Origin: Phycisphaerae bacterium
Lineage (GTDB): Bacteria > Planctomycetota > Phycisphaerae > UBA1845
DNA: 64,000 nt
Assembly: GCA_029260075.1 (NCBI GenBank)
Contig: JAJDDY010000023.1
Location: 186,001-250,000, forward strand
Reading direction: 5' to 3'
In this document: in pieces, positions 1 to 64,000 of the stretch
Layout: each line of letters opens with the position of its first letter
Position numbering within the stretch: the stretch's first letter is position 1
Position numbers and translations under genes: made by a program
Notes under the pieces: generated by a model
Told to the model about the DNA's origin: nothing
Databases searched by the model: none
What the model saw: only the letters and a program-made list of their open reading frames with translations

Positions 1-41
1 GACGTGATTCCCATCTCGTCCCTCCGCCCGAGCAGCCACTG

Positions 42-69
42 GATCACCGGACGGAAGCCGGTGCCACAC
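42..69. repeat. R3 short hairpin repeat, copy 1
   Basis: This is a 28 bp imperfect palindrome built around ACCGG / CCGGT arms and ending in GTGCCACAC. Closely similar copies lie at 4646-4673, 13105-13128, 42585-42612, 53566-53592 and 53763-53790, in both orientations and always outside genes. It behaves like a REP-type element. Confidence 0.7.
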
Positions 70-126
70 CTTGGCAGCGTGCCAAATGGGACTGGGGCAC
101 GAGCGTCGATTCCACACATTGCCCCG

Positions 127-206
127 GGTGGCCCATCTCTTTAGAGGTGGGGGAGCCGAATCCGGCGCCGATTCCACTCCTCCACGGCTGAAGCCATGGG
201 CCACCC
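127..206. repeat. R2 80-bp palindromic repeat, copy 1
   Basis: This 80 bp imperfect palindrome opens with GGTGGCCCATCTCTTTAGAG and closes with GCCATGGGCCACCC. Copies at 7499-7578, 47852-47931 and 51471-51550 have the same length and arms; a partial copy is at 34851-34881. The outer arms and the inner GGGGGAG / CTCCCCC-type arms are complementary. The open frames that run through it are not genes. Confidence 0.8.
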
Positions 207-236
207 GGCACGTATGTGTGGGAGCAGCCTCTTTCA

Positions 237-337
237 GAGCCGCGCCCGTGAGGAAGCGGTCCGTTTTCATTTGCGAAAACCGCTTCCTCACGGTCGCGGC
301 TCGGTTCTTCGCAATCAGTCTTACGGTCGCGGCTCGG
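237..337. repeat. R1 palindromic element, copy 1
   Basis: The core 237-302 pairs GAGCCGCGCCCGTGAGGAAG with the complementary right arm that ends in CGCGGCTC. A second right half-arm follows at 321-337, so this copy carries a partial duplication. It sits just downstream of queE. Together with the R2 and R3 copies it accounts for positions 1-389, where I see no gene. Confidence 0.8.
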
Positions 338-389
338 CTCTTCGCTAACCGTCTACTTCATCTTCTCGCACACGGACTAAGCGACGATA

Positions 390-1076
390 TCACTTACCGC
401 GAACGTTGCCGTATAACGCGATGTGCAGACGAGGGCTGTATCGAAAACCACGATTCTTGCAGATGTCCGCGACCATCGGAGCACGCGAATCCAGTTCTTC
501 AGCGGTGACACCTTGTGGCATCAGCATGACGTTACCCGGTTCACAGTCGCCGACCTGTTCGAGCAGGGCGTCAATTTCAACAAGATCGCTCGGCGAGTCG
601 ACAACGAACTTGAGTTGATGGTCGGGGAATTCCATGAACCGGCGAATTGTGGTGACATTGATGCGCGCCTTCTCATGGGCTGCGGACCAGCGGCCGCCGT
701 CGCGCGTATGTGGCGTGGAATGGGAGAGTTTGGGACTGATACTCGCGAGATCACATACGACGTCCTTCCATACCGTGGCTGCGGTTTCGATAGTAATGTG
801 ATGGTCGGCGTCGCGGAGCCGATGCGTCAGTTCGGTGATGTCCGAATCAATCATCGGCTCGCCGCCGGTGACGACAACGTGACGCGCGCCGAACGATCGC
901 GCTTGTTGAACTATATCGCCGACCGTCATAGTCTCACCTTCCGGCGTCCACGACGTGTATGGTGTGTCGCACCATACGCACCGAAGGTTACACCCCGACG
1001 TGCGCACAAAAACGCTCGGCACGCCGATGAGCTTGCCCTCGCCCTGAATGCTGTAGAATATCTCGCTGATTTTCAT
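390..1076 (-). CDS. queE: 7-carboxy-7-deazaguanine synthase (radical SAM)
   Basis: The 228-residue protein converts 6-carboxy-tetrahydropterin to 7-carboxy-7-deazaguanine in the queuosine/preQ0 pathway, a cytoplasmic step. It opens with the family-typical MKISEIFYSIQGEG and has the radical-SAM cysteines C29, C33 and C36 (CNLRCVWC), followed by a TGGEP motif that helps bind SAM. An upstream in-frame ATG at 1148 would add 24 residues unlike the family. I chose 1076 because its ATG overlaps the stop of the upstream lipoprotein gene as ATGA, which implies translational coupling. No other queuosine gene is in the window. Identification is firm. Confidence 0.93.
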   Translation of the reverse strand: MKISEIFYSIQGEGKLIGVPSVFVRTSGCNLRCVWCDTPYTSWTPEGETMTVGDIVQQARSFGARHVVVTGGEPMIDSDITELTHRLRDADHHITIETAATVWKDVVCDLASISPKLSHSTPHTRDGGRWSAAHEKARINVTTIRRFMEFPDHQLKFVVDSPSDLVEIDALLEQVGDCEPGNVMLMPQGVTAEELDSRAPMVADICKNRGFRYSPRLHIALYGNVRGK

Positions 1077-2086
1077 GGCGTGCGCGGCGCCACTGATCGA
1101 GGCCAGCGCACTAGTAATTCCGGCGACGTAGAGAATTGGATTCCGCACAGCGTGCCATCATCGGATGATCGACCAATCGAAGCCAACACCTCCATCACTT
1201 GCACCAACGACTGCAGCGAATACGTTGCGGTCGTGACGATCGCGTCCATTTGCGAAGGGCTGCACCGGCAGAGCAGTGTGGTGATGTGGCGTGCTGTGCG
1301 ATCGATGTAGACGTAGGGGCCCATGGGAATGGGTCCGTCTTCGATGATTCGCGGCACGACGGACTCAGCCGTATCGCTTTCGATGGCGTGCCGTCGTCCT
1401 GTCAGCGGCGGACCGTAGCGATCTTCAGCTTCGAGTTCGAGCGACGAGCTGACGTACAGCATGCGCGGATTGGCGCGCGACGTCGGTTCACCCGTGCATC
1501 GACCGATTTCCCACAACAACGGAAATCCGTCGTCGCCCACCACGGCACGGATCGCGCCGGCGGCCATGCACGCTTTCAAGTTGGTCCGGTCTTCATGGAA
1601 CCACACGAACGTCACCGTCTGGAACTTGACGCCACGCAACTCGATTTGACCGGTGCCCGCGTAGATCGTCGGGCGTGTCGTATCTATTGTGAGTTGTCCG
1701 TTGTCCGAAGGTTCGATTGCGCCGAACTGTGGAAAAGTGGCGTAACCGAGACCGTCGACGGTGGCTTCGATAACGATCAACGGTGCCAACTCACCCGCCC
1801 CGTCTGCTATCGATGTGGCACTCGGTTTGAAGAACGCGGCGTTGGCGAAGTTGCGCTCTGTTCGCTGATAGATCGTGGCGAATACATCGCCCGATGGATT
1901 CTCGGTCGCACGCTTGGTAGACGCACGTGCTTCATGTCTTGGTGCGAAGTTCAGGTGGTGGTGGCATGCGGACATCGTCACCGGAACCAGCGACATTAGA
2001 ATCAGCAGCGCAGGGCGAGTGACTCGGCAGTGTAGCGTGCCGGTGGATGGTCTTGGCTCACAGGTGTTCAGCATAGGCGTCTTCAT
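1073..2086 (-). CDS. Putative lipoprotein of unknown function
   Basis: The product is about 337 residues. I do not recognise its family. Near the N terminus lies a hydrophobic stretch ending in VTMSAC, a plausible lipobox with Cys as lipidation site, followed by a His-rich CHHHLN segment, so an outer- or inner-membrane lipoprotein is likely. The rest looks like a compact domain with many short beta-like segments. The start is uncertain: ATGs at 2086 and 2074 both overlap the end of the arsC-like gene and neither has a clear ribosome site; a further one lies at 2131. It ends in an ATGA overlap with queE, so the three minus-strand genes appear to form one unit. Confidence 0.7.
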   Translation of the reverse strand: MKTPMLNTCEPRPSTGTLHCRVTRPALLILMSLVPVTMSACHHHLNFAPRHEARASTKRATENPSGDVFATIYQRTERNFANAAFFKPSATSIADGAGELAPLIVIEATVDGLGYATFPQFGAIEPSDNGQLTIDTTRPTIYAGTGQIELRGVKFQTVTFVWFHEDRTNLKACMAAGAIRAVVGDDGFPLLWEIGRCTGEPTSRANPRMLYVSSSLELEAEDRYGPPLTGRRHAIESDTAESVVPRIIEDGPIPMGPYVYIDRTARHITTLLCRCSPSQMDAIVTTATYSLQSLVQVMEVLASIGRSSDDGTLCGIQFSTSPELLVRWPRSVAPRTP

Positions 2087-2402
2087 TGAAACCGACAAGA
2101 AGCGTGTCGCCCGTGCGAATCGTCGGCGCACGAAGATTGCCCGTAGGTCCGAGCATGTGCGCCGCCAGGGTGTCGTCGTCCGGCTGATCGCTCGCCATGG
2201 AGAAGACGGTGAGTTTGCTTCCCTTGGCTACGATAAGCGTGGTGGCGTTCGCCGCCATTTCAAGGGCCTCAGCCCGGCCAAGCTTCGCCGATGCATCAAC
2301 GGTCTGTCGAACCTCGATTTCGTGTTCCGCAAGGTACCCCTGCGCTTTGGTACACGAATTTCACCCGCCCCGGCGATAGTACCAGTCGACTCGCTTACCC
2401 AT
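2058..2402 (-). CDS. ArsC/Spx-like selenoprotein (Sec at codon 14)
   Basis: Ordinary translation gives only a 66-residue fragment from 2258. Reading the frame upstream through the TGA at 2361-2363 gives a complete 114-residue protein. The start ATG at 2402 has a GGAGG about 10 nt upstream. The N terminus reads VDWYYRRGGUNSCTKAQGYL, with Sec14 and Cys17 forming U-x-x-C in place of the thioredoxin-fold C-x-x-C. The C-terminal half contains MLGPTGNLRAPTIRTG, the cis-Pro/NLRxP region of ArsC/Spx-like proteins. A hairpin fitting a bacterial SECIS lies just 3' of the TGA (2319-2358). ArsC-family (seleno)proteins are known to me as a named family; the exact substrate is not. A thiol/selenol redox role is inferred. 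The terminal codon is also TGA. Confidence 0.87.
2319..2358 (-). promoter_or_regulatory. Predicted bacterial SECIS hairpin
   Basis: In the sense strand, starting 3 nt after the Sec TGA, UUCGUGU pairs perfectly with ACACGAA (7 bp; 2352-2358 with 2319-2325). Above a small asymmetric internal loop, CGCAGGG pairs with CCUUGCG (7 bp including one G-U; 2338-2344 with 2328-2334), closing a tiny loop that begins with G and U. The loop lies about 24 nt after the TGA, which fits the known spacing of bSECIS elements with a loop guanosine read by SelB. Confidence 0.78.
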
Positions 2403-2613
2403 CTATTCCCATCCTCCAGGCCGTACACCCGCTCAGCTCGACTGGTCGCGCGTCCAATAATGGCGTTTGCCGTAGCCGCACGCAGCGCCTCGACGGTCAT
2501 AGTAGTATGCGTCGACTGCGACGCAACCGGACAGCATCCCGGCCACGCCGGACCCTTTGCACTCGAAGCGCGCGTTTGCGATACACTCTGACCGTTTCGG
2601 ATCTGGTTTTGCT

Positions 2614-2641
2614 TTGCCTAATCGGAACAATGTGGTACAAT
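2614..2641 (+). promoter_or_regulatory. Sigma-70-like promoter for the hemerythrin-like gene
   Basis: TTGCCT (2614-2619) and TACAAT (2636-2641) are separated by 16 nt, about 80 nt upstream of the start at 2722. It lies in the divergent region between the selenoprotein gene and the hemerythrin-like gene (2403-2721), in which I see no gene. Confidence 0.5.
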
Positions 2642-2721
2642 CCGGCTGCCATGGATGGTCAACTCGGTGCTCGCTCCATGAGGCAATTCAGCGCCCGGCA
2701 GAGATTAGGAGTACAGTAACG

Positions 2722-3177
2722 ATGTCAATCGCCCCAAACCCCAGTAACGTTCCGGAACAGGCTGACGATTCGATTCACGCGTCTCTCGACTTGCTTGAGG
2801 GTCAGTTTGAGCACGCAGCCCAAACAGCGTTCGAGGATCCAATTTCTGAACAGCTCGGAGTGGAGCTGCGCCGTTTGCACGCACGTATGCGCATCCACCA
2901 TGCGGCCGGCGAATTGAGCCCGGAGTTGCAAGCCGCTCAGGTCGCTCCCGAGCTGTCGGGTGATTTGGATCGTCTGCGCAACGAACACGCGGTGATCTTC
3001 GGTTTGCTCGATCGGTTGATTCAGGACGTCGACAGCATTGCACAACTGACGCTGGAAGACAAAGAAGTGTTTCTCCTGCGCGGCCGCGAGTTAATCGCGT
3101 TTACGCGCCGTCACACAGCGGAAGAGGATCGGTTGTTTTACCTGTCCGTCTGGCGCGATACCGGTGGCGAGTGCTAG
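2722..3177 (+). CDS. Hemerythrin-like (HHE) helical protein
   Basis: The 151-residue soluble protein is predicted to be all helical. Three His/Glu-bearing helices, RMRIHH, RNEHAVIF and FTRRHTAEEDRLF, resemble the metal-binding helices of HHE-domain proteins, so a di-iron O2 or redox sensing role is possible. The full ligand set is not certain from eye alignment. I chose the ATG at 2722, not the longer frame from 2557, because an AGGAG lies about 10 nt upstream and a promoter-like pair is placed before it. Alternative: a helical regulator with no metal. Confidence 0.65.
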   Translation: MSIAPNPSNVPEQADDSIHASLDLLEGQFEHAAQTAFEDPISEQLGVELRRLHARMRIHHAAGELSPELQAAQVAPELSGDLDRLRNEHAVIFGLLDRLIQDVDSIAQLTLEDKEVFLLRGRELIAFTRRHTAEEDRLFYLSVWRDTGGEC

Positions 3178-3233
3178 AGTACGGCTGTACGACTGCGTCA
3201 TTTGTCTCTTGGTCATCGTGTGCCGCGTATGTG

Positions 3234-4472
3234 TCAGTCGCGCGGTGCGAATCTTCGACCCATCTCTACGTCAAGCTCAATCTCTTTTCGTTCGCGCCAG
3301 ATTCGTAGCTTGACGGACGTCCCCGGCTCGGTCGATGCGGTCAGTTGTGCGAGTCGATCGTGCGTGTCGATTCGCGTGTCATTGAGGTGGAGGATGATGT
3401 CGTTCACCTTGATGCCCGCGCGGTGCGCGGCCCGTCCCGGTTCCACTTCGCCGACCAGCACGCCATACGGCGCGGTCCAATCAAGCGACTTCGCTTCTTC
3501 CTGCCAATAGCTTAGCGTGACCGTGCCCACCATGACGCCGAGTTCTCCCGGTCCGCCGGATATCAGCTCGGGGATTAACTTACTCCCCAGCGCCGAGGGA
3601 ATGGCGAACCCGACGCCGTCGTACTCACCCGTGTCGGTGGCCATGGCCGTGTTGATGCCGATGACACGGCCGCGCATGTTTACCAGCGGTCCGCCGCTGC
3701 TTCCCGGTGTGATCACCGCGTCCGTTTGTAGTAACGATGCATACACGTTGCCACCGATGTGTACGTTGCGTCGATTGGCAGAACTGATGATGCCTTTCGT
3801 AAACGTACCCTGAAGGCCGAAGGGCGATCCTGCGGCGTAGACTTCGTCCCCAACCTGTGTCAATAGGCTGTCGCCCATTGGGATTTGGTGAAGTCGATCG
3901 AGCGCGATATGTACGACGGCCAGGTCGTGTTCGACATCAACCCCCAAGACATCCGCTTCAGTCCGACGATCGTCGGCAAGATAAACGCGCACGTGTCGGG
4001 CATGCTCCACGACATGCGCGTTAGTGAGGATGTATCCCTGATCGGCGTCGAAGATGAATCCGCTGCCGACACTTTGCGAAACGATCGGAGGGTGACGTCT
4101 GCGGCGGTAGTTGTCTTGGTTGGAAGGATCCGGCGGCAGGTCGGTGGACGGTTCGAACGGCGAAGGGACCGTGTCTCTGGGCGCGATCGTGTCGTGGCCT
4201 GCAAACGGATCGCGAAGCGCGATGTGGGCCACGCGGTCGGTTTCAATGCTCACCACGGCGGGTGTGACGAGTGCAGCCACGGTCCGCCCGGCGCGCGACA
4301 GATCGGAAAGTTTGTCCGGCGTCGGAAGCGATTCGCGCTGAGCGCGCATTCGGCCTTTCTCGAACGCATAGGAAAGGTGCTCGATCACGCCAAAGCGAAT
4401 CAGGCCCAGCAGTGCCACGGTGGTGACAACCAGTACGACGAGGAATGCCTTGACGTCAGAACGAAGCTGCAT
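3234..4472 (-). CDS. HtrA/DegP-family serine protease with PDZ domain
   Basis: The 412-residue envelope protease has an N-terminal transmembrane or signal-anchor segment at about residues 8-30, a trypsin-like domain and one C-terminal PDZ domain. The catalytic triad is visible: H153 in TNAHVV, D183 in EHDLAV and S259 in TPGSSGGPL (most relatives have GNSGGPL). The PDZ region includes GVLVGEVEPGRAAHRAGIK. A Pro-rich acidic linker of about 50 residues precedes the protease domain. Such proteins degrade misfolded envelope proteins or act in regulated proteolysis, as DegS does; a single PDZ and the anchor favour a DegS/HtrA-like form. No strong ribosome site is seen. Confidence 0.92.
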   Translation of the reverse strand: MQLRSDVKAFLVVLVVTTVALLGLIRFGVIEHLSYAFEKGRMRAQRESLPTPDKLSDLSRAGRTVAALVTPAVVSIETDRVAHIALRDPFAGHDTIAPRDTVPSPFEPSTDLPPDPSNQDNYRRRRHPPIVSQSVGSGFIFDADQGYILTNAHVVEHARHVRVYLADDRRTEADVLGVDVEHDLAVVHIALDRLHQIPMGDSLLTQVGDEVYAAGSPFGLQGTFTKGIISSANRRNVHIGGNVYASLLQTDAVITPGSSGGPLVNMRGRVIGINTAMATDTGEYDGVGFAIPSALGSKLIPELISGGPGELGVMVGTVTLSYWQEEAKSLDWTAPYGVLVGEVEPGRAAHRAGIKVNDIILHLNDTRIDTHDRLAQLTASTEPGTSVKLRIWRERKEIELDVEMGRRFAPRD

Positions 4473-4645
4473 GGATTATCTCGGAACACTTGAATCGTCC
4501 GGGCATCAAGCAATGGCGTTCTGCAAAGACGAAACGGAAACCCGTAAGACTATAGACTATCATATCGACAGGACAGGGCGCGATCCACAGCACGCGGATT
4601 CTTGTCATTGATTGCCGTATCGCGCGGTCATCCTATTCAAGACAA

Positions 4646-4673
4646 GTGTGGCACCGGCTTCCAGCCGGTGATC
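4646..4673. repeat. R3 short hairpin repeat, copy 2
   Basis: This is the reverse complement of copy 1 with nearly identical sequence (GTGTGGCACCGGCTTCCAGC at its left part). It lies in the 309 bp gap (4473-4781) between the HAD gene and htrA; I see nothing else recognisable in that gap. Confidence 0.7.
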
Positions 4674-4781
4674 CATGGATGTTTCCCCGTGCTTCGACGC
4701 ACAGCCCGTCGGTACCTGAACGTGGCTAGCGAAATATCTGAGTAACAGAGCTGTTCAGTCGGCGAGCGCGCGCAAACCGCA

Positions 4782-5444
4782 TCAGCCGGCCGCTAGCGCA
4801 ATCAGCGCCGCCGTCGTCACATCGCCGAGTCTCGCAATCGACAAGTCCGTCGGCGGAAACGCATCGCGTGGATGATGTATCAGCACGGCCACGGTCTTGG
4901 TTCCGGCCGCAACGGCAGCCGCAATGCCTGCGGGTGCATCTTCAATCACGACGCATCGAGATGGCGATAGCTCTAGTGCGTCGCAGGCAAGAGTGAACAC
5001 CTGTGGGTCAGGTTTACCGCGTGTCACATCGCCGCCGCTTACTATGGTTGAAAAGCAATCAGTCACCTCCATTGCGGCAAGGATGAGGTCGATGTTTTCG
5101 CGCGGGGCTGACGATCCTATGGCCAGCCGCGCTCCGGCGTCCGATAGTTCGCGTACGAGTCGAACAGCTCCGTCGACGATGGGCGGATCATCTCGTACGA
5201 GGTCGCGATAGATTTCTTCCTTGCGATCAGCCAGCGCGAGGAGTCGCTCGTTGTCTACCTCGCCGAAGAGCAGTGGGATGATGTCGCGGTTCTGACGCCC
5301 GAACGTGGCGGCGCACTGCCGCTCTGAGACTCGGTAGTCGCACTCCTCGCCCAATCGACGCCAGCTTGCGAAGTGGGCGTCGGCGGAGTCGACCAGGACG
5401 CCGTCCATATCGAAGATAATGCCCACATCGGTTCGTTCGTGCAT
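4782..5444 (-). CDS. HAD-family phosphatase / beta-phosphoglucomutase-like
   Basis: The 220-residue cytoplasmic HAD hydrolase carries motif I FDMDGVLVDS (D12 nucleophile, D14 acid/base), motif II IGSSAP, motif III Lys in RGKPDP and motif IV VIEDAPAGI. The helical cap between motifs I and II makes it a subclass I enzyme like phosphoglycolate phosphatase or beta-phosphoglucomutase. The substrate cannot be read from the sequence. The start at 5444 is preferred over 5486 because GAGGA lies about 6 nt upstream. htrA follows on the same strand after 309 bp. Confidence 0.88.
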   Translation of the reverse strand: MHERTDVGIIFDMDGVLVDSADAHFASWRRLGEECDYRVSERQCAATFGRQNRDIIPLLFGEVDNERLLALADRKEEIYRDLVRDDPPIVDGAVRLVRELSDAGARLAIGSSAPRENIDLILAAMEVTDCFSTIVSGGDVTRGKPDPQVFTLACDALELSPSRCVVIEDAPAGIAAAVAAGTKTVAVLIHHPRDAFPPTDLSIARLGDVTTAALIALAAG

Positions 5445-5505
5445 GAGTTCCTCGTTCTTCTTAACGGTCCGAGTTCCGAACGACAAGTGCCCGTCGACGC
5501 TTCCT

Positions 5506-5640
5506 AGAACGTGCGCGAGAGGCCTTCTGTCGAGCCGCGCCTGTCAGAAGGCGATCCGGGCTCGCGGATGACGACCGCTTCCTCACGGGCACGGCTCGGG
5601 TCGTCGCAATCCGCTTAATGCGTCTTCTCACGCACGTTCT
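5506..5640. repeat. R1 palindromic element, copy 2, with terminal inverted repeats
   Basis: This 135 bp copy is bounded by AGAACGTGCGCGAGA on the left and its near-perfect complement (14 of 15) on the right. The GAGCCGCGCC and GGCACGGCTC core arms lie inside. It fills much of the divergent gap between the HAD gene and the sulfatase-fold gene (5445-5810). Confidence 0.75.
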
Positions 5641-5810
5641 TAGTCGAGCGATCGGATCGCGATCCTACGCATCGTCGATTGTATCCGTTTTTCGCAGAGT
5701 TGTAGTCCGGTATTCGACGTCCCATGGCGCCTATGCATTGACGAGTTGGCCGGAGCGTTTGGCAACCGATATACTTCTCGTGGGCAAGAATACCTTCATG
5801 GACGCGTTGT

Positions 5811-7445
5811 GTGAAACGCGAGAGACTGCGGTCGTTGGAGCAGCAATTGACAGTTCCGGGCCAAGACAACACGCCTTCTGCTGACGCGCAGCCCGTCAGT
5901 GAGCCTACCGGCAATTGGCTATGCTGGGCGGCGATGCTCATCGTGCTATGGGCTGTCGTTCTGTTCGCCGTGCAGGAATACACCACGGGATCGAACTATC
6001 CGCTGCCGTTGTTCAAGGCAGTCAGTTCCCGACTCGTTCGGTTTCTGCTCGATCTTCTGGCGTGTGGAGCGGCCGTTTTTCTACTCGGACGCTGGGCACG
6101 CTACATAGCCGTGATGGTCTGCGCCATCGGGCTTTCGGTGCTCGTGATCTACCACGACTACTTCCATCACGCGCTCACTTGGACCACGATCACCGGCCAT
6201 TTTGATGAGGCGTTGGCAGTTACCGATTACGCCGTGGACCTCATTCGCTTGCAGTCGCTCGCCCCGATCTTCGTGGCCACAGCGATGCTCATCGTCTTGT
6301 CGCGGGTCGTGGCCGGGCGTCCGATCCCGCGCCGCCGACGCGTCGGCATCGGCGCTGGATTTGCCGTGGCCTATTTGCTCACGGCGTTGATTTCCACCGG
6401 ATACGTTGACGCGATTTCGAAGTTGCGGACGTTCGGTACGGTCGATCGCATCGCCATGACCAATGGGTACTTGCTCACGTGGTACGGCGAATGGCGGTAC
6501 TTAAACGCTGATGCGTTGCTCGCACGCGCCATGGCCGCCGCCGAGCTTCGACAGGACAGGCTCACCCCGATCGAGGTTGCGCTCGTGCCCCCCGATAGAG
6601 TTGTCGTCGTGCAGGTGGAGAGCCTGGACTACGACGTCTTGGGCGTCGACGTCGACGGCCAGCCCGTCATGCCCTTTCTTTGTGACATATCCGATCGATC
6701 GATGTTCTACCGCATCTCAGCCATTCACGAGTCCGGGTCTTGCGATGCGGATTTCGTCATGTTGATGAACCTGTTTCCCTCCGGCGAGGTCAACCCGTAC
6801 GGCGTGGAGCGATTCGATTTTAGCGCCTCGCTTCCGGCGCGTGTGGCCGCTGCAGGATATAGATCGATATTCCTCCACGGGAACGACGGAAGTTTCTTCA
6901 GGCGTGCGGCGGCACTCGGCGGAATGGGGTTCGATCGGGTGCTGTTTCGTGAAGACTTCGAGTCCGACCATGGCTTACCATCGAAGCACTGGGGCATATC
7001 TGACCAAGACGTCTTAGAGTTCTCGGCGCGGATGTTGCGCGAAGACGACGGGCGCGTGCTGCACTTTGTCATCACCTTGACAAGCCACGGTCCGTTCAAT
7101 TTCCTGGAACCGGCCGAGCGCGAATTGTTTGCCGAGCCGTCCAGTGTTCGGGAGCGATATTTGAATTCGATGCGCTATGTGGACACGCAACTTCGAGCGT
7201 ACATCAGTTCGCTACCAGCGGATACGCTTGTCGTGCTCTACGGTGACCACGCCTCTCATGTAGATTTCGGGCAGGAATCGGTGGCCCACGGATCGGAATT
7301 CGTACCGCTGTTGGTGCATCGTGTCGGCGTTGACCTGGCACGGTCACAATTGACACGCGGGCAAGATGTGGCCATGAGCGGTGAACTGACAATGCTCGAT
7401 GCAGCGGGATACTTCTGGTCGCTGTTCAAGGCACGCGGAGAGTGA
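5811..7445 (+). CDS. LtaS-like membrane sulfatase-fold enzyme (phosphoglycerol transferase type)
   Basis: The 544-residue protein has about five N-terminal transmembrane segments (residues 35-205) and a large extracytoplasmic alkaline-phosphatase/sulfatase-fold domain. Visible family features are GSCDADFVMLMNLFPSG at the metal/nucleophile site, HGNDGSFFRR, HWGISDQD, VITLTSHGPF and GDHASHV. In LtaS the nucleophile is a Thr before S-D-x-E-F; here a Ser occupies the matching place by eye. The likely role is transfer of a phosphoglycerol or phosphoethanolamine group to an envelope glycan or lipid. The start is a GTG at 5811 with weak ribosome signal; an ATG is found at 5935, inside the first membrane segment, which is less likely. 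Confidence 0.82.
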   Translation: MKRERLRSLEQQLTVPGQDNTPSADAQPVSEPTGNWLCWAAMLIVLWAVVLFAVQEYTTGSNYPLPLFKAVSSRLVRFLLDLLACGAAVFLLGRWARYIAVMVCAIGLSVLVIYHDYFHHALTWTTITGHFDEALAVTDYAVDLIRLQSLAPIFVATAMLIVLSRVVAGRPIPRRRRVGIGAGFAVAYLLTALISTGYVDAISKLRTFGTVDRIAMTNGYLLTWYGEWRYLNADALLARAMAAAELRQDRLTPIEVALVPPDRVVVVQVESLDYDVLGVDVDGQPVMPFLCDISDRSMFYRISAIHESGSCDADFVMLMNLFPSGEVNPYGVERFDFSASLPARVAAAGYRSIFLHGNDGSFFRRAAALGGMGFDRVLFREDFESDHGLPSKHWGISDQDVLEFSARMLREDDGRVLHFVITLTSHGPFNFLEPAERELFAEPSSVRERYLNSMRYVDTQLRAYISSLPADTLVVLYGDHASHVDFGQESVAHGSEFVPLLVHRVGVDLARSQLTRGQDVAMSGELTMLDAAGYFWSLFKARGE

Positions 7446-7469
7446 CGAATATCAGACACCCCCGCCTAG

Positions 7470-7633
7470 TGCTCTGTCATCGCTCCATTGACGGGTTGGG
7501 TGGCCCATCTCTTTAGAGGTGGGGGAGTCGAATCCGGTGTCGAGTCGACTCCCCCGAGGCTAAAGCCATGGGCCACCCAGACGCTTCCTTACAGGCGCGG
7601 CTCAGTAAACCCATCATTCGATGTGTGATAGCG
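7470..7633. repeat. R1/R2 composite element
   Basis: The left end TGCTCTGTCA (7470-7479) is the terminal repeat of one R1 subtype. An R2 copy (7499-7578) replaces the left core arm, and an R1 right arm follows at 7582-7603 (CGCTTCCTTACAGGCGCGGC). It lies between two convergent genes and explains the whole gap. Confidence 0.7.
7499..7578. repeat. R2 80-bp palindromic repeat, copy 2
   Basis: This copy has the same 80 bp length as copies 1, 4 and 5 and starts with the same GGTGGCCCATCTCTTTAGAG. The central arms GGGGGAGTCGA and TCGACTCCCCC are fully complementary. Confidence 0.8.
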
Positions 7634-7635
7634 CG

Positions 7636-8490
7636 CTAGTCTTCGAAGCCGAGCACGCTCGCCATGGTGGAGAACCGGAACGAGTCGAGCAGGGCGGTTA
7701 ACCGGCCTTGGACGCGCCCGCGAAACATCGATTGTTGAACGCACTTTCGCCAAGTGATCGGCCAACCCTGACGTCGCAGCTCCGACGGTTCGTTCACGTC
7801 CATTTCGTAGGGATGGATATACACTACAGCCGGGTGCCCCCCGCGGTTCACTTCGCGGATGGCTCCGGAAACGATGCGTCCTGGAAGCAGCCGGAGGTAT
7901 CCGCCGCCTGCAACGGGAAAGTTTCGGCCGAGTCGCCGGATGGTTGTCAGCGGAAACTCCACAAGGTCGCACGTGGGCCAACGGTGGGGGAAGCGCGGGG
8001 CGCCGGCGATGCCGTAGCGGCGACCGGCGATGGGAAAAATGCTGGAGCTGTAGCGGATACCGTGTTCCGTCAGGATTGGCCCCACCCATGGCGTGGAACG
8101 CGTGACGGAAAACGCCGGGGCCCGATAACCAACTGGGCGGCGACCGGTCTGCTGTTCGATGAGTTCGATGCTGCGTTTCAAGTCGGCGACGAAGGATTCG
8201 GGTGTCATGCGGTGGACGAGCTCGTGCCCGAATCCGTGCGTCGCAATCTCGTGCCCGGCTGAGGCGATCGCCGGAAGAAGATCGGGATGTTCCCGGCATG
8301 CCTTGCCCAAGGCAAAGAACGTGGCCCGTACGCCTTTGCGGTCCAGCAGGTCCAACAGTCGAGCGAGGTTCTTGACCACACGCGAGGTGATGGGTAGATC
8401 GTCGCGCACCGCCGCCTGCGCCCAATCCTCCAAGTCGATCGTGAGGGCGTTGGTGAGCGTTTGTGTTGAGCGTGCCGACGTCATGGTCAC
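7636..8490 (-). CDS. Polysaccharide deacetylase (NodB/DUF3473 type)
   Basis: The 284-residue cytoplasmic or envelope enzyme removes N-acetyl groups from a sugar polymer. NodB-fold motifs are visible: TIDLEDW (catalytic and metal Asp), HEIATHGFGHE (metal His pair), GYRAPAFS, and VYIHPYEMD near the C-terminal part. The long C-terminal extension with HPYE resembles the DUF3473 group often tied to exopolysaccharide loci with exosortase. No exosortase is in this window. The start is GTG 8490 or ATG 8484; neither has a clear ribosome site. It faces the LtaS-like gene convergently. Confidence 0.88.
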   Translation of the reverse strand: MTMTSARSTQTLTNALTIDLEDWAQAAVRDDLPITSRVVKNLARLLDLLDRKGVRATFFALGKACREHPDLLPAIASAGHEIATHGFGHELVHRMTPESFVADLKRSIELIEQQTGRRPVGYRAPAFSVTRSTPWVGPILTEHGIRYSSSIFPIAGRRYGIAGAPRFPHRWPTCDLVEFPLTTIRRLGRNFPVAGGGYLRLLPGRIVSGAIREVNRGGHPAVVYIHPYEMDVNEPSELRRQGWPITWRKCVQQSMFRGRVQGRLTALLDSFRFSTMASVLGFED

Positions 8491-8557
8491 GTCAAATCAA
8501 TCCAGTCGCCATCTGCGCCTCAAGGTATCTGAGTACGTGTCTTAGAAGCCTCTTTCA

Positions 8558-8623
8558 GAGCCGCGCCCGTAAGGAAGCGGTCCGCTTTCCTGGGCGAAAA
8601 CCGCTCCCTCACGGTCGCGGCTC
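8558..8623. repeat. R1 palindromic element, copy 3 (core)
   Basis: GAGCCGCGCCCGTAAGGAAG is paired with a right arm ending ACGGTCGCGGCTC. Flanks are of the subtype starting with an AAGCCTCTTTCA stretch, as in copy 1. With copy 4 it fills the 414 bp gap 8491-8904, which has no gene. Confidence 0.75.
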
Positions 8624-8796
8624 GGTTTGACGCAACCCTTCCCAAACACGCTCTGAGGACAATCTTTGCTTATCGATACTATCGGACTGCAAAGGGCTGG
8701 ACTTATGAGCGAACGGGGCGCGAACAGTAACCACGTCCGGCGATCGCAACCGGTTTGGTCCTTTCTCACCCTACAAATGGCGGGTTCGTCCGATCC

Positions 8797-8871
8797 GAGC
8801 CGCGACCGTGAGGAAGCGTTTTCGTGCTGTTGTGACGAGCTCTCAAGCTCTGCCTCCTTACCTGCGCAGGT
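8797..8871. repeat. R1 palindromic element, copy 4 (degenerate right arm)
   Basis: The left arm GAGCCGCGACCGTGAGGAAG is intact and preceded by the GGGTTCGTCCGATCC flank also seen at 34952. The right arm (CCTCCTTACCTGCGCAGG) has decayed. Confidence 0.6.
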
Positions 8872-8904
8872 CCGTAATCGCGTCCTTCGAGGCGCAGCAG
8901 CGCA

Positions 8905-9219
8905 CTACAGTTGCGCGGCGATCAGGAATAAATCGGCGTGAATGTGACGAATACGGGAAACGCGCGCGCTGGTGCTGTCCGGGCAGGTCGCGGTCGGAGT
9001 CGAGTTGGCAACGTGGATCTTGGCACCCTCTTCGACGGTGATTTCCCCACGGGTGAGCAGTGCGATTGCGTCCTCCGTGCGCTCGATGAGCCAGCCTAGC
9101 TGGAAGTCTGCGCCGTCGTCACCGCGCCACGAAAGCGGAGCAATGCATAAGTCCTGTGTCGATTCGACACCCGTCGCTTCGACCGAATAGCCGATCGTCT
9201 TGCTCATCGAGATGGGCAT
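8905..9219 (-). CDS. Small protein of unknown function
   Basis: The 104-residue soluble protein is not recognised. It is fairly rich in Asp, Glu, Ala and Thr, with no signal peptide or membrane segment. I accept it as a gene because GAGGAG lies 7 nt before the ATG at 9219, and because the frame is closed by a stop without overlap with another gene. A second ATG four codons in is possible. The 9220-9621 region upstream is a divergent intergenic region without a gene I can support. Confidence 0.5.
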   Translation of the reverse strand: MPISMSKTIGYSVEATGVESTQDLCIAPLSWRGDDGADFQLGWLIERTEDAIALLTRGEITVEEGAKIHVANSTPTATCPDSTSARVSRIRHIHADLFLIAAQL

Positions 9220-9571
9220 TGTTCACTCCTCGTCGTCGCTACCGGCCCTACGGTGGTACCCGAGTGGACCGCTGTTTGAATACGTGGCTAGAACATGAAC
9301 AGTCCGCCGGATCTCGCGAACCGCAATCCGCCCGCGTGCCGTGATTTGCCGCCCCAAAGTCGTACTTGATCTTGTCTGTTTTCGGCGACGTTCTATCGAC
9401 ATACACTACCGGTTCCATGAGCCATGGGTAGGGCCATCGGGTTTTCGGACTGACATGCTTTATCTTATTCGCGGGAAATTGGTCTCGGAGACGCTGGGGA
9501 CATCGAGAAAGCGGAATTGCGTTCCGACGGAGTGCTGTGGTGGGCGTAGAGGTCCGCTCCCGAAATGTGCG

Positions 9572-9577
9572 TATAAT
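9572..9577 (+). promoter_or_regulatory. TATAAT -10 box before the DUF5658-like gene
   Basis: A perfect TATAAT lies 45 nt upstream of the ATG at 9622. No convincing -35 box is found at 16-18 nt spacing, so this may be an extended or activator-dependent promoter. Confidence 0.35.
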
Positions 9578-9621
9578 GGAATACCGGGGCACCTAGCGCC
9601 GAATTGTTCTGGCGACGGCCT

Positions 9622-10083
9622 ATGACCGACAACCGTGAAGACCTGTCAACCTGTACCGAATGCGGTCGGAAGTTCCGCGCTGAAGCGTCCGGTGGATGTC
9701 CGGCGTGCGGAGACGTGGTGGATGGCGTCAGCACCGAGCCGGAATTCCTCAGCCTGCCTCAGATGCGCTACCCCAACGCGTACACCTGGCTGGTGCTGGT
9801 GTCGTCGCTGGACCTCATTTTGACAAGCCTGGTCCTGTATCTTTGGAACGGTTACGAGGTAAACCCCGTGGCTGCGGCTGTGATGAATGCCATGGGATAC
9901 GCTTGGGCGGTGGTCTTTAAGTTCGCGATCGTCGTGTTCGTCATCCTCGTCTGCGAAGGCGTTGGCCGTAGAAGCGATCGCGACGGACGTGCCCTGGCCG
10001 GCGGCGCCGTGGTGATCAGTGGGATTCCCGTGGCCTACACGCTCGGGCTGCTTCTTCTGGAAGGGCCGATGCCGCTCGGATGA
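9622..10083 (+). CDS. Zinc-ribbon membrane protein with DUF5658-like domain
   Basis: The 153-residue protein starts with a zinc-ribbon-like knuckle pair (CTECGRKF and CPACGDV) followed by three or four hydrophobic helices. The segment around NGYEVNPVAAAVMNAMGYAW, followed by a Lys in the next helix, resembles the DUF5658 membrane family. Function is unknown. A TTG six codons upstream (9604) is possible but the ATG at 9622 fits better with where the zinc ribbon begins. The neighbours are also small membrane proteins, with no operon overlap. Confidence 0.7.
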   Translation: MTDNREDLSTCTECGRKFRAEASGGCPACGDVVDGVSTEPEFLSLPQMRYPNAYTWLVLVSSLDLILTSLVLYLWNGYEVNPVAAAVMNAMGYAWAVVFKFAIVVFVILVCEGVGRRSDRDGRALAGGAVVISGIPVAYTLGLLLLEGPMPLG

Positions 10084-10321
10084 GCTTGCCACGCGGGCCA
10101 TCCTTCCGGTATCTGATTCCGGGAGCGGGGTAGCGGCGAAATCGGGTAGGCCCACCTACGTCAACCTCCGATCGGCCGACGGCGTCACGTCCGCTGCGGT
10201 GTTGCGAACCCGTAGCGTGCGGGGGTGAGTTTTGCTAGGATGCCCGAGACCGAATTTGTGATGAGCGATTCGCGGCCAACCCCGCCGGCGGTTTTCCGCT
10301 GCTATTGGTAACGAGCTACCC

Positions 10322-10753
10322 ATGGACCCTGTTGATAACGCGCAGCCTGCTACACGACGCCCGCCGCCGCATCCTGTGTTTTGGGTGATCGCGGGCGCAC
10401 TGATCGTCATCGCCGTGCTCATGGTTTCCAAGCCCACAACCGGTCCGGCTTCCGGCGTCGCGTTCGGGCAACCCGTGCTGAGCGGCGGCGCCCGAGGCGT
10501 CTTCGCATTCACCGGTCAGCTGGGCAAGGGAACGCATGGCATCTTCATGGTCGACGTGGACGCCATGACAATTTGGGCGTACGAATACGTGTCGCAAAAG
10601 GGATGCCTGCGTCTAGCGGCGGGGCGGTCGTGGCGGTATGATCGGTATCTGGAGAAGTACAACGATTGTGGGCTCCCGCCTGAGGCTATCGAGCAGATGG
10701 TGGAGGAACAGCGTAAGTATAGACTTCAGTCGAATGAAAGCAGCATGCCCTGA
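10322..10753 (+). CDS. Single-pass membrane protein of unknown function
   Basis: The 143-residue protein has one N-terminal transmembrane helix (about residues 19-36) after a short Pro-rich cytoplasmic stretch. The remaining part is probably periplasmic and contains GIFMVDVDAMTIWAYEYV and KGCLRLAAGRSWRYDRYL, with two Cys that could pair. I cannot name the family. It precedes the HTH membrane protein by 42 bp on the same strand, so co-transcription is possible. Confidence 0.7.
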   Translation: MDPVDNAQPATRRPPPHPVFWVIAGALIVIAVLMVSKPTTGPASGVAFGQPVLSGGARGVFAFTGQLGKGTHGIFMVDVDAMTIWAYEYVSQKGCLRLAAGRSWRYDRYLEKYNDCGLPPEAIEQMVEEQRKYRLQSNESSMP

Positions 10754-10795
10754 CGTTCGGCATCGGCTTCGTATGGCAAATTGAGTTTGATCGAT

Positions 10796-11752
10796 ATGGC
10801 GAAACTGTTCTATACATCGGAGGAAGCGGCCAAGCTTCTTGGCGTCGACGAGATTGGTTTGACCGCACTCGTACGCGAGGGAAAGCTGCGTGAGTTTCGC
10901 GACGCTGGATCTGTCAACTACAAAGTCGGCGACGTCGACAAGCTAGCCCCGGCTGACGCGGTGCTTGACGAGGCGAGTGCATCGGCAAGCGGTGAGATCT
11001 TGCTCGAGCCGGCGGACGAATCGGGCTTGGATCTTTCCGGGTCGTTGGGCGATGTGATCAGTCTCGAGGAAAGCGATGCGGCGGCCACGGCGCTCGGTGG
11101 AAGCATGTCGCTCAGCGGTAGTACCGCCGAGCAGAAGGCCAAAGAAGATACGGTGGTGCCCTCGGTCGGTGTCAATGTCTTCGACGATGACGAGTTGGAT
11201 GAGCACGTCGACCCCTTGGCGCAAACGGCCATCACCGATCTTGCCGGGCTTGGTCTCGACAGCGCCGACGCCGGTTCCGGTATTCTCGACTTGACGCGCG
11301 AGCCGGACGACACGTCGCTAGGCCGTGAGCTACTCGACGAGATTTACACCGATGGCGAGGACAGCGCGGCGAGTTCCGTGATGGCTGTTGGCGAGGGCAC
11401 GCGGACCGCGATGGAATCATCTGACAGTGGTGACGACGTTGCGGCGGCTTCCGGCGGCGACTTGGGCACTGAGATTGCGGTGCCCGTACCGGAACGCGGG
11501 GCGACTGCTGAGGTCGCGCAAGTCGCGGCGTACGGTTCCGATCCCGTATCGTCAAGCCTTACGGCCATGATGTTCGTTGCGGTGATTGTTATGTGGTTTG
11601 CCGGCTTGGCGGCGGCGTCGCTTGTGCGCGGTGTTTATCCCGGCGTGTTACGGCCGGTGTACACTAATCTTTGGATGTTCGCCGGTGGCGCGGTGGTGTT
11701 GGCCGGCGTTGTTGGTGCTGCGGCGTTCTTCGTTGCACGAAAGCGCGGTTGA
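10796..11752 (+). CDS. Membrane-anchored HTH (excisionase/MerR-type) protein
   Basis: The 318-residue protein opens with FYTSEEAAKLLGVDEIGLTA, the classic helix-turn-helix of excisionase/MerR-like proteins (about residues 3-45). A long acidic, Ser/Ala/Asp-rich linker of roughly 190 residues follows, then two transmembrane helices near the C terminus with a short KRG tail. A DNA-binding-like head tethered to the membrane by a disordered arm suggests a sensor or anchoring role, but this is inference. I chose ATG 10796 over TTG 10781 because the HTH begins right after it. There is no clear ribosome site. Confidence 0.75.
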   Translation: MAKLFYTSEEAAKLLGVDEIGLTALVREGKLREFRDAGSVNYKVGDVDKLAPADAVLDEASASASGEILLEPADESGLDLSGSLGDVISLEESDAAATALGGSMSLSGSTAEQKAKEDTVVPSVGVNVFDDDELDEHVDPLAQTAITDLAGLGLDSADAGSGILDLTREPDDTSLGRELLDEIYTDGEDSAASSVMAVGEGTRTAMESSDSGDDVAAASGGDLGTEIAVPVPERGATAEVAQVAAYGSDPVSSSLTAMMFVAVIVMWFAGLAAASLVRGVYPGVLRPVYTNLWMFAGGAVVLAGVVGAAAFFVARKRG

Positions 11753-11970
11753 TTCGCTGGCGGGTGTGGTTGCAATTCGCGGCTGGTTATTGTCGTGTAG
11801 TAGCCCGGACGCCTCGCTCGGGGATATTCGGCCGGATGTAGTGAGCGTTTCGTGAAGTCCGCCGGTCGGTCGGCTGTGGCCTGAATGATTTGGTCCGGAA
11901 CGGTGGGCCTTTCTATGTATATGGTTTCTGCTCAGGAATGGGTTTCGACTTTCGGCAAAGGAGGCAGGCG

Positions 11971-12822
11971 ATGCACTGTCGTGGATGGACGGTAGGAAGT
12001 TTGGCAGGATGCTTGTTGTTTTCGGGGATCGGTGGTTGCGCTTCGTTGGATGACTATCGCCGGGTCGAGGCCCAAAACAGATCACTTGCAGCGCGGCGCG
12101 AGGCGCTCGGTCAGCAGTTGTTCGACGCTCGCTCCGCCAACGAAGGATTGCGCACGCAGGTGGGTTCGCTTGAGCGCGAACTGAACGTGAGCAAGCAATA
12201 CATTGATAGTATGCGCAGCGAAAATCTCTTACTCGCCGACCTGCGCGACACCGCTCAGGCTGAGCTTGAAGACATCGCCAACAGGCAGGTCTTTGGCGAT
12301 ATCTCAATTTCCGGGCCGAAGCTTCCTGAGCCGCTTCATGCGGCGCTCAAGCGTTTCTCCGATCAACACCCGTCGGCTGTGGTTTACGACGCGCCTCGCG
12401 GCACGGTCAAGTGGAAGTCTGACTTGCTCTTCCCGATCGGTAGTGACGTGGTCAAGCAAGCTTCGGTCGAGGCCATTCGCGCCTTCGCTGATATTATGAA
12501 GTCGCCAGAGGCCGCGAACTTCGAAGTCATTGTCGTAGGGCACACCGACAATCGTCCGATCGTCCGGGTAGCGACCAAGGCCAAGCATCCCACGAACTGG
12601 CATCTTTCCGCCCACCGCGCGATCAGCGTTTCGTCGCTTCTCCAGAAGAACGGCGTCGCGCCCGAACGAATCGGCGTGATGGGGTTTGGTGAGTTTCGGC
12701 CGATCGCCGACAACGCTACACCGGCCGGCAGCGTTCAAAATCGCCGCGTGGAGACGTACATCGTCCCTATTGGTTCGCTGGTCCAGTCGACGCGCCCGAT
12801 GACCACCAATGGAAAGGGCTAG
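11971..12822 (+). CDS. OmpA-family lipoprotein (peptidoglycan-binding)
   Basis: The 283-residue protein has a signal peptide ending in the lipobox FSGIGGC, a coiled-coil region of about 90 residues (SLAARREALG onward, heptad-like), and a C-terminal OmpA domain. The OmpA domain shows GHTDNRPI and the NRRVE motif, plus LSAHRAISV, all typical of diaminopimelate binding. It likely ties the envelope to peptidoglycan. The ATG at 11971 has AGGAGG 7 nt upstream, which decides the start over the longer frame from 11890. MotB/TolR-like function is not indicated, since no charged transmembrane helix is present. Confidence 0.9.
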   Translation: MHCRGWTVGSLAGCLLFSGIGGCASLDDYRRVEAQNRSLAARREALGQQLFDARSANEGLRTQVGSLERELNVSKQYIDSMRSENLLLADLRDTAQAELEDIANRQVFGDISISGPKLPEPLHAALKRFSDQHPSAVVYDAPRGTVKWKSDLLFPIGSDVVKQASVEAIRAFADIMKSPEAANFEVIVVGHTDNRPIVRVATKAKHPTNWHLSAHRAISVSSLLQKNGVAPERIGVMGFGEFRPIADNATPAGSVQNRRVETYIVPIGSLVQSTRPMTTNGKG

Positions 12823-12889
12823 TCGCCAACCGGCTATGCTGCTCGCGCTACGATGCCGCAAGGCGGCCGATTGGAAGAATATGCAACTA

Positions 12890-12912
12890 TTGCCGCGTCC
12901 GTGTCGCGGCAA
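12890..12912 (+). terminator. Hairpin after the OmpA-like gene
   Basis: TTGCCGCG and CGCGGCAA form a perfect 8 bp stem with a 7 nt loop, 68 nt after the stop codon. No run of T follows, so it may be a processing or stabilising hairpin and not a classic terminator. The rest of the 12823-13278 gap holds only the R3 copy 3. Confidence 0.4.
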
Positions 12913-13104
12913 GACAGTTTGCGAGCCGACGCCCTAGCAAGACGTAGGCGTCAGATGTACCTCGTGAGGATTCTGACTATGGACGCCGCGTTCGCGAACG
13001 TCTAGTAGCCTATTGAGCGAGGCTGGTATTCAAACACGTCGCCGCGAACCCGCGCGTGACAACGGAATTTGTCGCCGTCAGGCGGCGAAAATCGCTAATG
13101 CGTA

Positions 13105-13128
13105 ACCGGTCGGAAGCCGGTGCTACAC
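13105..13128. repeat. R3 short hairpin repeat, copy 3
   Basis: This is a shorter, slightly diverged copy (ACCGGTCGGAAGCCGGTGCT...) upstream of the resB-like gene. ORF starts before it (13120) are rejected because they begin inside this repeat. Confidence 0.6.
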
Positions 13129-13278
13129 TTTTTCAACAGCCAGCTAACGCGACGGATTATCTATGATCACCTCTTGTTCTTTGTTGATGCGCCCTCTTGC
13201 TACCCGCCTATGCGTTTTGCCCGTCTCGCATTATGGGCCACCTTGGCGCCGTCGCCCGCAAGCCACTGGGTTGACCCG

Positions 13279-15645
13279 ATGACCAAATCTGCCAGCACGC
13301 ACTCAGCGCCGCGACGACGCGGTTTTCTCGCATGGCTGTTGTCGCCATTCAGCAGCGTATGGTTCGGCATCGCGCTTGCGGTGGTGATGTTCGTCTATTG
13401 CTCAGTCGGCAGCGCCATGCCGCACGTGCGACAGCTTCCCTATCTTGAGATGACGGAGTTCGAGTGGTTCCACTGGTGGCCGTTCAACGTCTTGATGGCC
13501 CTGTTTTGTACGACGCTCGTCGTCGTGACCATTCGAAGAATTCCGCTGCGCACGGTGAACCTCGGCGTATGGATGATTCATACGGGCATCCTCACGTTGT
13601 GCGCGGGCAGTTACTACTATTTCGGAACGAAGGTGGAGGGTGATACCCCGGTGTTCCGCCGGCGGTTGCTCATCAATCTACCAGGGGCGAATGAGGTCGC
13701 GTCTCTCGCGGCGCTACCGGGGAACCACACTTCGGTCAAGGTTGGCGCCGCAGCTTGGCACTTCACGGTTCAGAGTACGAACCAGGCGTGGCCGATTCTT
13801 TCAGATGAGCACAAGGGCGAAATGGCGTACGCCGTCAACGTGCAGGTCACGCCGCCCACGGGACCGCGATTCATCCGACAACTGTTGGCCGGATATCCGC
13901 AGTACACAGAGGATATCATTCCGGGGAAAGGCCGAGCGATCAAGTCGATCGGTCGCAAGCTCGTCGAGGAGCAGTTGGACATTTCCCTCGACTTGCAGCC
14001 ACAGGAATATTTTCACGTGATGAAGTCGTGGGGACTCTTCGTTCGCCGCGTCGGCGACACGGAATGGCAACAGCGTCCGATTCATGGCCTTCCACGATAC
14101 AACGATCGCGTCGGTTCGCGCGAACTGGTGTTCACCGATACCGATGGTCCATTGCCCATACGCCCGATTGATCTACCGGTGCCTCAGGGTGAGGAGGGCG
14201 ACGCCTTGGGGTCGCGATCGGTGCGGGTTGTAGGGTTTCTTCGGTATGCACAAATGGGACGCCGCTGGCACGACGGCGATGGGCCGATCAATCCGGTCGC
14301 GGACGTGAACATTTTTTCAGACCACGGCGGCAGTCAGCACGAGGAGTTGTTCGCGCTGGATCGAAGTCGGCGGCGGTCGACCGACGGGATTATTTCGTTT
14401 CGATGGTTGAATGATTTCGCAGCCACAGCCGCGCTGCCGCGCAGCGCCGTGTCTACATTGCACATCGAGGTGCCTGCGTCGAAGATCGCGTTGGATGTGC
14501 CCCTGACCCCGGAGTCGGTGGTCGACGACAACGGCCCGTTCACGCCGATCAAGGGAACGGAATTCTCCTACCGCGTCGCCACCGTCGCCAACGACCTATC
14601 GATGGGCGACGGCCGATTCGTATCCGTCGCCATGGTCGACGTCAAAACCGCAGAGGGACAGTTCAGGCGGATGGTGGCGGACACCGCCGAGCGGACGAAG
14701 GACATGCACGGTGACGACCCCAATCCGCACGCCGAGCCAAAGCGAACGGCCGTTCCGCCCGACCCGCGCATCGTCATGACCTATCAGCCGGAGTCGTCGC
14801 CGATCATCTTGGCTGCGTATCCCGGCGGTTTGTTCCTGGTTGTGAACGGTGCGGCCGGGCGCACTCTTGGGCGTGATATTGAGGTGGGCGAATCGGTGTC
14901 GCTCGCCACTGGCCTGAATTTGCGCGTCGAATCTTATTGGCCTCGCGCTGTGGGGGACGTCAAGCCGACGATAGTCGCGGAGCACCGCCGTCAGCGCAAG
15001 GTGGGCGAGATGTTTTCCATGATTCGGCTGGAAGTCGATACCGGCCGCCGGGTAGAATATAGGTGGCTTCGGTTCAATCAGTATGCGTTGCCCGATGACA
15101 CCTTCGTCTACGGTGGACGATTCGCGTACACGCCCGAACATATGCGTTTGGACGACGGGACTGAAGTTGAGGTGCTGTTCTCTCGAGAGCGGCGTAAGCT
15201 TCCCGCGCCCGTTGCGCTTGAGTCGTTCGAGTTGGACACACATATTGGCGGATACTCGGGCGCCGCGTCAACGATTCGTAACTATGTGAGCCGTTTGCGT
15301 TTCCGGGACGGGGGCGGTTGGACGGAACCGGTGGCGATCGAAGTCAACGCCCCGACGGAATTCGACGGCTACTGGTTTTTTCAGTCGATGTGGGACAAGC
15401 CTCCACGCGGCAACGCGGGTGGCGGCATGAACTATACGGGTCTGGGCGTGGGCAATCGCAACGGTGTGTACATCCAACTTGCGGGTTGTTGTATCGCGGT
15501 CGCCGGAATGCTCTTCGCGTTTTATGTAAAGCCGACGATCAAGCGCCGCCGGCACGACGCCGCCCGGCGAAGAATCAGCCCCGGCGCCGGGCAGGCTGTC
15601 CCCGAGCAAACGAATGCGACCGCCTCCGAAACGGTGCAGGTTTAG
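13279..15645 (+). CDS. resB: ResB/Ccs1-family cytochrome c biogenesis protein
   Basis: The 788-residue membrane protein resembles ResB/Ccs1, the partner of CcsA in system II cytochrome c maturation. Three N-terminal transmembrane helices (about residues 15-110, including VWFGIALAVVMFVYCSV and TVNLGVWMIHTGILTLCAGS) precede a periplasmic domain of around 600 residues; one more helix lies near the C terminus (GVYIQLAGCCIAVAGMLFAF). This layout matches the family, though the periplasmic part is longer than usual. The ATG at 13279 is chosen because upstream starts lie within or next to a repeat. ccsA follows after 12 bp, which supports the call. Confidence 0.85.
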   Translation: MTKSASTHSAPRRRGFLAWLLSPFSSVWFGIALAVVMFVYCSVGSAMPHVRQLPYLEMTEFEWFHWWPFNVLMALFCTTLVVVTIRRIPLRTVNLGVWMIHTGILTLCAGSYYYFGTKVEGDTPVFRRRLLINLPGANEVASLAALPGNHTSVKVGAAAWHFTVQSTNQAWPILSDEHKGEMAYAVNVQVTPPTGPRFIRQLLAGYPQYTEDIIPGKGRAIKSIGRKLVEEQLDISLDLQPQEYFHVMKSWGLFVRRVGDTEWQQRPIHGLPRYNDRVGSRELVFTDTDGPLPIRPIDLPVPQGEEGDALGSRSVRVVGFLRYAQMGRRWHDGDGPINPVADVNIFSDHGGSQHEELFALDRSRRRSTDGIISFRWLNDFAATAALPRSAVSTLHIEVPASKIALDVPLTPESVVDDNGPFTPIKGTEFSYRVATVANDLSMGDGRFVSVAMVDVKTAEGQFRRMVADTAERTKDMHGDDPNPHAEPKRTAVPPDPRIVMTYQPESSPIILAAYPGGLFLVVNGAAGRTLGRDIEVGESVSLATGLNLRVESYWPRAVGDVKPTIVAEHRRQRKVGEMFSMIRLEVDTGRRVEYRWLRFNQYALPDDTFVYGGRFAYTPEHMRLDDGTEVEVLFSRERRKLPAPVALESFELDTHIGGYSGAASTIRNYVSRLRFRDGGGWTEPVAIEVNAPTEFDGYWFFQSMWDKPPRGNAGGGMNYTGLGVGNRNGVYIQLAGCCIAVAGMLFAFYVKPTIKRRRHDAARRRISPGAGQAVPEQTNATASETVQV

Positions 15646-15657
15646 TGAGCGACACTC

Positions 15658-17643
15658 ATGAAATGGTATAAGCAGGTCCGACCGATCGACATCATGGTGC
15701 TCGTCGCCATCGCCGGGTACGTGGGGTACAAGGGGGCATCTCGCCCGCAACGCATGGAGCAGCAGCAGCAGGATGTGTTCGCTGTTGCGGTTGATCTGGA
15801 ACCGCTTGGGCAGATTGCCGTGCAGGCGGACGGGCGACTGCGATCGTTCGAGTCGCACGCGAGAACGTTCATGAGTTTGGTCAGCGGTCCTCGCTCGATC
15901 GACGGGCAGTCCGATGGCTTCACGTACTTGGACCTGATGTTTCGTCCCGAGCGATACGTCGATCGCGAGATCGTCTATATCAAGAATAAGCAGGTTCGCG
16001 AGGATGTATTAAAGGCCGCGACGAACAGTGGCGTCATTTCTGACGACGACGTGGCCCGCATCACCAAACGCGGGCTCGTGTCGAAGATGCTTCTCAACCA
16101 ACCCGCCGTCGGCGCTTTGATTCAGAAACTCGGCGAAGACCTGATACGCTCGGCGAAACAGGTAGACGCCATACGTTCGGCCATGCACGTTTCCGATCCT
16201 CGTTTCCTCAGCGAAGAACTGCGTTTGATGGCCCCGCCCGATGGCGCTACCGATAAGCCGTGGTACACGATGGGCCGCTTGGTTCAGTCCTCGGGCGCGC
16301 CGAAGGACAACATCCATTCCGGGCTCGGCAAACCGGCGCCGATCGATGGTCTCGACGCAGCAGCACAGCAAGAGCTCGTGAGCGAATGGTCCGCGCTGCG
16401 CCGCGCTTGGCGCGACGAGCGTGCGGACGACGTGAACACGCAGATCGCCGGCCTAGCCTCATCAATCATCAAGATCGCCGGGGACGACTACCCGTCGGTC
16501 GATCGCCTATCGCTGGAAAGCTGGTACTTTCGCAACCACAGCATGACGTGGGTTTGGCTGATCTACCTCGCCGCTGTGGTTCCGCTCTTGATGTCCGTGA
16601 TCTACAAGTGGGACGGGGCACGAAAGGTAGGCCTGGTACTGTTCATTGTCGCGTTCGGTTTCCATACGTCGACGCTGATCATCCGTTGGTATATCTCGGG
16701 GCGATGGCCGAACTCAAACATGTTTGAAGCCGTCACTACGTCCGCTTGGTTCGGCGGCGTCGGAGCGCTCATATTGGAGTGGGTGACCCGACGGACTCCA
16801 CTGCGCAACGTATTCGCGCTAGGCTCTGCGGTGATGTCCATGGCCGCACTGATGGCTGCTTACTTCCTGCCCACCGAGCTTAGCTCCGGAATCGGGAATA
16901 AGATGGCGGCGCTCAACGATGTTTGGCTGTACATTCATACGAACATGATCATATGGAGCTACGGGATCATTGGTCTCGCGTGCATCCCAGCATTGTTGCA
17001 ACTGCGACATCGCTGGTGTCTCGCGTGGGATGAGCGGTCGATCCCGAAGTTGCGACTCTTCATCCTGCCGATCGCCATGGTCGTGGCGAACTACACGGGC
17101 TACCGTCTTTTGATGCACGCATTGGACGACCCGGCGCGGGCGCTTACGGGTAACACCCTCTTAGGCATGGCCGGCGCGTTTTGGGGATCGCTCATGGTGT
17201 TGATTTTGGAATGGGTATCCGCGAGCGAGCGGGGTGCTTCCGGGTCGCGGTCGGAGCGAGGATCGTCAGGCGGTGCATCGTCGTTGATTTTGGGTCGCGG
17301 CGGGGGGGCGTCGTTTCTCACAGCCGAGCGGCCGACAGTCAGCCAAGTGTACGACGGCGCCACTATGGTCCTGGTCGAATTGTCGTTCATCATGCTTTGG
17401 ACGGGCATCATCATGGGTGCGATTTGGGCGGATCATTCCTGGGGTCGACCTTGGGGTTGGGATCCGAAAGAAGTTTTTGCGCTCAATACGTTTCTGATCT
17501 TCCTCGTGTTGATTCACGTGCGGTTGAAAGTCAAAGACCGGGCGCTGTGGACCTCGATCATCGCAGTGCTAGGGTTTGAAGTAATGATGTTCAACTGGAT
17601 CGTCGTCAACTTCGTCATCACCGGACTGCACAGTTACGCCTAG
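15658..17643 (+). CDS. ccsA: CcsA-like cytochrome c biogenesis / heme handling protein
   Basis: The 661-residue protein has one N-terminal helix, a large extracytoplasmic region (about residues 40-290), and then about eight transmembrane helices. The tryptophan-rich heme-binding WWD motif is clear: WGRPWGWDPKE near residue 600. It exports and attaches heme to apocytochromes with ResB. Typical CcsA is about 300 residues; the additional 290-residue N-terminal domain is unusual and I cannot assign it. Cytoplasmic Ser/Gly-rich residues (about 520-555) form a low-complexity loop. It sits 12 bp after resB and 2 bp before mqnE. Confidence 0.88.
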   Translation: MKWYKQVRPIDIMVLVAIAGYVGYKGASRPQRMEQQQQDVFAVAVDLEPLGQIAVQADGRLRSFESHARTFMSLVSGPRSIDGQSDGFTYLDLMFRPERYVDREIVYIKNKQVREDVLKAATNSGVISDDDVARITKRGLVSKMLLNQPAVGALIQKLGEDLIRSAKQVDAIRSAMHVSDPRFLSEELRLMAPPDGATDKPWYTMGRLVQSSGAPKDNIHSGLGKPAPIDGLDAAAQQELVSEWSALRRAWRDERADDVNTQIAGLASSIIKIAGDDYPSVDRLSLESWYFRNHSMTWVWLIYLAAVVPLLMSVIYKWDGARKVGLVLFIVAFGFHTSTLIIRWYISGRWPNSNMFEAVTTSAWFGGVGALILEWVTRRTPLRNVFALGSAVMSMAALMAAYFLPTELSSGIGNKMAALNDVWLYIHTNMIIWSYGIIGLACIPALLQLRHRWCLAWDERSIPKLRLFILPIAMVVANYTGYRLLMHALDDPARALTGNTLLGMAGAFWGSLMVLILEWVSASERGASGSRSERGSSGGASSLILGRGGGASFLTAERPTVSQVYDGATMVLVELSFIMLWTGIIMGAIWADHSWGRPWGWDPKEVFALNTFLIFLVLIHVRLKVKDRALWTSIIAVLGFEVMMFNWIVVNFVITGLHSYA

Positions 17644-17645
17644 CC

Positions 17646-18917
17646 ATGACGACAGCCGCTACAGTAGACTTGTTCGCCCGGGTGCGCGCCAAGCTCGACG
17701 CTGGTGAGTCGCTTTCGTTGGAGGACGGCGTCGGGCTCTACGACTCGAGCGACATCCACACGCTGGGCGAGTTGGCCAACTCCGTGCGCGAGCGACGGCA
17801 CGGGCGCCGCACTTACTACAACATCAACCGCCATATCAACTACACCAACTATTGCGTGCTTCGATGCAAGTTCTGCTCGTTCTACCTGCCCTATCCTCGA
17901 AAGAAATCTGAGCCGCTGACCTCGACGCGTGAATCGGCGCTCGCAGTGAGCGATCCGTCGAGTGTTGCGAACGGCGCGGGGTACGAGCTACCCGTGGATA
18001 CGATTGCACGCCAAGCTGCACATGCTTACGCGCGCGGTGCGACTGAAGTTCACATCGTCGGCGGCTTGCACCCCAAGCTGCCGTTTTCGTATTACACTGA
18101 CATGTGCAGCGCCATTCGCGACGCGTGCCCACACATGCACATTAAGGCCTTCACCGCGATCGAAATCATTCACTTCACGCGTATCGCCAAGCCCCGCCGT
18201 TCCATCGCCGACGTCTTGACGGCGCTGCGCGACGCGGGGCTGGGTAGCATGCCCGGCGGCGGCGCGGAAATCTTCGACGATCGCGTACACGACGAAACAT
18301 TCAAGAACAAGGTCGGCGAAGTGGAGTGGTTCGAAGTTCATCGAACAGCCCACGAATTGGGCATCTTCACGAACGCCACCATGCTCTATGGGCACGTGGA
18401 AACGCGCGCGGAGCGCGTCGGCCATCTGATCAAACTGCGCGAACATCAGTCAGACAGCTTGAGCACGCGCGAGGCGCACTTCAACTGTGTCATTCCACTG
18501 TCATTCATTCCCGACGACAGCGACCTTTCTCATCTTCCCGGACCCGGTGGCTTGGAGGACTTGAAGACGCTCGCCTTGGCACGCTTGATGTGTACGAACA
18601 TCCCGCACATTAAGGCGTTTTGGATCATGCAGACACCCAAGCTGGCGCAAGTGTCGCTGAACTGGGGCGTGGACGACTTCGACGGTACGGTGGTCTACTA
18701 CGACATTACGAAGCGAGAAGGAGGCGGTTCGACTCATCAGGAACTCACCGTCGACAAGCTCAAACGGCTCATCGTGGAGGCGGGGTGCGAGCCGGTCGAA
18801 CGAGATACGCTCTATCGGACTGTCGATCGCACGGCGTCATCTTGGCGAGTCGAGGGCGAGCCGTGGTCGGTAACGTATTCGCCAAACGAGGCGTCCTGCA
18901 GCGTCCCGCCGGGTTAG
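17646..18917 (+). CDS. mqnE: Aminofutalosine synthase (radical SAM, menaquinone biosynthesis)
   Basis: The 423-residue cytoplasmic enzyme joins a radical from SAM to 3-(1-carboxyvinyloxy)benzoate to form aminofutalosine, an early step of the futalosine menaquinone pathway. The cluster motif is C70, C74, C77 (CVLRCKFCSF), with the glycine-rich VGGLHP motif and MPGGGAEIF, typical of the MqnE/MqnC group. The order and length fit MqnE best; MqnC is the alternative. A polar insertion of about 25 residues after KKSEP (residue 88 on) is notable. It starts 2 bp after ccsA, linking quinone synthesis with cytochrome c maturation. Confidence 0.88.
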   Translation: MTTAATVDLFARVRAKLDAGESLSLEDGVGLYDSSDIHTLGELANSVRERRHGRRTYYNINRHINYTNYCVLRCKFCSFYLPYPRKKSEPLTSTRESALAVSDPSSVANGAGYELPVDTIARQAAHAYARGATEVHIVGGLHPKLPFSYYTDMCSAIRDACPHMHIKAFTAIEIIHFTRIAKPRRSIADVLTALRDAGLGSMPGGGAEIFDDRVHDETFKNKVGEVEWFEVHRTAHELGIFTNATMLYGHVETRAERVGHLIKLREHQSDSLSTREAHFNCVIPLSFIPDDSDLSHLPGPGGLEDLKTLALARLMCTNIPHIKAFWIMQTPKLAQVSLNWGVDDFDGTVVYYDITKREGGGSTHQELTVDKLKRLIVEAGCEPVERDTLYRTVDRTASSWRVEGEPWSVTYSPNEASCSVPPG

Positions 18918-18928
18918 GAGATCGCCAC

Positions 18929-19435
18929 GTGACGAAAACGTCGAAGCGGACGCCCGATCGCGCGCTCGTCTTGCGTTTGATCGAGCAAGGGTACGACAAG
19001 AGTGCGTGGCATGGTCCCAACCTGAAGAGTGCGATTCGCCGCGTATCGGCGAAGCAGGCGAGCTGGCGAATCAAGTCCGATAGACATTCCATCGCTGAGA
19101 TCGTCGTCCACTGTGCCTATTGGAAGTACGCCGTTCGGCGGAGAATCCGTGGCGATAAGCGGGGTTCGTTTCCGTTGAAGGGGAGCAATTGGTTCGCGCT
19201 TCCGGCAAGGCTGACGGACCGTCAGTGGCGCGACCACGTAGTGCTACTGGATAGCGAGCACCGCATTCTTCTTGACGCCGTAGCTACTGTCCCGTGGTCA
19301 CGGCTCACTGTCGGACCCGGCGGAGGAGGACAGCGCCCTGCCGACCACGTGTTCGGCGTCGCCGCGCACGACGTGTACCACGCAGGTCAGATACAGACCC
19401 TCAAGAAGTCCTCCAGGCGGGCCGGACTCGCGTAG
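18929..19435 (+). CDS. DinB-family protein
   Basis: The 168-residue helical protein carries His residues in the places expected for the DinB/YfiT metal site: one in EIVVHCAYWK and two in AAHDVYHAGQIQ. Members are four-helix metal-dependent thiol transferases or of unknown activity. The start is GTG 18929, 11 bp after mqnE, with AGGAG 8 nt upstream; the longer frame from 18620 overlaps mqnE and is rejected. Co-transcription with mqnE is likely. A bacillithiol-related role is possible in some bacteria but not supported here. Confidence 0.8.
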   Translation: MTKTSKRTPDRALVLRLIEQGYDKSAWHGPNLKSAIRRVSAKQASWRIKSDRHSIAEIVVHCAYWKYAVRRRIRGDKRGSFPLKGSNWFALPARLTDRQWRDHVVLLDSEHRILLDAVATVPWSRLTVGPGGGGQRPADHVFGVAAHDVYHAGQIQTLKKSSRRAGLA

Positions 19436-19507
19436 CCCAAACGGATGGGCGTGCGAATGCACGCTGGACGAAGTGGCTTCGTGCGTCGCTTCGACGCATG
19501 GGGCGTT

Positions 19508-19542
19508 CGGTGCGGTACATGCGCAAGAAATCAGCCGCACCG
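19508..19542. terminator. Hairpin in the convergent dinB / pseudopilin gap
   Basis: CGGTGCGG and CCGCACCG form a perfect 8 bp stem around a 19 nt loop. A second inverted pair lies at 19592-19599 and 19624-19631 (CGATGCCA/TGGCATCG). Both are between the convergent genes and could serve as bidirectional terminators; there is no T-run. Confidence 0.35.
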
Positions 19543-19640
19543 ATCGTTGGTCGACCTGTGCGGCTGAGCGTGTGTTCGTAGATGTAAATGCCGATGCCAG
19601 TCAGCGACGTAGCCCCGGACCGATGGCATCGACTGGACGC

Positions 19641-20153
19641 CTAGTACGTATTGTAGTCGACGGTCTTCTCGTCAGCTTCGCCGACGTTGCAGTTTCCGAT
19701 GACGACACCGGTGTCCGTACTATAGACCCAGCCTTCGCCTGTGGCTTGATAGGCGGGCGCGCCGGTCACAAGTTTGATCGTGGTCTTGCCCTTGTTGGCG
19801 CACACCGACAGCGGAGGGAACCCACCACGTAGGTACGGTCCAAAAATGTGCGTTCCCGCGACCGTTCCAACAGCGCCGCCGACGTCGGTCTTCTTGGTCA
19901 ACTGATCAACGAGGGTGACCGCGGTGTCGCCGACCTGATCGGCTGGGAAGCTTCCGCCATGCTCCGCAGCGTACATGTCGATCGCGTTCCGAAGGCCGGC
20001 CAGTGAGCCGCGGAGTGCGGAATCACCTGCACCCTTGGCGCCGCGGCTGATACGGGGCACGGCGATGGCGGCGATGACGCCGATAATCACGACGACGATC
20101 ACCAACTCTACGAGACTGAAGGCACGCATTTTCGATTTCTTGATGAACATCAT
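19641..20153 (-). CDS. Type II/IV pseudopilin (GspG-like major pilin)
   Basis: The 170-residue protein has the class III signal and hydrophobic helix of type IV pilins: KMRAFSLVELVIVVVIIGVI, with the conserved Phe/Ser, and Glu5 of the mature protein. Prepilin peptidase would cut before the Phe. The globular part has two Cys (SVCANK, GNCNVG) that likely pair. It is the last gene of the minus-strand assembly cluster, 220 bp after the previous gene, so it may have its own promoter. It would form the pilus or pseudopilus fibre. No prepilin peptidase is in the window. Confidence 0.88.
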   Translation of the reverse strand: MMFIKKSKMRAFSLVELVIVVVIIGVIAAIAVPRISRGAKGAGDSALRGSLAGLRNAIDMYAAEHGGSFPADQVGDTAVTLVDQLTKKTDVGGAVGTVAGTHIFGPYLRGGFPPLSVCANKGKTTIKLVTGAPAYQATGEGWVYSTDTGVVIGNCNVGEADEKTVDYNTY

Positions 20154-20373
20154 GTACTCACAGTTTGGTTAAGCTCTTGGACGGACGCGCGCGCGTCATA
20201 CAACAAACACACTACGATACCTAACATATCGTGGGCGCATACCCGCAACTTGAGAAACCATTCTGATCGGGTGAAGAAAGACGAGTCTAGCGTTGCGGCG
20301 CGCAGAACTGCGCAGCACGCGCCGCACGTTTCCCATGCTGTGGGACGCCTACGTACGGCTTATCCGACGCAAC

Positions 20374-20907
20374 TCACGGTTCCGGCGACACGATTGTAAG
20401 CTCGGCTTGACCGTCTCGACACTCGAAGATTACGCTATCCTGAAAGATTGAGACAGTCTTGCACCCGTCGAGTTCGTCGTTGACGTGAATCCACCGCCCG
20501 TTGACGACGGCAACTCTCAGCCCTTGCTGTACCATAAGCCCGTCGAGCCGGTGTTGCGTCTGAAACGTATCCACGTCGTCCGGCTGAATACGGGAAAGAT
20601 CCCCGGCACCTTGGTTATCTCGCCGCGCGGATTGCGTCGCGTCGCGCGGTGGCTCGAAAAGATCGCGTGTGGGCGTGTTCTGGGCGGATGGCTCTTGGAG
20701 TTTTGGGAACGGGATGTCGGGAATCAACGCACCCGACGAGGTGTCGTCTGCAACCGATGGGCTCAGCGGACCATCGGGACTCACCGTATATGCGACGGCG
20801 GATTCTGGTCCGCCGCCACCGTCTTGGAGCAAGACGCGGTCCACGATGAGCACGACTCCGCCCACCGCCATGATGATCAAATAGGAATTGCGTTTCTTTG
20901 CGGACAT
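20374..20907 (-). CDS. PilP/GspC-like single-pass assembly protein
   Basis: The 177-residue protein has an N-terminal membrane helix (about 9-26), a disordered Pro/Asp-rich stretch and a small C-terminal domain of about 70 residues (from DVDTFQTQHRLDGLMVQQG) that looks like the beta-strand-rich HR domain of GspC/PilP. This is inferred from position after PilO and domain layout, with weak sequence similarity. Its ATG shares an A with the pilO-like stop (TGATG). Downstream is the pseudopilin. Confidence 0.65.
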   Translation of the reverse strand: MSAKKRNSYLIIMAVGGVVLIVDRVLLQDGGGGPESAVAYTVSPDGPLSPSVADDTSSGALIPDIPFPKLQEPSAQNTPTRDLFEPPRDATQSARRDNQGAGDLSRIQPDDVDTFQTQHRLDGLMVQQGLRVAVVNGRWIHVNDELDGCKTVSIFQDSVIFECRDGQAELTIVSPEP

Positions 20908-21497
20908 CAGACGCCGTGCCCCGTCCCAGTCGAACCCACCGGGTTCGAGTACATGCTGATCGTCAAGCTGGCGACTCGATCGCTACCGGCGACACTTTGG
21001 TCGATGTTGCGGTAGATTTTCAGATAGCTGACGTCGGCCCAATACTTCGACTCCTCGATGTCGGCTAGGAACGCGAGGATGTTCGGCGTCGGACCGGAAA
21101 CGTCAAAGGTATACCGTTGTTCCAAGAGTCCCGCGTAGTCTCTGGAACTGAGCGGAAGGTGTCGTAGCACACGCAGGTTTCTGTTCCGCGCGGTCGTCGA
21201 CAGAAACTGAAAATAGTCTTCAACGCGCGCCACGGCGGGGAGCGAACCGGATTCCGCCAGTTCGTCGCGGGTTGCACCTATCGCCTTCGTTTGGGCAGTA
21301 ATGCTGTTGTGGACGGCGATCTTTTGACGCTGCAACGTTTGCATTTTACGCCGAGACGTATTGAGTTCCTGGCTCGCCACATTGGTGCGGATCATCGTCA
21401 GCCAAACGAAGCCGCCAAGGCAGCACAGGACGGCGCACGCGCCGACCACGTCGACAATCATCGTTGATGAGTCGCTCTTCGTACGCATGATTACCAT
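20907..21497 (-). CDS. pilO: PilO-like inner-membrane assembly protein
   Basis: The 196-residue protein has a short N-terminal cytoplasmic part, one membrane helix (about 14-34), a coiled coil (SQELNTSRRKMQTLQRQKIA) and a ferredoxin-like C-terminal domain. This is the PilO/GspM layout. Position directly after a PilN-like gene supports it. ATG 21488 (MRTKSDS) is an alternative start that avoids the 7 bp overlap with pilN. The ending TGATG couples it with the next gene. Confidence 0.75.
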   Translation of the reverse strand: MVIMRTKSDSSTMIVDVVGACAVLCCLGGFVWLTMIRTNVASQELNTSRRKMQTLQRQKIAVHNSITAQTKAIGATRDELAESGSLPAVARVEDYFQFLSTTARNRNLRVLRHLPLSSRDYAGLLEQRYTFDVSGPTPNILAFLADIEESKYWADVSYLKIYRNIDQSVAGSDRVASLTISMYSNPVGSTGTGHGV

Positions 21498-22102
21498 TCA
21501 CACAATAGTTCAAAGTTGAAATACATGCCGTCCAGGACCGGCTCACGACGTGAGTGCGTGAGTTTGACACTAGTGAATGCATTCGATTGTTTGACGGCGG
21601 TCACGAATTGATACGGTTCGGACGGGTCCTTTGCGAACCCCACGATCTTCAAGCGCCGCGGCGCCTCAAGTGCGACGGCGGTTATTGGGGCGGTCTTGTC
21701 GTGCTTCGCCTTCGGCGCGACGGACCCGGTCGGAGCTACGGGATCAGTAGAGACGGACGTGAGCCACGAGCCCTCGGGAAGGCAGCGTCCGATGAGGGCG
21801 AAAACATCTGACCAAGCCCGTTTGGACCGTAGCGCGTTGGCCCGCTCTACGCGGCCTTGTACAACGCCCAGCTCAGCGGTCAACGCGCCGAGTTTGGTTT
21901 GATCCAACGCCAAGCTCGTTCGAAGGTGATCCACATGCGTCTGTAGTTTCTCAGTCTCGCCGCGACGGTACGTTTCGAGAACGATCGGCGTGGTGACCAT
22001 TCCGGCGGAAACGGCCACGGGAATGATCCACGCCTTCAGGCGGCGTCGCATCGCGCGCTTCGACTGGATCCGAAATGGGATGAGATTAATGCCGATGGTC
22101 AT
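21491..22102 (-). CDS. pilN: PilN-like inner-membrane assembly protein
   Basis: The 203-residue protein begins TIGINLIPFRIQSKR, the conserved N-terminal INLLP-type motif of PilN that binds PilM in the cytoplasm. One membrane helix (about 24-44), a coiled coil and a periplasmic ferredoxin-like domain follow. The ATG overlaps the stop of pilM as ATGA. The product bridges the cytoplasmic PilM and PilO. Confidence 0.85.
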   Translation of the reverse strand: MTIGINLIPFRIQSKRAMRRRLKAWIIPVAVSAGMVTTPIVLETYRRGETEKLQTHVDHLRTSLALDQTKLGALTAELGVVQGRVERANALRSKRAWSDVFALIGRCLPEGSWLTSVSTDPVAPTGSVAPKAKHDKTAPITAVALEAPRRLKIVGFAKDPSEPYQFVTAVKQSNAFTSVKLTHSRREPVLDGMYFNFELLCEW

Positions 22103-23205
22103 AAGCTTCTTGGTTCCATAGAGAGTCCGGTTGCTGTGGCCAGCACCTCGATGGCCTGTCGCTGGGTAGCGCTGTAGCGCAGGCGGCAGGTCTCGGACTC
22201 CAAGTAGTCAGACGCACGACGCACGGTGATACCGAGTTGGTCACTGAACAATTCGGGGAGGTTTAGCATGAGCGCGCCGCCCCCGGTCAGGACCAAGTCG
22301 CCGGCCTTATGATCGCGGTAGCAACTGAGTACATACTCATAAGACCGCTTGATCTCGGCGGCGACTTCTCGAAGTTCCGGCCGAAGCGATCCGAGGATGA
22401 TCGCTGCGACTTCTCGATTGGTGCGCGACGCCGAAGTCGATCGATCGTCGGTGTTCACTGCTGCGATACCGTGTTCGCGTTTGTGAAGCTCGGCGGCTTT
22501 TTGACTCAGTTGCAGCGACTCAGCCACACGCCTCGTCCATTCTGCACCTCCGTGTCCAACGCGACGAATGAGCACCGGCGTGTCGTCGATACATAGAATG
22601 AGCCGTGCCTCGGCATGACCTATGTCCAGAACACCCACGACCGCATCGGTAGGCCAATGACATAGCAACCCGACGAACCGCGTGAGCGCCGTGGCGCCTG
22701 CGTCAATGCGTCGGCAGGAGACTCCTGTGGCGTCGCACAGGGCGAGCGATTGCAACACCGACTCACGTTTGGCGTTGGCGGCCATTACGCTGGGTCCGGG
22801 GCCACCGGTCGGAGGCAGCCTCCAGTGCCTACACTCCCAGTCCGCGATCGACGTGTCGACAAGACGTTGCAATTCCGCGCGCAACACTTGCTGCACTTCC
22901 TCACGCGGGGCGTCCAAAACCGCGCTGGGGAGCTCAAGCGTGTGGAATTCGACGTCGGGTGAGTTGATCGCTACAGGTAAGTTCCGCCGACCGAACTCGC
23001 CGTCACGCACGCAGGTTCGCACGATTTCCGCCATTGGGCGTTCTGATTCCCTGTCGCCGTCGGTCTCTAGGCGCAGCGAACGTACGGAGACAGCCCGTAG
23101 CGAGAATCGATCGTGCTCGCGTCGCCATTGAACGGCGCGCACCGCCGTTTTGCCGATGTCAAGACCGACGCACGTGGACGCGGGTTGTCGAAAAGTCAGT
23201 GGCAT
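22099..23205 (-). CDS. pilM: PilM-like actin-fold ATPase
   Basis: The 368-residue cytoplasmic protein has the actin/FtsA-like fold. Motifs include the phosphate-1 loop CVGLDIGKTAVRAVQWR near residue 12, GVLDIGHAEARL for phosphate 2 and LVLTGGGALMLNLPELFS for the adenosine motif. PilM binds the PilN N terminus and helps couple the motor to the platform. It starts 18 bp after gspF and overlaps pilN by 4 bp. Confidence 0.88.
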   Translation of the reverse strand: MPLTFRQPASTCVGLDIGKTAVRAVQWRREHDRFSLRAVSVRSLRLETDGDRESERPMAEIVRTCVRDGEFGRRNLPVAINSPDVEFHTLELPSAVLDAPREEVQQVLRAELQRLVDTSIADWECRHWRLPPTGGPGPSVMAANAKRESVLQSLALCDATGVSCRRIDAGATALTRFVGLLCHWPTDAVVGVLDIGHAEARLILCIDDTPVLIRRVGHGGAEWTRRVAESLQLSQKAAELHKREHGIAAVNTDDRSTSASRTNREVAAIILGSLRPELREVAAEIKRSYEYVLSCYRDHKAGDLVLTGGGALMLNLPELFSDQLGITVRRASDYLESETCRLRYSATQRQAIEVLATATGLSMEPRSL

Positions 23206-23223
23206 GGCGTTGGCGTCCTGGAA

Positions 23224-24441
23224 CTATTGCAAGGCGGCAGTGAGATCGAATAGGGGTAGGAACAGCGAAATGGCAACGCCACCCACCATAAACCCGAGCC
23301 CAATGAGTATGATCGGCTCAACGAGCTTCATCGTTGTGTCAATCAGCTCCCCGTTTGTTTCGTCCAATAAATCCGCTGAATACGTCAAAGCGCCGCCCAT
23401 ACTGCCGCTTTGCTCGCCGGTCTGTATGGCCTGGCAGATGTACGGTTGAATGAGTCCCGACTGTTCAAACGTCGGCGCGAGGTCGCCGCCTCCGGTCACG
23501 GCGTCCTCCACATCAATGAATAGACGTTGAAATCGGCGGTTTTTTGTCGAGCTTCGAACCAAGTCTATGCTTTCGAGAATGCTTACGCCGCTCTCCAACA
23601 ACATGCCGACCGTGCGAAATATTTGGGCCTGAATGAGGGCGCCCCGAAGGCGCCCAAGACCTGGGACCACGAGTTGCATGTCTGACAACCATTGGCGACC
23701 GCGACGGCTCGCCAACAACCAAGCGATACTCAAGACGACCGCGACGGCGGAAACGCTCAGGAGCGGCCAGTGCTGGAGGAAAGTTTCGGATGTGGCCAGG
23801 AGCATTTTTGTGCTGGCCGGTGGGTCGACGCCAAGCTGGTCGAACATGCCCGCAAACCTGGGAATCACAAAGAAGAGCATCGTCGCCAAGATGTTGACGG
23901 ACATGCAAGTCAAAAGCGACGGGTAGGCCAACGCTCCGATCACTTTGTTACGTAGCGCTCGCCGCTTTCCGACCATGACGGCGAGGCGCTCGAACATTTC
24001 GGTGAGCGCTCCACTTGCCTCGCCCGCGGCGATTACCGCGCAGTACACAGGATCGAACGTGCGCGGATGTTTCTGGAGCGCCTCGGTTAGACTCGATCCC
24101 TCTTCGAGATCGTCGACGAGCTCTTGAAGCAAGGTCGCCTGCGCAGGCTTCTTCATTTGCTTCTTGAGGCCGATCAGTGCCGGCACCAATCCGCTTCCAG
24201 CGCGAAGCAACATTGCCACTTGGCGCGTGAAGACCGCCAATGCTTTGAGCGACAGCCCAGCGCCTCGCCGTGACGCGGTCTGACTATGGCCTACGGACTT
24301 CCCTTCGGCTTGCTCCTCGATCTTGGTGATGTAAAGTCCCTGGCGCCGAAGCTGCTCGATCGCCTGTCCGGCGTTCGGTGCTTCCACCGAATCCTTCGAG
24401 CGTATGCCGTCGTCGCTAATGGCTTCGTAGGTCAGAATCAT
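23224..24441 (-). CDS. GspF/PilC inner-membrane platform protein
   Basis: The 405-residue protein has two repeated GspF domains and three transmembrane helices. Conserved pieces are VFTRQVAMLLRAGSGLVPAL in the first domain, and the second-domain copy FRTVGMLLESGVSILESI; GEQSGSMGGAL is also typical. It forms the platform on which the ATPase works. The N terminus (MILTYEAISDDGIR) is the usual short beta start. It begins 2 bp after gspE. Confidence 0.92.
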   Translation of the reverse strand: MILTYEAISDDGIRSKDSVEAPNAGQAIEQLRRQGLYITKIEEQAEGKSVGHSQTASRRGAGLSLKALAVFTRQVAMLLRAGSGLVPALIGLKKQMKKPAQATLLQELVDDLEEGSSLTEALQKHPRTFDPVYCAVIAAGEASGALTEMFERLAVMVGKRRALRNKVIGALAYPSLLTCMSVNILATMLFFVIPRFAGMFDQLGVDPPASTKMLLATSETFLQHWPLLSVSAVAVVLSIAWLLASRRGRQWLSDMQLVVPGLGRLRGALIQAQIFRTVGMLLESGVSILESIDLVRSSTKNRRFQRLFIDVEDAVTGGGDLAPTFEQSGLIQPYICQAIQTGEQSGSMGGALTYSADLLDETNGELIDTTMKLVEPIILIGLGFMVGGVAISLFLPLFDLTAALQ

Positions 24442-24443
24442 CG

Positions 24444-26216
24444 CTAGAGTCCATCAATCGTGTCTTCGCTCAGCCCGACACCGCACGGATTGCCGGTGCT
24501 GATTGCTTCGGATCGCGTCACGCGAAGCACTTCTTCCAACGTCGAGTCGCCGCGCTCGACCACATCGAGCGCCTTGTGTCTTAGTGATCGCCATCCGGTT
24601 TCCGCCAGATAGATGCGTATGTCTGTTTCCGATTTTCGCTGTTGCGTAGCCTGCTTCAGTTCGGCGTCCATGAGCATGACCTCATAGATGCCTACGCGTC
24701 CGCGATACCCGGTATGATTGCACTCGCGACAGCCCTCTCCCTTTTGAAAGAGCTCGTTGGCCCGATGCCCCCATCCCACGTCCTCAAGGAGCGTCGCTTC
24801 GGGGTAATAGGAAGTTCGGCACGACGCGCAAATGCTGCGGGCGAGACGCTGAGCGACGACGCCAAGAAGCGACGACGCGATCAGGTACGGTTCGATGCCC
24901 ATGTCCAGCAGACGCATGACGCTACCCGGACAGTCGTTCGTGTGAAGCGTGGAGAGCACAAGGTGACCCGTAAGTGCGGCTTGCACCGCGACGCGCGCCG
25001 TGTCCTCGTCACGAATTTCGCCGACCATGACGACATCCGGATCCTGCCGCAGGATCGACCGAAGGGCCCGTGGAAAGGTGAGACCGACGCGCTCATTGAC
25101 TTGAATCTGGTTGACGAGCGGAAGCTGGTATTCGACCGGATCCTCAATTGTTACGATGTTTCTCGTCTCGTCACGCAACAAGTCCATGGCTGAATAGAGC
25201 GTGGTCGTCTTGCCGCTACCGGTCGGGCCGGTGACCAGTAGCAATCCATACGGGCTGCGAATCATAGATTCGATCGCGTCTCTGTCCTGAGACTGCACGC
25301 CAAGTTTGTTCAGTTCGAAGCTGATGTTGGACTTGTCCAGAATTCGAATTACGACTTTCTCGCCCAGCACGGTGGGCATTGTCGACACGCGAAGATCGAT
25401 CTCGCGTCCCTCCGCTACGATGTGGACGCGCCCTTCCTGGGGCAGCCGTTTTTCCGAGATGTCCATACGCCCGATGACTTTGATCCTCGACACAATCGCA
25501 CCGTGGACCCCCTTGGAGGGCTTGAACATTTCGCGGAGCTGCCCGTCGACCCGATAGCGAATGTGTGTTCCGTCACGATCGGGTTCGATGTGTACGTCGC
25601 TGGCCCCGGCGCGCAGTGAGGTCAAGATCGCGAGGTTCACGAGGTTGATGATGGGGCTTCCCTCAACCATTTGGTCAAGGTCATTAACCGGCCCCTCGTC
25701 AATGGCCTCGCTTTCCGTGATCTTGACGTCGCTATCCTCGATTGAAGCGAGGAACGAGTCGACGGTGACTTCGTCTGCGAGGTACTTGCGCTGGTACTCT
25801 CGGAGATTGTCTTCCACAACGAGCACCGGACGAATCGAACAACCCGTTAGGTTACGAAGTCGATCCAGTACAGGAAGGGATTGCGGCTCCACCATCGCGA
25901 CCGTCAGCTCGTCGCGGACGCGAAACAGCGGTAGGACGCGGTGTCGCTCAGCCTCTTCCTTAGGAACGCACTTTGCGATCTTCGGGTCGATCAAACCGTG
26001 GCGCAGCACACACCCCTTAACGCCGAGGCGCGTGGATAGTGCGTTGACGAGCATGGAGGTGGTGAGGGCGCCGGTGTCGACGAGCGCCATGCCGATGCGC
26101 CCGCCCGATTCCTGCTGTCGCGCCAGCGCAGCGACGAGCTGCTCTTCGGTGATGAGCTCATCCCGAATGAGTTGATCGCCTAGGCGAAGTGCACTTTCGA
26201 TGGTCAGGTGGGCCAT
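24444..26216 (-). CDS. GspE/PilB assembly ATPase
   Basis: The 590-residue cytoplasmic motor for pilin polymerisation or secretion has an N-terminal MshEN-like domain (about residues 10-150), a PAS-like N2 domain and a C-terminal RecA-like ATPase. Visible motifs are Walker A GPTGSGKTT (330-338), the Asp box around IEDPVEYQL, Walker B VMVGEIRDEDT and the His box LSTLHTND. A tetracysteine zinc site is present (C463, C466, C496, C499). MshEN domains in some family members bind cyclic di-GMP, which is interesting given the HD-GYP and GGDEF genes just upstream. It begins 109 bp after the STAS gene. Confidence 0.92.
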   Translation of the reverse strand: MAHLTIESALRLGDQLIRDELITEEQLVAALARQQESGGRIGMALVDTGALTTSMLVNALSTRLGVKGCVLRHGLIDPKIAKCVPKEEAERHRVLPLFRVRDELTVAMVEPQSLPVLDRLRNLTGCSIRPVLVVEDNLREYQRKYLADEVTVDSFLASIEDSDVKITESEAIDEGPVNDLDQMVEGSPIINLVNLAILTSLRAGASDVHIEPDRDGTHIRYRVDGQLREMFKPSKGVHGAIVSRIKVIGRMDISEKRLPQEGRVHIVAEGREIDLRVSTMPTVLGEKVVIRILDKSNISFELNKLGVQSQDRDAIESMIRSPYGLLLVTGPTGSGKTTTLYSAMDLLRDETRNIVTIEDPVEYQLPLVNQIQVNERVGLTFPRALRSILRQDPDVVMVGEIRDEDTARVAVQAALTGHLVLSTLHTNDCPGSVMRLLDMGIEPYLIASSLLGVVAQRLARSICASCRTSYYPEATLLEDVGWGHRANELFQKGEGCRECNHTGYRGRVGIYEVMLMDAELKQATQQRKSETDIRIYLAETGWRSLRHKALDVVERGDSTLEEVLRVTRSEAISTGNPCGVGLSEDTIDGL

Positions 26217-26325
26217 GAGTATCTGCTTACGTCACTAGCGCAATCCGCCAGTTCATTTACGACTGAGGCCGATATTTCCGTGGAAGCGTCCGCTGTGTGT
26301 TCAGTCAGCACGCCGTACCGTGTGT

Positions 26326-26661
26326 CTACAGAAAACTCCGGACCGCGTCCTGAATGTCTTCAAACAATCCAAACCGGCTGGATACGCCGGTCATCTCAAG
26401 TACTTCCCTACACGTCACGGGGACCTGAACGAGCTTCAAGTGTGTCGCGCGACCGGCCAGTTCATCCGTCGCGTCGAGAAATCCCTCGACGGCCACGCTG
26501 TCCAGGTAGGGGACTTCCTTGAGCGATACGACGAGTCGGGTGTTGGGCGACTTGACGCGATCGTTGAGCATGTTCGCGAACTCTGTCGCGTCTTGATCGA
26601 CGAGCGGTCCGATCGGGGTCAAGACATCCACAGTGCCCATTTGATGTTGTTCGATTTTCAC
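26326..26661 (-). CDS. STAS-domain anti-sigma-factor antagonist-like protein
   Basis: The 111-residue STAS domain has the conserved phosphorylatable Ser in YLDSVAVEGF (S55), as in SpoIIAA/RsbV. Partner switching with a kinase is the usual mechanism. No RsbW-type kinase is adjacent, and the nearby histidine kinase is of another kind. Its ATG overlaps the stop of the GGDEF-like gene (ATGA). It could tune the activity of the assembly motor or a sigma factor; this is inference. Confidence 0.85.
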   Translation of the reverse strand: MKIEQHQMGTVDVLTPIGPLVDQDATEFANMLNDRVKSPNTRLVVSLKEVPYLDSVAVEGFLDATDELAGRATHLKLVQVPVTCREVLEMTGVSSRFGLFEDIQDAVRSFL

Positions 26662-27998
26662 GAGCAGGCCACTCCCACGGATTCAGGGGTGTTCCAATCG
26701 CTGGCCAACACAACGTCATCGCGTCTGGCGCGACGACACTGATGCACGGCACGCGTGATCAGTGCTCTCAGTTCAGGCATATCCGAGCCGCTTCCCGCCA
26801 ACCCGCAACGCACGCGGACCGTTCCGCGCTCTCGATCAACTGAACACTGTGCGCGAATTCGGACGGCGAGCTGGTTGATGATCAATGTCGCAAGTTCTGG
26901 GTCGACACGCCGCAGCATCAGCAGCAGTCGCGACCCGTCGAAACGGCCAACAACGTCATCAGCGCGAAGCTTAGCCAGTACCGCGTCACCTACCGATCGC
27001 ATTAACTCATCTGCCGATTCCCATCGTCCGCTGTCGTTGATGGCCCGGAGACCTTCGAGATCCAAGACAGCCACCGCGACCGGTTCGCCGTCCTTGTATG
27101 ACTGACGGAGCGCGCGTTCGCTCGCGGTCAAGAATGCCGATCGCGTGCGTAGCCCAGTCACCGCATCGATTTCCGTCGCAGTCTTCGAATGCACGCCGTA
27201 ATGAAGTGTGCGCCAAAACAAATTGACAAGTTGCTCCGCACCACTCAGTCGCGAGCGGGTATTATGCATTGACATGTCAACATGACCGGCGGAGACGATT
27301 CCGCACCGCTTCTCCCCGATGCGAATCGGAAAACTCCAGGCGATCGGCTCGCGACCATTGGCCGCGAACTCGGACACCGTCGGATCATCATACGGTACGC
27401 CGCAAAAAAGATATGGGCGGCCGCTTGTGAGCACGTGCCCTTTGATTCCAAGCCGCGCCGGAATGCACTCCTTGCCGGCGAGCGAGTCGCCGGTGTGCAG
27501 GGGCTCCAACTGTTGTCCGTCGCCGAGAAGACGAAAGGACTTAACGTGCGTGGCGCCGCAGCTCTTGAACAGCACGCTCCGGATAAACCCGTCGAACGCG
27601 GGCCAGGGATCAACATCGTCGACATGTTCGGCTAACCAGTCATCAAACCGGTCAATCGTGGCGCCCAATAGGGTCGAAACGTCGTGATCCTTTGCCCCGA
27701 TTTCAGTAGCGTCCCGCGGCGATTGCGCTGGGGGGGCTGTTTTCTTACTGTCGTCTGGCGACGCGGTGCAACTCGTCCAAAGACCCATCGTAGCGATCGC
27801 TACGCTGCCTGCGACCATCGTCGCGACGGTCCAACCACTATCCCATAGTTCGGTGCCCATAGACGCTTGAACCAAGACGGTCCAGAACAGTGCGCAGAGT
27901 ATGCCTAGGCCCAAGCCTCGCGGGTGGCCGACCAGCCGGCCGCCAACGGCGGTCGCAAGGATGATCGGGAACCATGGAAGTAGTAGCGTCAATGTCAC
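26658..27998 (-). CDS. Membrane GAF protein with degenerate GGDEF domain
   Basis: The 446-residue protein has two or three N-terminal helices (about residues 1-78), a GAF-like domain (about 105-270) and a GGDEF-type domain (about 275-430). The signature is destroyed: GRFDGS (351-356) stands where GG[DE]EF is expected, and the metal-site DxDxFKxxND is changed to LDLEGLRAIND. It should not make cyclic di-GMP and may bind it or act as a scaffold. Start is GTG 27998 with GGAG about 8 nt upstream, 18 bp after the HD-GYP gene. Confidence 0.82.
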   Translation of the reverse strand: MTLTLLLPWFPIILATAVGGRLVGHPRGLGLGILCALFWTVLVQASMGTELWDSGWTVATMVAGSVAIATMGLWTSCTASPDDSKKTAPPAQSPRDATEIGAKDHDVSTLLGATIDRFDDWLAEHVDDVDPWPAFDGFIRSVLFKSCGATHVKSFRLLGDGQQLEPLHTGDSLAGKECIPARLGIKGHVLTSGRPYLFCGVPYDDPTVSEFAANGREPIAWSFPIRIGEKRCGIVSAGHVDMSMHNTRSRLSGAEQLVNLFWRTLHYGVHSKTATEIDAVTGLRTRSAFLTASERALRQSYKDGEPVAVAVLDLEGLRAINDSGRWESADELMRSVGDAVLAKLRADDVVGRFDGSRLLLMLRRVDPELATLIINQLAVRIRAQCSVDRERGTVRVRCGLAGSGSDMPELRALITRAVHQCRRARRDDVVLASDWNTPESVGVACS

Positions 27999-28016
27999 CG
28001 TAGAGCTCCAAACGTT

Positions 28017-29282
28017 TCATCGTCGCCGTTCGGTGGTTTCGGAGAAGGCGTTGGCTTCGATTTGCATCTTCGCCCATCCGTCCGAGTGGTTTTCGAGTCT
28101 CGGGCGCATGAGCCGGTCGAACGCTTGCTGCAAGCGTGCGTCGACGGCTGAGTCGGCATCGATCTCGAGAATCTTCAGCGCCTTTGGCCAATCGAAGGCG
28201 CTACGGTATGAACGGCTGGACGTCAGCGCATCGAACACGTCCGCAATCTGAATGATTCTCGCTTGAAGAGGAATGTCTTCGCCAGCCAAGCCGTGCGGAT
28301 ACCCCGTGCCGTCGTACCGCTCGTGATGATGGAGCACACCGTCTAGTGCGCCGGCCAATTGCGGAATCGCCTTGACCACTTCGTAGCTTCGCTCCGGGTG
28401 CTCGTTGATGTGTGCACGTTCTTCGTCCGTCAGCTTGCCGGGCTTGTTCAAAACGTTGTCTCTGATGCCGATCTTGCCAACGTCGTGCAGCAGGGCGCTC
28501 CATTGGAGCTGCTGTAAACTCGACCCTTCGACTCCAATATCGCGGGCCAACAGGGTTGAGTAGTAAGCCACGCGAAGGGAGTGACCGGACGTGTACTCAT
28601 CCTTCTGGTCGATGGCGCTGACCAGTGATCGCACCATTGAGAAAGACATGTCGCGGAGCTCGCCGACCAAGTGGTGGTTGCGGATCAAGTCGCCACAGAA
28701 GGTCAAAAGCGATTCGAGCAGGTTCATGTCACTGGCACGAAAAGCGTTGACGTCGGGCGTTCGCGTGACCACGATGGCGCAAACGAGCGAGTCGCCGGCG
28801 AAGATCGGCCCGATCATCACCTCCGACACGGAGGCTGGCATCGCGCCTCTCGGGACGGGTTCAACGAGCACGGTCTTGCGATCGCAGGACCGCTTCACCT
28901 GTTGCTGAAGCCACGACATTTGATTGGAAGATGTGTTGTCGTTGAGGTAGACGCTCGCCACTTCGTAGTGTCCGAAACTGCGGTAGAAGCTCTCGACAAG
29001 AAGGTCGACGACGTCGGATTCTGACTCCACGCCAGCAAGCTTGTGTGTTACTTCGAACACGATCCCGAGTTGTTCGTACACGTTGACGAGCTCGTTAGCC
29101 ATACCCTCGTTCTCAGATTCGAGGCGGGCGAGCGTTTCAGTAATCTGATTAAGGGGTTGTTCCCACGACGCCCGACCGCCGGACTGTTCCAGCGCACCGC
29201 GCACCATCGCAAGGGCCTCATGTACGGACCCGACCGAGTCGCTCTTGGTTCTGGAGAATGCCTGAACCGTTGATTCGATCAA
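28017..29282 (-). CDS. GAF/HD-GYP cyclic di-GMP phosphodiesterase
   Basis: The 421-residue cytoplasmic protein has a helical N terminus, a GAF-like domain (about 80-220) and an HD-GYP domain. The metal and signature residues are intact: SGHSLRVA, LLHDVGKIGI, EHPERS and HHHERYDGTGYP. It should hydrolyse cyclic di-GMP. I place the start at the TTG 29282, where TTGA overlaps the stop of the response regulator and GGAGG lies 8 nt upstream; the longer frame from 29417 lies wholly inside the regulator gene. Confidence 0.87.
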   Translation of the reverse strand: MIESTVQAFSRTKSDSVGSVHEALAMVRGALEQSGGRASWEQPLNQITETLARLESENEGMANELVNVYEQLGIVFEVTHKLAGVESESDVVDLLVESFYRSFGHYEVASVYLNDNTSSNQMSWLQQQVKRSCDRKTVLVEPVPRGAMPASVSEVMIGPIFAGDSLVCAIVVTRTPDVNAFRASDMNLLESLLTFCGDLIRNHHLVGELRDMSFSMVRSLVSAIDQKDEYTSGHSLRVAYYSTLLARDIGVEGSSLQQLQWSALLHDVGKIGIRDNVLNKPGKLTDEERAHINEHPERSYEVVKAIPQLAGALDGVLHHHERYDGTGYPHGLAGEDIPLQARIIQIADVFDALTSSRSYRSAFDWPKALKILEIDADSAVDARLQQAFDRLMRPRLENHSDGWAKMQIEANAFSETTERRR

Positions 29283-29665
29283 TGGGCTACCTCCTCGGAC
29301 TTGTGTGCACCGATTAATCGTTCGATGTTTGCCACCAAACGTGAGGGTACGAACGGTTTCGCGTAAAGCTGCACACCGAACGGTTCCATCTTGTTGCGCA
29401 AATCTTCCTGGTCGCACCGGGCGGTCATGAGCATGAACGGCGTGTTGAGGCTGCGCTCAGTGCGCACCGCCCGTAGCAGCGCCAGGCCGTCCATCTTGGG
29501 CATGTTCATGTCGGAGATGATCAAGTCCACCGCGTGATCCTTCAAAATCTCGAGCGCGACGGCACCGTTGTTGGCCTCCAACACTTCGTGACCGTGACGC
29601 CCGATCCAAAGCGTCATGACGCGCATGATATGTACCTCGTCTTCGACGATCAGAATCTTAGCCAT
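29279..29665 (-). CDS. Single-domain response regulator (CheY-like)
   Basis: The 128-residue receiver domain has the acidic pair in VEDE, phosphoacceptor D52 in IISDMNMPKMDG, T81 and K103 in YAKPF. With no output domain it must act by protein contact, perhaps on the HD-GYP protein encoded next, or as a phosphorelay stage. It overlaps the histidine kinase by 8 bp and the HD-GYP start by 4 bp. Confidence 0.9.
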   Translation of the reverse strand: MAKILIVEDEVHIMRVMTLWIGRHGHEVLEANNGAVALEILKDHAVDLIISDMNMPKMDGLALLRAVRTERSLNTPFMLMTARCDQEDLRNKMEPFGVQLYAKPFVPSRLVANIERLIGAHKSEEVAH

Positions 29666-31613
29666 CGGTCGACGCCTCCTCGTTTGTAGTCAGTGACGCG
29701 GCGCGGGTTTGATGTCTCGGTAGTCGAACTAGGAACGTGGAGCCTTGCCCGAGATCGCTTAGCAATTCGATGTCGCCACGATGGCGCTGTACGATTTCGC
29801 GGGCGGTGTACAGACCGATCCCAGTACCGGACTCGTGCTTGACGGCCTCGCTGTTGGCTCGTTGGAACTTGTCGAAGATGCGCGAATGGTCGTCCGCGGC
29901 GATGCCGATCCCATCGTCCTTGAAGGATAGAACGACGGCGTCCGGTTCGAACTTGCATCCACAAACGACGTGGCCCGACTCCGCCGTGTACTTCACCGCG
30001 TTGCCGAGTAGGTTGTTGATCACGATCGCCAGCTTGTCACGATCGCCTCGAATGGGTTCCATCTTCGACGGTATCTCAAGTTGAAGGTCGATGTTCTTCT
30101 CGTCCGCGAGACCCTGTAGGTCGCGAACGCCCTCCGAGAGCAACGTCTTGAGGTCCACGTCTTCGATGCGTAGTTCGATCGAACCGACTTCGATCTGCGA
30201 TACGCTCAGAATGTCCTCCACGAGACGCGACAGGCGGCGCGTTTCCTTCGTGATGACGTTGTAGCATTCGCTGATGATCTTGGGATCGTCGAACATCCCG
30301 CTGGAAAGCGTTTCCGTGTAGGCGCGAATGTTTGTGAGCGGTGTGCGCAGCTCGTGCGTAACCTGCGTGATGAAGTCTTCGCGGGCTTTGTTGGCGCGAA
30401 TTTGCTGACTAACGTCACGAACAACGACCAAGCATTCGCCGGACCGTTGCGGGCGGTGCAGCGGTACGATGCTTATGCGATGAGCATCCCCGTGCGTGCC
30501 CTTGCCGCTGTTTCGCTCAATTGTCTTGGTGATCGATTCGCACCGGCCGTCCGAATGAGCGGCCTCTCGGAGTAGGCTGAGTACCTCTCCACTGTACTTC
30601 GACCCTGCGTCGGGGATCGTCGTAAACTTCATATCTTCTTCGGTCCATCCGAAAAAGCGAATGGCGGCGGTGTTGGCATACTTCAGAGACGATCCGTCGC
30701 TGACATAAAGTATTCCGTCCGGCAGGGCGTTCAGTGCGTCGGCAAGCGCTCCTCCACCCGAGTGCTCTAGCGCCTTGGTGAGTTCTCGAGCAGCCTCAGA
30801 TTGCTGAACCGTGGACGTAAGCTCTTGCGTAAGGTCGATCAATTCGTTCCATGCCGATGTGACGCGATCTTGCGTATCCGCAATCCGTAGCGATTCCAGC
30901 TCGTTGCCAAGGTGATCGCGATGAAGCGTCAGGCGATCCGCGATCTTGGATACACCGCGAAGTTGCTCACGCAGACATCGGTAGACGAGAAAGAACGCAC
31001 CCAAGACAGCCAGAACAATCACGAGCCAACCGGCGTTGCTGGAGGGGTTTGACGATCCCGCGACGCGCAGAGGGAGATACACCTCCACGAACCACTGCGG
31101 CTCCGCCGCGTCGGTTGTGCTCGTTGTGGTTTGGTCATCCGAATCGCGTTCCACGAGCTCTGCAATCGGATCGATTCTCAGTGCCGCGCGGACCACCCCA
31201 GTGGACGGTGGGCCGGTAGCCGTGTCGGGATCGTCTGATTCTCCCGACCCTCGCGGTGCGGCGTCCGTAACCCACGGAAGGTTTGATGCAACGACGTGGC
31301 CGTTTGCGTCGACGACTTGGGATTTGGCAGCCGGCAGGCTGTTGGCGGCGTCAACCAGCACGCGCGTCATCGCATCGAGAACCGCCGATTCGGACGGTTC
31401 GGTTCTCCTCAGCGTGGACAAGTGGTCCGCCAACAGCTCGACCGCAACGCGTGTACGTTGCTGTAGAAACTCATCGCTTTGGTCGCGGGCCTGTCGAATT
31501 CCGTATTCTGCGACGGAGCCAAGGCCGACCAAATAGATCAGCACCATCGAGAGTCCGAACCAGCGCGGAACCTCTTCGCCTGTTAAGAATCGACGTACGG
31601 ATTGTCCAATCAA
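29658..31613 (-). CDS. Membrane sensor histidine kinase with PAS domain
   Basis: The 651-residue kinase has TM1 (about 17-39), a periplasmic sensor of about 150 residues, TM2 (about 194-213), a HAMP-like/helical linker, a PAS domain (about 290-400), HisKA with H420 in THELRTPL, and HATPase_c. ATP-lid motifs are clear: NNLLGNAVKY (N box), FKDDGIGIAADD (G1) and GTGIGLY (G2). It heads the minus-strand cluster. The sensor part is rich in Asp/Thr/Pro and gives no hint of ligand. The upstream 31614-31929 region is a divergent gap with no gene. Confidence 0.9.
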   Translation of the reverse strand: MIGQSVRRFLTGEEVPRWFGLSMVLIYLVGLGSVAEYGIRQARDQSDEFLQQRTRVAVELLADHLSTLRRTEPSESAVLDAMTRVLVDAANSLPAAKSQVVDANGHVVASNLPWVTDAAPRGSGESDDPDTATGPPSTGVVRAALRIDPIAELVERDSDDQTTTSTTDAAEPQWFVEVYLPLRVAGSSNPSSNAGWLVIVLAVLGAFFLVYRCLREQLRGVSKIADRLTLHRDHLGNELESLRIADTQDRVTSAWNELIDLTQELTSTVQQSEAARELTKALEHSGGGALADALNALPDGILYVSDGSSLKYANTAAIRFFGWTEEDMKFTTIPDAGSKYSGEVLSLLREAAHSDGRCESITKTIERNSGKGTHGDAHRISIVPLHRPQRSGECLVVVRDVSQQIRANKAREDFITQVTHELRTPLTNIRAYTETLSSGMFDDPKIISECYNVITKETRRLSRLVEDILSVSQIEVGSIELRIEDVDLKTLLSEGVRDLQGLADEKNIDLQLEIPSKMEPIRGDRDKLAIVINNLLGNAVKYTAESGHVVCGCKFEPDAVVLSFKDDGIGIAADDHSRIFDKFQRANSEAVKHESGTGIGLYTAREIVQRHRGDIELLSDLGQGSTFLVRLPRHQTRAASLTTNEEASTDG

Positions 31614-31929
31614 CGTTACAGCCTCACTGCCGGGGAGCCCGCGCCCTTGTTACCATACCGTTTACGTTATCGTGTACGCGTGGCGTATCCTTGACTTCGC
31701 CAACGTCGACAGCGTAGTCTCGGGTATCCGATTCGCCGGTCCGGCTCGCGCGTGCCACGTTACTGGACCGCCCCTGGCCGGTCCGCTTTCACGGCAGCGT
31801 GGCTTGACCGATGTGGCGTGTCGGATTATCAGTCACATGGGGACGGCGCGTAGATGACCTTCACGTCGACATTGGACGAACGGAAGATCGGACCATGCGT
31901 TTGGGCGCGGTCCGAAAAGGAAACTCGAT

Positions 31930-33291
31930 ATGGAGCGGTCTTACGCGAGCGCGAAATTACCTGATTGCACGTATCAACCAACGCCCTACGACGGACCGGG
32001 TCGCGACGAGGTGCTGGCCTTACGACGCGAATACATAGCGCCGTCGGTCTTCACGTACTACAAGGAACCGATCCTGATCGTCGACGGTCACATGCAATAT
32101 CTATGGGACGATCGCGGCCGACGGTACCTCGACGGGCTCGCCGGAATCGTGACGGTTTCCGTTGGTCATTGCCACCCGCGCATCGTCGAAGCCGTACGGG
32201 CGCAGGTCGGTCGACTAATGCATACGACGACTATTTATCTCAACCCGATCATTGCGAAGTTCGCCGAGAAGCTCGCGGACCACTTCCCGGACGACAGCGG
32301 CCTTCGCGTTACGTACTTCACGAACTCTGGTAGTGAATCCAACGACTTGGCCACGCTCATGGCGCGACTGTCCACCGGTCATAACGACATCATCTCGTTG
32401 CGTAACGGCTACCATGGCGGTTCGCAGACCACAATGGGCATGACGGCGATGGGTAATTGGAAATATCCACAGCCAGTGTCCGTCGGCGTTAAACATGCGC
32501 TGCCAGGATACTGCTACCGGTGTCCGCTTGGCTTGACCTACCCCTCGTGCAATGTGAAGTGCGCCCGCGACGTGGAGCAGCTCATCGAATATGAAACATC
32601 GGGTAAGATCGCGGCGTTCATCGCCGAGCCCATCCAAGGCGCGGGCGGTGTAGTGGATCCGCCGCTGGAGTATTTCAAAATCGTCTACGACATCGTTCGG
32701 GCACACGGGGGGTTGTGTATCGCGGACGAAGTTCAAACCGGATTTGGCCGCCTTGGCTCGCACTTTTGGGGCTTCGAACGATACGGCGTAACACCGGACA
32801 TCGTCGTCATGGCCAAAGGAATCGGCAACGGCGCACCGCTCGGCGCCGTGACCACGCGCCGAGAGATCGCCGAATCGATGACGCAGAAGCTGCATTTCAA
32901 CACCTTCGGCGGCAACCCCGTCTCGATGATTCAAGGGCTCACCACGCTCGAAATTCTGGACAGCGATAACGTAGCGGCGCATGCGCTCGACGTGGGCGGG
33001 TACTTGAAGGAGCATCTGCAAGACTTAATGAAGCGGCACGACCTTATCGGCGACGTGCGCGGAACGGGTCTCCTGCTCGGCGTAGAGCTCGTCAAGACGC
33101 GAGAGGGCAAGGAGCCGGCCACCGATGAAGCCGTGATGATTCTTGAGGGTGCGAAGGATCGAGGCCTGTTGATCGGTCGCGGCGGCGTCTACGGCAACAC
33201 GCTACGCATCAAACCACCGATGTGCATTACGCGGGCGGATGTGGATTTTCTTGCCGACTGCCTCGATAAAGTGATCGGGGCGATTCGCTAA
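31930..33291 (+). CDS. Class III PLP aminotransferase (AGXT2-like)
   Basis: The 453-residue cytoplasmic enzyme is a fold type I, class III aminotransferase closest to alanine-glyoxylate aminotransferase 2. Motifs are [11 protein letters not shown] for PLP phosphate, [11 protein letters not shown] (D266) and the Schiff-base K296 in [13 protein letters not shown]. Two C-x2-C / C-x3-C groups lie at 195-211 (CYRC, CNVKC). The amino donor is probably alanine, beta-alanine or aminoisobutyrate, but this cannot be read. ATG 31930 has AAGGA 8 nt upstream. No pathway neighbours are seen. Confidence 0.88.
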
Positions 33292-33410
33292 GAACGTGTG
33301 TGAGAAGATGTATTAGACGGTTTGCGATGAACCGAGCCGCGACCGTGAGGGAGTGTTTTCCAGCCGTCACGACCGGAATTCAAGCGTCAGCTTCCTCGTG
33401 GGCGCGGCTC
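33291..33410. repeat. R1 palindromic element, copy 5
   Basis: The left terminus AGAACGTGTGTGAGA begins at the last base of the aminotransferase stop codon. The core left arm is at 33334 (GAGCCGCGACCGTGAGGGAG), the right arm ends at 33410. The matching right terminal repeat is absent, so the element is truncated. Confidence 0.7.
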
Positions 33411-33580
33411 AGTGAGAGGTTACTCGCGTACGTTCCAAAATGAATTCCCTGCTGTAGCGGGCATCTATTTTCGCCTCTTCGAGGATCGTAACCGTCGACA
33501 CATCCAAACCCATCGCGAACATTAGATTCAGCCGGGGCGAATTCGCCGGAGCGCTCGGTGATCTTGGCACGTTCATCCCG

Positions 33581-34666
33581 TTGCTTGTGGGTATGGTGCA
33601 TGTCTGCGGCTTACAACTCGCCCCGGCGCTTCTAGCCGCAGGTATGATGAATATCGTCACCGGCTTCGTGTTTCGAATTCCCATGCCGGTTCAACCAATG
33701 AAGGCCATTGCCGCCGTGGCCATAGCCGAAGGATTGACCGAAGCCCAAATCCTCACCGCCGGAATCGGTACCGGCGTTGTCGTGTTGACGCTGGGTGTGA
33801 CCGGGCTGATCAACTGGTTGAACGCAGCCATTCCAAGAAGCGTTGTTCGGGGACTACAACTCGCACTGGGCTTGAAACTTCTATCCGGCGGATTCACAAT
33901 GATCGCCGGCACCGAGACTTGGTTCGGATGGGACAGCGTCGCTATGGGCGTGTTCTGCGCCGCGCTCGTGCTGCTGTTGTACTTCTCCAAACGAATTCCC
34001 GGCGCGCTGGTCGTCTTTGGTATCGGTCTTGTGGCCGTGGTCGCTGCGGATTCGTCGATCGAGTCTCATTTGAGTTTTGGAATGGACTGGCATCTTCCCC
34101 ATCTCGGCGTTGCAACCGACTGGAGCGTCGGTCTGCGACGCGGCGCATTACCGCAAATTCCACTCACGACGTTAAATTCAATAATCGCCGTCTGCGCGTT
34201 ATCGATCGACCTCTGCCCGGATCGACCGATTGCTCCTCGCCGCGTGGCCATCTCTGTGGCGATGATGAACCTCGTCTGTTGTCCGCTCGGAGGGATGCCG
34301 ATGTGTCACGGCGCCGGCGGTCTCGCGGCGCAACATCGCTTCGGCGCTCGAACGGGCGGAAGCGTGATCCTTCTTGGAATAGCCAAGGTCGTGCTCGCGT
34401 TGCTCTTTGGAAGTTCGCTGCTAGTCTGGTTGAAAGCCTATCCGCAATCAGTCCTCGGCGTGCTGCTTCTGTTCGGCGGGTTGGAGCTAGCCATCGTCTG
34501 TCGCGATCAACGCAAGCGTGTCGACTTCTTCGTCATGCTCATCACGACCGGTGCGTGTATGGCCATCAACACCGCCGCCGGCTTCGTCGTCGGCTGGTTG
34601 ATGGCATCGTTGCTTGTCTGGGGTGTCTTCCGGATTGACCCACCATCAGACCGTAACGCCCTGTGA
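33581..34666 (+). CDS. MOT1/SulP-like molybdate or sulfate transporter (start unclear)
   Basis: The protein has about ten transmembrane helices and resembles the MOT1/SulP-type anion transporters. Conserved-looking pieces are RIPMPVQPMKAIAAVAIA and PLGGMPMCHGAGGLAAQHRFGARTG, the second typical of the MOT1 family. The first TTG in frame is at 33581, but frame translation continues upstream through a family-like stretch, IRFSRGEFAGALGDLGTFIP (33521-33580), to a TAG at 33455. No ATG, GTG or TTG exists in that stretch, while an ATG lies just before the TAG (33440). Either a non-standard start such as ATT 33521 is used or the gene is damaged at its 5' end. Confidence 0.75.
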   Translation: MLVGMVHVCGLQLAPALLAAGMMNIVTGFVFRIPMPVQPMKAIAAVAIAEGLTEAQILTAGIGTGVVVLTLGVTGLINWLNAAIPRSVVRGLQLALGLKLLSGGFTMIAGTETWFGWDSVAMGVFCAALVLLLYFSKRIPGALVVFGIGLVAVVAADSSIESHLSFGMDWHLPHLGVATDWSVGLRRGALPQIPLTTLNSIIAVCALSIDLCPDRPIAPRRVAISVAMMNLVCCPLGGMPMCHGAGGLAAQHRFGARTGGSVILLGIAKVVLALLFGSSLLVWLKAYPQSVLGVLLLFGGLELAIVCRDQRKRVDFFVMLITTGACMAINTAAGFVVGWLMASLLVWGVFRIDPPSDRNAL

Positions 34667-34850
34667 GTTGTCACGCCGACGCACTTCATGCACGTTGCGC
34701 GACGCGTCGTGTGGACAACCCATCGATTCAAACACTCAACACAAAGCGAATGCGCGGTGGAAATGGCGTCAAGCGATCGACGCGCTGATACCGATACTGC
34801 GAAAACCTGGTGCTCGGTCAGCATTGCTCTTAGGTCGTGCGACTCATCTG

Positions 34851-34881
34851 GGTGCCCCACCTCTAAAGCCATGGGCCACCC
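34851..34881. repeat. R2 repeat, partial copy 3
   Basis: This holds only the two outer arms (GGTGCCCCACCTCTAAAGCC then ATGGGCCACCC), with the centre deleted. Next to it, at about 34903-34912, is a terminal-repeat-like GCAGAGCAC. The rest of 34667-34850 shows nothing I can name. Confidence 0.6.
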
Positions 34882-34912
34882 AACTTGTCAATCGACCATT
34901 GGCAGAGCACTA

Positions 34913-35060
34913 GTGTTTTGTCACGCCTTAGGTGACGGGTTCGTCCGATCCGAGCCGCGACCGTGAGGGAGCGTTTTCAAGCTGTCGTGAGCGTCTTTTT
35001 CACGTCCGCTTCCTTACGGGCGCGGCTCGGTAAACCCGTCATTTGAAGCGTGACAGAGCA
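34913..35060. repeat. R1 palindromic element, copy 6 (TGCTCTGTCACG subtype)
   Basis: This copy is 148 bp, with ends TGTTTTGTCACGCC and GCGTGACAGAGCA that are imperfect inverted repeats, followed inward by GACGGGTT / AACCCGTC and the core arms at 34952 and 35028. It is one of the most complete copies. Confidence 0.78.
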
Positions 35061-35151
35061 TCAGGGTCGCTTCCATCTGCGAAGCGAGCAGGTTGTGCTG
35101 AACTTGAGTCGGTCATATTACGGTGGCGCCTCGCGTCGCTAGAGAAACGCC

Positions 35152-36273
35152 ATGAGGGTTCTTGTCACCGGACATCGCGGTTACATCGGATCGGTCCTAA
35201 CGGCGGTATTGCGCCACGGCCGGCACGAAGTCTACGGACTAGACGCCGGCTTCTATAAAGGCTGTGAGTTTGGCCGCACGCGAGAAGAGGTTCCCAATTT
35301 CGACGTTGATGTGCGTGACGTCGAGTTTGCGGATTTGCTCCCGTTCGACGCCGTTGTTCACTTGGCTGATGTGCCCTCCGATTCCTCAATCGACGCGGAC
35401 GGTGCGCTCGCGAAGGACGTCATCGAATGCGGTACGGTCCGTTTGGCTGAGTGTTGTCGACAGGCGGGCGTGTCGCGTCTTGTGTATGTGTCTACGTGTG
35501 ATGTGTACGGTCGCCAGTATGGCACCATGGACGAGGCCGATCGCCCGGTGCCGCTGACGCCTCACGCATCCGCCAAGCTTGTGGCTGAGCGAGCGATTCA
35601 GCAGATGGCCACCGATTGGTTTGCGCCGGTGGTCTTGCGATGCCCAAGTGTATACGGTGTGTCTCCAGGCTTGCACCTCGATTCGCTAACCAACGATTTC
35701 GTAGCGTCTGCCTTGACCACGGGCGCCGTACGGTTGCCGGGCGACGGGCGTGAATGGTACGCCGCAGTCCACGTCGAAGACTTCGCCCGTGCGTGCGTCG
35801 CCGTCTTGGCGTCGTCGTCTGAACTGGTGTCAAGGAACATCTTCAATGTGGTCCCATCCGGACCAGAGACGCGCGTGATCGACATCGCCGATACCGTGGT
35901 CGAACTGGTTCCCGAAAGTCAGCGTGGACCGGGGCTGGTTAGATTTGACGGCCCGAACTGTCGGATCGATGGCCATCGATTCACGATCGCCTTTCCCGAA
36001 TTCGAGTTCCGCTGGTCCCTCCGCGCCGGCATTCGTCAGCTTCGCGCCGCTATGATGGGTACCGGGATGACGCCAAGCGACTATCGTGGCGATCGGTTCC
36101 GTCGCGGTTCAATGTTGTGGACGTTGATGAATCGTGGCGACTTGGACCGATCACTCAGGATCGTTCGCCGAGGTTCTGGTGTGCGCGCGGTAGCGTCTAG
36201 CCGGTCGAAGAGGAGCGGTTTGCAGAGATTGCCTCACCGGCGATCTCCCGAAACGTGCGTGCAAACGCCATAA
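35152..36273 (+). CDS. NAD-dependent epimerase/dehydratase (atypical SDR)
   Basis: The 373-residue extended SDR enzyme has the Rossmann motif VTGHRGYIGS and the usual active-site strand YVSTCDVYG. At the place of the YxxxK catalytic Tyr there is His: PHASAKLVAE. The Lys is kept. A NDP-sugar as substrate is inferred from family and neighbourhood. The C-terminal tail (about 60 residues) is basic and not family-like, and its end overlaps the convergent glycosyltransferase gene by 77 bp, so the true stop may be fine but the tail is probably novel. It is the only plus-strand gene of the glycan cluster. Confidence 0.8.
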   Translation: MRVLVTGHRGYIGSVLTAVLRHGRHEVYGLDAGFYKGCEFGRTREEVPNFDVDVRDVEFADLLPFDAVVHLADVPSDSSIDADGALAKDVIECGTVRLAECCRQAGVSRLVYVSTCDVYGRQYGTMDEADRPVPLTPHASAKLVAERAIQQMATDWFAPVVLRCPSVYGVSPGLHLDSLTNDFVASALTTGAVRLPGDGREWYAAVHVEDFARACVAVLASSSELVSRNIFNVVPSGPETRVIDIADTVVELVPESQRGPGLVRFDGPNCRIDGHRFTIAFPEFEFRWSLRAGIRQLRAAMMGTGMTPSDYRGDRFRRGSMLWTLMNRGDLDRSLRIVRRGSGVRAVASSRSKRSGLQRLPHRRSPETCVQTP

Positions 36274-37462
36274 CGTGTCGACCGTGACGGGCGCGGGCTT
36301 GGTCAGTAGCTGATCGCGCGTCGGGCTCGGAAGTCATTGACCACGCGGCTTCAATCACACCGGCCAACATTTCGGATGATTCGGGCTCGAAATAGGTCGC
36401 GCACGGCGGATCCTGTTCGCGATGGACGGGAATGTCCGAAAGGAAGATCGTCTTGCCCAAGGCACGCGCGTCCTCCACCGCGGTACTCCATCCCTCGAAC
36501 AGCGACGGTTGCACGACAGCGGTCGCGGCGCGCAAGAGTTGCATTTGGTCGCTACGTGGGATCAAGCCAAGAAGTCGTATTGACTCGGATAGACCGGCCG
36601 ATTCGATGAACCGCCGCAAGGATTTGATGTGGTCCGGATGTCTTGGGTCGTCGGTCGAACCGGTACACGCCAAGGTGATCTTGATACCGCGATCGGCAAG
36701 TTTGCCGATGGCTTCAAACGCGGTGAGATGATTCTTATGAATCCAGAACTGGTTCGGCAGCATCAGGAAGCGAGCGGGGAGATCGTATCGTCGGGCGACA
36801 GCTGCCGCGTCACCTTCAAACCACCGCTCGTCCGGCACACACGCGAATCGAAGTACGCGCAGCTTTCCTCGGCAGGCGGGATAAGCACGCTCGCAATCGA
36901 CGCGAGCGCTGTGGCTGCTGACCACGATCCGCCGGGACTCTTCCGCGAGGCGCGTAAACACGCGATCACGCTGCCGGCGCTGCGCCTCATTGAAGAACTG
37001 CGGGTATGTGATGTGTTGCAAGTCCGGTATCCACGCCACCCAGGGGATGGGAAACCCTTCGCCCATGGAACGCATACATGGAAAAACAAGATCGATGTCG
37101 CGATCGGCGATGGCGGTCAGCAGCGCCGGGTTCATCGTGGCCGCCGAACCGTCGGTTCGGTGTTGCGGGACGACGCAAACATCGACCATGGACGCGACTT
37201 CCGCGAATGCGTCAGTGGAAATACCGTCGGGCACGAGCAGCGTCACATGAACCCGCTCCGAAGGGGGCAAGGCGTGCAGTGCACGAATCAGATGCGCGGT
37301 ATAATGCTGCCCGCCAATCCAGGCTGCGTCCCCCTTGGCGAGTATGCCCAGGCGGAGCACGTCGCGTGCTGTGGGCGTCGGAGTTGCGTCGGGCGTGACG
37401 CCGGACGAGTGTTCGATCTCGGAAACTTGCTGTTCATTCGATGTTGCAACGGTCATATCCAT
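36197..37462 (-). CDS. Glycosyltransferase, family 4 (GT-B)
   Basis: The 421-residue GT-B enzyme ends with the standard retaining nucleotide-sugar site, FEGWSTAVEDARALG, giving E-x7-E. PNQFWIHKNH (by residue 240) and LLGLIPRSDQMQLLRAA are typical of the GT4 family. It would add a sugar to a lipid-linked or surface glycan. Its ATG overlaps the stop of the epimerase gene by 1 bp, so these are translationally linked. Confidence 0.87.
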   Translation of the reverse strand: MDMTVATSNEQQVSEIEHSSGVTPDATPTPTARDVLRLGILAKGDAAWIGGQHYTAHLIRALHALPPSERVHVTLLVPDGISTDAFAEVASMVDVCVVPQHRTDGSAATMNPALLTAIADRDIDLVFPCMRSMGEGFPIPWVAWIPDLQHITYPQFFNEAQRRQRDRVFTRLAEESRRIVVSSHSARVDCERAYPACRGKLRVLRFACVPDERWFEGDAAAVARRYDLPARFLMLPNQFWIHKNHLTAFEAIGKLADRGIKITLACTGSTDDPRHPDHIKSLRRFIESAGLSESIRLLGLIPRSDQMQLLRAATAVVQPSLFEGWSTAVEDARALGKTIFLSDIPVHREQDPPCATYFEPESSEMLAGVIEAAWSMTSEPDARSATDQARARHGRHVMAFARTFREIAGEAISANRSSSTG

Positions 37463-38391
37463 TAGCTCACCACCACCGACTCGGTCACCCAGTCGGCATA
37501 TTCCTTGATCCCCCGCTCGATCGAGACGTTGGGGACGAACCCGAGGTGTTCGGTTTTTCTCATATCGGCACGAAAGCGGTACGGATCGCCGGACCGCGCT
37601 GCACCGGTAAACATTATTTCGACGTTTTCGCCTATCGCCTCCACGAGCATGGTCGCCAACGCCCCGATGCTCGTCTCACGACCCGTGGCGACGTTGTAGA
37701 CTTCGCCCTCGAACGCAGCGCGTTCGGCGACGATCCGCACCGCGACAGCCACATCACGGGCGTGAACGAAATCTCTCGTCTCTTCGCCGCTTCCAAAGAG
37801 TTCCACGTTGACGCCTTCACGTACACGACGGGCAATGTCCCACAAGACCTGCCGACGCAACCCGACACCGTATGCGGAGAAAATCCGCACGCTGCATGCG
37901 GTCAACTGGTAGCGATCGCGGAACGCTTCGATCAACTCCTCGCCGACCAGCTTGTGGAATCCGTACGGCGAAACGGGCACGACCGGAGCGGTCTCTGCTA
38001 TGGGCAACTGCGTCGCGTTGCCATACACCGCAGCGCTGGACAGATTGATCAAGCGCGTGGTGATTCCCGTTCGTTGGATCGATTCCAATAGACTAAGTAG
38101 CACGCCGACTTGGCCATTGAAATCACCGTTCGGGTCTTCGATGGATTGCTGAACCGACGCCGGTCCGGCTGCGTGGACGATGACGTCCGGTCGATCGGCG
38201 CTAAGCACGTCGTCCAACTGCTTCGATGGAAGAGCGATCCGATGCACGGTGTCGCACGCTGCCTGAACGTCAGCGAGACCCGACGTGGCGGAGCGATCCA
38301 CACCGGTAACGCGATATCCGCAGTCGGCCAGTTCGCGCGCGATGTATCGACCGAGGAATCCGCCGGCGCCGGTAACGAGCGAGCTGCTCAT
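37462..38391 (-). CDS. NDP-sugar epimerase/dehydratase (extended SDR)
   Basis: The 309-residue protein has VTGAGGFLGRYIA (NAD loop), NLSSAAVYG and an intact YGFHK catalytic motif (Y-x3-K), with RDFVHARDVA near the C-terminal half. This is a GalE/RmlB/GMD-like enzyme making or interconverting an NDP sugar. It overlaps the methyltransferase gene by 4 bp (ATGA) and the GT4 gene by 1 bp. Confidence 0.87.
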   Translation of the reverse strand: MSSSLVTGAGGFLGRYIARELADCGYRVTGVDRSATSGLADVQAACDTVHRIALPSKQLDDVLSADRPDVIVHAAGPASVQQSIEDPNGDFNGQVGVLLSLLESIQRTGITTRLINLSSAAVYGNATQLPIAETAPVVPVSPYGFHKLVGEELIEAFRDRYQLTACSVRIFSAYGVGLRRQVLWDIARRVREGVNVELFGSGEETRDFVHARDVAVAVRIVAERAAFEGEVYNVATGRETSIGALATMLVEAIGENVEIMFTGAARSGDPYRFRADMRKTEHLGFVPNVSIERGIKEYADWVTESVVVS

Positions 38392-39284
38392 GTGTCCACG
38401 CTTTCCGCCACAAAGCTATACAAACGACCAGGGACGTTAGACTCGCTCGACAGATGTTCAGCAAGCCGTTGCAACGTCCAACGACCGAACACCCCTCGTT
38501 CATTCGTCAGCCAACTCGCGACCCGTCCGCCGACCAGCCGATTCAGCGGCTCGCGACATCGTGATCGCCACGCTTCCGGCGGCGTCGGGAAATAGTTAAT
38601 GACGCTGTCCCACGGACCCAGCACCCGCGCGATGCGCAACCCGCCCGCTGCAATACATGCCACATACTCATCGAGTCGATAGGCGTGCTCGCCCTGATAG
38701 AATTTGTGCAGCGGGTGGTTCTTGAGAAACGTAGAGAGGTCTCTGTCTTCCGAGATCACATGGTCACGCGTGGCGATCAAACGCCCACCGGGCTTCAACA
38801 CCCGACCGATCTCTCGACACAATTTGTTTAGATCGTCAGCGTGATGTAGCACCTGCCGCGCATAGACAAGGTCGAACGTGTTGTCCGCAAATGGTAGCGA
38901 CTCAGCCGGCTCATTCACGACTTCGATGGGTAGTCCGGCGTCGTCGAATAGATCATGAATGGCTGCTGCACCGACGAGCGCGCTCGGGTCCGGTTCAATT
39001 GCGACCACGTCCCAACCACTTCGGGCCAAGGCGTAGCTGGCGATGCCCCGCCCGGCGCCAAGGTCGAGCGCACGTCCCGTTTTTGACGGCATGAACGCTT
39101 CAACAGCGTGCCATTCTTCGCTGTCGGCAAACCGCATCGCCGCTTCGAGAAGCGGGTCGTCGTAGTAGCAGGCGCGGACAAGCTCCATCTGACCCGGCTG
39201 ATTTCGCAACCACTCGACGGACTGCTCCCAAGTATAGGTCGGTTTCGCAACGTCGGTCACCGGTCGTTCGACTGTGGAGGACAT
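38388..39284 (-). CDS. SAM-dependent methyltransferase
   Basis: The 298-residue class I methyltransferase has the SAM-binding motif I ALDLGAGRGIASYALAR, VVAIEPDPSAL, FDLVYARQVLHHADD and a KPGGRLIATRD post-motif. It probably methylates a sugar or glycan end. The long frame from 39485 overlaps the upstream glycosyltransferase gene; ATG 39284 is 2 bp after that gene's stop and agrees with the family N terminus. Confidence 0.85.
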   Translation of the reverse strand: MSSTVERPVTDVAKPTYTWEQSVEWLRNQPGQMELVRACYYDDPLLEAAMRFADSEEWHAVEAFMPSKTGRALDLGAGRGIASYALARSGWDVVAIEPDPSALVGAAAIHDLFDDAGLPIEVVNEPAESLPFADNTFDLVYARQVLHHADDLNKLCREIGRVLKPGGRLIATRDHVISEDRDLSTFLKNHPLHKFYQGEHAYRLDEYVACIAAGGLRIARVLGPWDSVINYFPTPPEAWRSRCREPLNRLVGGRVASWLTNERGVFGRWTLQRLAEHLSSESNVPGRLYSFVAESVDT

Positions 39285-39286
39285 GC

Positions 39287-40216
39287 TCACCGTACAACCG
39301 CTTCCGACGCCGACGTTGCATGCGTCCGTGTCTTGTCGCGCCGCATGGATCGCAGAAAAGACGTCACTCGCTCCAACGCGGCCGAATCCGTCGTCGAGCG
39401 CTTCGGCCACGCAATGATATCCGGCATTCGATTTTGCAACGTGTCGGCTCGCGCGGATTCGTCGTGAAATCCACGACGACCACAATGCGTGCCGCTGTTG
39501 TCAAATCCGTCGTTCCATACGAGCGACTGCCTCGGGTGCAGCGCGAGACCGCCTGCACTAAACACGGACCACCACCAGAGAATACCCCACGAGTCGTTGC
39601 GACCGGCCAGGCGGTCTTCGAGCATTCGTGCGTAGGGGTAAGAGGCGTTCAGGTCGAACCGCCGGCGGACATCCGGATTGCGCAGGTCGGTGGCTGCATT
39701 GGCCGCGACGCCGTCAAAGCATCGCCAAGCGCGCGACCAAGTCGCCCAGCCCCACGTTGTGATATACGGCATGAAGAACGCGTCGACGGTGGGGGGATGA
39801 TCGACGGGGAACATGTATCCCGCAATCTGGTAAACGCTTGGCGTATGCTCGTAGCGATCGAGACCCTGCAGCATGAAGTCGAGAAAATCTGGGACGAGCA
39901 CAAGATCATCTTCGACCACAATCACGCGGCCTGACGAATCGCAAAGAGACGTGACCCCGTCGACGATCGATTGGGCGAGACCGGCGTGCATATCGCGCTC
40001 GACCACGGTGGCACCGAGCCTGTCGGTCCAGCGGCGCGCGCGGCGCCTGACCTCGATCACGCCCGGCTCATCGCTCGCAGCGCTTGGTCCGTCGCAAAAA
40101 ATATGTACGTCGCATTCGTCGATACGGCGACAGCTGAACAGAGAGTCCAACGCCCGGTCCATGTGATCAGGCCTGTTGTAGGCGAACAGGGCGATTGGCG
40201 TTTTCGTAGTCATCAA
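39287..40216 (-). CDS. GT-A glycosyltransferase
   Basis: The 309-residue protein begins PIALFAYNRPDHMDRALDSL, a GT2/GNT-I-like nucleotide-binding start, and has a metal motif VIVVEDDLVLVPDF (EDD) and WGWATWSRAW. It resembles sugar transferases of the HlpA/GNT-I-like group that add a hexose or N-acetylhexosamine. It is the first gene of the minus-strand glycan operon: this one, the methyltransferase, the SDR epimerase and the GT4 enzyme. Confidence 0.8.
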   Translation of the reverse strand: MMTTKTPIALFAYNRPDHMDRALDSLFSCRRIDECDVHIFCDGPSAASDEPGVIEVRRRARRWTDRLGATVVERDMHAGLAQSIVDGVTSLCDSSGRVIVVEDDLVLVPDFLDFMLQGLDRYEHTPSVYQIAGYMFPVDHPPTVDAFFMPYITTWGWATWSRAWRCFDGVAANAATDLRNPDVRRRFDLNASYPYARMLEDRLAGRNDSWGILWWWSVFSAGGLALHPRQSLVWNDGFDNSGTHCGRRGFHDESARADTLQNRMPDIIAWPKRSTTDSAALERVTSFLRSMRRDKTRTHATSASEAVVR

Positions 40217-40261
40217 GCCCTCACCTTACCTATCCTCATTCCTTCGCGTCACGTCGTTCTA

Positions 40262-40375
40262 TGAACGTATTCGAGAAGTCCCGCTCAGAGCCGAGCCCGT
40301 AAGGAAGCGGTCCGGTTACAGGTGCCAAGACCGCTCCCTCACGGTCGCGGCTCGGTAAACCCCTCATTCGAGGCG
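40262..40375. repeat. R1 palindromic element, copy 7 (hybrid ends)
   Basis: The core is 40288-40353. The left flank is of the GAACGT..GAGAAG subtype (40265-40278), while the right flank (CTCATTCGAGGCGTGACA) belongs to the TGCTCTGTCACG subtype. The rest of the 40217-40635 gap is GC-rich with small hairpins (ATCACCGGCCCCGGCC, CGCGGGCTGGCG) and no gene. Confidence 0.65.
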
Positions 40376-40635
40376 TGACAAACAACTGGTGCAGCGCCAC
40401 ACCTTAATCTTCGGGTTGTCGCCGGCCACATCACCGGCCCCGGCCGCGCCGGTCAGAGCCTGTCGCGCTAGCGGCGGGACCAGCCCGCGGGCTGGCGCCC
40501 ACGGCTCGGATGCCGCCGCAAACCCGTAGATGGGGCTGTGACAAAGAACTAGTGCTCCTATCGGCATGGCCGGAAGCAGGTCTTGAAGCACACTGTCCAC
40601 TGGCGTCCGGTCGAGGCATCGTGCAAGATGGCTTC

Positions 40636-41322
40636 ATGTCCATGGAATCGACATTGCTCGACACAACGCTTCGCGCCGCGCTTGATCGCTGGTCGTTGGA
40701 TATCGACGGGCGGGCGCTCGCGCAAATGGGTCAACATTTCGATCTGTTGCTCACCGCGAACCAGGTCACAAACCTGACCCGGATCACCGATCCGGTCGAA
40801 GCTGCCGTCAAACACTACGCCGATTCGCTGGCCTTGGTGCGGTGGGCTCGTGACGAGCATGTGGCGGTGCGGACCGTGCTGGATATCGGTACCGGCGCGG
40901 GGTTCCCCGCCGTCCCGATTGCGCTCGCCCGCCCCGATTGGTCAGTCACCGCGATCGACGGAACGGCCAAGAAAATTCGCTTCGTGAAGAGCGCAGCCGA
41001 GCAGCTCAACATCGAAAACCTCACAGCCACCCACGCCCATTCGTCGCATTGGGAAGACGCGCCGCGCTTCGACCTGGTCACGTTTCGTGCGCTGGCCACA
41101 CTCCCGAAGTCGCTGGCAACCGCGACCGAGTTAGTCACGCCCGGCGGATGGATCGTCGCCTATCGAACGATGGACGCCGCTACAGGCGACACCACGGATA
41201 TGGAACAATCACTCACCGCGCTAGGCCTACGCCAAGTCGTGCCCTACCGCTACAACCTGGAGCACGAATCACAAACCCTGCGCCGAGTCCTAAGCGTTTT
41301 CCGCCGTGCGACGAAGTCGTAG
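40636..41322 (+). CDS. rsmG: 16S rRNA (guanine-527-N7) methyltransferase
   Basis: The 228-residue enzyme methylates N7 of G527 in 16S rRNA with SAM. Family motifs are NLTRITDP (NLT start), HYADSLAL, LDIGTGAGFPAVPIALARPD (SAM site) and TFRALATLPKSL. The length is right. The ATG at 40636 is chosen (another at 40642); the longer frame from 40510 starts in repeat-like DNA. rsmG often lies beside gidA/parA, not so here. Confidence 0.9.
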   Translation: MSMESTLLDTTLRAALDRWSLDIDGRALAQMGQHFDLLLTANQVTNLTRITDPVEAAVKHYADSLALVRWARDEHVAVRTVLDIGTGAGFPAVPIALARPDWSVTAIDGTAKKIRFVKSAAEQLNIENLTATHAHSSHWEDAPRFDLVTFRALATLPKSLATATELVTPGGWIVAYRTMDAATGDTTDMEQSLTALGLRQVVPYRYNLEHESQTLRRVLSVFRRATKS

Positions 41323-41349
41323 TGCGTGGGTAGCACGTTGTTCCGGCAA

Positions 41350-42417
41350 TCACCGGGCCGTGGGGTAACCCTGCACGAGTTGTACGTCTTCGTTCGAGGT
41401 GGGGGATTCCATACCTGTATACTTACGCACGTTGCGGATCAGCCAGAGGTTGTCGGTGCGAGCGCCGTTCTTAAATTGCGGCGTCGTCGTCCATTGCACC
41501 GTCCCATCAAGTGTGAGCAGGTTTTGGCCTTTGCCTCCGTGGGATCGCGAGTTGGCGCGGCTTGCGTCGACTGTGGGATCGAACTTGGCGTTCACAAAAA
41601 GCGGATTGGCATCGGCGATGTACGGAATGGCTCGGTTGGGTCGAAACGTCGGCGCAAGACCGGACAGGTTGAGCGACGCATATCCGCCCGAGCACGTACG
41701 GGTGAAGTCGTTGCAACCGCGAACTTCGGGTGCAGTCGGCGGCCGAGTCCCTTGATCGCACGGGCAGAAAAAGTCGTCAGCGGACGGACCGTAGTCCAAT
41801 TTCACCAACAGGTACACGTGGCGACTGTTGGATGCGTAGGGCGTCCCCGGTAGTTGTGCGGGAAGCCACGACGCGCCGGGGACACGGCCGGCGAACGGCA
41901 GTGAACCGCCGAAAGATGTCTGGTACGTTGTCGTTCCGCGGAAGATCGAACCGAGATTGTCCATGCACAACGCACGTTGCGAACCAGTCCGCAGCGAAGA
42001 AATACCCGGAACGAACACGCCGACCAACAGCGCGATACATGCCGCCACCGCGACCAACTCACGCATGGGAACCAATCGCCTTGGAGACGAATTGTGCGAA
42101 TCGAAAGGAGAAATCCTCGCGTCGGAACCGTTACCGCCAACGCCTCGTTCGACGGTGGCGGCTGGAAATGGGAGTGTGTCAACGCCGCGACCTTCGCGAC
42201 GGATGTGCGCCATCACGTTGTCCGCAAGGTGCGTCGGAGCCGGGACACGCGAAAGGTGATCCAGCGGCTGCATGGCCCGCCGCAGACAATCGCTCGCCGC
42301 GCGTAGTTCAGGGTCTTGCTTCAACGCCAGTTGTAGGTTTTCCTTCGCGGTTTCGTCGAGACGATCTAGATGAAAGTCCAGGAGTCTGTCGAAATGCTGC
42401 TTGTTGTCGTTGTCCAT
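41350..42417 (-). CDS. Anti-sigma-like membrane protein with DUF1559-type C-terminal domain
   Basis: The 355-residue protein has a cytoplasmic N terminus with anti-sigma-like helices (HFDRLLDFHLDRLDETAKEN, up to about residue 75) but no HxxxCxxC zinc motif. A transmembrane helix follows (LVAVAACIALLVGVFVPGI, around residue 128), then an extracytoplasmic domain with RALCMDNLGSIFRGTTTYQT and SHGGKGQNLLTLDGTVQW, matching the C-xxNL and H-x-DG signatures of DUF1559 prepilin-like proteins. It lies on the same strand after an ECF sigma factor, separated by 417 bp that hold R1 and R3 elements. ATG 42417 is chosen. Confidence 0.7.
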   Translation of the reverse strand: MDNDNKQHFDRLLDFHLDRLDETAKENLQLALKQDPELRAASDCLRRAMQPLDHLSRVPAPTHLADNVMAHIRREGRGVDTLPFPAATVERGVGGNGSDARISPFDSHNSSPRRLVPMRELVAVAACIALLVGVFVPGISSLRTGSQRALCMDNLGSIFRGTTTYQTSFGGSLPFAGRVPGASWLPAQLPGTPYASNSRHVYLLVKLDYGPSADDFFCPCDQGTRPPTAPEVRGCNDFTRTCSGGYASLNLSGLAPTFRPNRAIPYIADANPLFVNAKFDPTVDASRANSRSHGGKGQNLLTLDGTVQWTTTPQFKNGARTDNLWLIRNVRKYTGMESPTSNEDVQLVQGYPTAR

Positions 42418-42584
42418 CAACGTAGTGTATCCGTTTGCTGTCTCGTACGAACAAGCCCGACGCGCAGCCCCGCGCGGGTACAAACCGCATGTCTACCAGT
42501 ACGTCTAACCGATTGCGCCCCGGGCTTCCAACCGCTGCAAGCAATCAGTTAACGCTGACGCCGCACGGGCTGCGTGATCGACAA

Positions 42585-42612
42585 GTGTCGCACCGGCTTG
42601 CAGCCGGTGATT
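42585..42612. repeat. R3 short hairpin repeat, copy 4
   Basis: Sequence nearly the same as copy 2 with a few changes (GTGTCGCACCGGCTTGCAGC). It lies between the sigma factor and its putative anti-sigma gene. Confidence 0.65.
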
Positions 42613-42706
42613 CATTAGCGATTTCCGCCTCGCAACGGTGCGCGGCGATGCGCTTGAATACGAACCTTGTTCAACAGGCTGCCACGGCATTGACTTTGCT
42701 CTCAAA

Positions 42707-42823
42707 GGGTGCTCAAGAAGTCTTTTTCAGAGCCACGCCCGTCAGGAAGCGGGTCGGTTTCACGTGCGATAACCGCTCCCTGACGGGCGCGGCTCGGTTC
42801 GAAGCGCACATTCTTAAACACCC
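42707..42823. repeat. R1 palindromic element, copy 8 (GGGTGCTCAAGAAG subtype)
   Basis: 117 bp with ends GGGTGCTCAAGAAG and CATTCTTAAACACCC, imperfect inverted repeats, and core 42730-42795. This is a third end-type of the family. Confidence 0.72.
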
Positions 42824-42834
42824 GCCTAGCAATC

Positions 42835-43440
42835 CTATGGCCGATCCTCACCGGCGGCGGCCACGGACTCTCGATACCGCTGGCCGAAATTCACGATGGC
42901 GGCGTGTAGGCGACTCTTTACCGTACCCAACGGAATCCCCACAATTTCTGCGATCTCGCGGTAGGGGAATCGGTGGTAATACGCCAGGATAAGCACCTCG
43001 GTCAGTTTGGAGGGCATGGAATCCATCACGCCGCGCACCAAACGTCGCCGCTCTTCGAGCAACATGTCTTCGTCAGGTACTACGTCGTCGCCAGTCAAAA
43101 GGTCTATGAATCGCTGCCCCGATTCTTCATTTTTCGTTATCGGGGCGTCGAACGCCACCTCACGGCGACGACTCTGGCGGCGAAGGTAGTCGCGAGCCTT
43201 GTTGGCCCCGATGGTGAACAGCCAGGGCTTCAAGCGCCGAGAGCGGTCGAAACTCGCTGCCGAGCGGTACACCTGAAGAAACGTCTCTTGGACCACGTCC
43301 TCCGCCGCCGCCGAGTTCGAAGTGAACTTGTAGACGAATTGATACAGTTCCGACGTATGCCGTCGGACGAGCAGTTCGAAGCTCGCCTCTTTGCCGTCCA
43401 GGTAGTCCTGAAGTAATTGTTCGTCCGTTGGCGCTGTCAC
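42835..43440 (-). CDS. ECF-type RNA polymerase sigma factor
   Basis: The 201-residue sigma-70 family factor has region 2 (DVVQETFLQVYRS, FDRSRRLKPWLFTIGANKARDYLRR) and region 4 (LAYYHRFPYREIAEIVGIPLGTVKSRLH). It should direct RNA polymerase to a small regulon under control of an anti-sigma factor; the gene at 41350-42417 is the candidate partner. A linker of about 30 residues between regions 2 and 4 is longer than usual. Confidence 0.9.
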   Translation of the reverse strand: MTAPTDEQLLQDYLDGKEASFELLVRRHTSELYQFVYKFTSNSAAAEDVVQETFLQVYRSAASFDRSRRLKPWLFTIGANKARDYLRRQSRRREVAFDAPITKNEESGQRFIDLLTGDDVVPDEDMLLEERRRLVRGVMDSMPSKLTEVLILAYYHRFPYREIAEIVGIPLGTVKSRLHAAIVNFGQRYRESVAAAGEDRP

Positions 43441-43493
43441 TGTCTCATTGTATCCTCGCCCCCTGTGCTGCGTACACCCCGTCGGCGACGCAT

Positions 43494-43631
43494 GTGCTCT
43501 GTCACGACCTAGGTTGCAGGTTCGTCTGATCCGTGAGCGAGCGTTTTCGTGCGTCTGCGAGCGGCTTCCAAGCGTCCGCGTCCTTACGGTCGCGGCTCGG
43601 AAAACCCGTCATTCGACGTGTGACAGAGCAC
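43494..43631. repeat. R1 palindromic element, copy 9 (perfect terminal repeats)
   Basis: 138 bp with 12 bp perfect terminal inverted repeats, GTGCTCTGTCAC and GTGACAGAGCAC, plus inner TTGCAGGTT-type arms and core arms around GGTCGCGGCTCGG. This is the clearest boundary in the window and defines the TGCTCTGTCACG subtype. It explains most of the gap 43441-43712. Confidence 0.85.
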
Positions 43632-43712
43632 CGGGAATTTCGTTCCGGCGTTGGTTGATCCCGAAATATCGTCAGTCTGAAGCCGCTAGCCGCTATTGTT
43701 GCGCCAGAAACA

Positions 43713-44330
43713 ATGTTTTTCCCAATACGTTTTCACGGGGGCGAGCACACGACGCCCAAGCTGATTCGAATCGTCCCGGTGGCGGTTTGTTTCGGTCTTT
43801 TGCTCTTTGCGGCGTTCGGCGCCGTAATCGAGCAAAAGCCGGAAGGAAATACCGAGCTACTGGCCCTCGCTCAGCCCCGCGTCGTCATCCTGAAGGCTCG
43901 TCACGAGCTGCATCTGTTCGATGGCGACAGGTTGATTCGTACATATCCCATCGATCTGGGCGACAATCCTACTGGAACGAAGCTCCGCAAAGACGACCGA
44001 CGAACACCGGAAGGGCGGTTCCGTGTCGTCACCAAGAACGCAGAGAGCCCGTACCATCGATTTATCGGCCTGAACTATCCGGGCGTCGCCGACGCAGATC
44101 GTGGCCTGGCGACCGGACTCATTTCGCCCGGCGAGGCCGCGAGCATTCGCCGCGCCGACGCGGCGGGTGCCTGCCCGAACTGGTCGACGGAGCTTGGAGG
44201 GGGTATTGGAATCCACGGACACAAACGCGGCAGCGATTGGACGGGTGGATGCGTTGCACTGTCCGACGCGCACGTCTCGGAATTGTTCTCCATCCTGCGC
44301 GTCGGCGATACCGTCGAAGTGTTGCCCTAA
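43713..44330 (+). CDS. L,D-transpeptidase (YkuD)
   Basis: The 205-residue protein has an N-terminal membrane anchor (about 18-40) and a periplasmic YkuD domain. The active-site motif is IHGHKRGSDWTGGCVALSD, with catalytic His and Cys as expected in HG-x(n)-[ST]-x-GC. The strand segment ILKARHELHLFDGDRLIRTY begins the domain. It would make 3-3 crosslinks or attach proteins in peptidoglycan. Length and layout are normal for a small L,D-transpeptidase. Confidence 0.9.
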   Translation: MFFPIRFHGGEHTTPKLIRIVPVAVCFGLLLFAAFGAVIEQKPEGNTELLALAQPRVVILKARHELHLFDGDRLIRTYPIDLGDNPTGTKLRKDDRRTPEGRFRVVTKNAESPYHRFIGLNYPGVADADRGLATGLISPGEAASIRRADAAGACPNWSTELGGGIGIHGHKRGSDWTGGCVALSDAHVSELFSILRVGDTVEVLP

Positions 44331-44478
44331 TGCTCTCTCGCCCCACGAACGAGGGGGCCACCGAGCCGCGACCGTAAGGGAGCGGACGTTGGGGTACCGT
44401 CCCGGACAGCTTGAAACCACTCCCTTACGGTCGCGGCTCCGATCGGAAGAACCCGTCGCCTTAGGAGTGACAGACCGC
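44331..44478. repeat. R1 palindromic element, copy 10
   Basis: The core is 44363-44439 with long arms (GAGCCGCGACCGTAAGGGAG). Its left end TGCTCTCTCG begins directly after the stop codon of the L,D-transpeptidase; the right end is GAGTGACAGACCGCT. It separates two convergent genes. Confidence 0.78.
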
Positions 44479-44495
44479 TATCGCACCGTCGCACG

Positions 44496-47162
44496 TTACG
44501 CCGTGGCCGGCGACGCTTTTTCCGGGTCGATGTTCATGTCCTTCAAGACCTGATTCGCCATTGCTGCGGGCACGTCGCCGCAGCGCACCAATTCGTCGAC
44601 AGCGGCGAGTACGATGAACGACGCGTCCACCTCGAAGTGATGGCGCAACGTAGGTCGGTCGTCGCTGCGTCCCAAGCCGTCTGTCCCGAGCGCACGCAAG
44701 CCTTTCGGCGTCCATCGCGCCACTTGGTCCGGTACCACCTTCATGTAGTCGGTCGCAGCCACAACCGGGAAGGGCTCGTCTTGAAGTTGGCTTGTAATGT
44801 AGGGCGTTCGAGGCTCGGCGTCGGGATGGAGCATGTTCCATCGCTCGCACTCCAGCGCCTCACGACGAAGCTGCGTGTAGCTTGGTACGCTCCACACGTC
44901 GGCACGAATCGAGTATCGGTCAGCCAAAATTTCTTGGGCTTTGAGCGTCTCGCGGATGATGGACCCGCTGCCGAACAGGTGTACACGGTGCCCTTCGGTC
45001 AAGGGCGACGCGCGGAACTTGTATAGTCCGCTGACAATCTGTTCAGGTTGTACGCCTTCGGGAATGGGCGGCATGGCGTACGGCTCGTTGGCCACCGTGA
45101 TGTAGTAGATGACATCGGTGTTCTCGTGGATCATCTTGCGAATGCCGTCCTGCACAATCACCGCGAGTTCGTAGGCGTATGCCGGGTCGAAACTCACGAC
45201 GTTGGGATAGGCGGCGGAGAAGACGTGACTGTGGCCATCCTGATGCTGCAGTCCTTCGCCCGCCAACGTAGTGCGTCCGCTGGTGGCACCGATCAAGAAA
45301 CCGCGCGTTCGCGCGTCGCACGCCGCCCAGATGCTGTCGCCGATGCGCTGGAAGCCGAACATCGAGTAGAACACGAAGAACGGGATCATATTCACGCCGT
45401 ACGTGCTGTAGGCGGTGCCGGCTGCGGTGAACGACGCCATCGAACCAGCCTCGGTGATACCCTCTTCGAGAATCTGCCCCTTTTTGTCTTCGTGATAGTT
45501 CAAGAGAAGATGGGAGTCGACCGGTTCGTACAATTGCCCTCCAGACGCATAGATACCGTATTTGCGGAACATCGCGTCCATACCAAACGTACGCGCTTCA
45601 TCCGGGACGATCGGTACGACGTATTGACCGATGGTCGGATCGTCGAGAAGACGCGCCAACATACGCACGAAGACCATGGTGGTAGCCGCTTCTCGATCGC
45701 CGGTTCCGCTCATGAAGTCGTTGAAGAAATCCGTAGGTGGGGACTTGATCGGACGAGCGGGGGGCGAGCGGCGCGGCACCGAACCACCCAGCTCCGCTCG
45801 GCGTTCCAACAAGTATTGAACCTCTTTGCTCGACTTGTCGGGGCGATAGAAGGGCGTTTCATCTAATTGGTCGTCACGAATGGGTATGTCGAAACGGTCG
45901 CGGAACAATCGGAGCTCTTCGAGATTGAGCTTTTTCTGCTGGTGCGTGACGTTCCGCCCCTCACCCGCTTCGCCAAGCCCATACCCCTTGATGGTGTGCG
46001 CGAGAATGACCGACGGCGACCCGCGATGGTCTGATGCGGCACGGAAGGCTTGATAGACCTTATCGGGGTCGTGCCCACCTCGAGCCAGTTTTCGAATCTG
46101 CGGGTCGCTCAAGTGTTCAACAAGCTTCGCAAGTTCGGGATGAGCCCCGAAGAATTTCTCCCGCGCATAGCTGCCGGGCTCGACCGTGTACTTCTGCCAT
46201 TCACCGTCGACAGTCTCCGCCATGCGCTGCGCCATTAACCCCTTGTCGTCGGCGGCGAACAGCGGATCCCAGTCCGATCCCCACAGCACCTTCAGCACGT
46301 GCCATCCAGCTCCTCGAAACGCCGCTTCGAGTTCCTGAATGATCTGACCGTTGCCGCGCACCGGGCCATCCAGACGCTGGAGGTTGCAGTTGATCACGAA
46401 GATGAGGTTGTCGAGCGATTCTCTCGATGCCAGCGTGATGGCACCGAGACTTTCGGGCTCGTCCGTTTCGCCGTCGCCCAGAAACGCCCACACGCGAGAC
46501 TTGTCGGTGTCGTGCAGGCCGCGATTCTTCATGTATCGATTGAAACGGGCTTGGTAAATCGATGTGATCGACGCAAGGCCCATGGAGACGGTTGGGAACT
46601 GCCAGAAATCCGGCATGAGACGCGGGTGTGGGTACGAAGACAGCCCCTGCGCGTGCGACACTTCCCGGCGAAACCCGATGAGATGCTGCTCGCTTAGGCG
46701 GTATTCCAAGAACGCTCGGGCGTAGATACCCGGCGCCGCATGACCCTGGAAGAAAATCTGGTCACCTTCGCCCGGCTCGTCCAGCCCGCGGAAGAAATGG
46801 TTGAACCCGACCTCGTATAACGTCGCACTCGAAGCAAACGTCGAAATGTGGCCGCCAATACCGGCGCTGATTCGGTTGGCTCGCACCACCATAGCCATCG
46901 CGTTCCACCGCACCAGGCTCTTGATTCGTCGCTCGATGGCCCGGTCACCCGGATATGGTTTCTCTTTCGCAACGGGGATCGTGTTGACGTAGGGTGTATT
47001 GGCTGTGAACGGAAGAATGACGCCATTCTGCTTTCCCCAGTTAATCAGCCGACCAAGCAGGAATTGCGCGCGAGGGCTCCCCTCTCGCGAAAGAACCTCC
47101 TCCATCGAGGCAATCCAATCCCTCGTCTCGACAGGGTCGATGTCTTTGCCTGGCTTCTTCGC
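44496..47162 (-). CDS. aceE: Pyruvate dehydrogenase E1 component (homodimeric)
   Basis: The 888-residue cytoplasmic enzyme decarboxylates pyruvate with thiamine diphosphate and passes the acetyl group to lipoylated E2. Its N-terminal half has GGHISTFASSATLYEVGFNHF, GDGETDEPESLGAITLASRE (ThDP-Mg motif GDGE..) and its C-terminal half EGITEAGSMASFTAAGTAY. Length and order match AceE, the homodimeric form. ATG 47162 has AAGGA about 9 nt upstream; an earlier ATG (47198) is less likely. aceF and lpd are not in the window. Confidence 0.95.
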   Translation of the reverse strand, partial: AKKPGKDIDPVETRDWIASMEEVLSREGSPRAQFLLGRLINWGKQNGVILPFTANTPYVNTIPVAKEKPYPGDRAIERRIKSLVRWNAMAMVVRANRISAGIGGHISTFASSATLYEVGFNHFFRGLDEPGEGDQIFFQGHAAPGIYARAFLEYRLSEQHLIGFRREVSHAQGLSSYPHPRLMPDFWQFPTVSMGLASITSIYQARFNRYMKNRGLHDTDKSRVWAFLGDGETDEPESLGAITLASRESLDNLIFVINCNLQRLDGPVRGNGQIIQELEAAFRGAGWHVLKVLWGSDWDPLFAADDKGLMAQRMAETVDGEWQKYTVEPGSYAREKFFGAHPELAKLVEHLSDPQIRKLARGGHDPDKVYQAFRAASDHRGSPSVILAHTIKGYGLGEAGEGRNVTHQQKKLNLEELRLFRDRFDIPIRDDQLDETPFYRPDKSSKEVQYLLERRAELGGSVPRRSPPARPIKSPPTDFFNDFMSGTGDREAATTMVFVRMLARLLDDPTIGQYVVPIVPDEARTFGMDAMFRKYGIYASGGQLYEPVDSHLLLNYHEDKKGQILEEGITEAGSMASFTAAGTAYSTYGVNMIPFFVFYSMFGFQRIGDSIWAACDARTRGFLIGATSGRTTLAGEGLQHQDGHSHVFSAAYPNVVSFDPAYAYELAVIVQDGIRKMIHENTDVIYYITVANEPYAMPPIPEGVQPEQIVSGLYKFRASPLTEGHRVHLFGSGSIIRETLKAQEILADRYSIRADVWSVPSYTQLRREALECERWNMLHPDAEPRTPYITSQLQDEPFPVVAATDYMKVVPDQVARWTPKGLRALGTDGLGRSDDRPTLRHHFEVDASFIVLAAVDELVRCGDVPAAMANQVLKDMNIDPEKASPATA

Positions 47163-47324
47163 CATCGTAGGAGTTCCTTGCATGCGATACCGCTCCACCT
47201 TACGTTTTGTATTGTGCCCCGCCGATAGATATCGGTCTTATACCGCGCCGAATGTTCACTATCCATACGTCGGTCGAAAACGGCTTACACCTAAGAGGGT
47301 GCCTAAGAAGGGTTGCTTCGAACC

Positions 47325-47389
47325 GAGCCGCGACCGTAAGGGAGCGATCTTCGCACCAACAACCGGACCGCTTCCTTACGGTCGCGGCT
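47325..47389. repeat. R1 palindromic element, copy 11 (core)
   Basis: The core GAGCCGCGACCGTAAGGGAG pairs with the right arm ending GGTCGCGGCT. Left flank GGGTGCCTAAGAAG (47298 on) puts it in the GGGTGCTCAAGAAG subtype. The rest of 47163-47485 shows no gene. Confidence 0.7.
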
Positions 47390-47485
47390 ATGAAGGAGAC
47401 TTCTGATACACGTGCTAAGCCGTCACGATGATCCACTACATAGCCATCGGAGGAGAGCTTTGACCCACACACTGCGCCCCGCTTG

Positions 47486-47764
47486 CTAAACGCCGTCGGC
47501 ATATACCTCAGCCCAGCCGTCACGCTGCGGGTGGCGGATGATGATGTGCGCCACTTGGCCGGGCGCTCCGGTTTCCTCGTTGTGGTACCGAACGAAGATT
47601 TCGGTACCGGCGTGTAACGCATCTTCAACACCGAGCGGATCGAGCAGGCAACGGACAATTCCACCGAACACATGGCCACCATATACGATCGTCAGCATCT
47701 CGTCGTTCGCGCCAACGTCTTCGATCACGAATCGCGTGTATTCGTCCGGTGGTTGCTCGTTCAC
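47486..47764 (-). CDS. Small conserved-looking protein of unknown function
   Basis: The 92-residue soluble protein starts at GTG 47764 with GAGGAAAG about 8 nt upstream, which I prefer to the ATG at 47833. The sequence (VIEDVGANDEMLTIVYGG, GTEIFVRYHNEET, QVAHIIIRHPQRDG) suggests a small beta-barrel-like fold. No family recognised. It is isolated between repeats. Confidence 0.5.
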   Translation of the reverse strand: MNEQPPDEYTRFVIEDVGANDEMLTIVYGGHVFGGIVRCLLDPLGVEDALHAGTEIFVRYHNEETGAPGQVAHIIIRHPQRDGWAEVYADGV

Positions 47765-47851
47765 GGTATCTTTCCTCGCCACGACGGGTTCCAAGTTGGT
47801 CTTGACCGGGTGCACCATTTCTGGGTGCCCCATGGCGTAAGCTGTGGACCG

Positions 47852-47931
47852 GGTGGCTCATGGCTTTACCCGTGGGGGAGTCGAATTGACGCCGGATTCG
47901 ACTCCCCCGCGTTTGAAGAGATGCTCCACCC
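47852..47931. repeat. R2 80-bp palindromic repeat, copy 4
   Basis: Same 80 bp length, with outer arms GGTGGCTCATGGCTTTACCC and ATGCTCCACC and inner GGGGGAGTCGAAT/ATTCGACTCCCCC arms. The orientation is opposite to that of copies 1 and 2. Confidence 0.75.
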
Positions 47932-47956
47932 GGCCTAGGAACGGTTGCTTCAAACC

Positions 47957-48067
47957 GAGCCGCGACCGTTAGGGAGCGTTCTTTCGCGGTCACGGCCGGA
48001 TTTCAAACGTCCGCTCCCTTGCGGGCGCGGCTATGCAGACCCATCAGTCGTCGTATGGCAGAGCATC
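47957..48067. repeat. R1 palindromic element, copy 12
   Basis: The core is 47957-48032, with right outer flank CATCAGTCGTCGTATGGCAG AGCA (48041-48064) of the TGCTCTGTCACG subtype but degraded. It lies downstream of the S9 peptidase gene on the opposite strand. Confidence 0.68.
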
Positions 48068-48112
48068 AGTGACGTTGGCGACTGCCCAGCGTCACGCGTC
48101 GTGATTGGACCG

Positions 48113-50215
48113 CTACCGCTTGGTCCATCGATCGAGCCAATCGATAACCGTGTCGTGCCAGAGAATGCTGTTCGCCGGCTGGAGCACCCAGTGGTTTTCG
48201 TCGGGGAAGTAGAGGAGCTTGCTGGGTATTCCCCTACGTTGGAGGGCCGTGAAGGTGGACATGCCCTGCGTGTCGACAACCCTGTAATCGCGGCCGCCAT
48301 GGACCACGAGCATGGGCGTACGCCAGTTCTTGACGAAGTCGATGGGATTGTGGTGGGCGTACCCGTCCGGATTGTCCCACGGCGTTCCGTGATGATCCCA
48401 CTCGGGAAACCAAAGCTCCTCGGTGTCGTAGTAAGCCATTCGCTCGTCAAGATTGCCGTCATGATTGACCAAGCAGCGGAACCGGTCGGACCAGTTTCCC
48501 GAGATCCAGTTGATCATGAATCCGCCGAACGATGCGCCGAGTGCTGCGACGTTATCACCGTCCATCCAAGCATATTGTTTGAGCGCCGCCGCCAACCCCT
48601 TCTGTAGATCGACGAGCGGCTTACCACCCCAGTCGCCGCGGATTGAATCGCAGAACGCCTGCCCATATCCGGTCGAACCGTGAAAGTCGATCATGACGGC
48701 GGCGTATCCGGCGCCGGTGTACGCCTGCGGATTCCAACGGTAGTGAAAATGATTACCGAACGAGCCCTGCGGACCGCCGTGAATGAGAAACGCGACGGGA
48801 TACTTCTTGATCGCGTCGAAGTCGACCGGCTTGACCACATAGCCGTGGACTTCCTCGTCGTTCCACCCGCGAAAAGTGAACTGCTCGTAATCGCCCATCC
48901 GTGCGGCCGCAACTTTGTCGGCGTTCAATCGCGTGATCGGCGTTCCTTCTCCTCCACGAATAGAGACAGAGAACAAGTCGACTGGTGTGCGGAGTGTATC
49001 CAACCCGTAGACAATTCGATCGCCCGCGACTTGCACGCTTCCGACCGAGCCGTCGCGCACCAGGGTGCGCACCGTACTTGACTTGGTATCGATGGCGAAT
49101 AGTGACCGTTGACCGACGTTGGCGGCGGTCGTAAAGATCGTGCGGCCATCGTTCGACCACGTGATCGAGCCGGCGGAACGATCCCACGCGGAGGTCAGCG
49201 CTCGTGTGGCGGCTGCATTTCCCGCTCGCCCCCCGCTCGGCCAGGACATGAGCGTGATCACGAATCGATCGGACTCGTAACCTGGTCTTTCCATCGCAAG
49301 GTAGGCAAGCCACTTGCCGTCCGGTGAGAACACCGGGTTCGCATCCCACGCTTCGTTGGCGGACGTGATGCACGTCGGGGCTTGCGATCCGTCTATCGGT
49401 GCGACGTACAGGTCGAAGTCGGTAGACCAGGGTTCTTTGGAACCGGCGTCGCGTGCGGTGAACACAATGGATCGACCGTCGGGCGTGAAGGTGTAATCCT
49501 CAGCGCCGCCGAACGGTTTCACCGGACAGTCCGCGTCCATCGCCATCATGACGTCGACCGCCGTCCCCGATGCCGCTGCCGCTGCCGGTGCGTGAATCCC
49601 TTCTCGCACCCCGACGGGTACGACGAACACATGAGCTCGACGACCGTCCTTCCACGTATCCCAATGTCGAATAAACATTCGATCGTAAATCCGCCCGGTG
49701 GTCTTGGCTGCGGCGATTTCATCGAGTTTCTTCTTCGTCGCGGCTGGCGAAATGTCGGGGAACACCTCCATCGAAACGGCCAAGTGGTCGCCGGTCGGCG
49801 ACACGGCCAGTGTTCCCACGTCGAGCGGCAAGTCCGTGACTTGCGTCGCTTCGCCGCCGTCCACAGCGATGCGCCAAACCTGCGACGACCCCGAACGTGT
49901 GGACAAGAACCAGATGCTCATGCCGTCTTTCGACCATCTCGGATTCCAATCGCCGCTCGGATGCGACGTGAGTTGGCGCAAGCCCTTGCCATCCACATTG
50001 ACCAGCCAGAGGTCAGTACGACCGCGGTTGGCTTCGAGGTCAGTCGTGCGACGTACGAACGCGATGCGAGACGCGTCGGGCGAGACCTGCGCGTCGCTAA
50101 TGCGGTCCATGGCCAGCATATCGTGAACGGAAAACGGGTGCGATTCGCCGGCGCTCGCCACGCCGCACAAGAGTAGGGCGGTCGTGGTGCGCAGTAAGAT
50201 CATGTGACGATTCAT
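48113..50215 (-). CDS. S9-family prolyl oligopeptidase-like peptidase
   Basis: The 700-residue secreted enzyme has a signal peptide (about residues 1-23), a beta-propeller domain with WD40-like repeats (for example DGTDLWLVNVDG and FTPDGRSIVFTA types) and a C-terminal alpha/beta-hydrolase domain. The catalytic Ser is in GASFGGFMI, the Asp is in HGGRDYRV and the His is in ENHWVL. It likely cleaves short peptides in the periplasm. An R4 repeat unit (49587-49610) lies within the coding sequence and encodes GVREGIHAP in frame. AGGAG lies about 11 nt before the ATG. Confidence 0.9.
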   Translation of the reverse strand: MNRHMILLRTTTALLLCGVASAGESHPFSVHDMLAMDRISDAQVSPDASRIAFVRRTTDLEANRGRTDLWLVNVDGKGLRQLTSHPSGDWNPRWSKDGMSIWFLSTRSGSSQVWRIAVDGGEATQVTDLPLDVGTLAVSPTGDHLAVSMEVFPDISPAATKKKLDEIAAAKTTGRIYDRMFIRHWDTWKDGRRAHVFVVPVGVREGIHAPAAAAASGTAVDVMMAMDADCPVKPFGGAEDYTFTPDGRSIVFTARDAGSKEPWSTDFDLYVAPIDGSQAPTCITSANEAWDANPVFSPDGKWLAYLAMERPGYESDRFVITLMSWPSGGRAGNAAATRALTSAWDRSAGSITWSNDGRTIFTTAANVGQRSLFAIDTKSSTVRTLVRDGSVGSVQVAGDRIVYGLDTLRTPVDLFSVSIRGGEGTPITRLNADKVAAARMGDYEQFTFRGWNDEEVHGYVVKPVDFDAIKKYPVAFLIHGGPQGSFGNHFHYRWNPQAYTGAGYAAVMIDFHGSTGYGQAFCDSIRGDWGGKPLVDLQKGLAAALKQYAWMDGDNVAALGASFGGFMINWISGNWSDRFRCLVNHDGNLDERMAYYDTEELWFPEWDHHGTPWDNPDGYAHHNPIDFVKNWRTPMLVVHGGRDYRVVDTQGMSTFTALQRRGIPSKLLYFPDENHWVLQPANSILWHDTVIDWLDRWTKR
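49587..49610. repeat. R4 24-bp hairpin repeat inside the S9 peptidase gene
   Basis: GGTGCG and CGCACC arms flank a 12 nt loop; near-identical copies are at 56175-56198 and 56393-56416. Here it sits in frame inside the propeller domain, next to an Ala-rich stretch. Confidence 0.65.
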
Positions 50216-50395
50216 CCAAAACGACTCCTGTCTAAAATGAGTTGGTTTTGCTTCGTAGCGTTGTCGGCGCTATGCTAATGGATAAGTGGCGTTCTTGAAA
50301 CCCGAACTTCTAGCGGAGATCGTGCGTCCGGGACGCACGGTACACGTGTGCTACACCAAAGGACGTGGTCCATTCCTCGGTGGAGTTCAATTCCC

Positions 50396-51313
50396 GTGAG
50401 TAGCGATCGCCTTCGCCGGATTATCATTCTCATCCTGGCAGCAAGTTCTGCATGCGCCGTTGCCGCACAAGCTCAAACGGGCGACCTGTTCGTTGACCTC
50501 GACGACCTCAACCTTCGCAAGACGACGGCACACTATGCCCTCGCGGGCACCGTTTCCGATGCGAAGCTGGACGAATTCAGTCGTTGTCTCGAATACATCT
50601 ACGCAGAGTACGCCAAGGGGTTTGCGGAGTTGATTCGCGGCGAAGACAAAGGCCGCCGACGCGCCAAGAGGAGTGACACGCCCGACCCGTTTCGCGTCGT
50701 CATCTTGGCTACACGCGATGAGTATCAGGCGTTCGTTCGACCATACTTCGGCGAGACGGCGGAGTTCTCAGCCGGCCTCTACGTCCACGTTGCCAAGCTG
50801 CTCGTGATCAGCGCCCACGGGTCCATGGACGACACGTACGACACACTCTTCCACGAATCGTTCCATCAGTTCCTGCACCGCTATGTGCCGTTCGCTCCGA
50901 TTTGGATTCACGAAGGGCTTGCGACGCACTACGGCACAGCCCAAGCCACGCGCCGCGGCCTCGTGTTCAAACAGCCCGAGCGTCGCTTCTACAGGATTGT
51001 CACGATGGTCTCCGAGGCGAAGGACTTGATCCCGCTGAACGAGCTAATGACGCAATCGTCACAAGAATTTCAAAGCGGGAAGCTGCACGCGGGCGGCACG
51101 ATCGATCACCGTACGCTTTCCTACGCGCAGTCGTACACGCTGTGCATGTACATGCTCAATGACGACGCCGGCCGAGAGCATCTGCAAAACTACCTACGTG
51201 CGCTGGCCTTGGCCAAATCGCCAGCGCAGGCAACTCGCGTGACGAACGAGCATTTCCCGAAACAGACCTTGAACGCCATGGTGCCCGGATGGCTTGCATT
51301 GGCGAAACGATGA
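50396..51313 (+). CDS. Secreted DUF1570-like putative zinc metalloprotease
   Basis: The 305-residue protein has a signal peptide (residues 1-28, ending AAQAQT) and a gluzincin-like site HESFH with downstream WIHEGLATHYG, giving HExxH plus a Glu helix. The order of strands and helices is like the DUF1570 group known from planctomycetes. A paralogue is at 57326-58246. Start GTG 50396 is preferred over GTG 50348: the signal peptide begins right there and a GTGGAG lies about 10 nt before. Substrate unknown. Confidence 0.75.
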   Translation: MSSDRLRRIIILILAASSACAVAAQAQTGDLFVDLDDLNLRKTTAHYALAGTVSDAKLDEFSRCLEYIYAEYAKGFAELIRGEDKGRRRAKRSDTPDPFRVVILATRDEYQAFVRPYFGETAEFSAGLYVHVAKLLVISAHGSMDDTYDTLFHESFHQFLHRYVPFAPIWIHEGLATHYGTAQATRRGLVFKQPERRFYRIVTMVSEAKDLIPLNELMTQSSQEFQSGKLHAGGTIDHRTLSYAQSYTLCMYMLNDDAGREHLQNYLRALALAKSPAQATRVTNEHFPKQTLNAMVPGWLALAKR

Positions 51314-51334
51314 CGCCCAGCGGAAGCGGATTTG

Positions 51335-51616
51335 GAACGTGTGCGAGAGGCCTCTTGCCGAGTCGCGTCTGTGTGAGGAAGCGATCCGCGCTTGCGCGTC
51401 AAAACCACTTCCTTACGGGCGCGGCTCGGTGCAAAGCAAACCGTCCAATACATCTTTGCGCACACGGTTGGGTGGCCCATGGCTTTAGCCGTGGGGGAGT
51501 CGAATCCAGCATCGATTCGACTCCCCCACCTCTGAAGAGGTGGGCCACCCGGCGCTTCCTCACGGGCGCGGCTCGGTGCAATACAAATCGTCTAACATAT
51601 CTTCCCATACACGTTC
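51335..51616. repeat. R1/R2/R1 composite element, copies 13 and 14
   Basis: Left end GAACGTGTGCGAGAG and right end CTTCCCATACACGTTC mark one R1 element. Inside, a first right arm (about 51407-51428), an R2 copy (51471-51550) and a second right arm (51553-51577) follow one another. The arrangement at 7470-7633 is the same (R2 followed by an R1 right arm). It fills the 427 bp gap. Confidence 0.72.
51471..51550. repeat. R2 80-bp palindromic repeat, copy 5
   Basis: Opens GGTGGCCCATGGCTTTAGCC and closes with GGTGGGCCACCC-type arms, 80 bp. Orientation as copy 4. Confidence 0.8.
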
Positions 51617-51740
51617 TTTGTGGCGAGATAGTGCGTAAGATCGACGCGGGGAATCCGGCGCGCTTGGAAAAAGAACGTAGGCGACAGTCCACTCCGGGAC
51701 GGCCGCCTACGCTGTTTGTCCGTTGTACTGCGAGCGCCGG

Positions 51741-52382
51741 CTAGCGGCGTTTCTTCTTCTTGGCGTGCTTTTCCATGGGCTTCCAGTGACCACCGGTCAA
51801 TTCGGATAGCCCGGGCATGCCCAGCTTTTTGCCGAGCGCTCCAACGAGCTGCAGATTGATTTTGCCAGCGATGTTGGCGAACACGAGTTTGTTCTCGTCA
51901 GACTCGGTCACGACGACGGTTAGTCCGCTGAGTGTGTCACCATCCTTAGCGAACAGGGCATAAACGACAACGTTCGTGCTCTCCTCGCGAACTCGGGCGA
52001 GCCGCTCCCATCCGTCGTCCTCCATCTCCGACACCATGGCTTTGATCATCTTCGCGACGCTCTTTTCGTTGGCGTCCACGTCAACCACAACGGCACTGAT
52101 CGACGTGATATCGGCGATGAAGTCGCCGAGCTGCTCGTCCTCGCTTGCGATGGCGGTCGACACCATGCGCAGGAGCGGACCTCGAATCGAAACTTCGATA
52201 ACCATTTCATCGTCGTCCGCCAGATCGGCGAACATGGAGCCATCCACGTATCCGCTTGATTGAGCACTCTGTTTTTGGGCACCGTATGCCGTCGCCGTGC
52301 CCGCGCCCGTCACGGCTGCGACCGAGGCGGCGAGCGTCAATCGGCCAATCCATCGCCGCCATGAAGTCGTGTCAATTCTCAT
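51741..52382 (-). CDS. Secreted DUF4252-like protein in ECF operon
   Basis: The 213-residue protein has a signal peptide (about 1-34, ending AYGAQ) and a compact domain with the order of DUF4252-like proteins (DGWERLARVREESTNVVVYA, then SGLTVVVTESDENKLVFANI AGKI). The tail is Lys-rich (KKKKRR). DUF4252 proteins are often encoded beside ECF sigma/anti-sigma pairs, as here. It overlaps the anti-sigma gene by 4 bp. Possibly a surface sensor or product of the regulon; inference only. Confidence 0.7.
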   Translation of the reverse strand: MRIDTTSWRRWIGRLTLAASVAAVTGAGTATAYGAQKQSAQSSGYVDGSMFADLADDDEMVIEVSIRGPLLRMVSTAIASEDEQLGDFIADITSISAVVVDVDANEKSVAKMIKAMVSEMEDDGWERLARVREESTNVVVYALFAKDGDTLSGLTVVVTESDENKLVFANIAGKINLQLVGALGKKLGMPGLSELTGGHWKPMEKHAKKKKRR

Positions 52383-52924
52383 AATCCTGGTTTCCTCACA
52401 AAGGGGTTAGTGAATTCGGTCCAAGTATCCACAACACGCGTCAGCGCTGACGATACGTGCGATTCCATGATTTCTTCCGTAGCTACGTCTTCCACCCGCT
52501 GCAGCGCACCGAACGTCAGTTGCATGACGTAGCGCACTTCCATTGACGCCCGCTCCACGTCCTCGACGGCAGCGCTGTCGTTAGATTGCCGCAACACCAT
52601 CCATGGCCCGAGCACGGCCAAGGCCACTACGGCGGCGGTGGCGAGCCGACGCAAACCACGGGCCTGTGCGACGTGTGGTGCAACAGTTTGATCCACGGTG
52701 AGGGCCAATACCGTGTCGATGGCCTCTTGCGACATCGGGATCATTCGTGTCGCCTGTAGTTCGCGCCGGACCGTAACGAGATGCGCAGCGTAGTCGCTGC
52801 ACTCGCTGCATGTGTGCAGGTGACGGTCGAGATCGTCGTCACCGAGTCGCGTAGCTTCGCCGTCGTACCGAGCATCGATCGCAGCAAGGGCGTCGTCACA
52901 GTCGATATTGATACTTCTATTCAT
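52379..52924 (-). CDS. Zinc-finger anti-sigma factor (membrane)
   Basis: The 181-residue protein has a zf-HC2-like N terminus (HLHTCSECSDY, so H-x3-C-x2-C), one transmembrane helix (about 108-126, AVVALAVLGPW) and a periplasmic tail. It should hold the ECF sigma factor encoded next to it. ATG 52924 overlaps the stop of the sigma gene as ATGA; the frame from 52963 is rejected. The three genes sigma, anti-sigma and DUF4252-like form a coupled operon. Confidence 0.85.
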   Translation of the reverse strand: MNRSINIDCDDALAAIDARYDGEATRLGDDDLDRHLHTCSECSDYAAHLVTVRRELQATRMIPMSQEAIDTVLALTVDQTVAPHVAQARGLRRLATAAVVALAVLGPWMVLRQSNDSAAVEDVERASMEVRYVMQLTFGALQRVEDVATEEIMESHVSSALTRVVDTWTEFTNPFVRKPGL

Positions 52925-53439
52925 CGAACCGATCGTTTCTCGCAAAGCGGTTCGAGGCGACACCGCAGGCGCTTTCGTGCGCGATGCAGTCGAACCTTTA
53001 CCGTAGATACCGGCTGAGCCAACACCTCGCCCATATCACCGTAGCTCATGCCCATCACTTCTCGAAGCACAACGACAGCCCGATCCTCCGGCGACAGCGC
53101 CACAACGGCGCGAATGACGTCGCCTCGAAGATCGCCATCGGGCGACCAATCCGTAGTGGCATCAGCGTCGACGAAGGAATCAATCGGAAGCATTGACAAC
53201 GATACTTCTTGCCTCCGCGTTCGCTGCCGTATTCGATCTACACACAAGCGGTGGACAGTACGCAGCAGCCACGCCCTAGCCGACTGAGTCGCGACGGTTT
53301 CGCAACGTTGCCAGAGTCGCAAGAAAGCCTCCTGAGCAATATCGCGTGCGTCCTCGCGGTTGCGGATCATCCACACGGCGTACGTGTGGACGCGATCGCT
53401 CGCATCGAAGAAGGCTTTTCGAAATTCGTCGCGTCTCAT
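52921..53439 (-). CDS. ECF-type RNA polymerase sigma factor
   Basis: The 172-residue factor has region 2 (DARDIAQEAFLRLWQRCETV) and region 4 (REVMGMSYGDMGEVLAQPVSTVKVRLHRARKRLR) like RpoE-type ECF factors. Target promoters cannot be predicted from the window. It is first in the operon with the anti-sigma gene (ATGA overlap). Confidence 0.9.
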   Translation of the reverse strand: MRRDEFRKAFFDASDRVHTYAVWMIRNREDARDIAQEAFLRLWQRCETVATQSARAWLLRTVHRLCVDRIRQRTRRQEVSLSMLPIDSFVDADATTDWSPDGDLRGDVIRAVVALSPEDRAVVVLREVMGMSYGDMGEVLAQPVSTVKVRLHRARKRLRCRLEPLCEKRSVR

Positions 53440-53565
53440 CTGTTCACCACTACAAACGATGGGGTTGGATGGAAGTTACACGGTGGCGACCCCGGACCGA
53501 TGTCCTACTTGTGCGAACCTGTACGGTTCTGTCAGCCCTACGCAAAGGTGTGGCACCACGCGACA

Positions 53566-53592
53566 GTGTGGCCCCGGCTTCCATCCGGTGAT
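53566..53592. repeat. R3 short hairpin repeat, copy 5
   Basis: GTGTGGCCCCGGCTTCCATC... diverged copy; a half-copy (GGTGTGGCACCACG) precedes it at about 53547. Region 53440-53913 otherwise shows no gene. Confidence 0.6.
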
Positions 53593-53762
53593 GTCATTGC
53601 TGTGTTCGCTTTCTCACGAGGCATCGCGTCTTCAAACCGGCGCGCACCCGTAGCGTTTTCACGGTATTCGCATAGACGGTGCTTTCCCCGCGTAAGGACT
53701 TGTCAAACCGTAGCGCGGAAGCGCAATGATCGGGGCGTTGGCGGATGTCTGGGAGTCGTCTT

Positions 53763-53790
53763 GATCACCGGCTGGAAGCCGGTGCCACAC
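53763..53790. repeat. R3 short hairpin repeat, copy 6
   Basis: GATCACCGGCTGGAAGCCGG then TGCCACAC; nearly perfect inverted copy of copy 2. Confidence 0.7.
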
Positions 53791-53913
53791 AAGAAAGGGC
53801 TCGCGTGTCAAACACGAAGAGGGTTCGAAGACAATTTGAAGGTGTTCCAGGAGCGTCACGATTGTGACGGATGTCGTTCGGACGACGCGAACCGCCTGGC
53901 GAAGACGAGCGTA

Positions 53914-54207
53914 TTACGCGGACGAACCATCGCCGGACGGTGTCTCAACGAATGCATTCCGGGGTTGGGTCTTGATGTACTTCTTTCGGTTTTCGGCGTA
54001 TTCGTCGGGCGTCAATTCCTTAAGCTCGAAGCAGGCGGGGTCGGCGGCGATTCGAGTGAGGAACGGGATGCACCAACCGCATCCGGTGCCGGCGCCGAGG
54101 CACTCGGTCATCCGGCTGGGACGTTCGGGCTTCGTGCGCGCGGCGAAGTTAACGAGCTTGCGCAGCGACACATGGTAACAGTAACATATCTCGTCGTCGG
54201 GCTTCAT
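53914..54207 (-). CDS. BFD-like [2Fe-2S]-binding protein
   Basis: The 97-residue protein has the four-Cys pattern of BFD-type ferredoxins: CYCYHVSLRKL with C-x-C, then GTGCGWCIPF with C-x2-C. It could be a bacterioferritin-associated ferredoxin or a regulator with an iron-sulfur cluster. Start ATG 54207 is favoured because the longer frame adds a stretch with no family likeness. No ribosome site is obvious. No bacterioferritin gene lies nearby. Divergent from proS. Confidence 0.78.
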   Translation of the reverse strand: MKPDDEICYCYHVSLRKLVNFAARTKPERPSRMTECLGAGTGCGWCIPFLTRIAADPACFELKELTPDEYAENRKKYIKTQPRNAFVETPSGDGSSA

Positions 54208-54376
54208 AGACAAGGCAGTGTACACCTGCGCGCCGCTACCGGCCACTTAGCGGCAACATGCGGGCGTGGTCCGCGCGTGTCGAAGACAGCATCGCGGGGC
54301 AAGGGCGGAGGGCGATCGCTCGCACCGGCACGCTCAAGACTTGCCAACCGGCGTCGCGCACGCTAATTATGCCACC

Positions 54377-56116
54377 ATGAAATGGACCCAATACTTCATC
54401 CCGACCCAAAAAGAGGCGCCCGCCGACGCCGTCGTCCCGTCCCACCAACTGATGATCCGCGCCGGGCTGATTCGCCAAGTCGTGGCTGGCGCCTACTCGT
54501 ACTTGCCCCTCGGCTATCGCTCACTGCGCAAGATTGAAGCCATCGTGCGTGAGGAAATGGACGCCGCCGGCGCGCTCGAGCTGAACATGCCCGCGATGCA
54601 CCCCATCGAATTGTGGGAGCAGACCGGGCGGGTCGAAGCCATGGGCGACGTGCTGGTCCGTCTCGGCGGCGGATCCGGCGACGACTGGCGGTCACGCGTC
54701 GTACTTGGCCCGACGCACGAAGAGGTCATCACTGAACACGCCCGCGCGTTCGTCAACAGCTACAAACAGCTTCCGCTCACGTTCTATCAAATACAAACGA
54801 AATTCCGCGGCGAGGCCCGGCCGAAGAGCGGCGTCCTGCGCACGCGCGAGTTCCTGATGAAAGATGCGTACTCGTTTCATCTGGCCAAGGAAGAAGCGGG
54901 CGGACTCGACGAAACATACGAACGGATGTACGGAGCTTACAGCACGATTTTCGGGCGGTGCGGATTGCCGTACGTACCCGTCGAAGCCGAGTCCGGACCC
55001 ATCGGCGGTGACGCATCCCACGAGTTCATGGTGCCGACGGATGCTGGTGAGGATTACCTCGTACGGGCCGAAGACGGCGAATATCGCGCCAACCTTGAGC
55101 GCGCCGAGGTGGCTCCACTCGACGACAAGGGCGACGGTACGGATCAAGCGATGGCCGAAGTACATACGCCTGGGCTCGGCACGATCGACGAGGTCTCCAA
55201 CTTTCTCAAGTGCGAACCCTGCCGGATGATCAAGACAATCATCTACGAATCGGAGGGTGAGCCGATTGTCGCATTGGTGCGCGGCGATCATGCAGTGAAC
55301 GAATCGAAGTTTGCCCGAGCGGCCGGTGTGCCGTTCGTAGAACCGGCGAGCCCGGAACTTATCACAAAGCTGACGAAGGCTGACGTCGGATTTGCCGGAC
55401 CGGTTGCGTTGGATGCGAGGGTCATTGCCGATCAGGCCGTTACCGTGATGCACGACGCGGTCACCGGCGCGAACAAGACCGATCATCATCTGACCGGCGT
55501 GAACCCCGGTCGGGATTTCGAGATCAAATCGTCGGCAGATATTCGCATGGCCGTCGAAGGCGATCGAGCCCCCAATGGATCACCCCTGGTCTTCGAAAAA
55601 TGCATCGAGGTTGGTCACGTGTTCAAGCTCGGAACAAAGTATTCGTCAGCGATGGAAGCGACCTGTCTCGATCAGAATGGCCGGCCTCAACCCTTCATTA
55701 TGGGTTGTTACGGAATTGGTTTGAACCGGATCATGGCTGCGGCGATCGAATCGTTTCACGATGACCGCGGTATCTGCTGGCCGATGGCGATCGCTCCGTT
55801 TCAGGCGGTCATTTGTGCGCTGGACATGCGCGAGGAGACGGTGGTCAAGGTGGCTGGCGAAGTTCACGATCAGCTCGTGGCCGCCGGCGTTGACGTTCTT
55901 CTGGACGACCGCGATGCACGCCCGGGTTTCAAGTTTAAGGATGCGGAGCTCGTTGGGTTCCCGATTCGCATCACCGTCGGCAAGCGCGGGTTGGCTGAAG
56001 GGATTGCCGAGATTCAGAACCGGCGCACCGGTGACGTGCAGAAGGTTGCACCTGACGCGGTGGCTGACATCGTCGCGAAAATGGTCGAAGATGCGATCCG
56101 CGAAGAGCGCACGTAA
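54377..56116 (+). CDS. proS: Proline--tRNA ligase
   Basis: The 579-residue class II aminoacyl-tRNA synthetase has the N-terminal start FIPTQKEAPADAVVPSHQLM, motif 2 (FYQIQTKFRGEARPKSGVLR), an INS editing domain in the middle (about residues 230-390), motif 3 (GCYGIGLNRIMAA) and a C-terminal anticodon-binding domain. It is of the bacterial type with editing. ATG 54377 is taken. No other tRNA synthetase or tRNA gene adjoins. Confidence 0.95.
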   Translation: MKWTQYFIPTQKEAPADAVVPSHQLMIRAGLIRQVVAGAYSYLPLGYRSLRKIEAIVREEMDAAGALELNMPAMHPIELWEQTGRVEAMGDVLVRLGGGSGDDWRSRVVLGPTHEEVITEHARAFVNSYKQLPLTFYQIQTKFRGEARPKSGVLRTREFLMKDAYSFHLAKEEAGGLDETYERMYGAYSTIFGRCGLPYVPVEAESGPIGGDASHEFMVPTDAGEDYLVRAEDGEYRANLERAEVAPLDDKGDGTDQAMAEVHTPGLGTIDEVSNFLKCEPCRMIKTIIYESEGEPIVALVRGDHAVNESKFARAAGVPFVEPASPELITKLTKADVGFAGPVALDARVIADQAVTVMHDAVTGANKTDHHLTGVNPGRDFEIKSSADIRMAVEGDRAPNGSPLVFEKCIEVGHVFKLGTKYSSAMEATCLDQNGRPQPFIMGCYGIGLNRIMAAAIESFHDDRGICWPMAIAPFQAVICALDMREETVVKVAGEVHDQLVAAGVDVLLDDRDARPGFKFKDAELVGFPIRITVGKRGLAEGIAEIQNRRTGDVQKVAPDAVADIVAKMVEDAIREERT

Positions 56117-56174
56117 CGAACTCTCAGCCCGTCATTGCGGGAATCTACGGCTCGCACCCAGGGAATCTGCCGCT

Positions 56175-56198
56175 GGTGCGTGAATCCCTTCTCGCACC
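56175..56198. repeat. R4 24-bp hairpin repeat, copy 2
   Basis: Same sequence as the copy in the S9 gene. The rest of 56117-56271 also repeats the motif GGGAATCTNCNGCT twice at 56139 and 56161. No gene. Confidence 0.65.
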
Positions 56199-56271
56199 CT
56201 TGCCATAGGAAGCCCTTCCTGCGAACTGTGCGAGGATTCTCGAAACCAGGACGGGCATTCCTTCAGCCTTA

Positions 56272-56379
56272 GAACGTGTGTGAGAAGACGTATAAGAGGG
56301 ATTGCGATGAACCGAGCCGCGCCCGTGAGGAAGCGGTTTTCACCCGTGAGCCCGGACCGCTTCCTTACGGTCGCGGCTC
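56272..56379. repeat. R1 palindromic element, copy 15
   Basis: Left terminus AGAACGTGTGTGAGA (56272-56286), core 56315-56379. The right terminus is lost; an R4 copy lies right behind it (56393). Same subtype as copies 2 and 5. Confidence 0.72.
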
Positions 56380-56392
56380 TGAAAGAGCTGCT

Positions 56393-56416
56393 GGTGCATG
56401 AATCCTTTCTCGCACC
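56393..56416. repeat. R4 24-bp hairpin repeat, copy 3
   Basis: One A for G and one T for C change versus copy 2; arms GGTGCA / CGCACC. Follows R1 copy 15. Confidence 0.6.
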
Positions 56417-56545
56417 CTTGTGCTTGGCAGGCGATTTCCGCGAATGTCACCAAGTCATGGCCAGCAGGATTGACATCCTGCACAGGCATCGGGGCGAGAA
56501 AGGAATCGTCCCAGCGAATCCCCGCGCCGAAGCAACCGCCCGCCC

Positions 56546-56995
56546 CTATTCCTCTTGAACCTCAATCTTGATCGGCTTGGGTCGATTCGACTCCGTCTTG
56601 GGAATCGTAATCTCCAATACGCCATCGGCATACTTCGCCGCCAACTTACTGGCGTTGACGTCGGGCGGCATGTCGACCGTTCGGCAAAACGATCCGAATC
56701 GCCGTTCGCTTCGAAGGCTGCGCTCGTCACCACCGGGTGCGACTTTCTCGCCGCGAACAGTGATCACCCTGCCGACGTGACTGACGTCGATGCCGCTCGC
56801 CTCCACACCGGGCAGTTCGGCGAACAGTTTGTAGTAGTCCGGGTACTCGTGGAGGTCGATGCGCGGCGCCCATTCTTGTCCGTCGAATGGACGCGTCGAC
56901 AGCCCGGCGTGCCAGAAGCGTTCCATCACGTTGTTCATTTCGTCCTGCAGATTGCCGAGTGAAAGCTGCGTGTCGCGAAACGGTCGAAAGGCCAT
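56546..56995 (-). CDS. Hsp20/alpha-crystallin small heat-shock protein
   Basis: The 149-residue chaperone has a short N terminus, an alpha-crystallin domain (WAPRIDLHEYPDYYKLFAELPGV to YADGVLEITIPK) and a short C-terminal KPIKIEV tail resembling the I-x-I anchoring motif. It binds unfolding proteins without ATP. Length is standard. Confidence 0.93.
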   Translation of the reverse strand: MAFRPFRDTQLSLGNLQDEMNNVMERFWHAGLSTRPFDGQEWAPRIDLHEYPDYYKLFAELPGVEASGIDVSHVGRVITVRGEKVAPGGDERSLRSERRFGSFCRTVDMPPDVNASKLAAKYADGVLEITIPKTESNRPKPIKIEVQEE

Positions 56996-57178
56996 GATTC
57001 AAGACTCCTTATCTGCTAACCGAAGCGGGTGTCGCTCCACTGGTTCCAACGAATTCCACTGCCGCAAGTCGTCACAAGCATTCGCGGGGCTGATGGCGGG
57101 CCCGTCGACAGCGACCGAACCATTATAAGGTGGAGGTGGCGGGTCCGTCGACAGGTCGTGTACGTTTCGTTCTGATTG

Positions 57179-57301
57179 AGAGCGTGCTTGAGAAGGGTTG
57201 CCTCGAACCGAGCCACAACTGTAAGGGAGCGGTTGTCGCACTTGAATCCGGACCGCTTCCTCACGGGCGCGGCTCTGCATGAGACTCCTTAGGCACGTTC
57301 T
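57179..57301. repeat. R1 palindromic element, copy 16
   Basis: Core 57210-57275, left end GAGCGTGCTTGAGAAG and right end CTCCTTAGGCACGTTC as imperfect inverted repeats. It fills the gap 56996-57325, where no gene is seen. Confidence 0.72.
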
Positions 57302-57325
57302 AGGCGATCGTAGAATCGAGAGGCA

Positions 57326-58246
57326 CTACGGTCTCTGCGCCGGCGCCGGCTTGAGCGTACGAAGATACGTCGCGAGGCTTCGTTCCAAGGCCTGCGTATC
57401 GGTGCCGAAGATGCGTTTGAACGCCGTGTCCCAGTCGAGGCCGTCATCGATGCGGTGGAGGAACTTGTCGAACATGTCTTGATACTTGCCCCCGTCACCG
57501 TGGATCAGGAAATGACACAACAGCCAGCTCTGGCTGTACTGGATGGGTCCACGATCGTCGGCCATGTTGTCCGACCACTCTCGATAGGTTAGACGCATCA
57601 GCTTGTCCAAGGGCAGCAAGGCACGCTGGCTACGGGCGTTGTTGAGCAATTCGATCCGCCATGCAGGCACCGCCCCAAGACCCAACCGTTGGCTCTTGCG
57701 GTCAAAGACCCCTTCCCCGAAGTACTCAGCTAATCCCTCGTTCAGCCAAGAGGGCAGCGGGTTGCTGATCACGCGGTGGACGAACTGATGAAAACACTCG
57801 TGCATCAAGAGTTGGGCAAGCCCGGCCTGCTGGAACGCATACACGACGCCGTCACGCCCGCAGTAGATGCCGGCGGAATGGATATTGGGCTCACCGCACG
57901 ATCGTGCGAAGGCGTTGAGGAATTGATCTTTCGTGGCGAACACACGTACGAGCGGCTTGTCTCGTACGCTTCCGCGAAATCCCTTGAAGCGTCGGTCATA
58001 CTCCTTCCCCGTCGCATCCATCACCGTCCCGATGAACTTCGCTTGCGCCGCGCGCAAGTCGGTCTCGACTCGGTAGTACTTGAACTCGTATCTTGTGAGG
58101 CGCACCGTGACCGAGGGCGCGGCGCGCGTCGTCGCCGCGCCCACGGGCATATTCAGTAGCGCGACCGCTGCGGCTATGCGGTGTCCTGGTACATTGGAAA
58201 TCCTGCGCGCCGACGCATTGACGAACATGCTTATTCGGACTATCAT
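57326..58246 (-). CDS. Secreted DUF1570-like putative zinc metalloprotease, paralogue
   Basis: The 306-residue protein has a signal-like N terminus (ends near TTRAAP) and the site LMHECFHQFVH with WLNEGLAEYFG, again HExxH plus Glu. The later segment QYSQSWLLCHFLIHGDGGKY matches the place of AQSYTLCMYML in the gene at 50396, so the two are paralogues. Start ATG 58246 or 58228; no strong ribosome site. Substrate unknown. Confidence 0.75.
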   Translation of the reverse strand: MIVRISMFVNASARRISNVPGHRIAAAVALLNMPVGAATTRAAPSVTVRLTRYEFKYYRVETDLRAAQAKFIGTVMDATGKEYDRRFKGFRGSVRDKPLVRVFATKDQFLNAFARSCGEPNIHSAGIYCGRDGVVYAFQQAGLAQLLMHECFHQFVHRVISNPLPSWLNEGLAEYFGEGVFDRKSQRLGLGAVPAWRIELLNNARSQRALLPLDKLMRLTYREWSDNMADDRGPIQYSQSWLLCHFLIHGDGGKYQDMFDKFLHRIDDGLDWDTAFKRIFGTDTQALERSLATYLRTLKPAPAQRP

Positions 58247-58306
58247 TCTTGATGTACTTGGCGTCTGTCGCGGCGCCTGTCAAACAGTGCGTACGGAGAA
58301 CATATC

Positions 58307-58888
58307 ATGCTGCAAATCGTAGCCATTTTTTTTGGCCCAGACAAACCATACCTCTTGGAACTTCTTGCTGGTTTCATTCGGGCGCGCAGCGGCAATATCG
58401 AGGATGCCACGGCCAAGGTCTACGGTTCCTGGGCTAACTTATTCGTGATTTTTTCAGGCTCCGAGCTCGCTACTTTCACTGACCCCGACGACAAACGTGA
58501 ACTCGAAGGTCTCCTGGGTGGTGAGATTCGTTTTGAAGTTGCAGGTGAACCGGCGAAAGCGGACGGTGTCGAGTACCGTGATCGCCTACATGGTTTCAAG
58601 ATCATCACATTGGACAAACCCGGTCTGATCGCCCGGACTAGCGCTGTCATCAAGGCGCACAAAATTTCGGTTGTGCGATTCGACGGTCGTTGTGCTCGCC
58701 GTGACGAGGTCATTGCGGGTGTTCGGGAGAAATCTACCGTATTCCACCAGTCGTATGAAGTGCGGATACCTACGAGTGTGGATGATGCGACATTTCACGA
58801 AGCAATTGAAGCTGCACTAGGTGCTGACTATACGGGTTCCGTGGGTGCCGTAGCGATACCGTTGTTCGAGGTTCCTCGACTCTACTGA
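58307..58888 (+). CDS. Double ACT-domain protein (GcvR-like)
   Basis: The 193-residue cytoplasmic protein is made of two ACT-like domains (about 1-85 and 95-185), like GcvR and related amino-acid sensing regulators. Segments: IVAIFFGPDKPYLLELLAGF and IITLDKPGLIARTSAVIKAH, the second with the ligand-type DxPG motif. It may sense glycine or serine; unproven. ATG 58307 has GGAGAA about 8 nt upstream. Divergent from the DUF1570 gene. Confidence 0.8.
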   Translation: MLQIVAIFFGPDKPYLLELLAGFIRARSGNIEDATAKVYGSWANLFVIFSGSELATFTDPDDKRELEGLLGGEIRFEVAGEPAKADGVEYRDRLHGFKIITLDKPGLIARTSAVIKAHKISVVRFDGRCARRDEVIAGVREKSTVFHQSYEVRIPTSVDDATFHEAIEAALGADYTGSVGAVAIPLFEVPRLY

Positions 58889-59039
58889 AACGTTGGGGCC
58901 GTTGCTCATTTGGGAGATCGCTGGCTGGGTGGCTAGGAGGTCGGGGGCAAGTGCCTCCGGTTCCATTTGGCCGGATGTCCGACGTTCTCACAATTCGCAG
59001 CATTGACGAACTGTATCGCTTGCACTACCTCTATCCTTT

Positions 59040-59309
59040 GTGGCTGATCACACACCGCACCAGCGGAAAATCATAGCACGCTATTACGACCACCGCGACG
59101 AGATCGTTCTGACCCGTCTGAGTGAGATCGTAACCGAGCTGAGCCTTGCCGACACCGATCGCAAACTCGATCAACTCTGGACCCGCGCCGCCAAGGCCAT
59201 GAACACCCTACAGGTCCGCGAGCCCATAGCCGCCCATATCCTCAATGCGCGAGACGCCGAAGTGCTCGCCCGCCACGTCCGCGACTGGCTCAAACAGGCC
59301 CGTGGCTAG
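59040..59309 (+). CDS. Small helical protein of unknown function
   Basis: The 89-residue product from GTG 59040 is rich in charged residues and predicted all-helical (QRKIIARYYDHRDEIVLTRL, DRKLDQLWTRAAKAMNTL). No family recognised. Codon use looks like genes nearby. The start is not backed by a ribosome site. Confidence 0.55.
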   Translation: MADHTPHQRKIIARYYDHRDEIVLTRLSEIVTELSLADTDRKLDQLWTRAAKAMNTLQVREPIAAHILNARDAEVLARHVRDWLKQARG

Positions 59310-59514
59310 CCCTTGGGCGTTCGGGCTATGATCATGACCCCTCTCGCGATAATCCAAGGGCCGTACTTCAACCCACGCAACGCCACGTGTCTCGCCGTCG
59401 CACGCCAAGGCGGCAGTATGCCTCCTGGTGCGAATAATTGTGGCTGCCGCCCGAATGTATGGTTGACGTCTTGGATTCCGGCGGCAAGCGCCGTATCGGA
59501 CGTCCGGGGGCCAC

Positions 59515-59570
59515 TTGGGGCCTTTGTTGAATTTTCGTATGATCGCTCGATAGGGATGCAGTTCGAGGAG
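59515..59570 (+). promoter_or_regulatory. Promoter and ribosome site of the FHA gene
   Basis: TTGGGG (59515-59520) and TATGAT (59538-59543) are 17 nt apart; GAGGAG (59565-59570) lies 7 nt before ATG 59578. The 59310-59577 gap has no gene. Confidence 0.5.
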
Positions 59571-59577
59571 TTTTCCG

Positions 59578-61170
59578 ATGCTCAGTCGGCTCTTGTTCGT
59601 CAGACTCAAATCTGCGGAAAACGCACTCCGCGACGGTAGGCTGGACGAAGCGTATCGCCTCGCCACCGCTCCGGACATCCGCGAGCATCGCCGCGGAGCC
59701 GCAGTCCTGGCTAAGTTGACGGATCTTTTCCTGGACCGTGCCCGGACGCACTTCCGTGCGGACCGCTTCACGGAAGCCATGATGGACCTCGATCGCGCCG
59801 AAACCGGCGGGGTGAGGAAAGAGGACATTGCCGAGCTTCGGGAGCACGTGAAGACCGTATCGGCTGAAGCCCAGCGCCGTGATGCCGCCCGTCGAAATCA
59901 GCTAGACGATGCCCGAAAGCACATCGAGGGCGGATCGCTCGTCGCCGGACGAAAGATCTTGGAACAAGCAAGCGAAGGCAACCATGCCGCCGAGTCGCTC
60001 CGCCGGCGCGCCGAGCAGCGGGGCGTCGAATCCGCCGAAATCGTTCAGCAAGTGGAACGCCTGATCGTGGCCGGTCAGACGGCCGCAGCGGTGAGCCGAC
60101 TCCGTCGCGCCAAGCGAATCAATGCGCACGACGCTGGCATTGCCCGAGTCGAAACGCAACTATGCAACCACGCCCTCGAAAACGCCCGCGCCGCACTCAC
60201 AGAGGGGCGAATGGGTCGTGCTTCCGACGAACTCGCCTGCCTCGGCGATCTGGGCGGCAAGCTTCCAGCCAAGAGAGAAATGGCTGACATGCTGGCGATC
60301 GCGAGGGAATGCATGGGCCACGTCCAGGCCAACCGATTCGCAGACGCCAAGCGTCAGGCGATGGCGCTCGCTCGATTGCTCCCCGACGCTCCGTGGGTTG
60401 CAGAAGTGGCCGATCAACTCCGACAGATGGATGAAATCCGCACGGCGGTGGTCGCAGGTCCGCTGGGTGATCGTATCGACGCGAACGCGGCACGTCCCGC
60501 GCCCGCCATTCCAGCGTCGCTCGATGACACAGTCGCGCTACCGGCCATAACAGGCGACAACGCGAACGGCTTGCCGCAGAGACTGCTGCTGCTCGTCGAT
60601 GGCGGCGGAAGCTATCTCATTCTTCGCAACCCGCGCGTTTCCGTGGGGCGGGTGGCGTCGGACAATCCGGCGGACATAGCCATCGTCGGCGACGTGGCCG
60701 AACGGCACGCTAATCTACAGCGCGTCGACGACGACTTCTTCCTGTTCACGGACAAGCACGTCGAGGTCGGCGGGCGGCGCACGAAGCATCAGTTGCTCCG
60801 CGATGGTGATCGAATCGTCCTGGGGCGTAGGGCGAAGATGACGTTCCGCCTGCCCAGTCGAAAAAGCCCGTCGGCGATTCTCGACCTGAGCGATACGACC
60901 AAAATGCCCAACGACGTTCGGCGTGTCGTGCTTTTTCATCGACACGCTAGCGTCGGCTCCGGGGCGTCGGCTCATATTCGTTGTGCACACGCCGGACCCG
61001 CGCTCGTGTTGTTCGAGCGAGACGGTTCGTTGTGGTTAAGGCAGAAAAATGATGGGCATGTGGGCGGCGATGTCGTACAGTTGGTCCTCGGACAGCCTGT
61101 CGAAATCGCCGGCGCCAGCTTGGCGCTGCAGCCGTGGGAACCACGGGCGCCCGGCACCAGTGTAGTCTAG
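59578..61170 (+). CDS. FHA-domain protein with helical-repeat N terminus
   Basis: The 530-residue soluble protein has a helical-repeat (TPR-like) N-terminal part (about 1-290), a Pro/Ala linker and a clear FHA domain (about 345-440; VGRVASDNPADIAI, ERHANLQRVDD, LLRDGDRIVLG). A second, weaker FHA-like unit follows (about 455-520; VGSGASAHIRC). FHA domains bind phosphothreonine. The next gene, 104 bp downstream, is a Ser/Thr kinase, so this may be its substrate or reader. Confidence 0.85.
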   Translation: MLSRLLFVRLKSAENALRDGRLDEAYRLATAPDIREHRRGAAVLAKLTDLFLDRARTHFRADRFTEAMMDLDRAETGGVRKEDIAELREHVKTVSAEAQRRDAARRNQLDDARKHIEGGSLVAGRKILEQASEGNHAAESLRRRAEQRGVESAEIVQQVERLIVAGQTAAAVSRLRRAKRINAHDAGIARVETQLCNHALENARAALTEGRMGRASDELACLGDLGGKLPAKREMADMLAIARECMGHVQANRFADAKRQAMALARLLPDAPWVAEVADQLRQMDEIRTAVVAGPLGDRIDANAARPAPAIPASLDDTVALPAITGDNANGLPQRLLLLVDGGGSYLILRNPRVSVGRVASDNPADIAIVGDVAERHANLQRVDDDFFLFTDKHVEVGGRRTKHQLLRDGDRIVLGRRAKMTFRLPSRKSPSAILDLSDTTKMPNDVRRVVLFHRHASVGSGASAHIRCAHAGPALVLFERDGSLWLRQKNDGHVGGDVVQLVLGQPVEIAGASLALQPWEPRAPGTSVV

Positions 61171-61274
61171 AGTAATCTATTCTCGATGCGTGTTTGTGTT
61201 GGAACACCGAAGACGATCGACAGAAGGCCCGGGAAATGACGGGCGTATCACAACTGACTGAAAAGTAACGAATC

Positions 61275-63674
61275 ATGGCCTACACTTACAAACATGGCGA
61301 CCGACCGATCGACGGGTATACGATCCAGCGTGCCGTCGGGAGGGGCGGATTCGGCGAAGTCTACTACGCCATCAGTGACGGCGGGCGCGAAGTGGCCCTC
61401 AAGTACTTGCGCGACAACCCGCAGGTCGAACTGCGCGGCGTGAGCAACTGCATCAACCTCAAGAGTCCGTACCTCGTGGCGATCTTCGATGTCCGCAAGA
61501 CCGTCGAAGACGAGTACGGCATCATCATGGAGTACTGCTCCGGGCCGTCGCTTCGCGATCTGCTGATCGCCGAACCCAAGGGTTTCGAGCCACAAAAAGC
61601 AGTCTTCTTTCTACGCGAGATCGCCAAGGGATTGGCCTACTTGCACGATCGCGGAATCGTTCATCGCGATCTCAAGCCCGGCAACATCTTCTACGACGAT
61701 GGCTACGTGAAAATCGGCGACTACGGGCTGAGCAAATTCATGTCCGTCTCGCGCCACAGCGGACAAACCGCCAGCGTGGGCACGGTTCACTACATGGCCC
61801 CCGAAATCGGTAGCGGCAACTATTCCAAGGGTGTCGACATCTACGCCATGGGCGTGATGCTCTACGAAATGCTGCTCGGCAAGGTGCCGTTTGAGGGATC
61901 GAGCTTGGCTGAGGTGTTGATGAAACATCTGACCACGCGGCCCGAACTCGACGAGCTCCCGCATCCCTTCGCTAACGTCATTCGCAAGGCACTCGAGAAG
62001 GATCCGAAAGACCGCTACCAGAACGTCGACGAAATGGTCGACGACTTGCTCGAAGTCGAAACGGTTAGAGAGAGCTTGGCCGGTTTCAGTGTCAAGAGTC
62101 TCGACGGTGCGGTGCGCAGAGGTACGCCTGAGCGGCTCGATTCGCCCATGCCTTCACCCAATCCGCCACCGATGAACTTCGGCACGCCGCCACCGCCCTA
62201 CGCTCAACCCGTAGCGCCCGACGCCATCGACACCGATGCGGCCATGCCGCCGTTGTCCTCCAAGCGGTTGACCAAGCGGATGAATCAAGTTTCGAAACGG
62301 CTCGAGGCCAAGATGGCCAAGCTCGCCGGCGGGCGTGCGGGTCGTCAGGGAAAACGCGACCGAGCGGTGCGTGCACCGGCGCACGCCATGCCGCCTTTGG
62401 CAATGTCCGACGTGGCATCGCCGCCGACCGGCGCTAGGAAACGCGTCGTCTTTACGGTTATGCTCTCTGTCGGATTAGCTATAAGCCTTGGGATACTCGT
62501 GGGCAATACGTATGGCGGGCGCATTGCCGAACCGATGGGCGCCGCCGCAGGCATGTTGGTGGTGGCGATGTCCGGTGGGATCGCGCTGTCCCACAAAGCC
62601 CACCGATGGTTTGGGTTCACTGACGCGCCGCGCTGGACGCAGTGGATGGTCTCGGCGTTCTGTTGCGCACCACTCATGGCCATTGGTACGGCGCCGGCGT
62701 TCGAAGCTGGTACGGGCTTGCCGTTGTGGGCGGGGCTGTTGGCGCTGGCTATCTTCGCCAACTGGCGCGACGTTCGTGACGAATCAGTTGGCGGCGAGAT
62801 TAGCTTCGGGGCGGCCGTTGGGCACGCCCTCTCCGGCCTGGTCCTCGTCGCAATCGCAGGCGGAATCACGGACCACGATCCGGAGGACTTCGTGTTCATC
62901 GGCGCGGGTGTCGCCGGAGCGGTTTCGCTAATCATGCAAGCTACCTCTTGGTGGATTCCGGGGCACGCCGAACGGGCGCAGGACATCGCGGCAGGCGGCG
63001 CCGAGAATAACGTGGACTATCAGAACACCCAGACAGTGCGACCGCCCGATGGTGACGCCCAAGAACCTTCCTTCCGTGGTTTCAGGTGGCCGGCCGCCGG
63101 GGCGGCGCAGCTGGCTTCGGACGCGGCGGTGGTTTCTGGTACTCAGACAGAAAGCGGATCGGCGTATCCACAGAGCAACGCACGTTGGGGCGTGACGCGG
63201 GCGTTCTGGGGGCTGTTGTCGTTCGTCATGATGGGCGGCATGATCGTTGCTTTTCTGACGGCCGTGATTTCAGACAATCTCGATTCGACAGAGCTCACCG
63301 GTGCGGTTTCCGTCTGTGTGGGCTTGGCTTCGTTCTTGCTTTTCACTCTACGCAAAACCACGCCGGTCAGGTGCGAGGGATTTTGGCGAGAGACGATGCG
63401 CCCGTTCTTCGTGTCTGCCTCGTTAACCGGTATCGGCGCCACGATCGCGGGCATCTCCATCAACTGGTCAAGCTATCTCGGCGATGATGAGCGCGTCGCG
63501 CTGGTCTCCGGTCTTGTATTCAGCTCGATTATTTTTCTCGTGCTGGTCGTGTTCGGATTCCGTAAGCAGCCACAGACAACGCAACCGTTCCTACAGGGTG
63601 ACGTGGACGACAGCGTCGAACCAATACCGGTCGACACAGCGACAAGCACGCAGTCGCCGGATACGCTCGCATGA
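61275..63674 (+). CDS. Membrane Ser/Thr protein kinase
   Basis: The 799-residue protein has an N-terminal kinase domain (about 14-265): glycine loop GRGGFGEVY, K43 in VALKYL, HRDLKPGNIF with D132, D149-Y-G (DYG instead of DFG) and APEIGSG. A Pro-rich linker and basic coiled stretch lead to about ten transmembrane helices (about 395-780). Unlike PknB it lacks PASTA repeats. It likely phosphorylates the FHA protein or its own linker. No clear ribosome site is seen at ATG 61275. Confidence 0.9.
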   Translation: MAYTYKHGDRPIDGYTIQRAVGRGGFGEVYYAISDGGREVALKYLRDNPQVELRGVSNCINLKSPYLVAIFDVRKTVEDEYGIIMEYCSGPSLRDLLIAEPKGFEPQKAVFFLREIAKGLAYLHDRGIVHRDLKPGNIFYDDGYVKIGDYGLSKFMSVSRHSGQTASVGTVHYMAPEIGSGNYSKGVDIYAMGVMLYEMLLGKVPFEGSSLAEVLMKHLTTRPELDELPHPFANVIRKALEKDPKDRYQNVDEMVDDLLEVETVRESLAGFSVKSLDGAVRRGTPERLDSPMPSPNPPPMNFGTPPPPYAQPVAPDAIDTDAAMPPLSSKRLTKRMNQVSKRLEAKMAKLAGGRAGRQGKRDRAVRAPAHAMPPLAMSDVASPPTGARKRVVFTVMLSVGLAISLGILVGNTYGGRIAEPMGAAAGMLVVAMSGGIALSHKAHRWFGFTDAPRWTQWMVSAFCCAPLMAIGTAPAFEAGTGLPLWAGLLALAIFANWRDVRDESVGGEISFGAAVGHALSGLVLVAIAGGITDHDPEDFVFIGAGVAGAVSLIMQATSWWIPGHAERAQDIAAGGAENNVDYQNTQTVRPPDGDAQEPSFRGFRWPAAGAAQLASDAAVVSGTQTESGSAYPQSNARWGVTRAFWGLLSFVMMGGMIVAFLTAVISDNLDSTELTGAVSVCVGLASFLLFTLRKTTPVRCEGFWRETMRPFFVSASLTGIGATIAGISINWSSYLGDDERVALVSGLVFSSIIFLVLVVFGFRKQPQTTQPFLQGDVDDSVEPIPVDTATSTQSPDTLA

Positions 63675-63696
63675 TTTGCGTTAGGAGTAACCAGTG

Positions 63697-64000
63697 ATGT
63701 TGGCCGCCGTGAGCATATCGATACGTAGCCTGGTCCTCCTCGGCGTCGGTGCGATTATCCTGTGGCGCCTCACGGTATCACCGGCGCCTCGGCGCGCACT
63801 TTCGACGTTGCTTTTGTTTGCCGTCATTTGCGCCGTGATGGGTGCGTTCCTGCTCGCCGGTGCACGTGGGCCGACGATCACGTCAAGCCAACAGCCTGTT
63901 GTAACGTCTCCGCGAGTGTCTGTAGCTGTCACCAGTGGTAAAGCAAACGCGAATGCCGACGCTGTTCGCGCGGAAGGCTGGAATGACGATCGTCGAGTTG
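63697..64000 (+). CDS. Membrane protein, truncated at the window edge
   Basis: The frame from ATG 63697 runs open to the last base (101 codons), with AGGAG about 10 nt upstream. It has two hydrophobic helices (SLVLLGVGAIILW, LLLFAVICAVMGAFLLAG) and then a Thr/Ser/Val-rich polar segment. It lies 22 bp after the kinase stop, so it is probably in the same operon. The family cannot be read from this part. Confidence 0.7.
   Translation, partial: MLAAVSISIRSLVLLGVGAIILWRLTVSPAPRRALSTLLLFAVICAVMGAFLLAGARGPTITSSQQPVVTSPRVSVAVTSGKANANADAVRAEGWNDDRRV

Follow-up and report, generated by a model that had tools for sequence, protein, structure and literature searches.

A putative c-di-GMP-gated type IV filament machine with a dedicated five-gene switch in a Phycisphaerae bacterium

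Why does a set of two-component, c-di-GMP-related and STAS genes lie directly beside the motor gene of a pilus-like machine? Pilus and secretion motors and their regulators are usually studied separately, and the locus described here places them side by side. Reading the open reading frames of the window (the whole 64-kb stretch of DNA analysed) gave twelve adjacent genes, all on the minus strand and running from 31613 to 19641, in the order histidine kinase, receiver, HD-GYP, degenerate GGDEF, STAS, MshEN-GspE, GspF, PilM, PilN, PilO, PilP-like protein and prepilin. Together with the frames and coordinates, the Pfam matches among these genes (HisKA with HATPase and PAS, Response_reg, HD_5/HD-GYP, GGDEF, STAS, T2SSE with MshEN, T2SSF, PilM_2, PilN and N_methyl) bear out the earlier note, which had described a twelve-gene minus-strand cluster joining signalling to a pilus platform. 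Overlaps of 8 bp (histidine kinase/receiver), 4 bp (receiver/HD-GYP, counting from the TTG start at 29282 and not from the longer GTG frame) and 4 bp (GGDEF/STAS) tie the signalling genes together, with an 18-bp gap from the HD-GYP to the GGDEF gene. A gap of 109 bp separates the STAS gene from gspE, after which come gaps of 2 bp (gspE to the GspF gene) and 18 bp (GspF to PilM gene), overlaps of 4, 7 and 1 bp (PilM/PilN, PilN/PilO and PilO/PilP-like) and 220 bp before the pilin gene. A promoter and terminator scan returned one promoter-like site where chance alone would give 3.6, a number uninformative about transcript units.

The sensor histidine kinase (651 aa; 29658..31613) has Pfam PAS, HisKA and HATPase_c domains and, by hydropathy, transmembrane segments at about residues 17-37 and 190-216; the His of its H-box (HELRTP) was kept in 41/41 sequences. 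The stand-alone receiver (128 aa; 29279..29665; Pfam Response_reg) has no output domain, and its phospho-Asp was kept in 40/40. The HD-GYP phosphodiesterase (421 aa from the TTG; 28017..29282; Pfam HD_5, 1e-39) carries the metal and active-site motifs HDVGKIG and HHHERYDGTGYP..GL, and HD and HHE..GYP are kept in relatives. The membrane-anchored GGDEF protein (446 aa; 26658..27998; Pfam GGDEF; two predicted transmembrane segments) is degenerate, having DGSRL in place of GGDEF at the A-site and RADD at the I-site; the canonical GG(D/E)EF catalytic motif was absent from 39/39 members of this family, most of which keep the RxxD I-site. Nearest to gspE, the STAS-domain protein (111 aa; 26326..26661; Pfam 9e-12) has the Ser of the DS motif, phosphorylatable in SpoIIAA/RsbV-type switching, which was present in 73/73 sequences.

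The motor is a GspE/PilB-type assembly ATPase of 590 aa (24444..26216; Pfam T2SSE and MshEN). Its N-terminal domain, previously called MshEN-type, passes the NCBIfam model of MshE-type c-di-GMP-binding domains (NF053729, score 54.2, cut-off 38) and shows the 24+5+24 layout, its 24-residue motifs at 11-34 and 40-63 being separated by a 5-residue spacer. MshE-type domains have been found to bind c-di-GMP in vitro (PMC5013675; PMC4624772). The domain departs from the consensus at three residues, G10 to E in motif 1 and L2 to I and Q24 to R in motif 2, and its c-di-GMP affinity may therefore be altered, a point that we counted against c-di-GMP gating. The ATPase scored below the curated NCBIfam cut-offs for GspE (570/630 bits) and PilB (575/676 bits). 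Since Aeromonas MshE likewise fails these ATPase cut-offs, scores below the GspE, GspD and GspG cut-offs in this system mean only that a protein is not canonical. The platform proteins are the inner-membrane GspF/PilC (23224..24441; Pfam T2SSF, 2e-47), the actin-like PilM (22099..23205; PilM_2, 1e-22), PilN (21491..22102; Pfam PilN, 1e-6) and PilO (20907..21497). The PilO-slot protein of the window had no Pfam match, and its AlphaFold model matches Pseudomonas aeruginosa PilO (2rjz, E 2e-5, probability 1.0); in locus L127, the same slot holds a Pfam PilO. The product of 20374..20907 is probably a PilP/GspC-like inner-membrane protein, judging by its slot, one transmembrane segment (7-30) and a weak CdsD_C match (7e-4). 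A PilMNOP platform is thus present, with PilM and PilN identified by Pfam, PilO by fold and PilP by position and the weak match.

Neither a secretin nor a prepilin peptidase gene lies inside the cluster, as had been noted, and the earlier description of the system as incomplete for a T2SS or type IV pilus does not extend to the genome. The suggested genome search for a secretin and pilD found both types outside the cluster: a matching pair of secretin and TPR protein occurs at C89, an operon of minor pseudopilins at C8 and a PilD-type peptidase at C86. The secretin scored below the NCBIfam cut-offs for GspD (198/351 bits), PilQ (203/284) and MshL (125/250). A separate PilB/PilT/PilC-like cluster is also present in this genome, at C21. 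Co-loss of the secretin with the core cluster was considered and rejected: one family without the core cluster (f8) keeps the secretin (about 50% identity, 14/14). In that family it sits on contigs carrying the paralogous GspE, and some relatives hold it inside a paralogous set; therefore, the secretin does not belong to this cluster alone, which was also counted against c-di-GMP gating.

The same-strand order from histidine kinase to pilin recurs in 40/40 relatives inspected across the order, single genes being undetected in a few, and the linkage of signalling to pilus genes is therefore far beyond chance. In all 40 loci, histidine kinase, receiver and STAS genes lie beside the ATPase gene, so relatives carry these pilus genes with the signalling genes rather than always without them, and the linkage proposed in the earlier note stands. 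In the ATPase trees, all sampled ATPases that have a histidine kinase and receiver, or a STAS gene, upstream group in a single clade (support 0.99; SH-aLRT 95 in the second tree), whose members come from Planctomycetota, Schekmanbacteria, Desulfobacterota and Proteobacteria. Bacilli PilB, E. coli GspE and both MshE and ExeE of Aeromonas fall outside it, and none of the remaining pilus ATPases in the sample had the signalling set next to it. The Aeromonas locus L204 is the MSHA locus; L207/L208, an interrupted PilB-like gene beside PilA- and PilC-like genes, was for that reason left out as MshE reference. Arrangements of the same kind occur in Duganella, Oceanisphaera, Desulfobacula and Schekmanbacteria, which overturns the suggestion of a planctomycete-specific machine. 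The phosphodiesterase slot is filled by GAF-GGDEF-EAL in Gammaproteobacteria and by GAF-HD-GYP elsewhere; such filling of one slot by different domains was counted in favour of c-di-GMP gating. HD-GYP is missing in family f2, and HD-GYP and GGDEF were undetected in the Phycisphaerae loci L097-L105; thus, part of the clade does without the c-di-GMP enzyme, which was counted on the opposite side.

Considering these results, we propose, with a probability of roughly 0.62, that the locus belongs to a complete T2SS/MSHA-related type IV filament machine, with a distinct ATPase lineage, a c-di-GMP-gated motor and a dedicated five-gene switch. At the sequence level, this reading is supported by the clade-bound linkage, the MshEN score, the kept active sites of the kinase, receiver and HD-GYP enzyme, the lost GGDEF motif and the invariant STAS Ser. 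We infer every signalling step, the binding of ligands, direct contacts between the proteins and the function of the filament as follows. The cluster would form the inner-membrane and control core, its five signalling genes serving as the switch of the GspE motor. The membrane kinase, through a periplasmic sensor region, would phosphorylate the receiver, which together with the HD-GYP enzyme would set the local c-di-GMP level; the degenerate GGDEF protein may be an I-site c-di-GMP sensor or a scaffold, and the STAS protein may be the adaptor nearest the motor. Binding of c-di-GMP to the MshEN domain would then allow the filament to extend through the secretin, whose gene lies at a different locus.

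Among known systems, the MSHA pilus of Vibrio and Aeromonas (mshI-J-K-L-M-N-E-G-F-B-A-C-D-O-P) shares PilN/PilO-like proteins, a secretin, a TPR protein, an MshEN ATPase, a GspF-like protein and a similar order, a likeness clearest in the paralogous sets, where the secretin and a protein of about 435 aa directly precede STAS-E-F. In contrast, Aeromonas MshE lies outside the ATPase clade (support 0.99), the MSHA operon stretch compared has no HK-RR-HD-GYP-STAS set, the window genome's secretin reaches 125 bits against the MshL cut-off of 250, and the cluster pilin is probably GspG-like. The type IVa pilus (PilB, PilC, PilMNOPQ) resembles the cluster in its PilMNOP platform, PilB-like ATPase and PilQ-like secretin and differs in that the cluster has no PilT and that ATPase and secretin do not reach the thresholds for PilB and PilQ. 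In Desulfobacterota, the Geobacteraceae Pul/OxpG systems are described as atypical machines of T2SS-like kind that have several pseudopilins; in the sections of that paper used here (PMC3543383), a signalling module is not reported, the comparison being by description.

Whatever controls it, the machine may secrete proteins like a T2SS rather than display an adhesive pilus, a reading to which we give somewhat less than an even chance. The T2SS (Gsp/Xcp) shares with it the ATPase, GspF, minor pseudopilins, a secretin and probably a GspG-like pseudopilin fold; it differs in that canonical T2SS operons are not known to carry a signalling module and that E. coli GspE and Aeromonas ExeE lie outside the clade. 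The major prepilin or GspG-like pseudopilin (170 aa; 19641..20153; Pfam N_methyl) gave an AlphaFold model of pLDDT 87 that fits GspG proteins best in VIA-align (Z 5.0-7.5, all below 8, vs at most 3.3 for type IVa pilins); Foldseek of this model, the less informative of the two comparisons, gave no match at E <= 0.001. The minor-pseudopilin set at C8 and the lack of PilT among the twelve genes point the same way. However, PilM and PilN are separate genes in place of a fused GspL, and the ATPase, secretin and pilin all miss the curated GspE, GspD and GspG cut-offs (37.7/88.9 bits for the pilin). One minor pilin, moreover, has a large domain common to Gammaproteobacterial minor pilins bearing carbohydrate-binding modules (the 440-aa minor pilin had no PDB sequence match and no Pfam match), and the best-known case of MshEN gating is an adhesive pilus, MSHA.

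As to control, the STAS Ser could be phosphorylated and dephosphorylated as in SpoIIAA, directly freeing or blocking GspE, with c-di-GMP secondary. STAS-GspE-GspF is the tightest linkage and persists in a paralogous set that lacks histidine kinase, receiver and HD-GYP; several Phycisphaerae have the ATPase beside a histidine kinase and STAS without HD-GYP or GGDEF, and the genome encodes one strong RsbW-like (HATPase_c_2) kinase candidate, at C9. These observations and the invariance of the Ser favour such a partner switch, but none of the twelve cluster genes encodes an HATPase_c_2 kinase or a PP2C phosphatase, and the DS motif in STAS domains is also structural; we regard it as unlikely. Still less probable is that the signalling module acts on transcription or on c-di-GMP throughout the cell and not on the motor, sharing only a co-expressed regulon with its pilus neighbours, since, although the phosphodiesterase could act on a global pool and 109 bp precede gspE, the receiver has no DNA-binding domain and the set follows a single ATPase lineage through several phyla, staying in the cluster when the secretin and minor pilins are elsewhere, as in this genome, a constancy also counted in favour of the c-di-GMP-gated machine.

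In the open-access literature, we found no paper joining a STAS domain, GspE and type IV pili, and none joining HD-GYP, STAS, GspE, histidine kinase and Planctomycetes; the main text of PMC6668835 does not mention Planctomycetes, HD-GYP or histidine kinases. That the signalling module stays with one motor branch from planctomycetes to proteobacteria points to a class of filament machines that has drawn little notice and has a built-in switch. More tentatively, and at less than even odds, this may be a separate class, present in Planctomycetota, Desulfobacterota, Schekmanbacteria and Proteobacteria, in which a dedicated STAS adaptor and c-di-GMP act directly on the ATPase to control it, under a two-component sensor. 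If true, the pilus would have a hard-wired post-translational on/off switch, which we found described for no known T2SS, type IV pilus or MSHA system. One motor lineage keeps the sensor-receiver-phosphodiesterase-STAS set across phyla; therefore, gene order can serve to predict a regulator together with its target, and such predictions can be tested in relatives that grow in culture, Duganella aceris and Oceanisphaera psychrotolerans. The c-di-GMP-gated machine would also suggest what MshEN ATPases may do in Planctomycetota, of which we found no described case in the literature searched. It would further provide a candidate direct STAS target that is not an anti-sigma factor and a likely surface machine in the Phycisphaerae, a group represented here mostly by metagenome-assembled genomes.

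The twelve genes described in the earlier note were all present on the minus strand, from 31613 to 19641, and the domains it had named were confirmed. The window is C16:186001-250000 of a 4.92-Mb genome in 93 contigs. The HD-GYP frame overlaps that of the receiver by 4 bp when started at TTG 29282, most likely its start codon, and 220 bp separate the pilin gene from the preceding cluster gene. The first protein encoded after PilN had no Pfam match, and its AlphaFold model matched Pseudomonas aeruginosa PilO (2rjz, E 2e-5); the next is PilP-like, judged by its position, one transmembrane segment and a weak match. Beside the cluster, the plus strand (13120-18917) carries genes for cytochrome c biogenesis that resemble ResB/CcsA, together with a radical-SAM gene resembling menaquinone-pathway MqnE; these were read from translations only.

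The close relatives that have names are Phycisphaerae MAGs. Of 114 genomes from the order, 83 by our count carry a GspE orthologue with 56-79% identity, which is absent from family f8. Around GspE in 40 loci (20 from the window's family and 20 from other families of the order; contig ends truncate some), same-strand HMM matches were found for the histidine kinase, receiver (weak in L045), STAS and GspF in all 40, for HD-GYP and GGDEF in 38 each, and for PilM, PilO and PilP in 39, PilN in 38 and pilin in 36. Beyond the order, profile searches of 80 loci from the genome collection found a similar module preceding GspE in Schekmanbacteria (L106), Deltaproteobacteria (L109), Desulfobacula (L131), Duganella aceris (L132), Oceanisphaera (L124) and other Planctomycetota (L126, L127, L129).

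All ATPases with an upstream kinase and receiver or STAS fell into a single clade (60 rows, support 0.99) in a FastTree of 116 ATPases; since these were chosen for their similarity to GspE of the window, those outside the clade are under-sampled. IQ-TREE recovered the same clade (SH-aLRT 95, 87 rows). Three members were untagged: L098, which in fact has kinase and STAS, L122, whose contig begins too near the ATPase, and L156. Kinase and receiver or STAS occurred in none of the 56 rows outside, a few of which had a lone GGDEF or HD-GYP match. The GspE of E. coli, the MshE of Aeromonas and the PilB of Bacilli fall outside the clade. With a profile of the cluster kinase, most ATPase-adjacent kinases scored at least 196 bits (three of 74, 95-146) and non-adjacent ones at most 164, except in L098, where a merged frame conceals the adjacency.

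The earlier note had considered the machine incomplete, which was not borne out: a secretin, minor prepilin-like genes and a PilD-type peptidase lie on other contigs, and the machine is complete but scattered over the genome. Among four secretins, that at C89:85403-87322, followed by a TPR protein gene as in relatives, has 42-49% identity to secretins that in families f3 and f7 adjoin the cluster and are encoded on the other strand, and has orthologues (50-66%) in most f1 genomes. Other relatives have this secretin within a paralogous set, PilMNOP-secretin-TPR-like protein-STAS-GspE-GspF; because no ATPase of this set was found in the window's genome, the C89 secretin was assigned to the cluster by elimination, together with adjacency in relatives. 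The second set in other genomes of the family (L187-L191), likewise paralogous to the cluster, pilin/PilM-N-O-P-secretin-~435-aa protein-STAS-GspE-GspF, lacks kinase, receiver and HD-GYP, and STAS still adjoins its ATPase. Contig C37 (L084:6690-11198) carries a 1503-aa secretin-type frame preceded by one of 2213 aa; such long frames recur, at about 1,100-1,840 aa in the window's family and about 4,300-5,200 aa in f8. On contig C48 (L087:9558-18249), the gene of one more secretin (1076 aa) shares an operon with that of a PilM-like protein of 671 aa, a further pilus-type system. Five prepilin-like genes on C8 (L216: 9729-10283, 9195-9719, 8671-9198, about 7445-8767 on the minus strand, encoding a 440-aa minor pilin, and 6970-7608) correspond to genes that in many relatives immediately follow the major pilin gene. 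The 502-aa peptidase (C86, L201:9109-10617) has a long insertion between its N-terminal domain and last catalytic region, owing to which its Pfam Peptidase_A24 score is below cut-off.

The ATPase, secretin and pilin all scored below curated component cut-offs for T2SS, T4aP or MSHA. The closest known system is MSHA by layout, T2SS by pilin fold and T4aP by platform genes, and the cluster is filed within the type IV filament superfamily as a new variant; no description of the module was found in the open-access papers searched. The 4.9-Mb record NZ_AP026896.1 (L204, L207, L208), labeled an Aeromonas caviae plasmid, carries pilus loci that look like the set of a chromosome, and a transposase gene interrupts its PilB-like gene. 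The major pilin model (pLDDT 87) aligned best with GspG pseudopilins (Z 5.0-7.5; type IVa pilins, at most 3.3), a likeness that is suggestive only, as are all alignments with Z under 8. The 440-aa minor pilin ends in the genome's one copy of a domain some 210 aa long, without Pfam or PDB sequence matches, which also occurs in minor pilins of the Gammaproteobacterial clade members L113, L116, L118 and L119; further loci listed for it are L073, L080 and L064. L113 and L116 minor pilins also bear CBM96, and in L116 (15892-20490) three copies of the 210-aa domain stand beside CBM96 and a laminin-G-like domain. This company favours a role in surface binding, possibly to carbohydrate.

The kinase His box was intact in 41/41 proteins, the receiver phospho-acceptor Asp in 40/40 and the STAS Ser in 73/73 across the clade, and HD-GYP motifs were retained among relatives. 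None of 39 GGDEF proteins had the GGDEF motif, a DGSRF-like motif standing in its place, and the RxxD I-site was mostly retained. The 24+5+24 MshEN layout (PMC5013675) is present in the window's GspE as RLGDQLIRDELITEEQLVAALARQ-QESGG-RIGMALVDTGALTTSMLVNALSTR, which differs from the consensus by G10 to E in motif 1 and by L2 to I and Q24 to R in motif 2; most orthologues of the order retain the motif 1 glycine, and Arg is common among them at the last position of motif 2. This GspE is above the cut-off of the NCBIfam c-di-GMP domain model, and MshE and PA14_29490 bind c-di-GMP via an MshEN-type domain (PMC4624772).

For the module, we infer signalling direction, ligand binding and protein contacts alike. 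Gammaproteobacteria have GAF-GGDEF-EAL in the phosphodiesterase slot, replacing GAF-HD-GYP, and the occupation of one slot before the MshEN motor by two unrelated phosphodiesterase domains points to a motor that would be under c-di-GMP control. STAS was not detected in the proteobacterial clade members L109, L113, L116, L118, L124 and L132. In Planctomycetota it is the motor's most constant neighbour, also in the paralogous set without kinase, receiver or HD-GYP, which makes it the leading candidate for an adaptor that would act directly on the motor.
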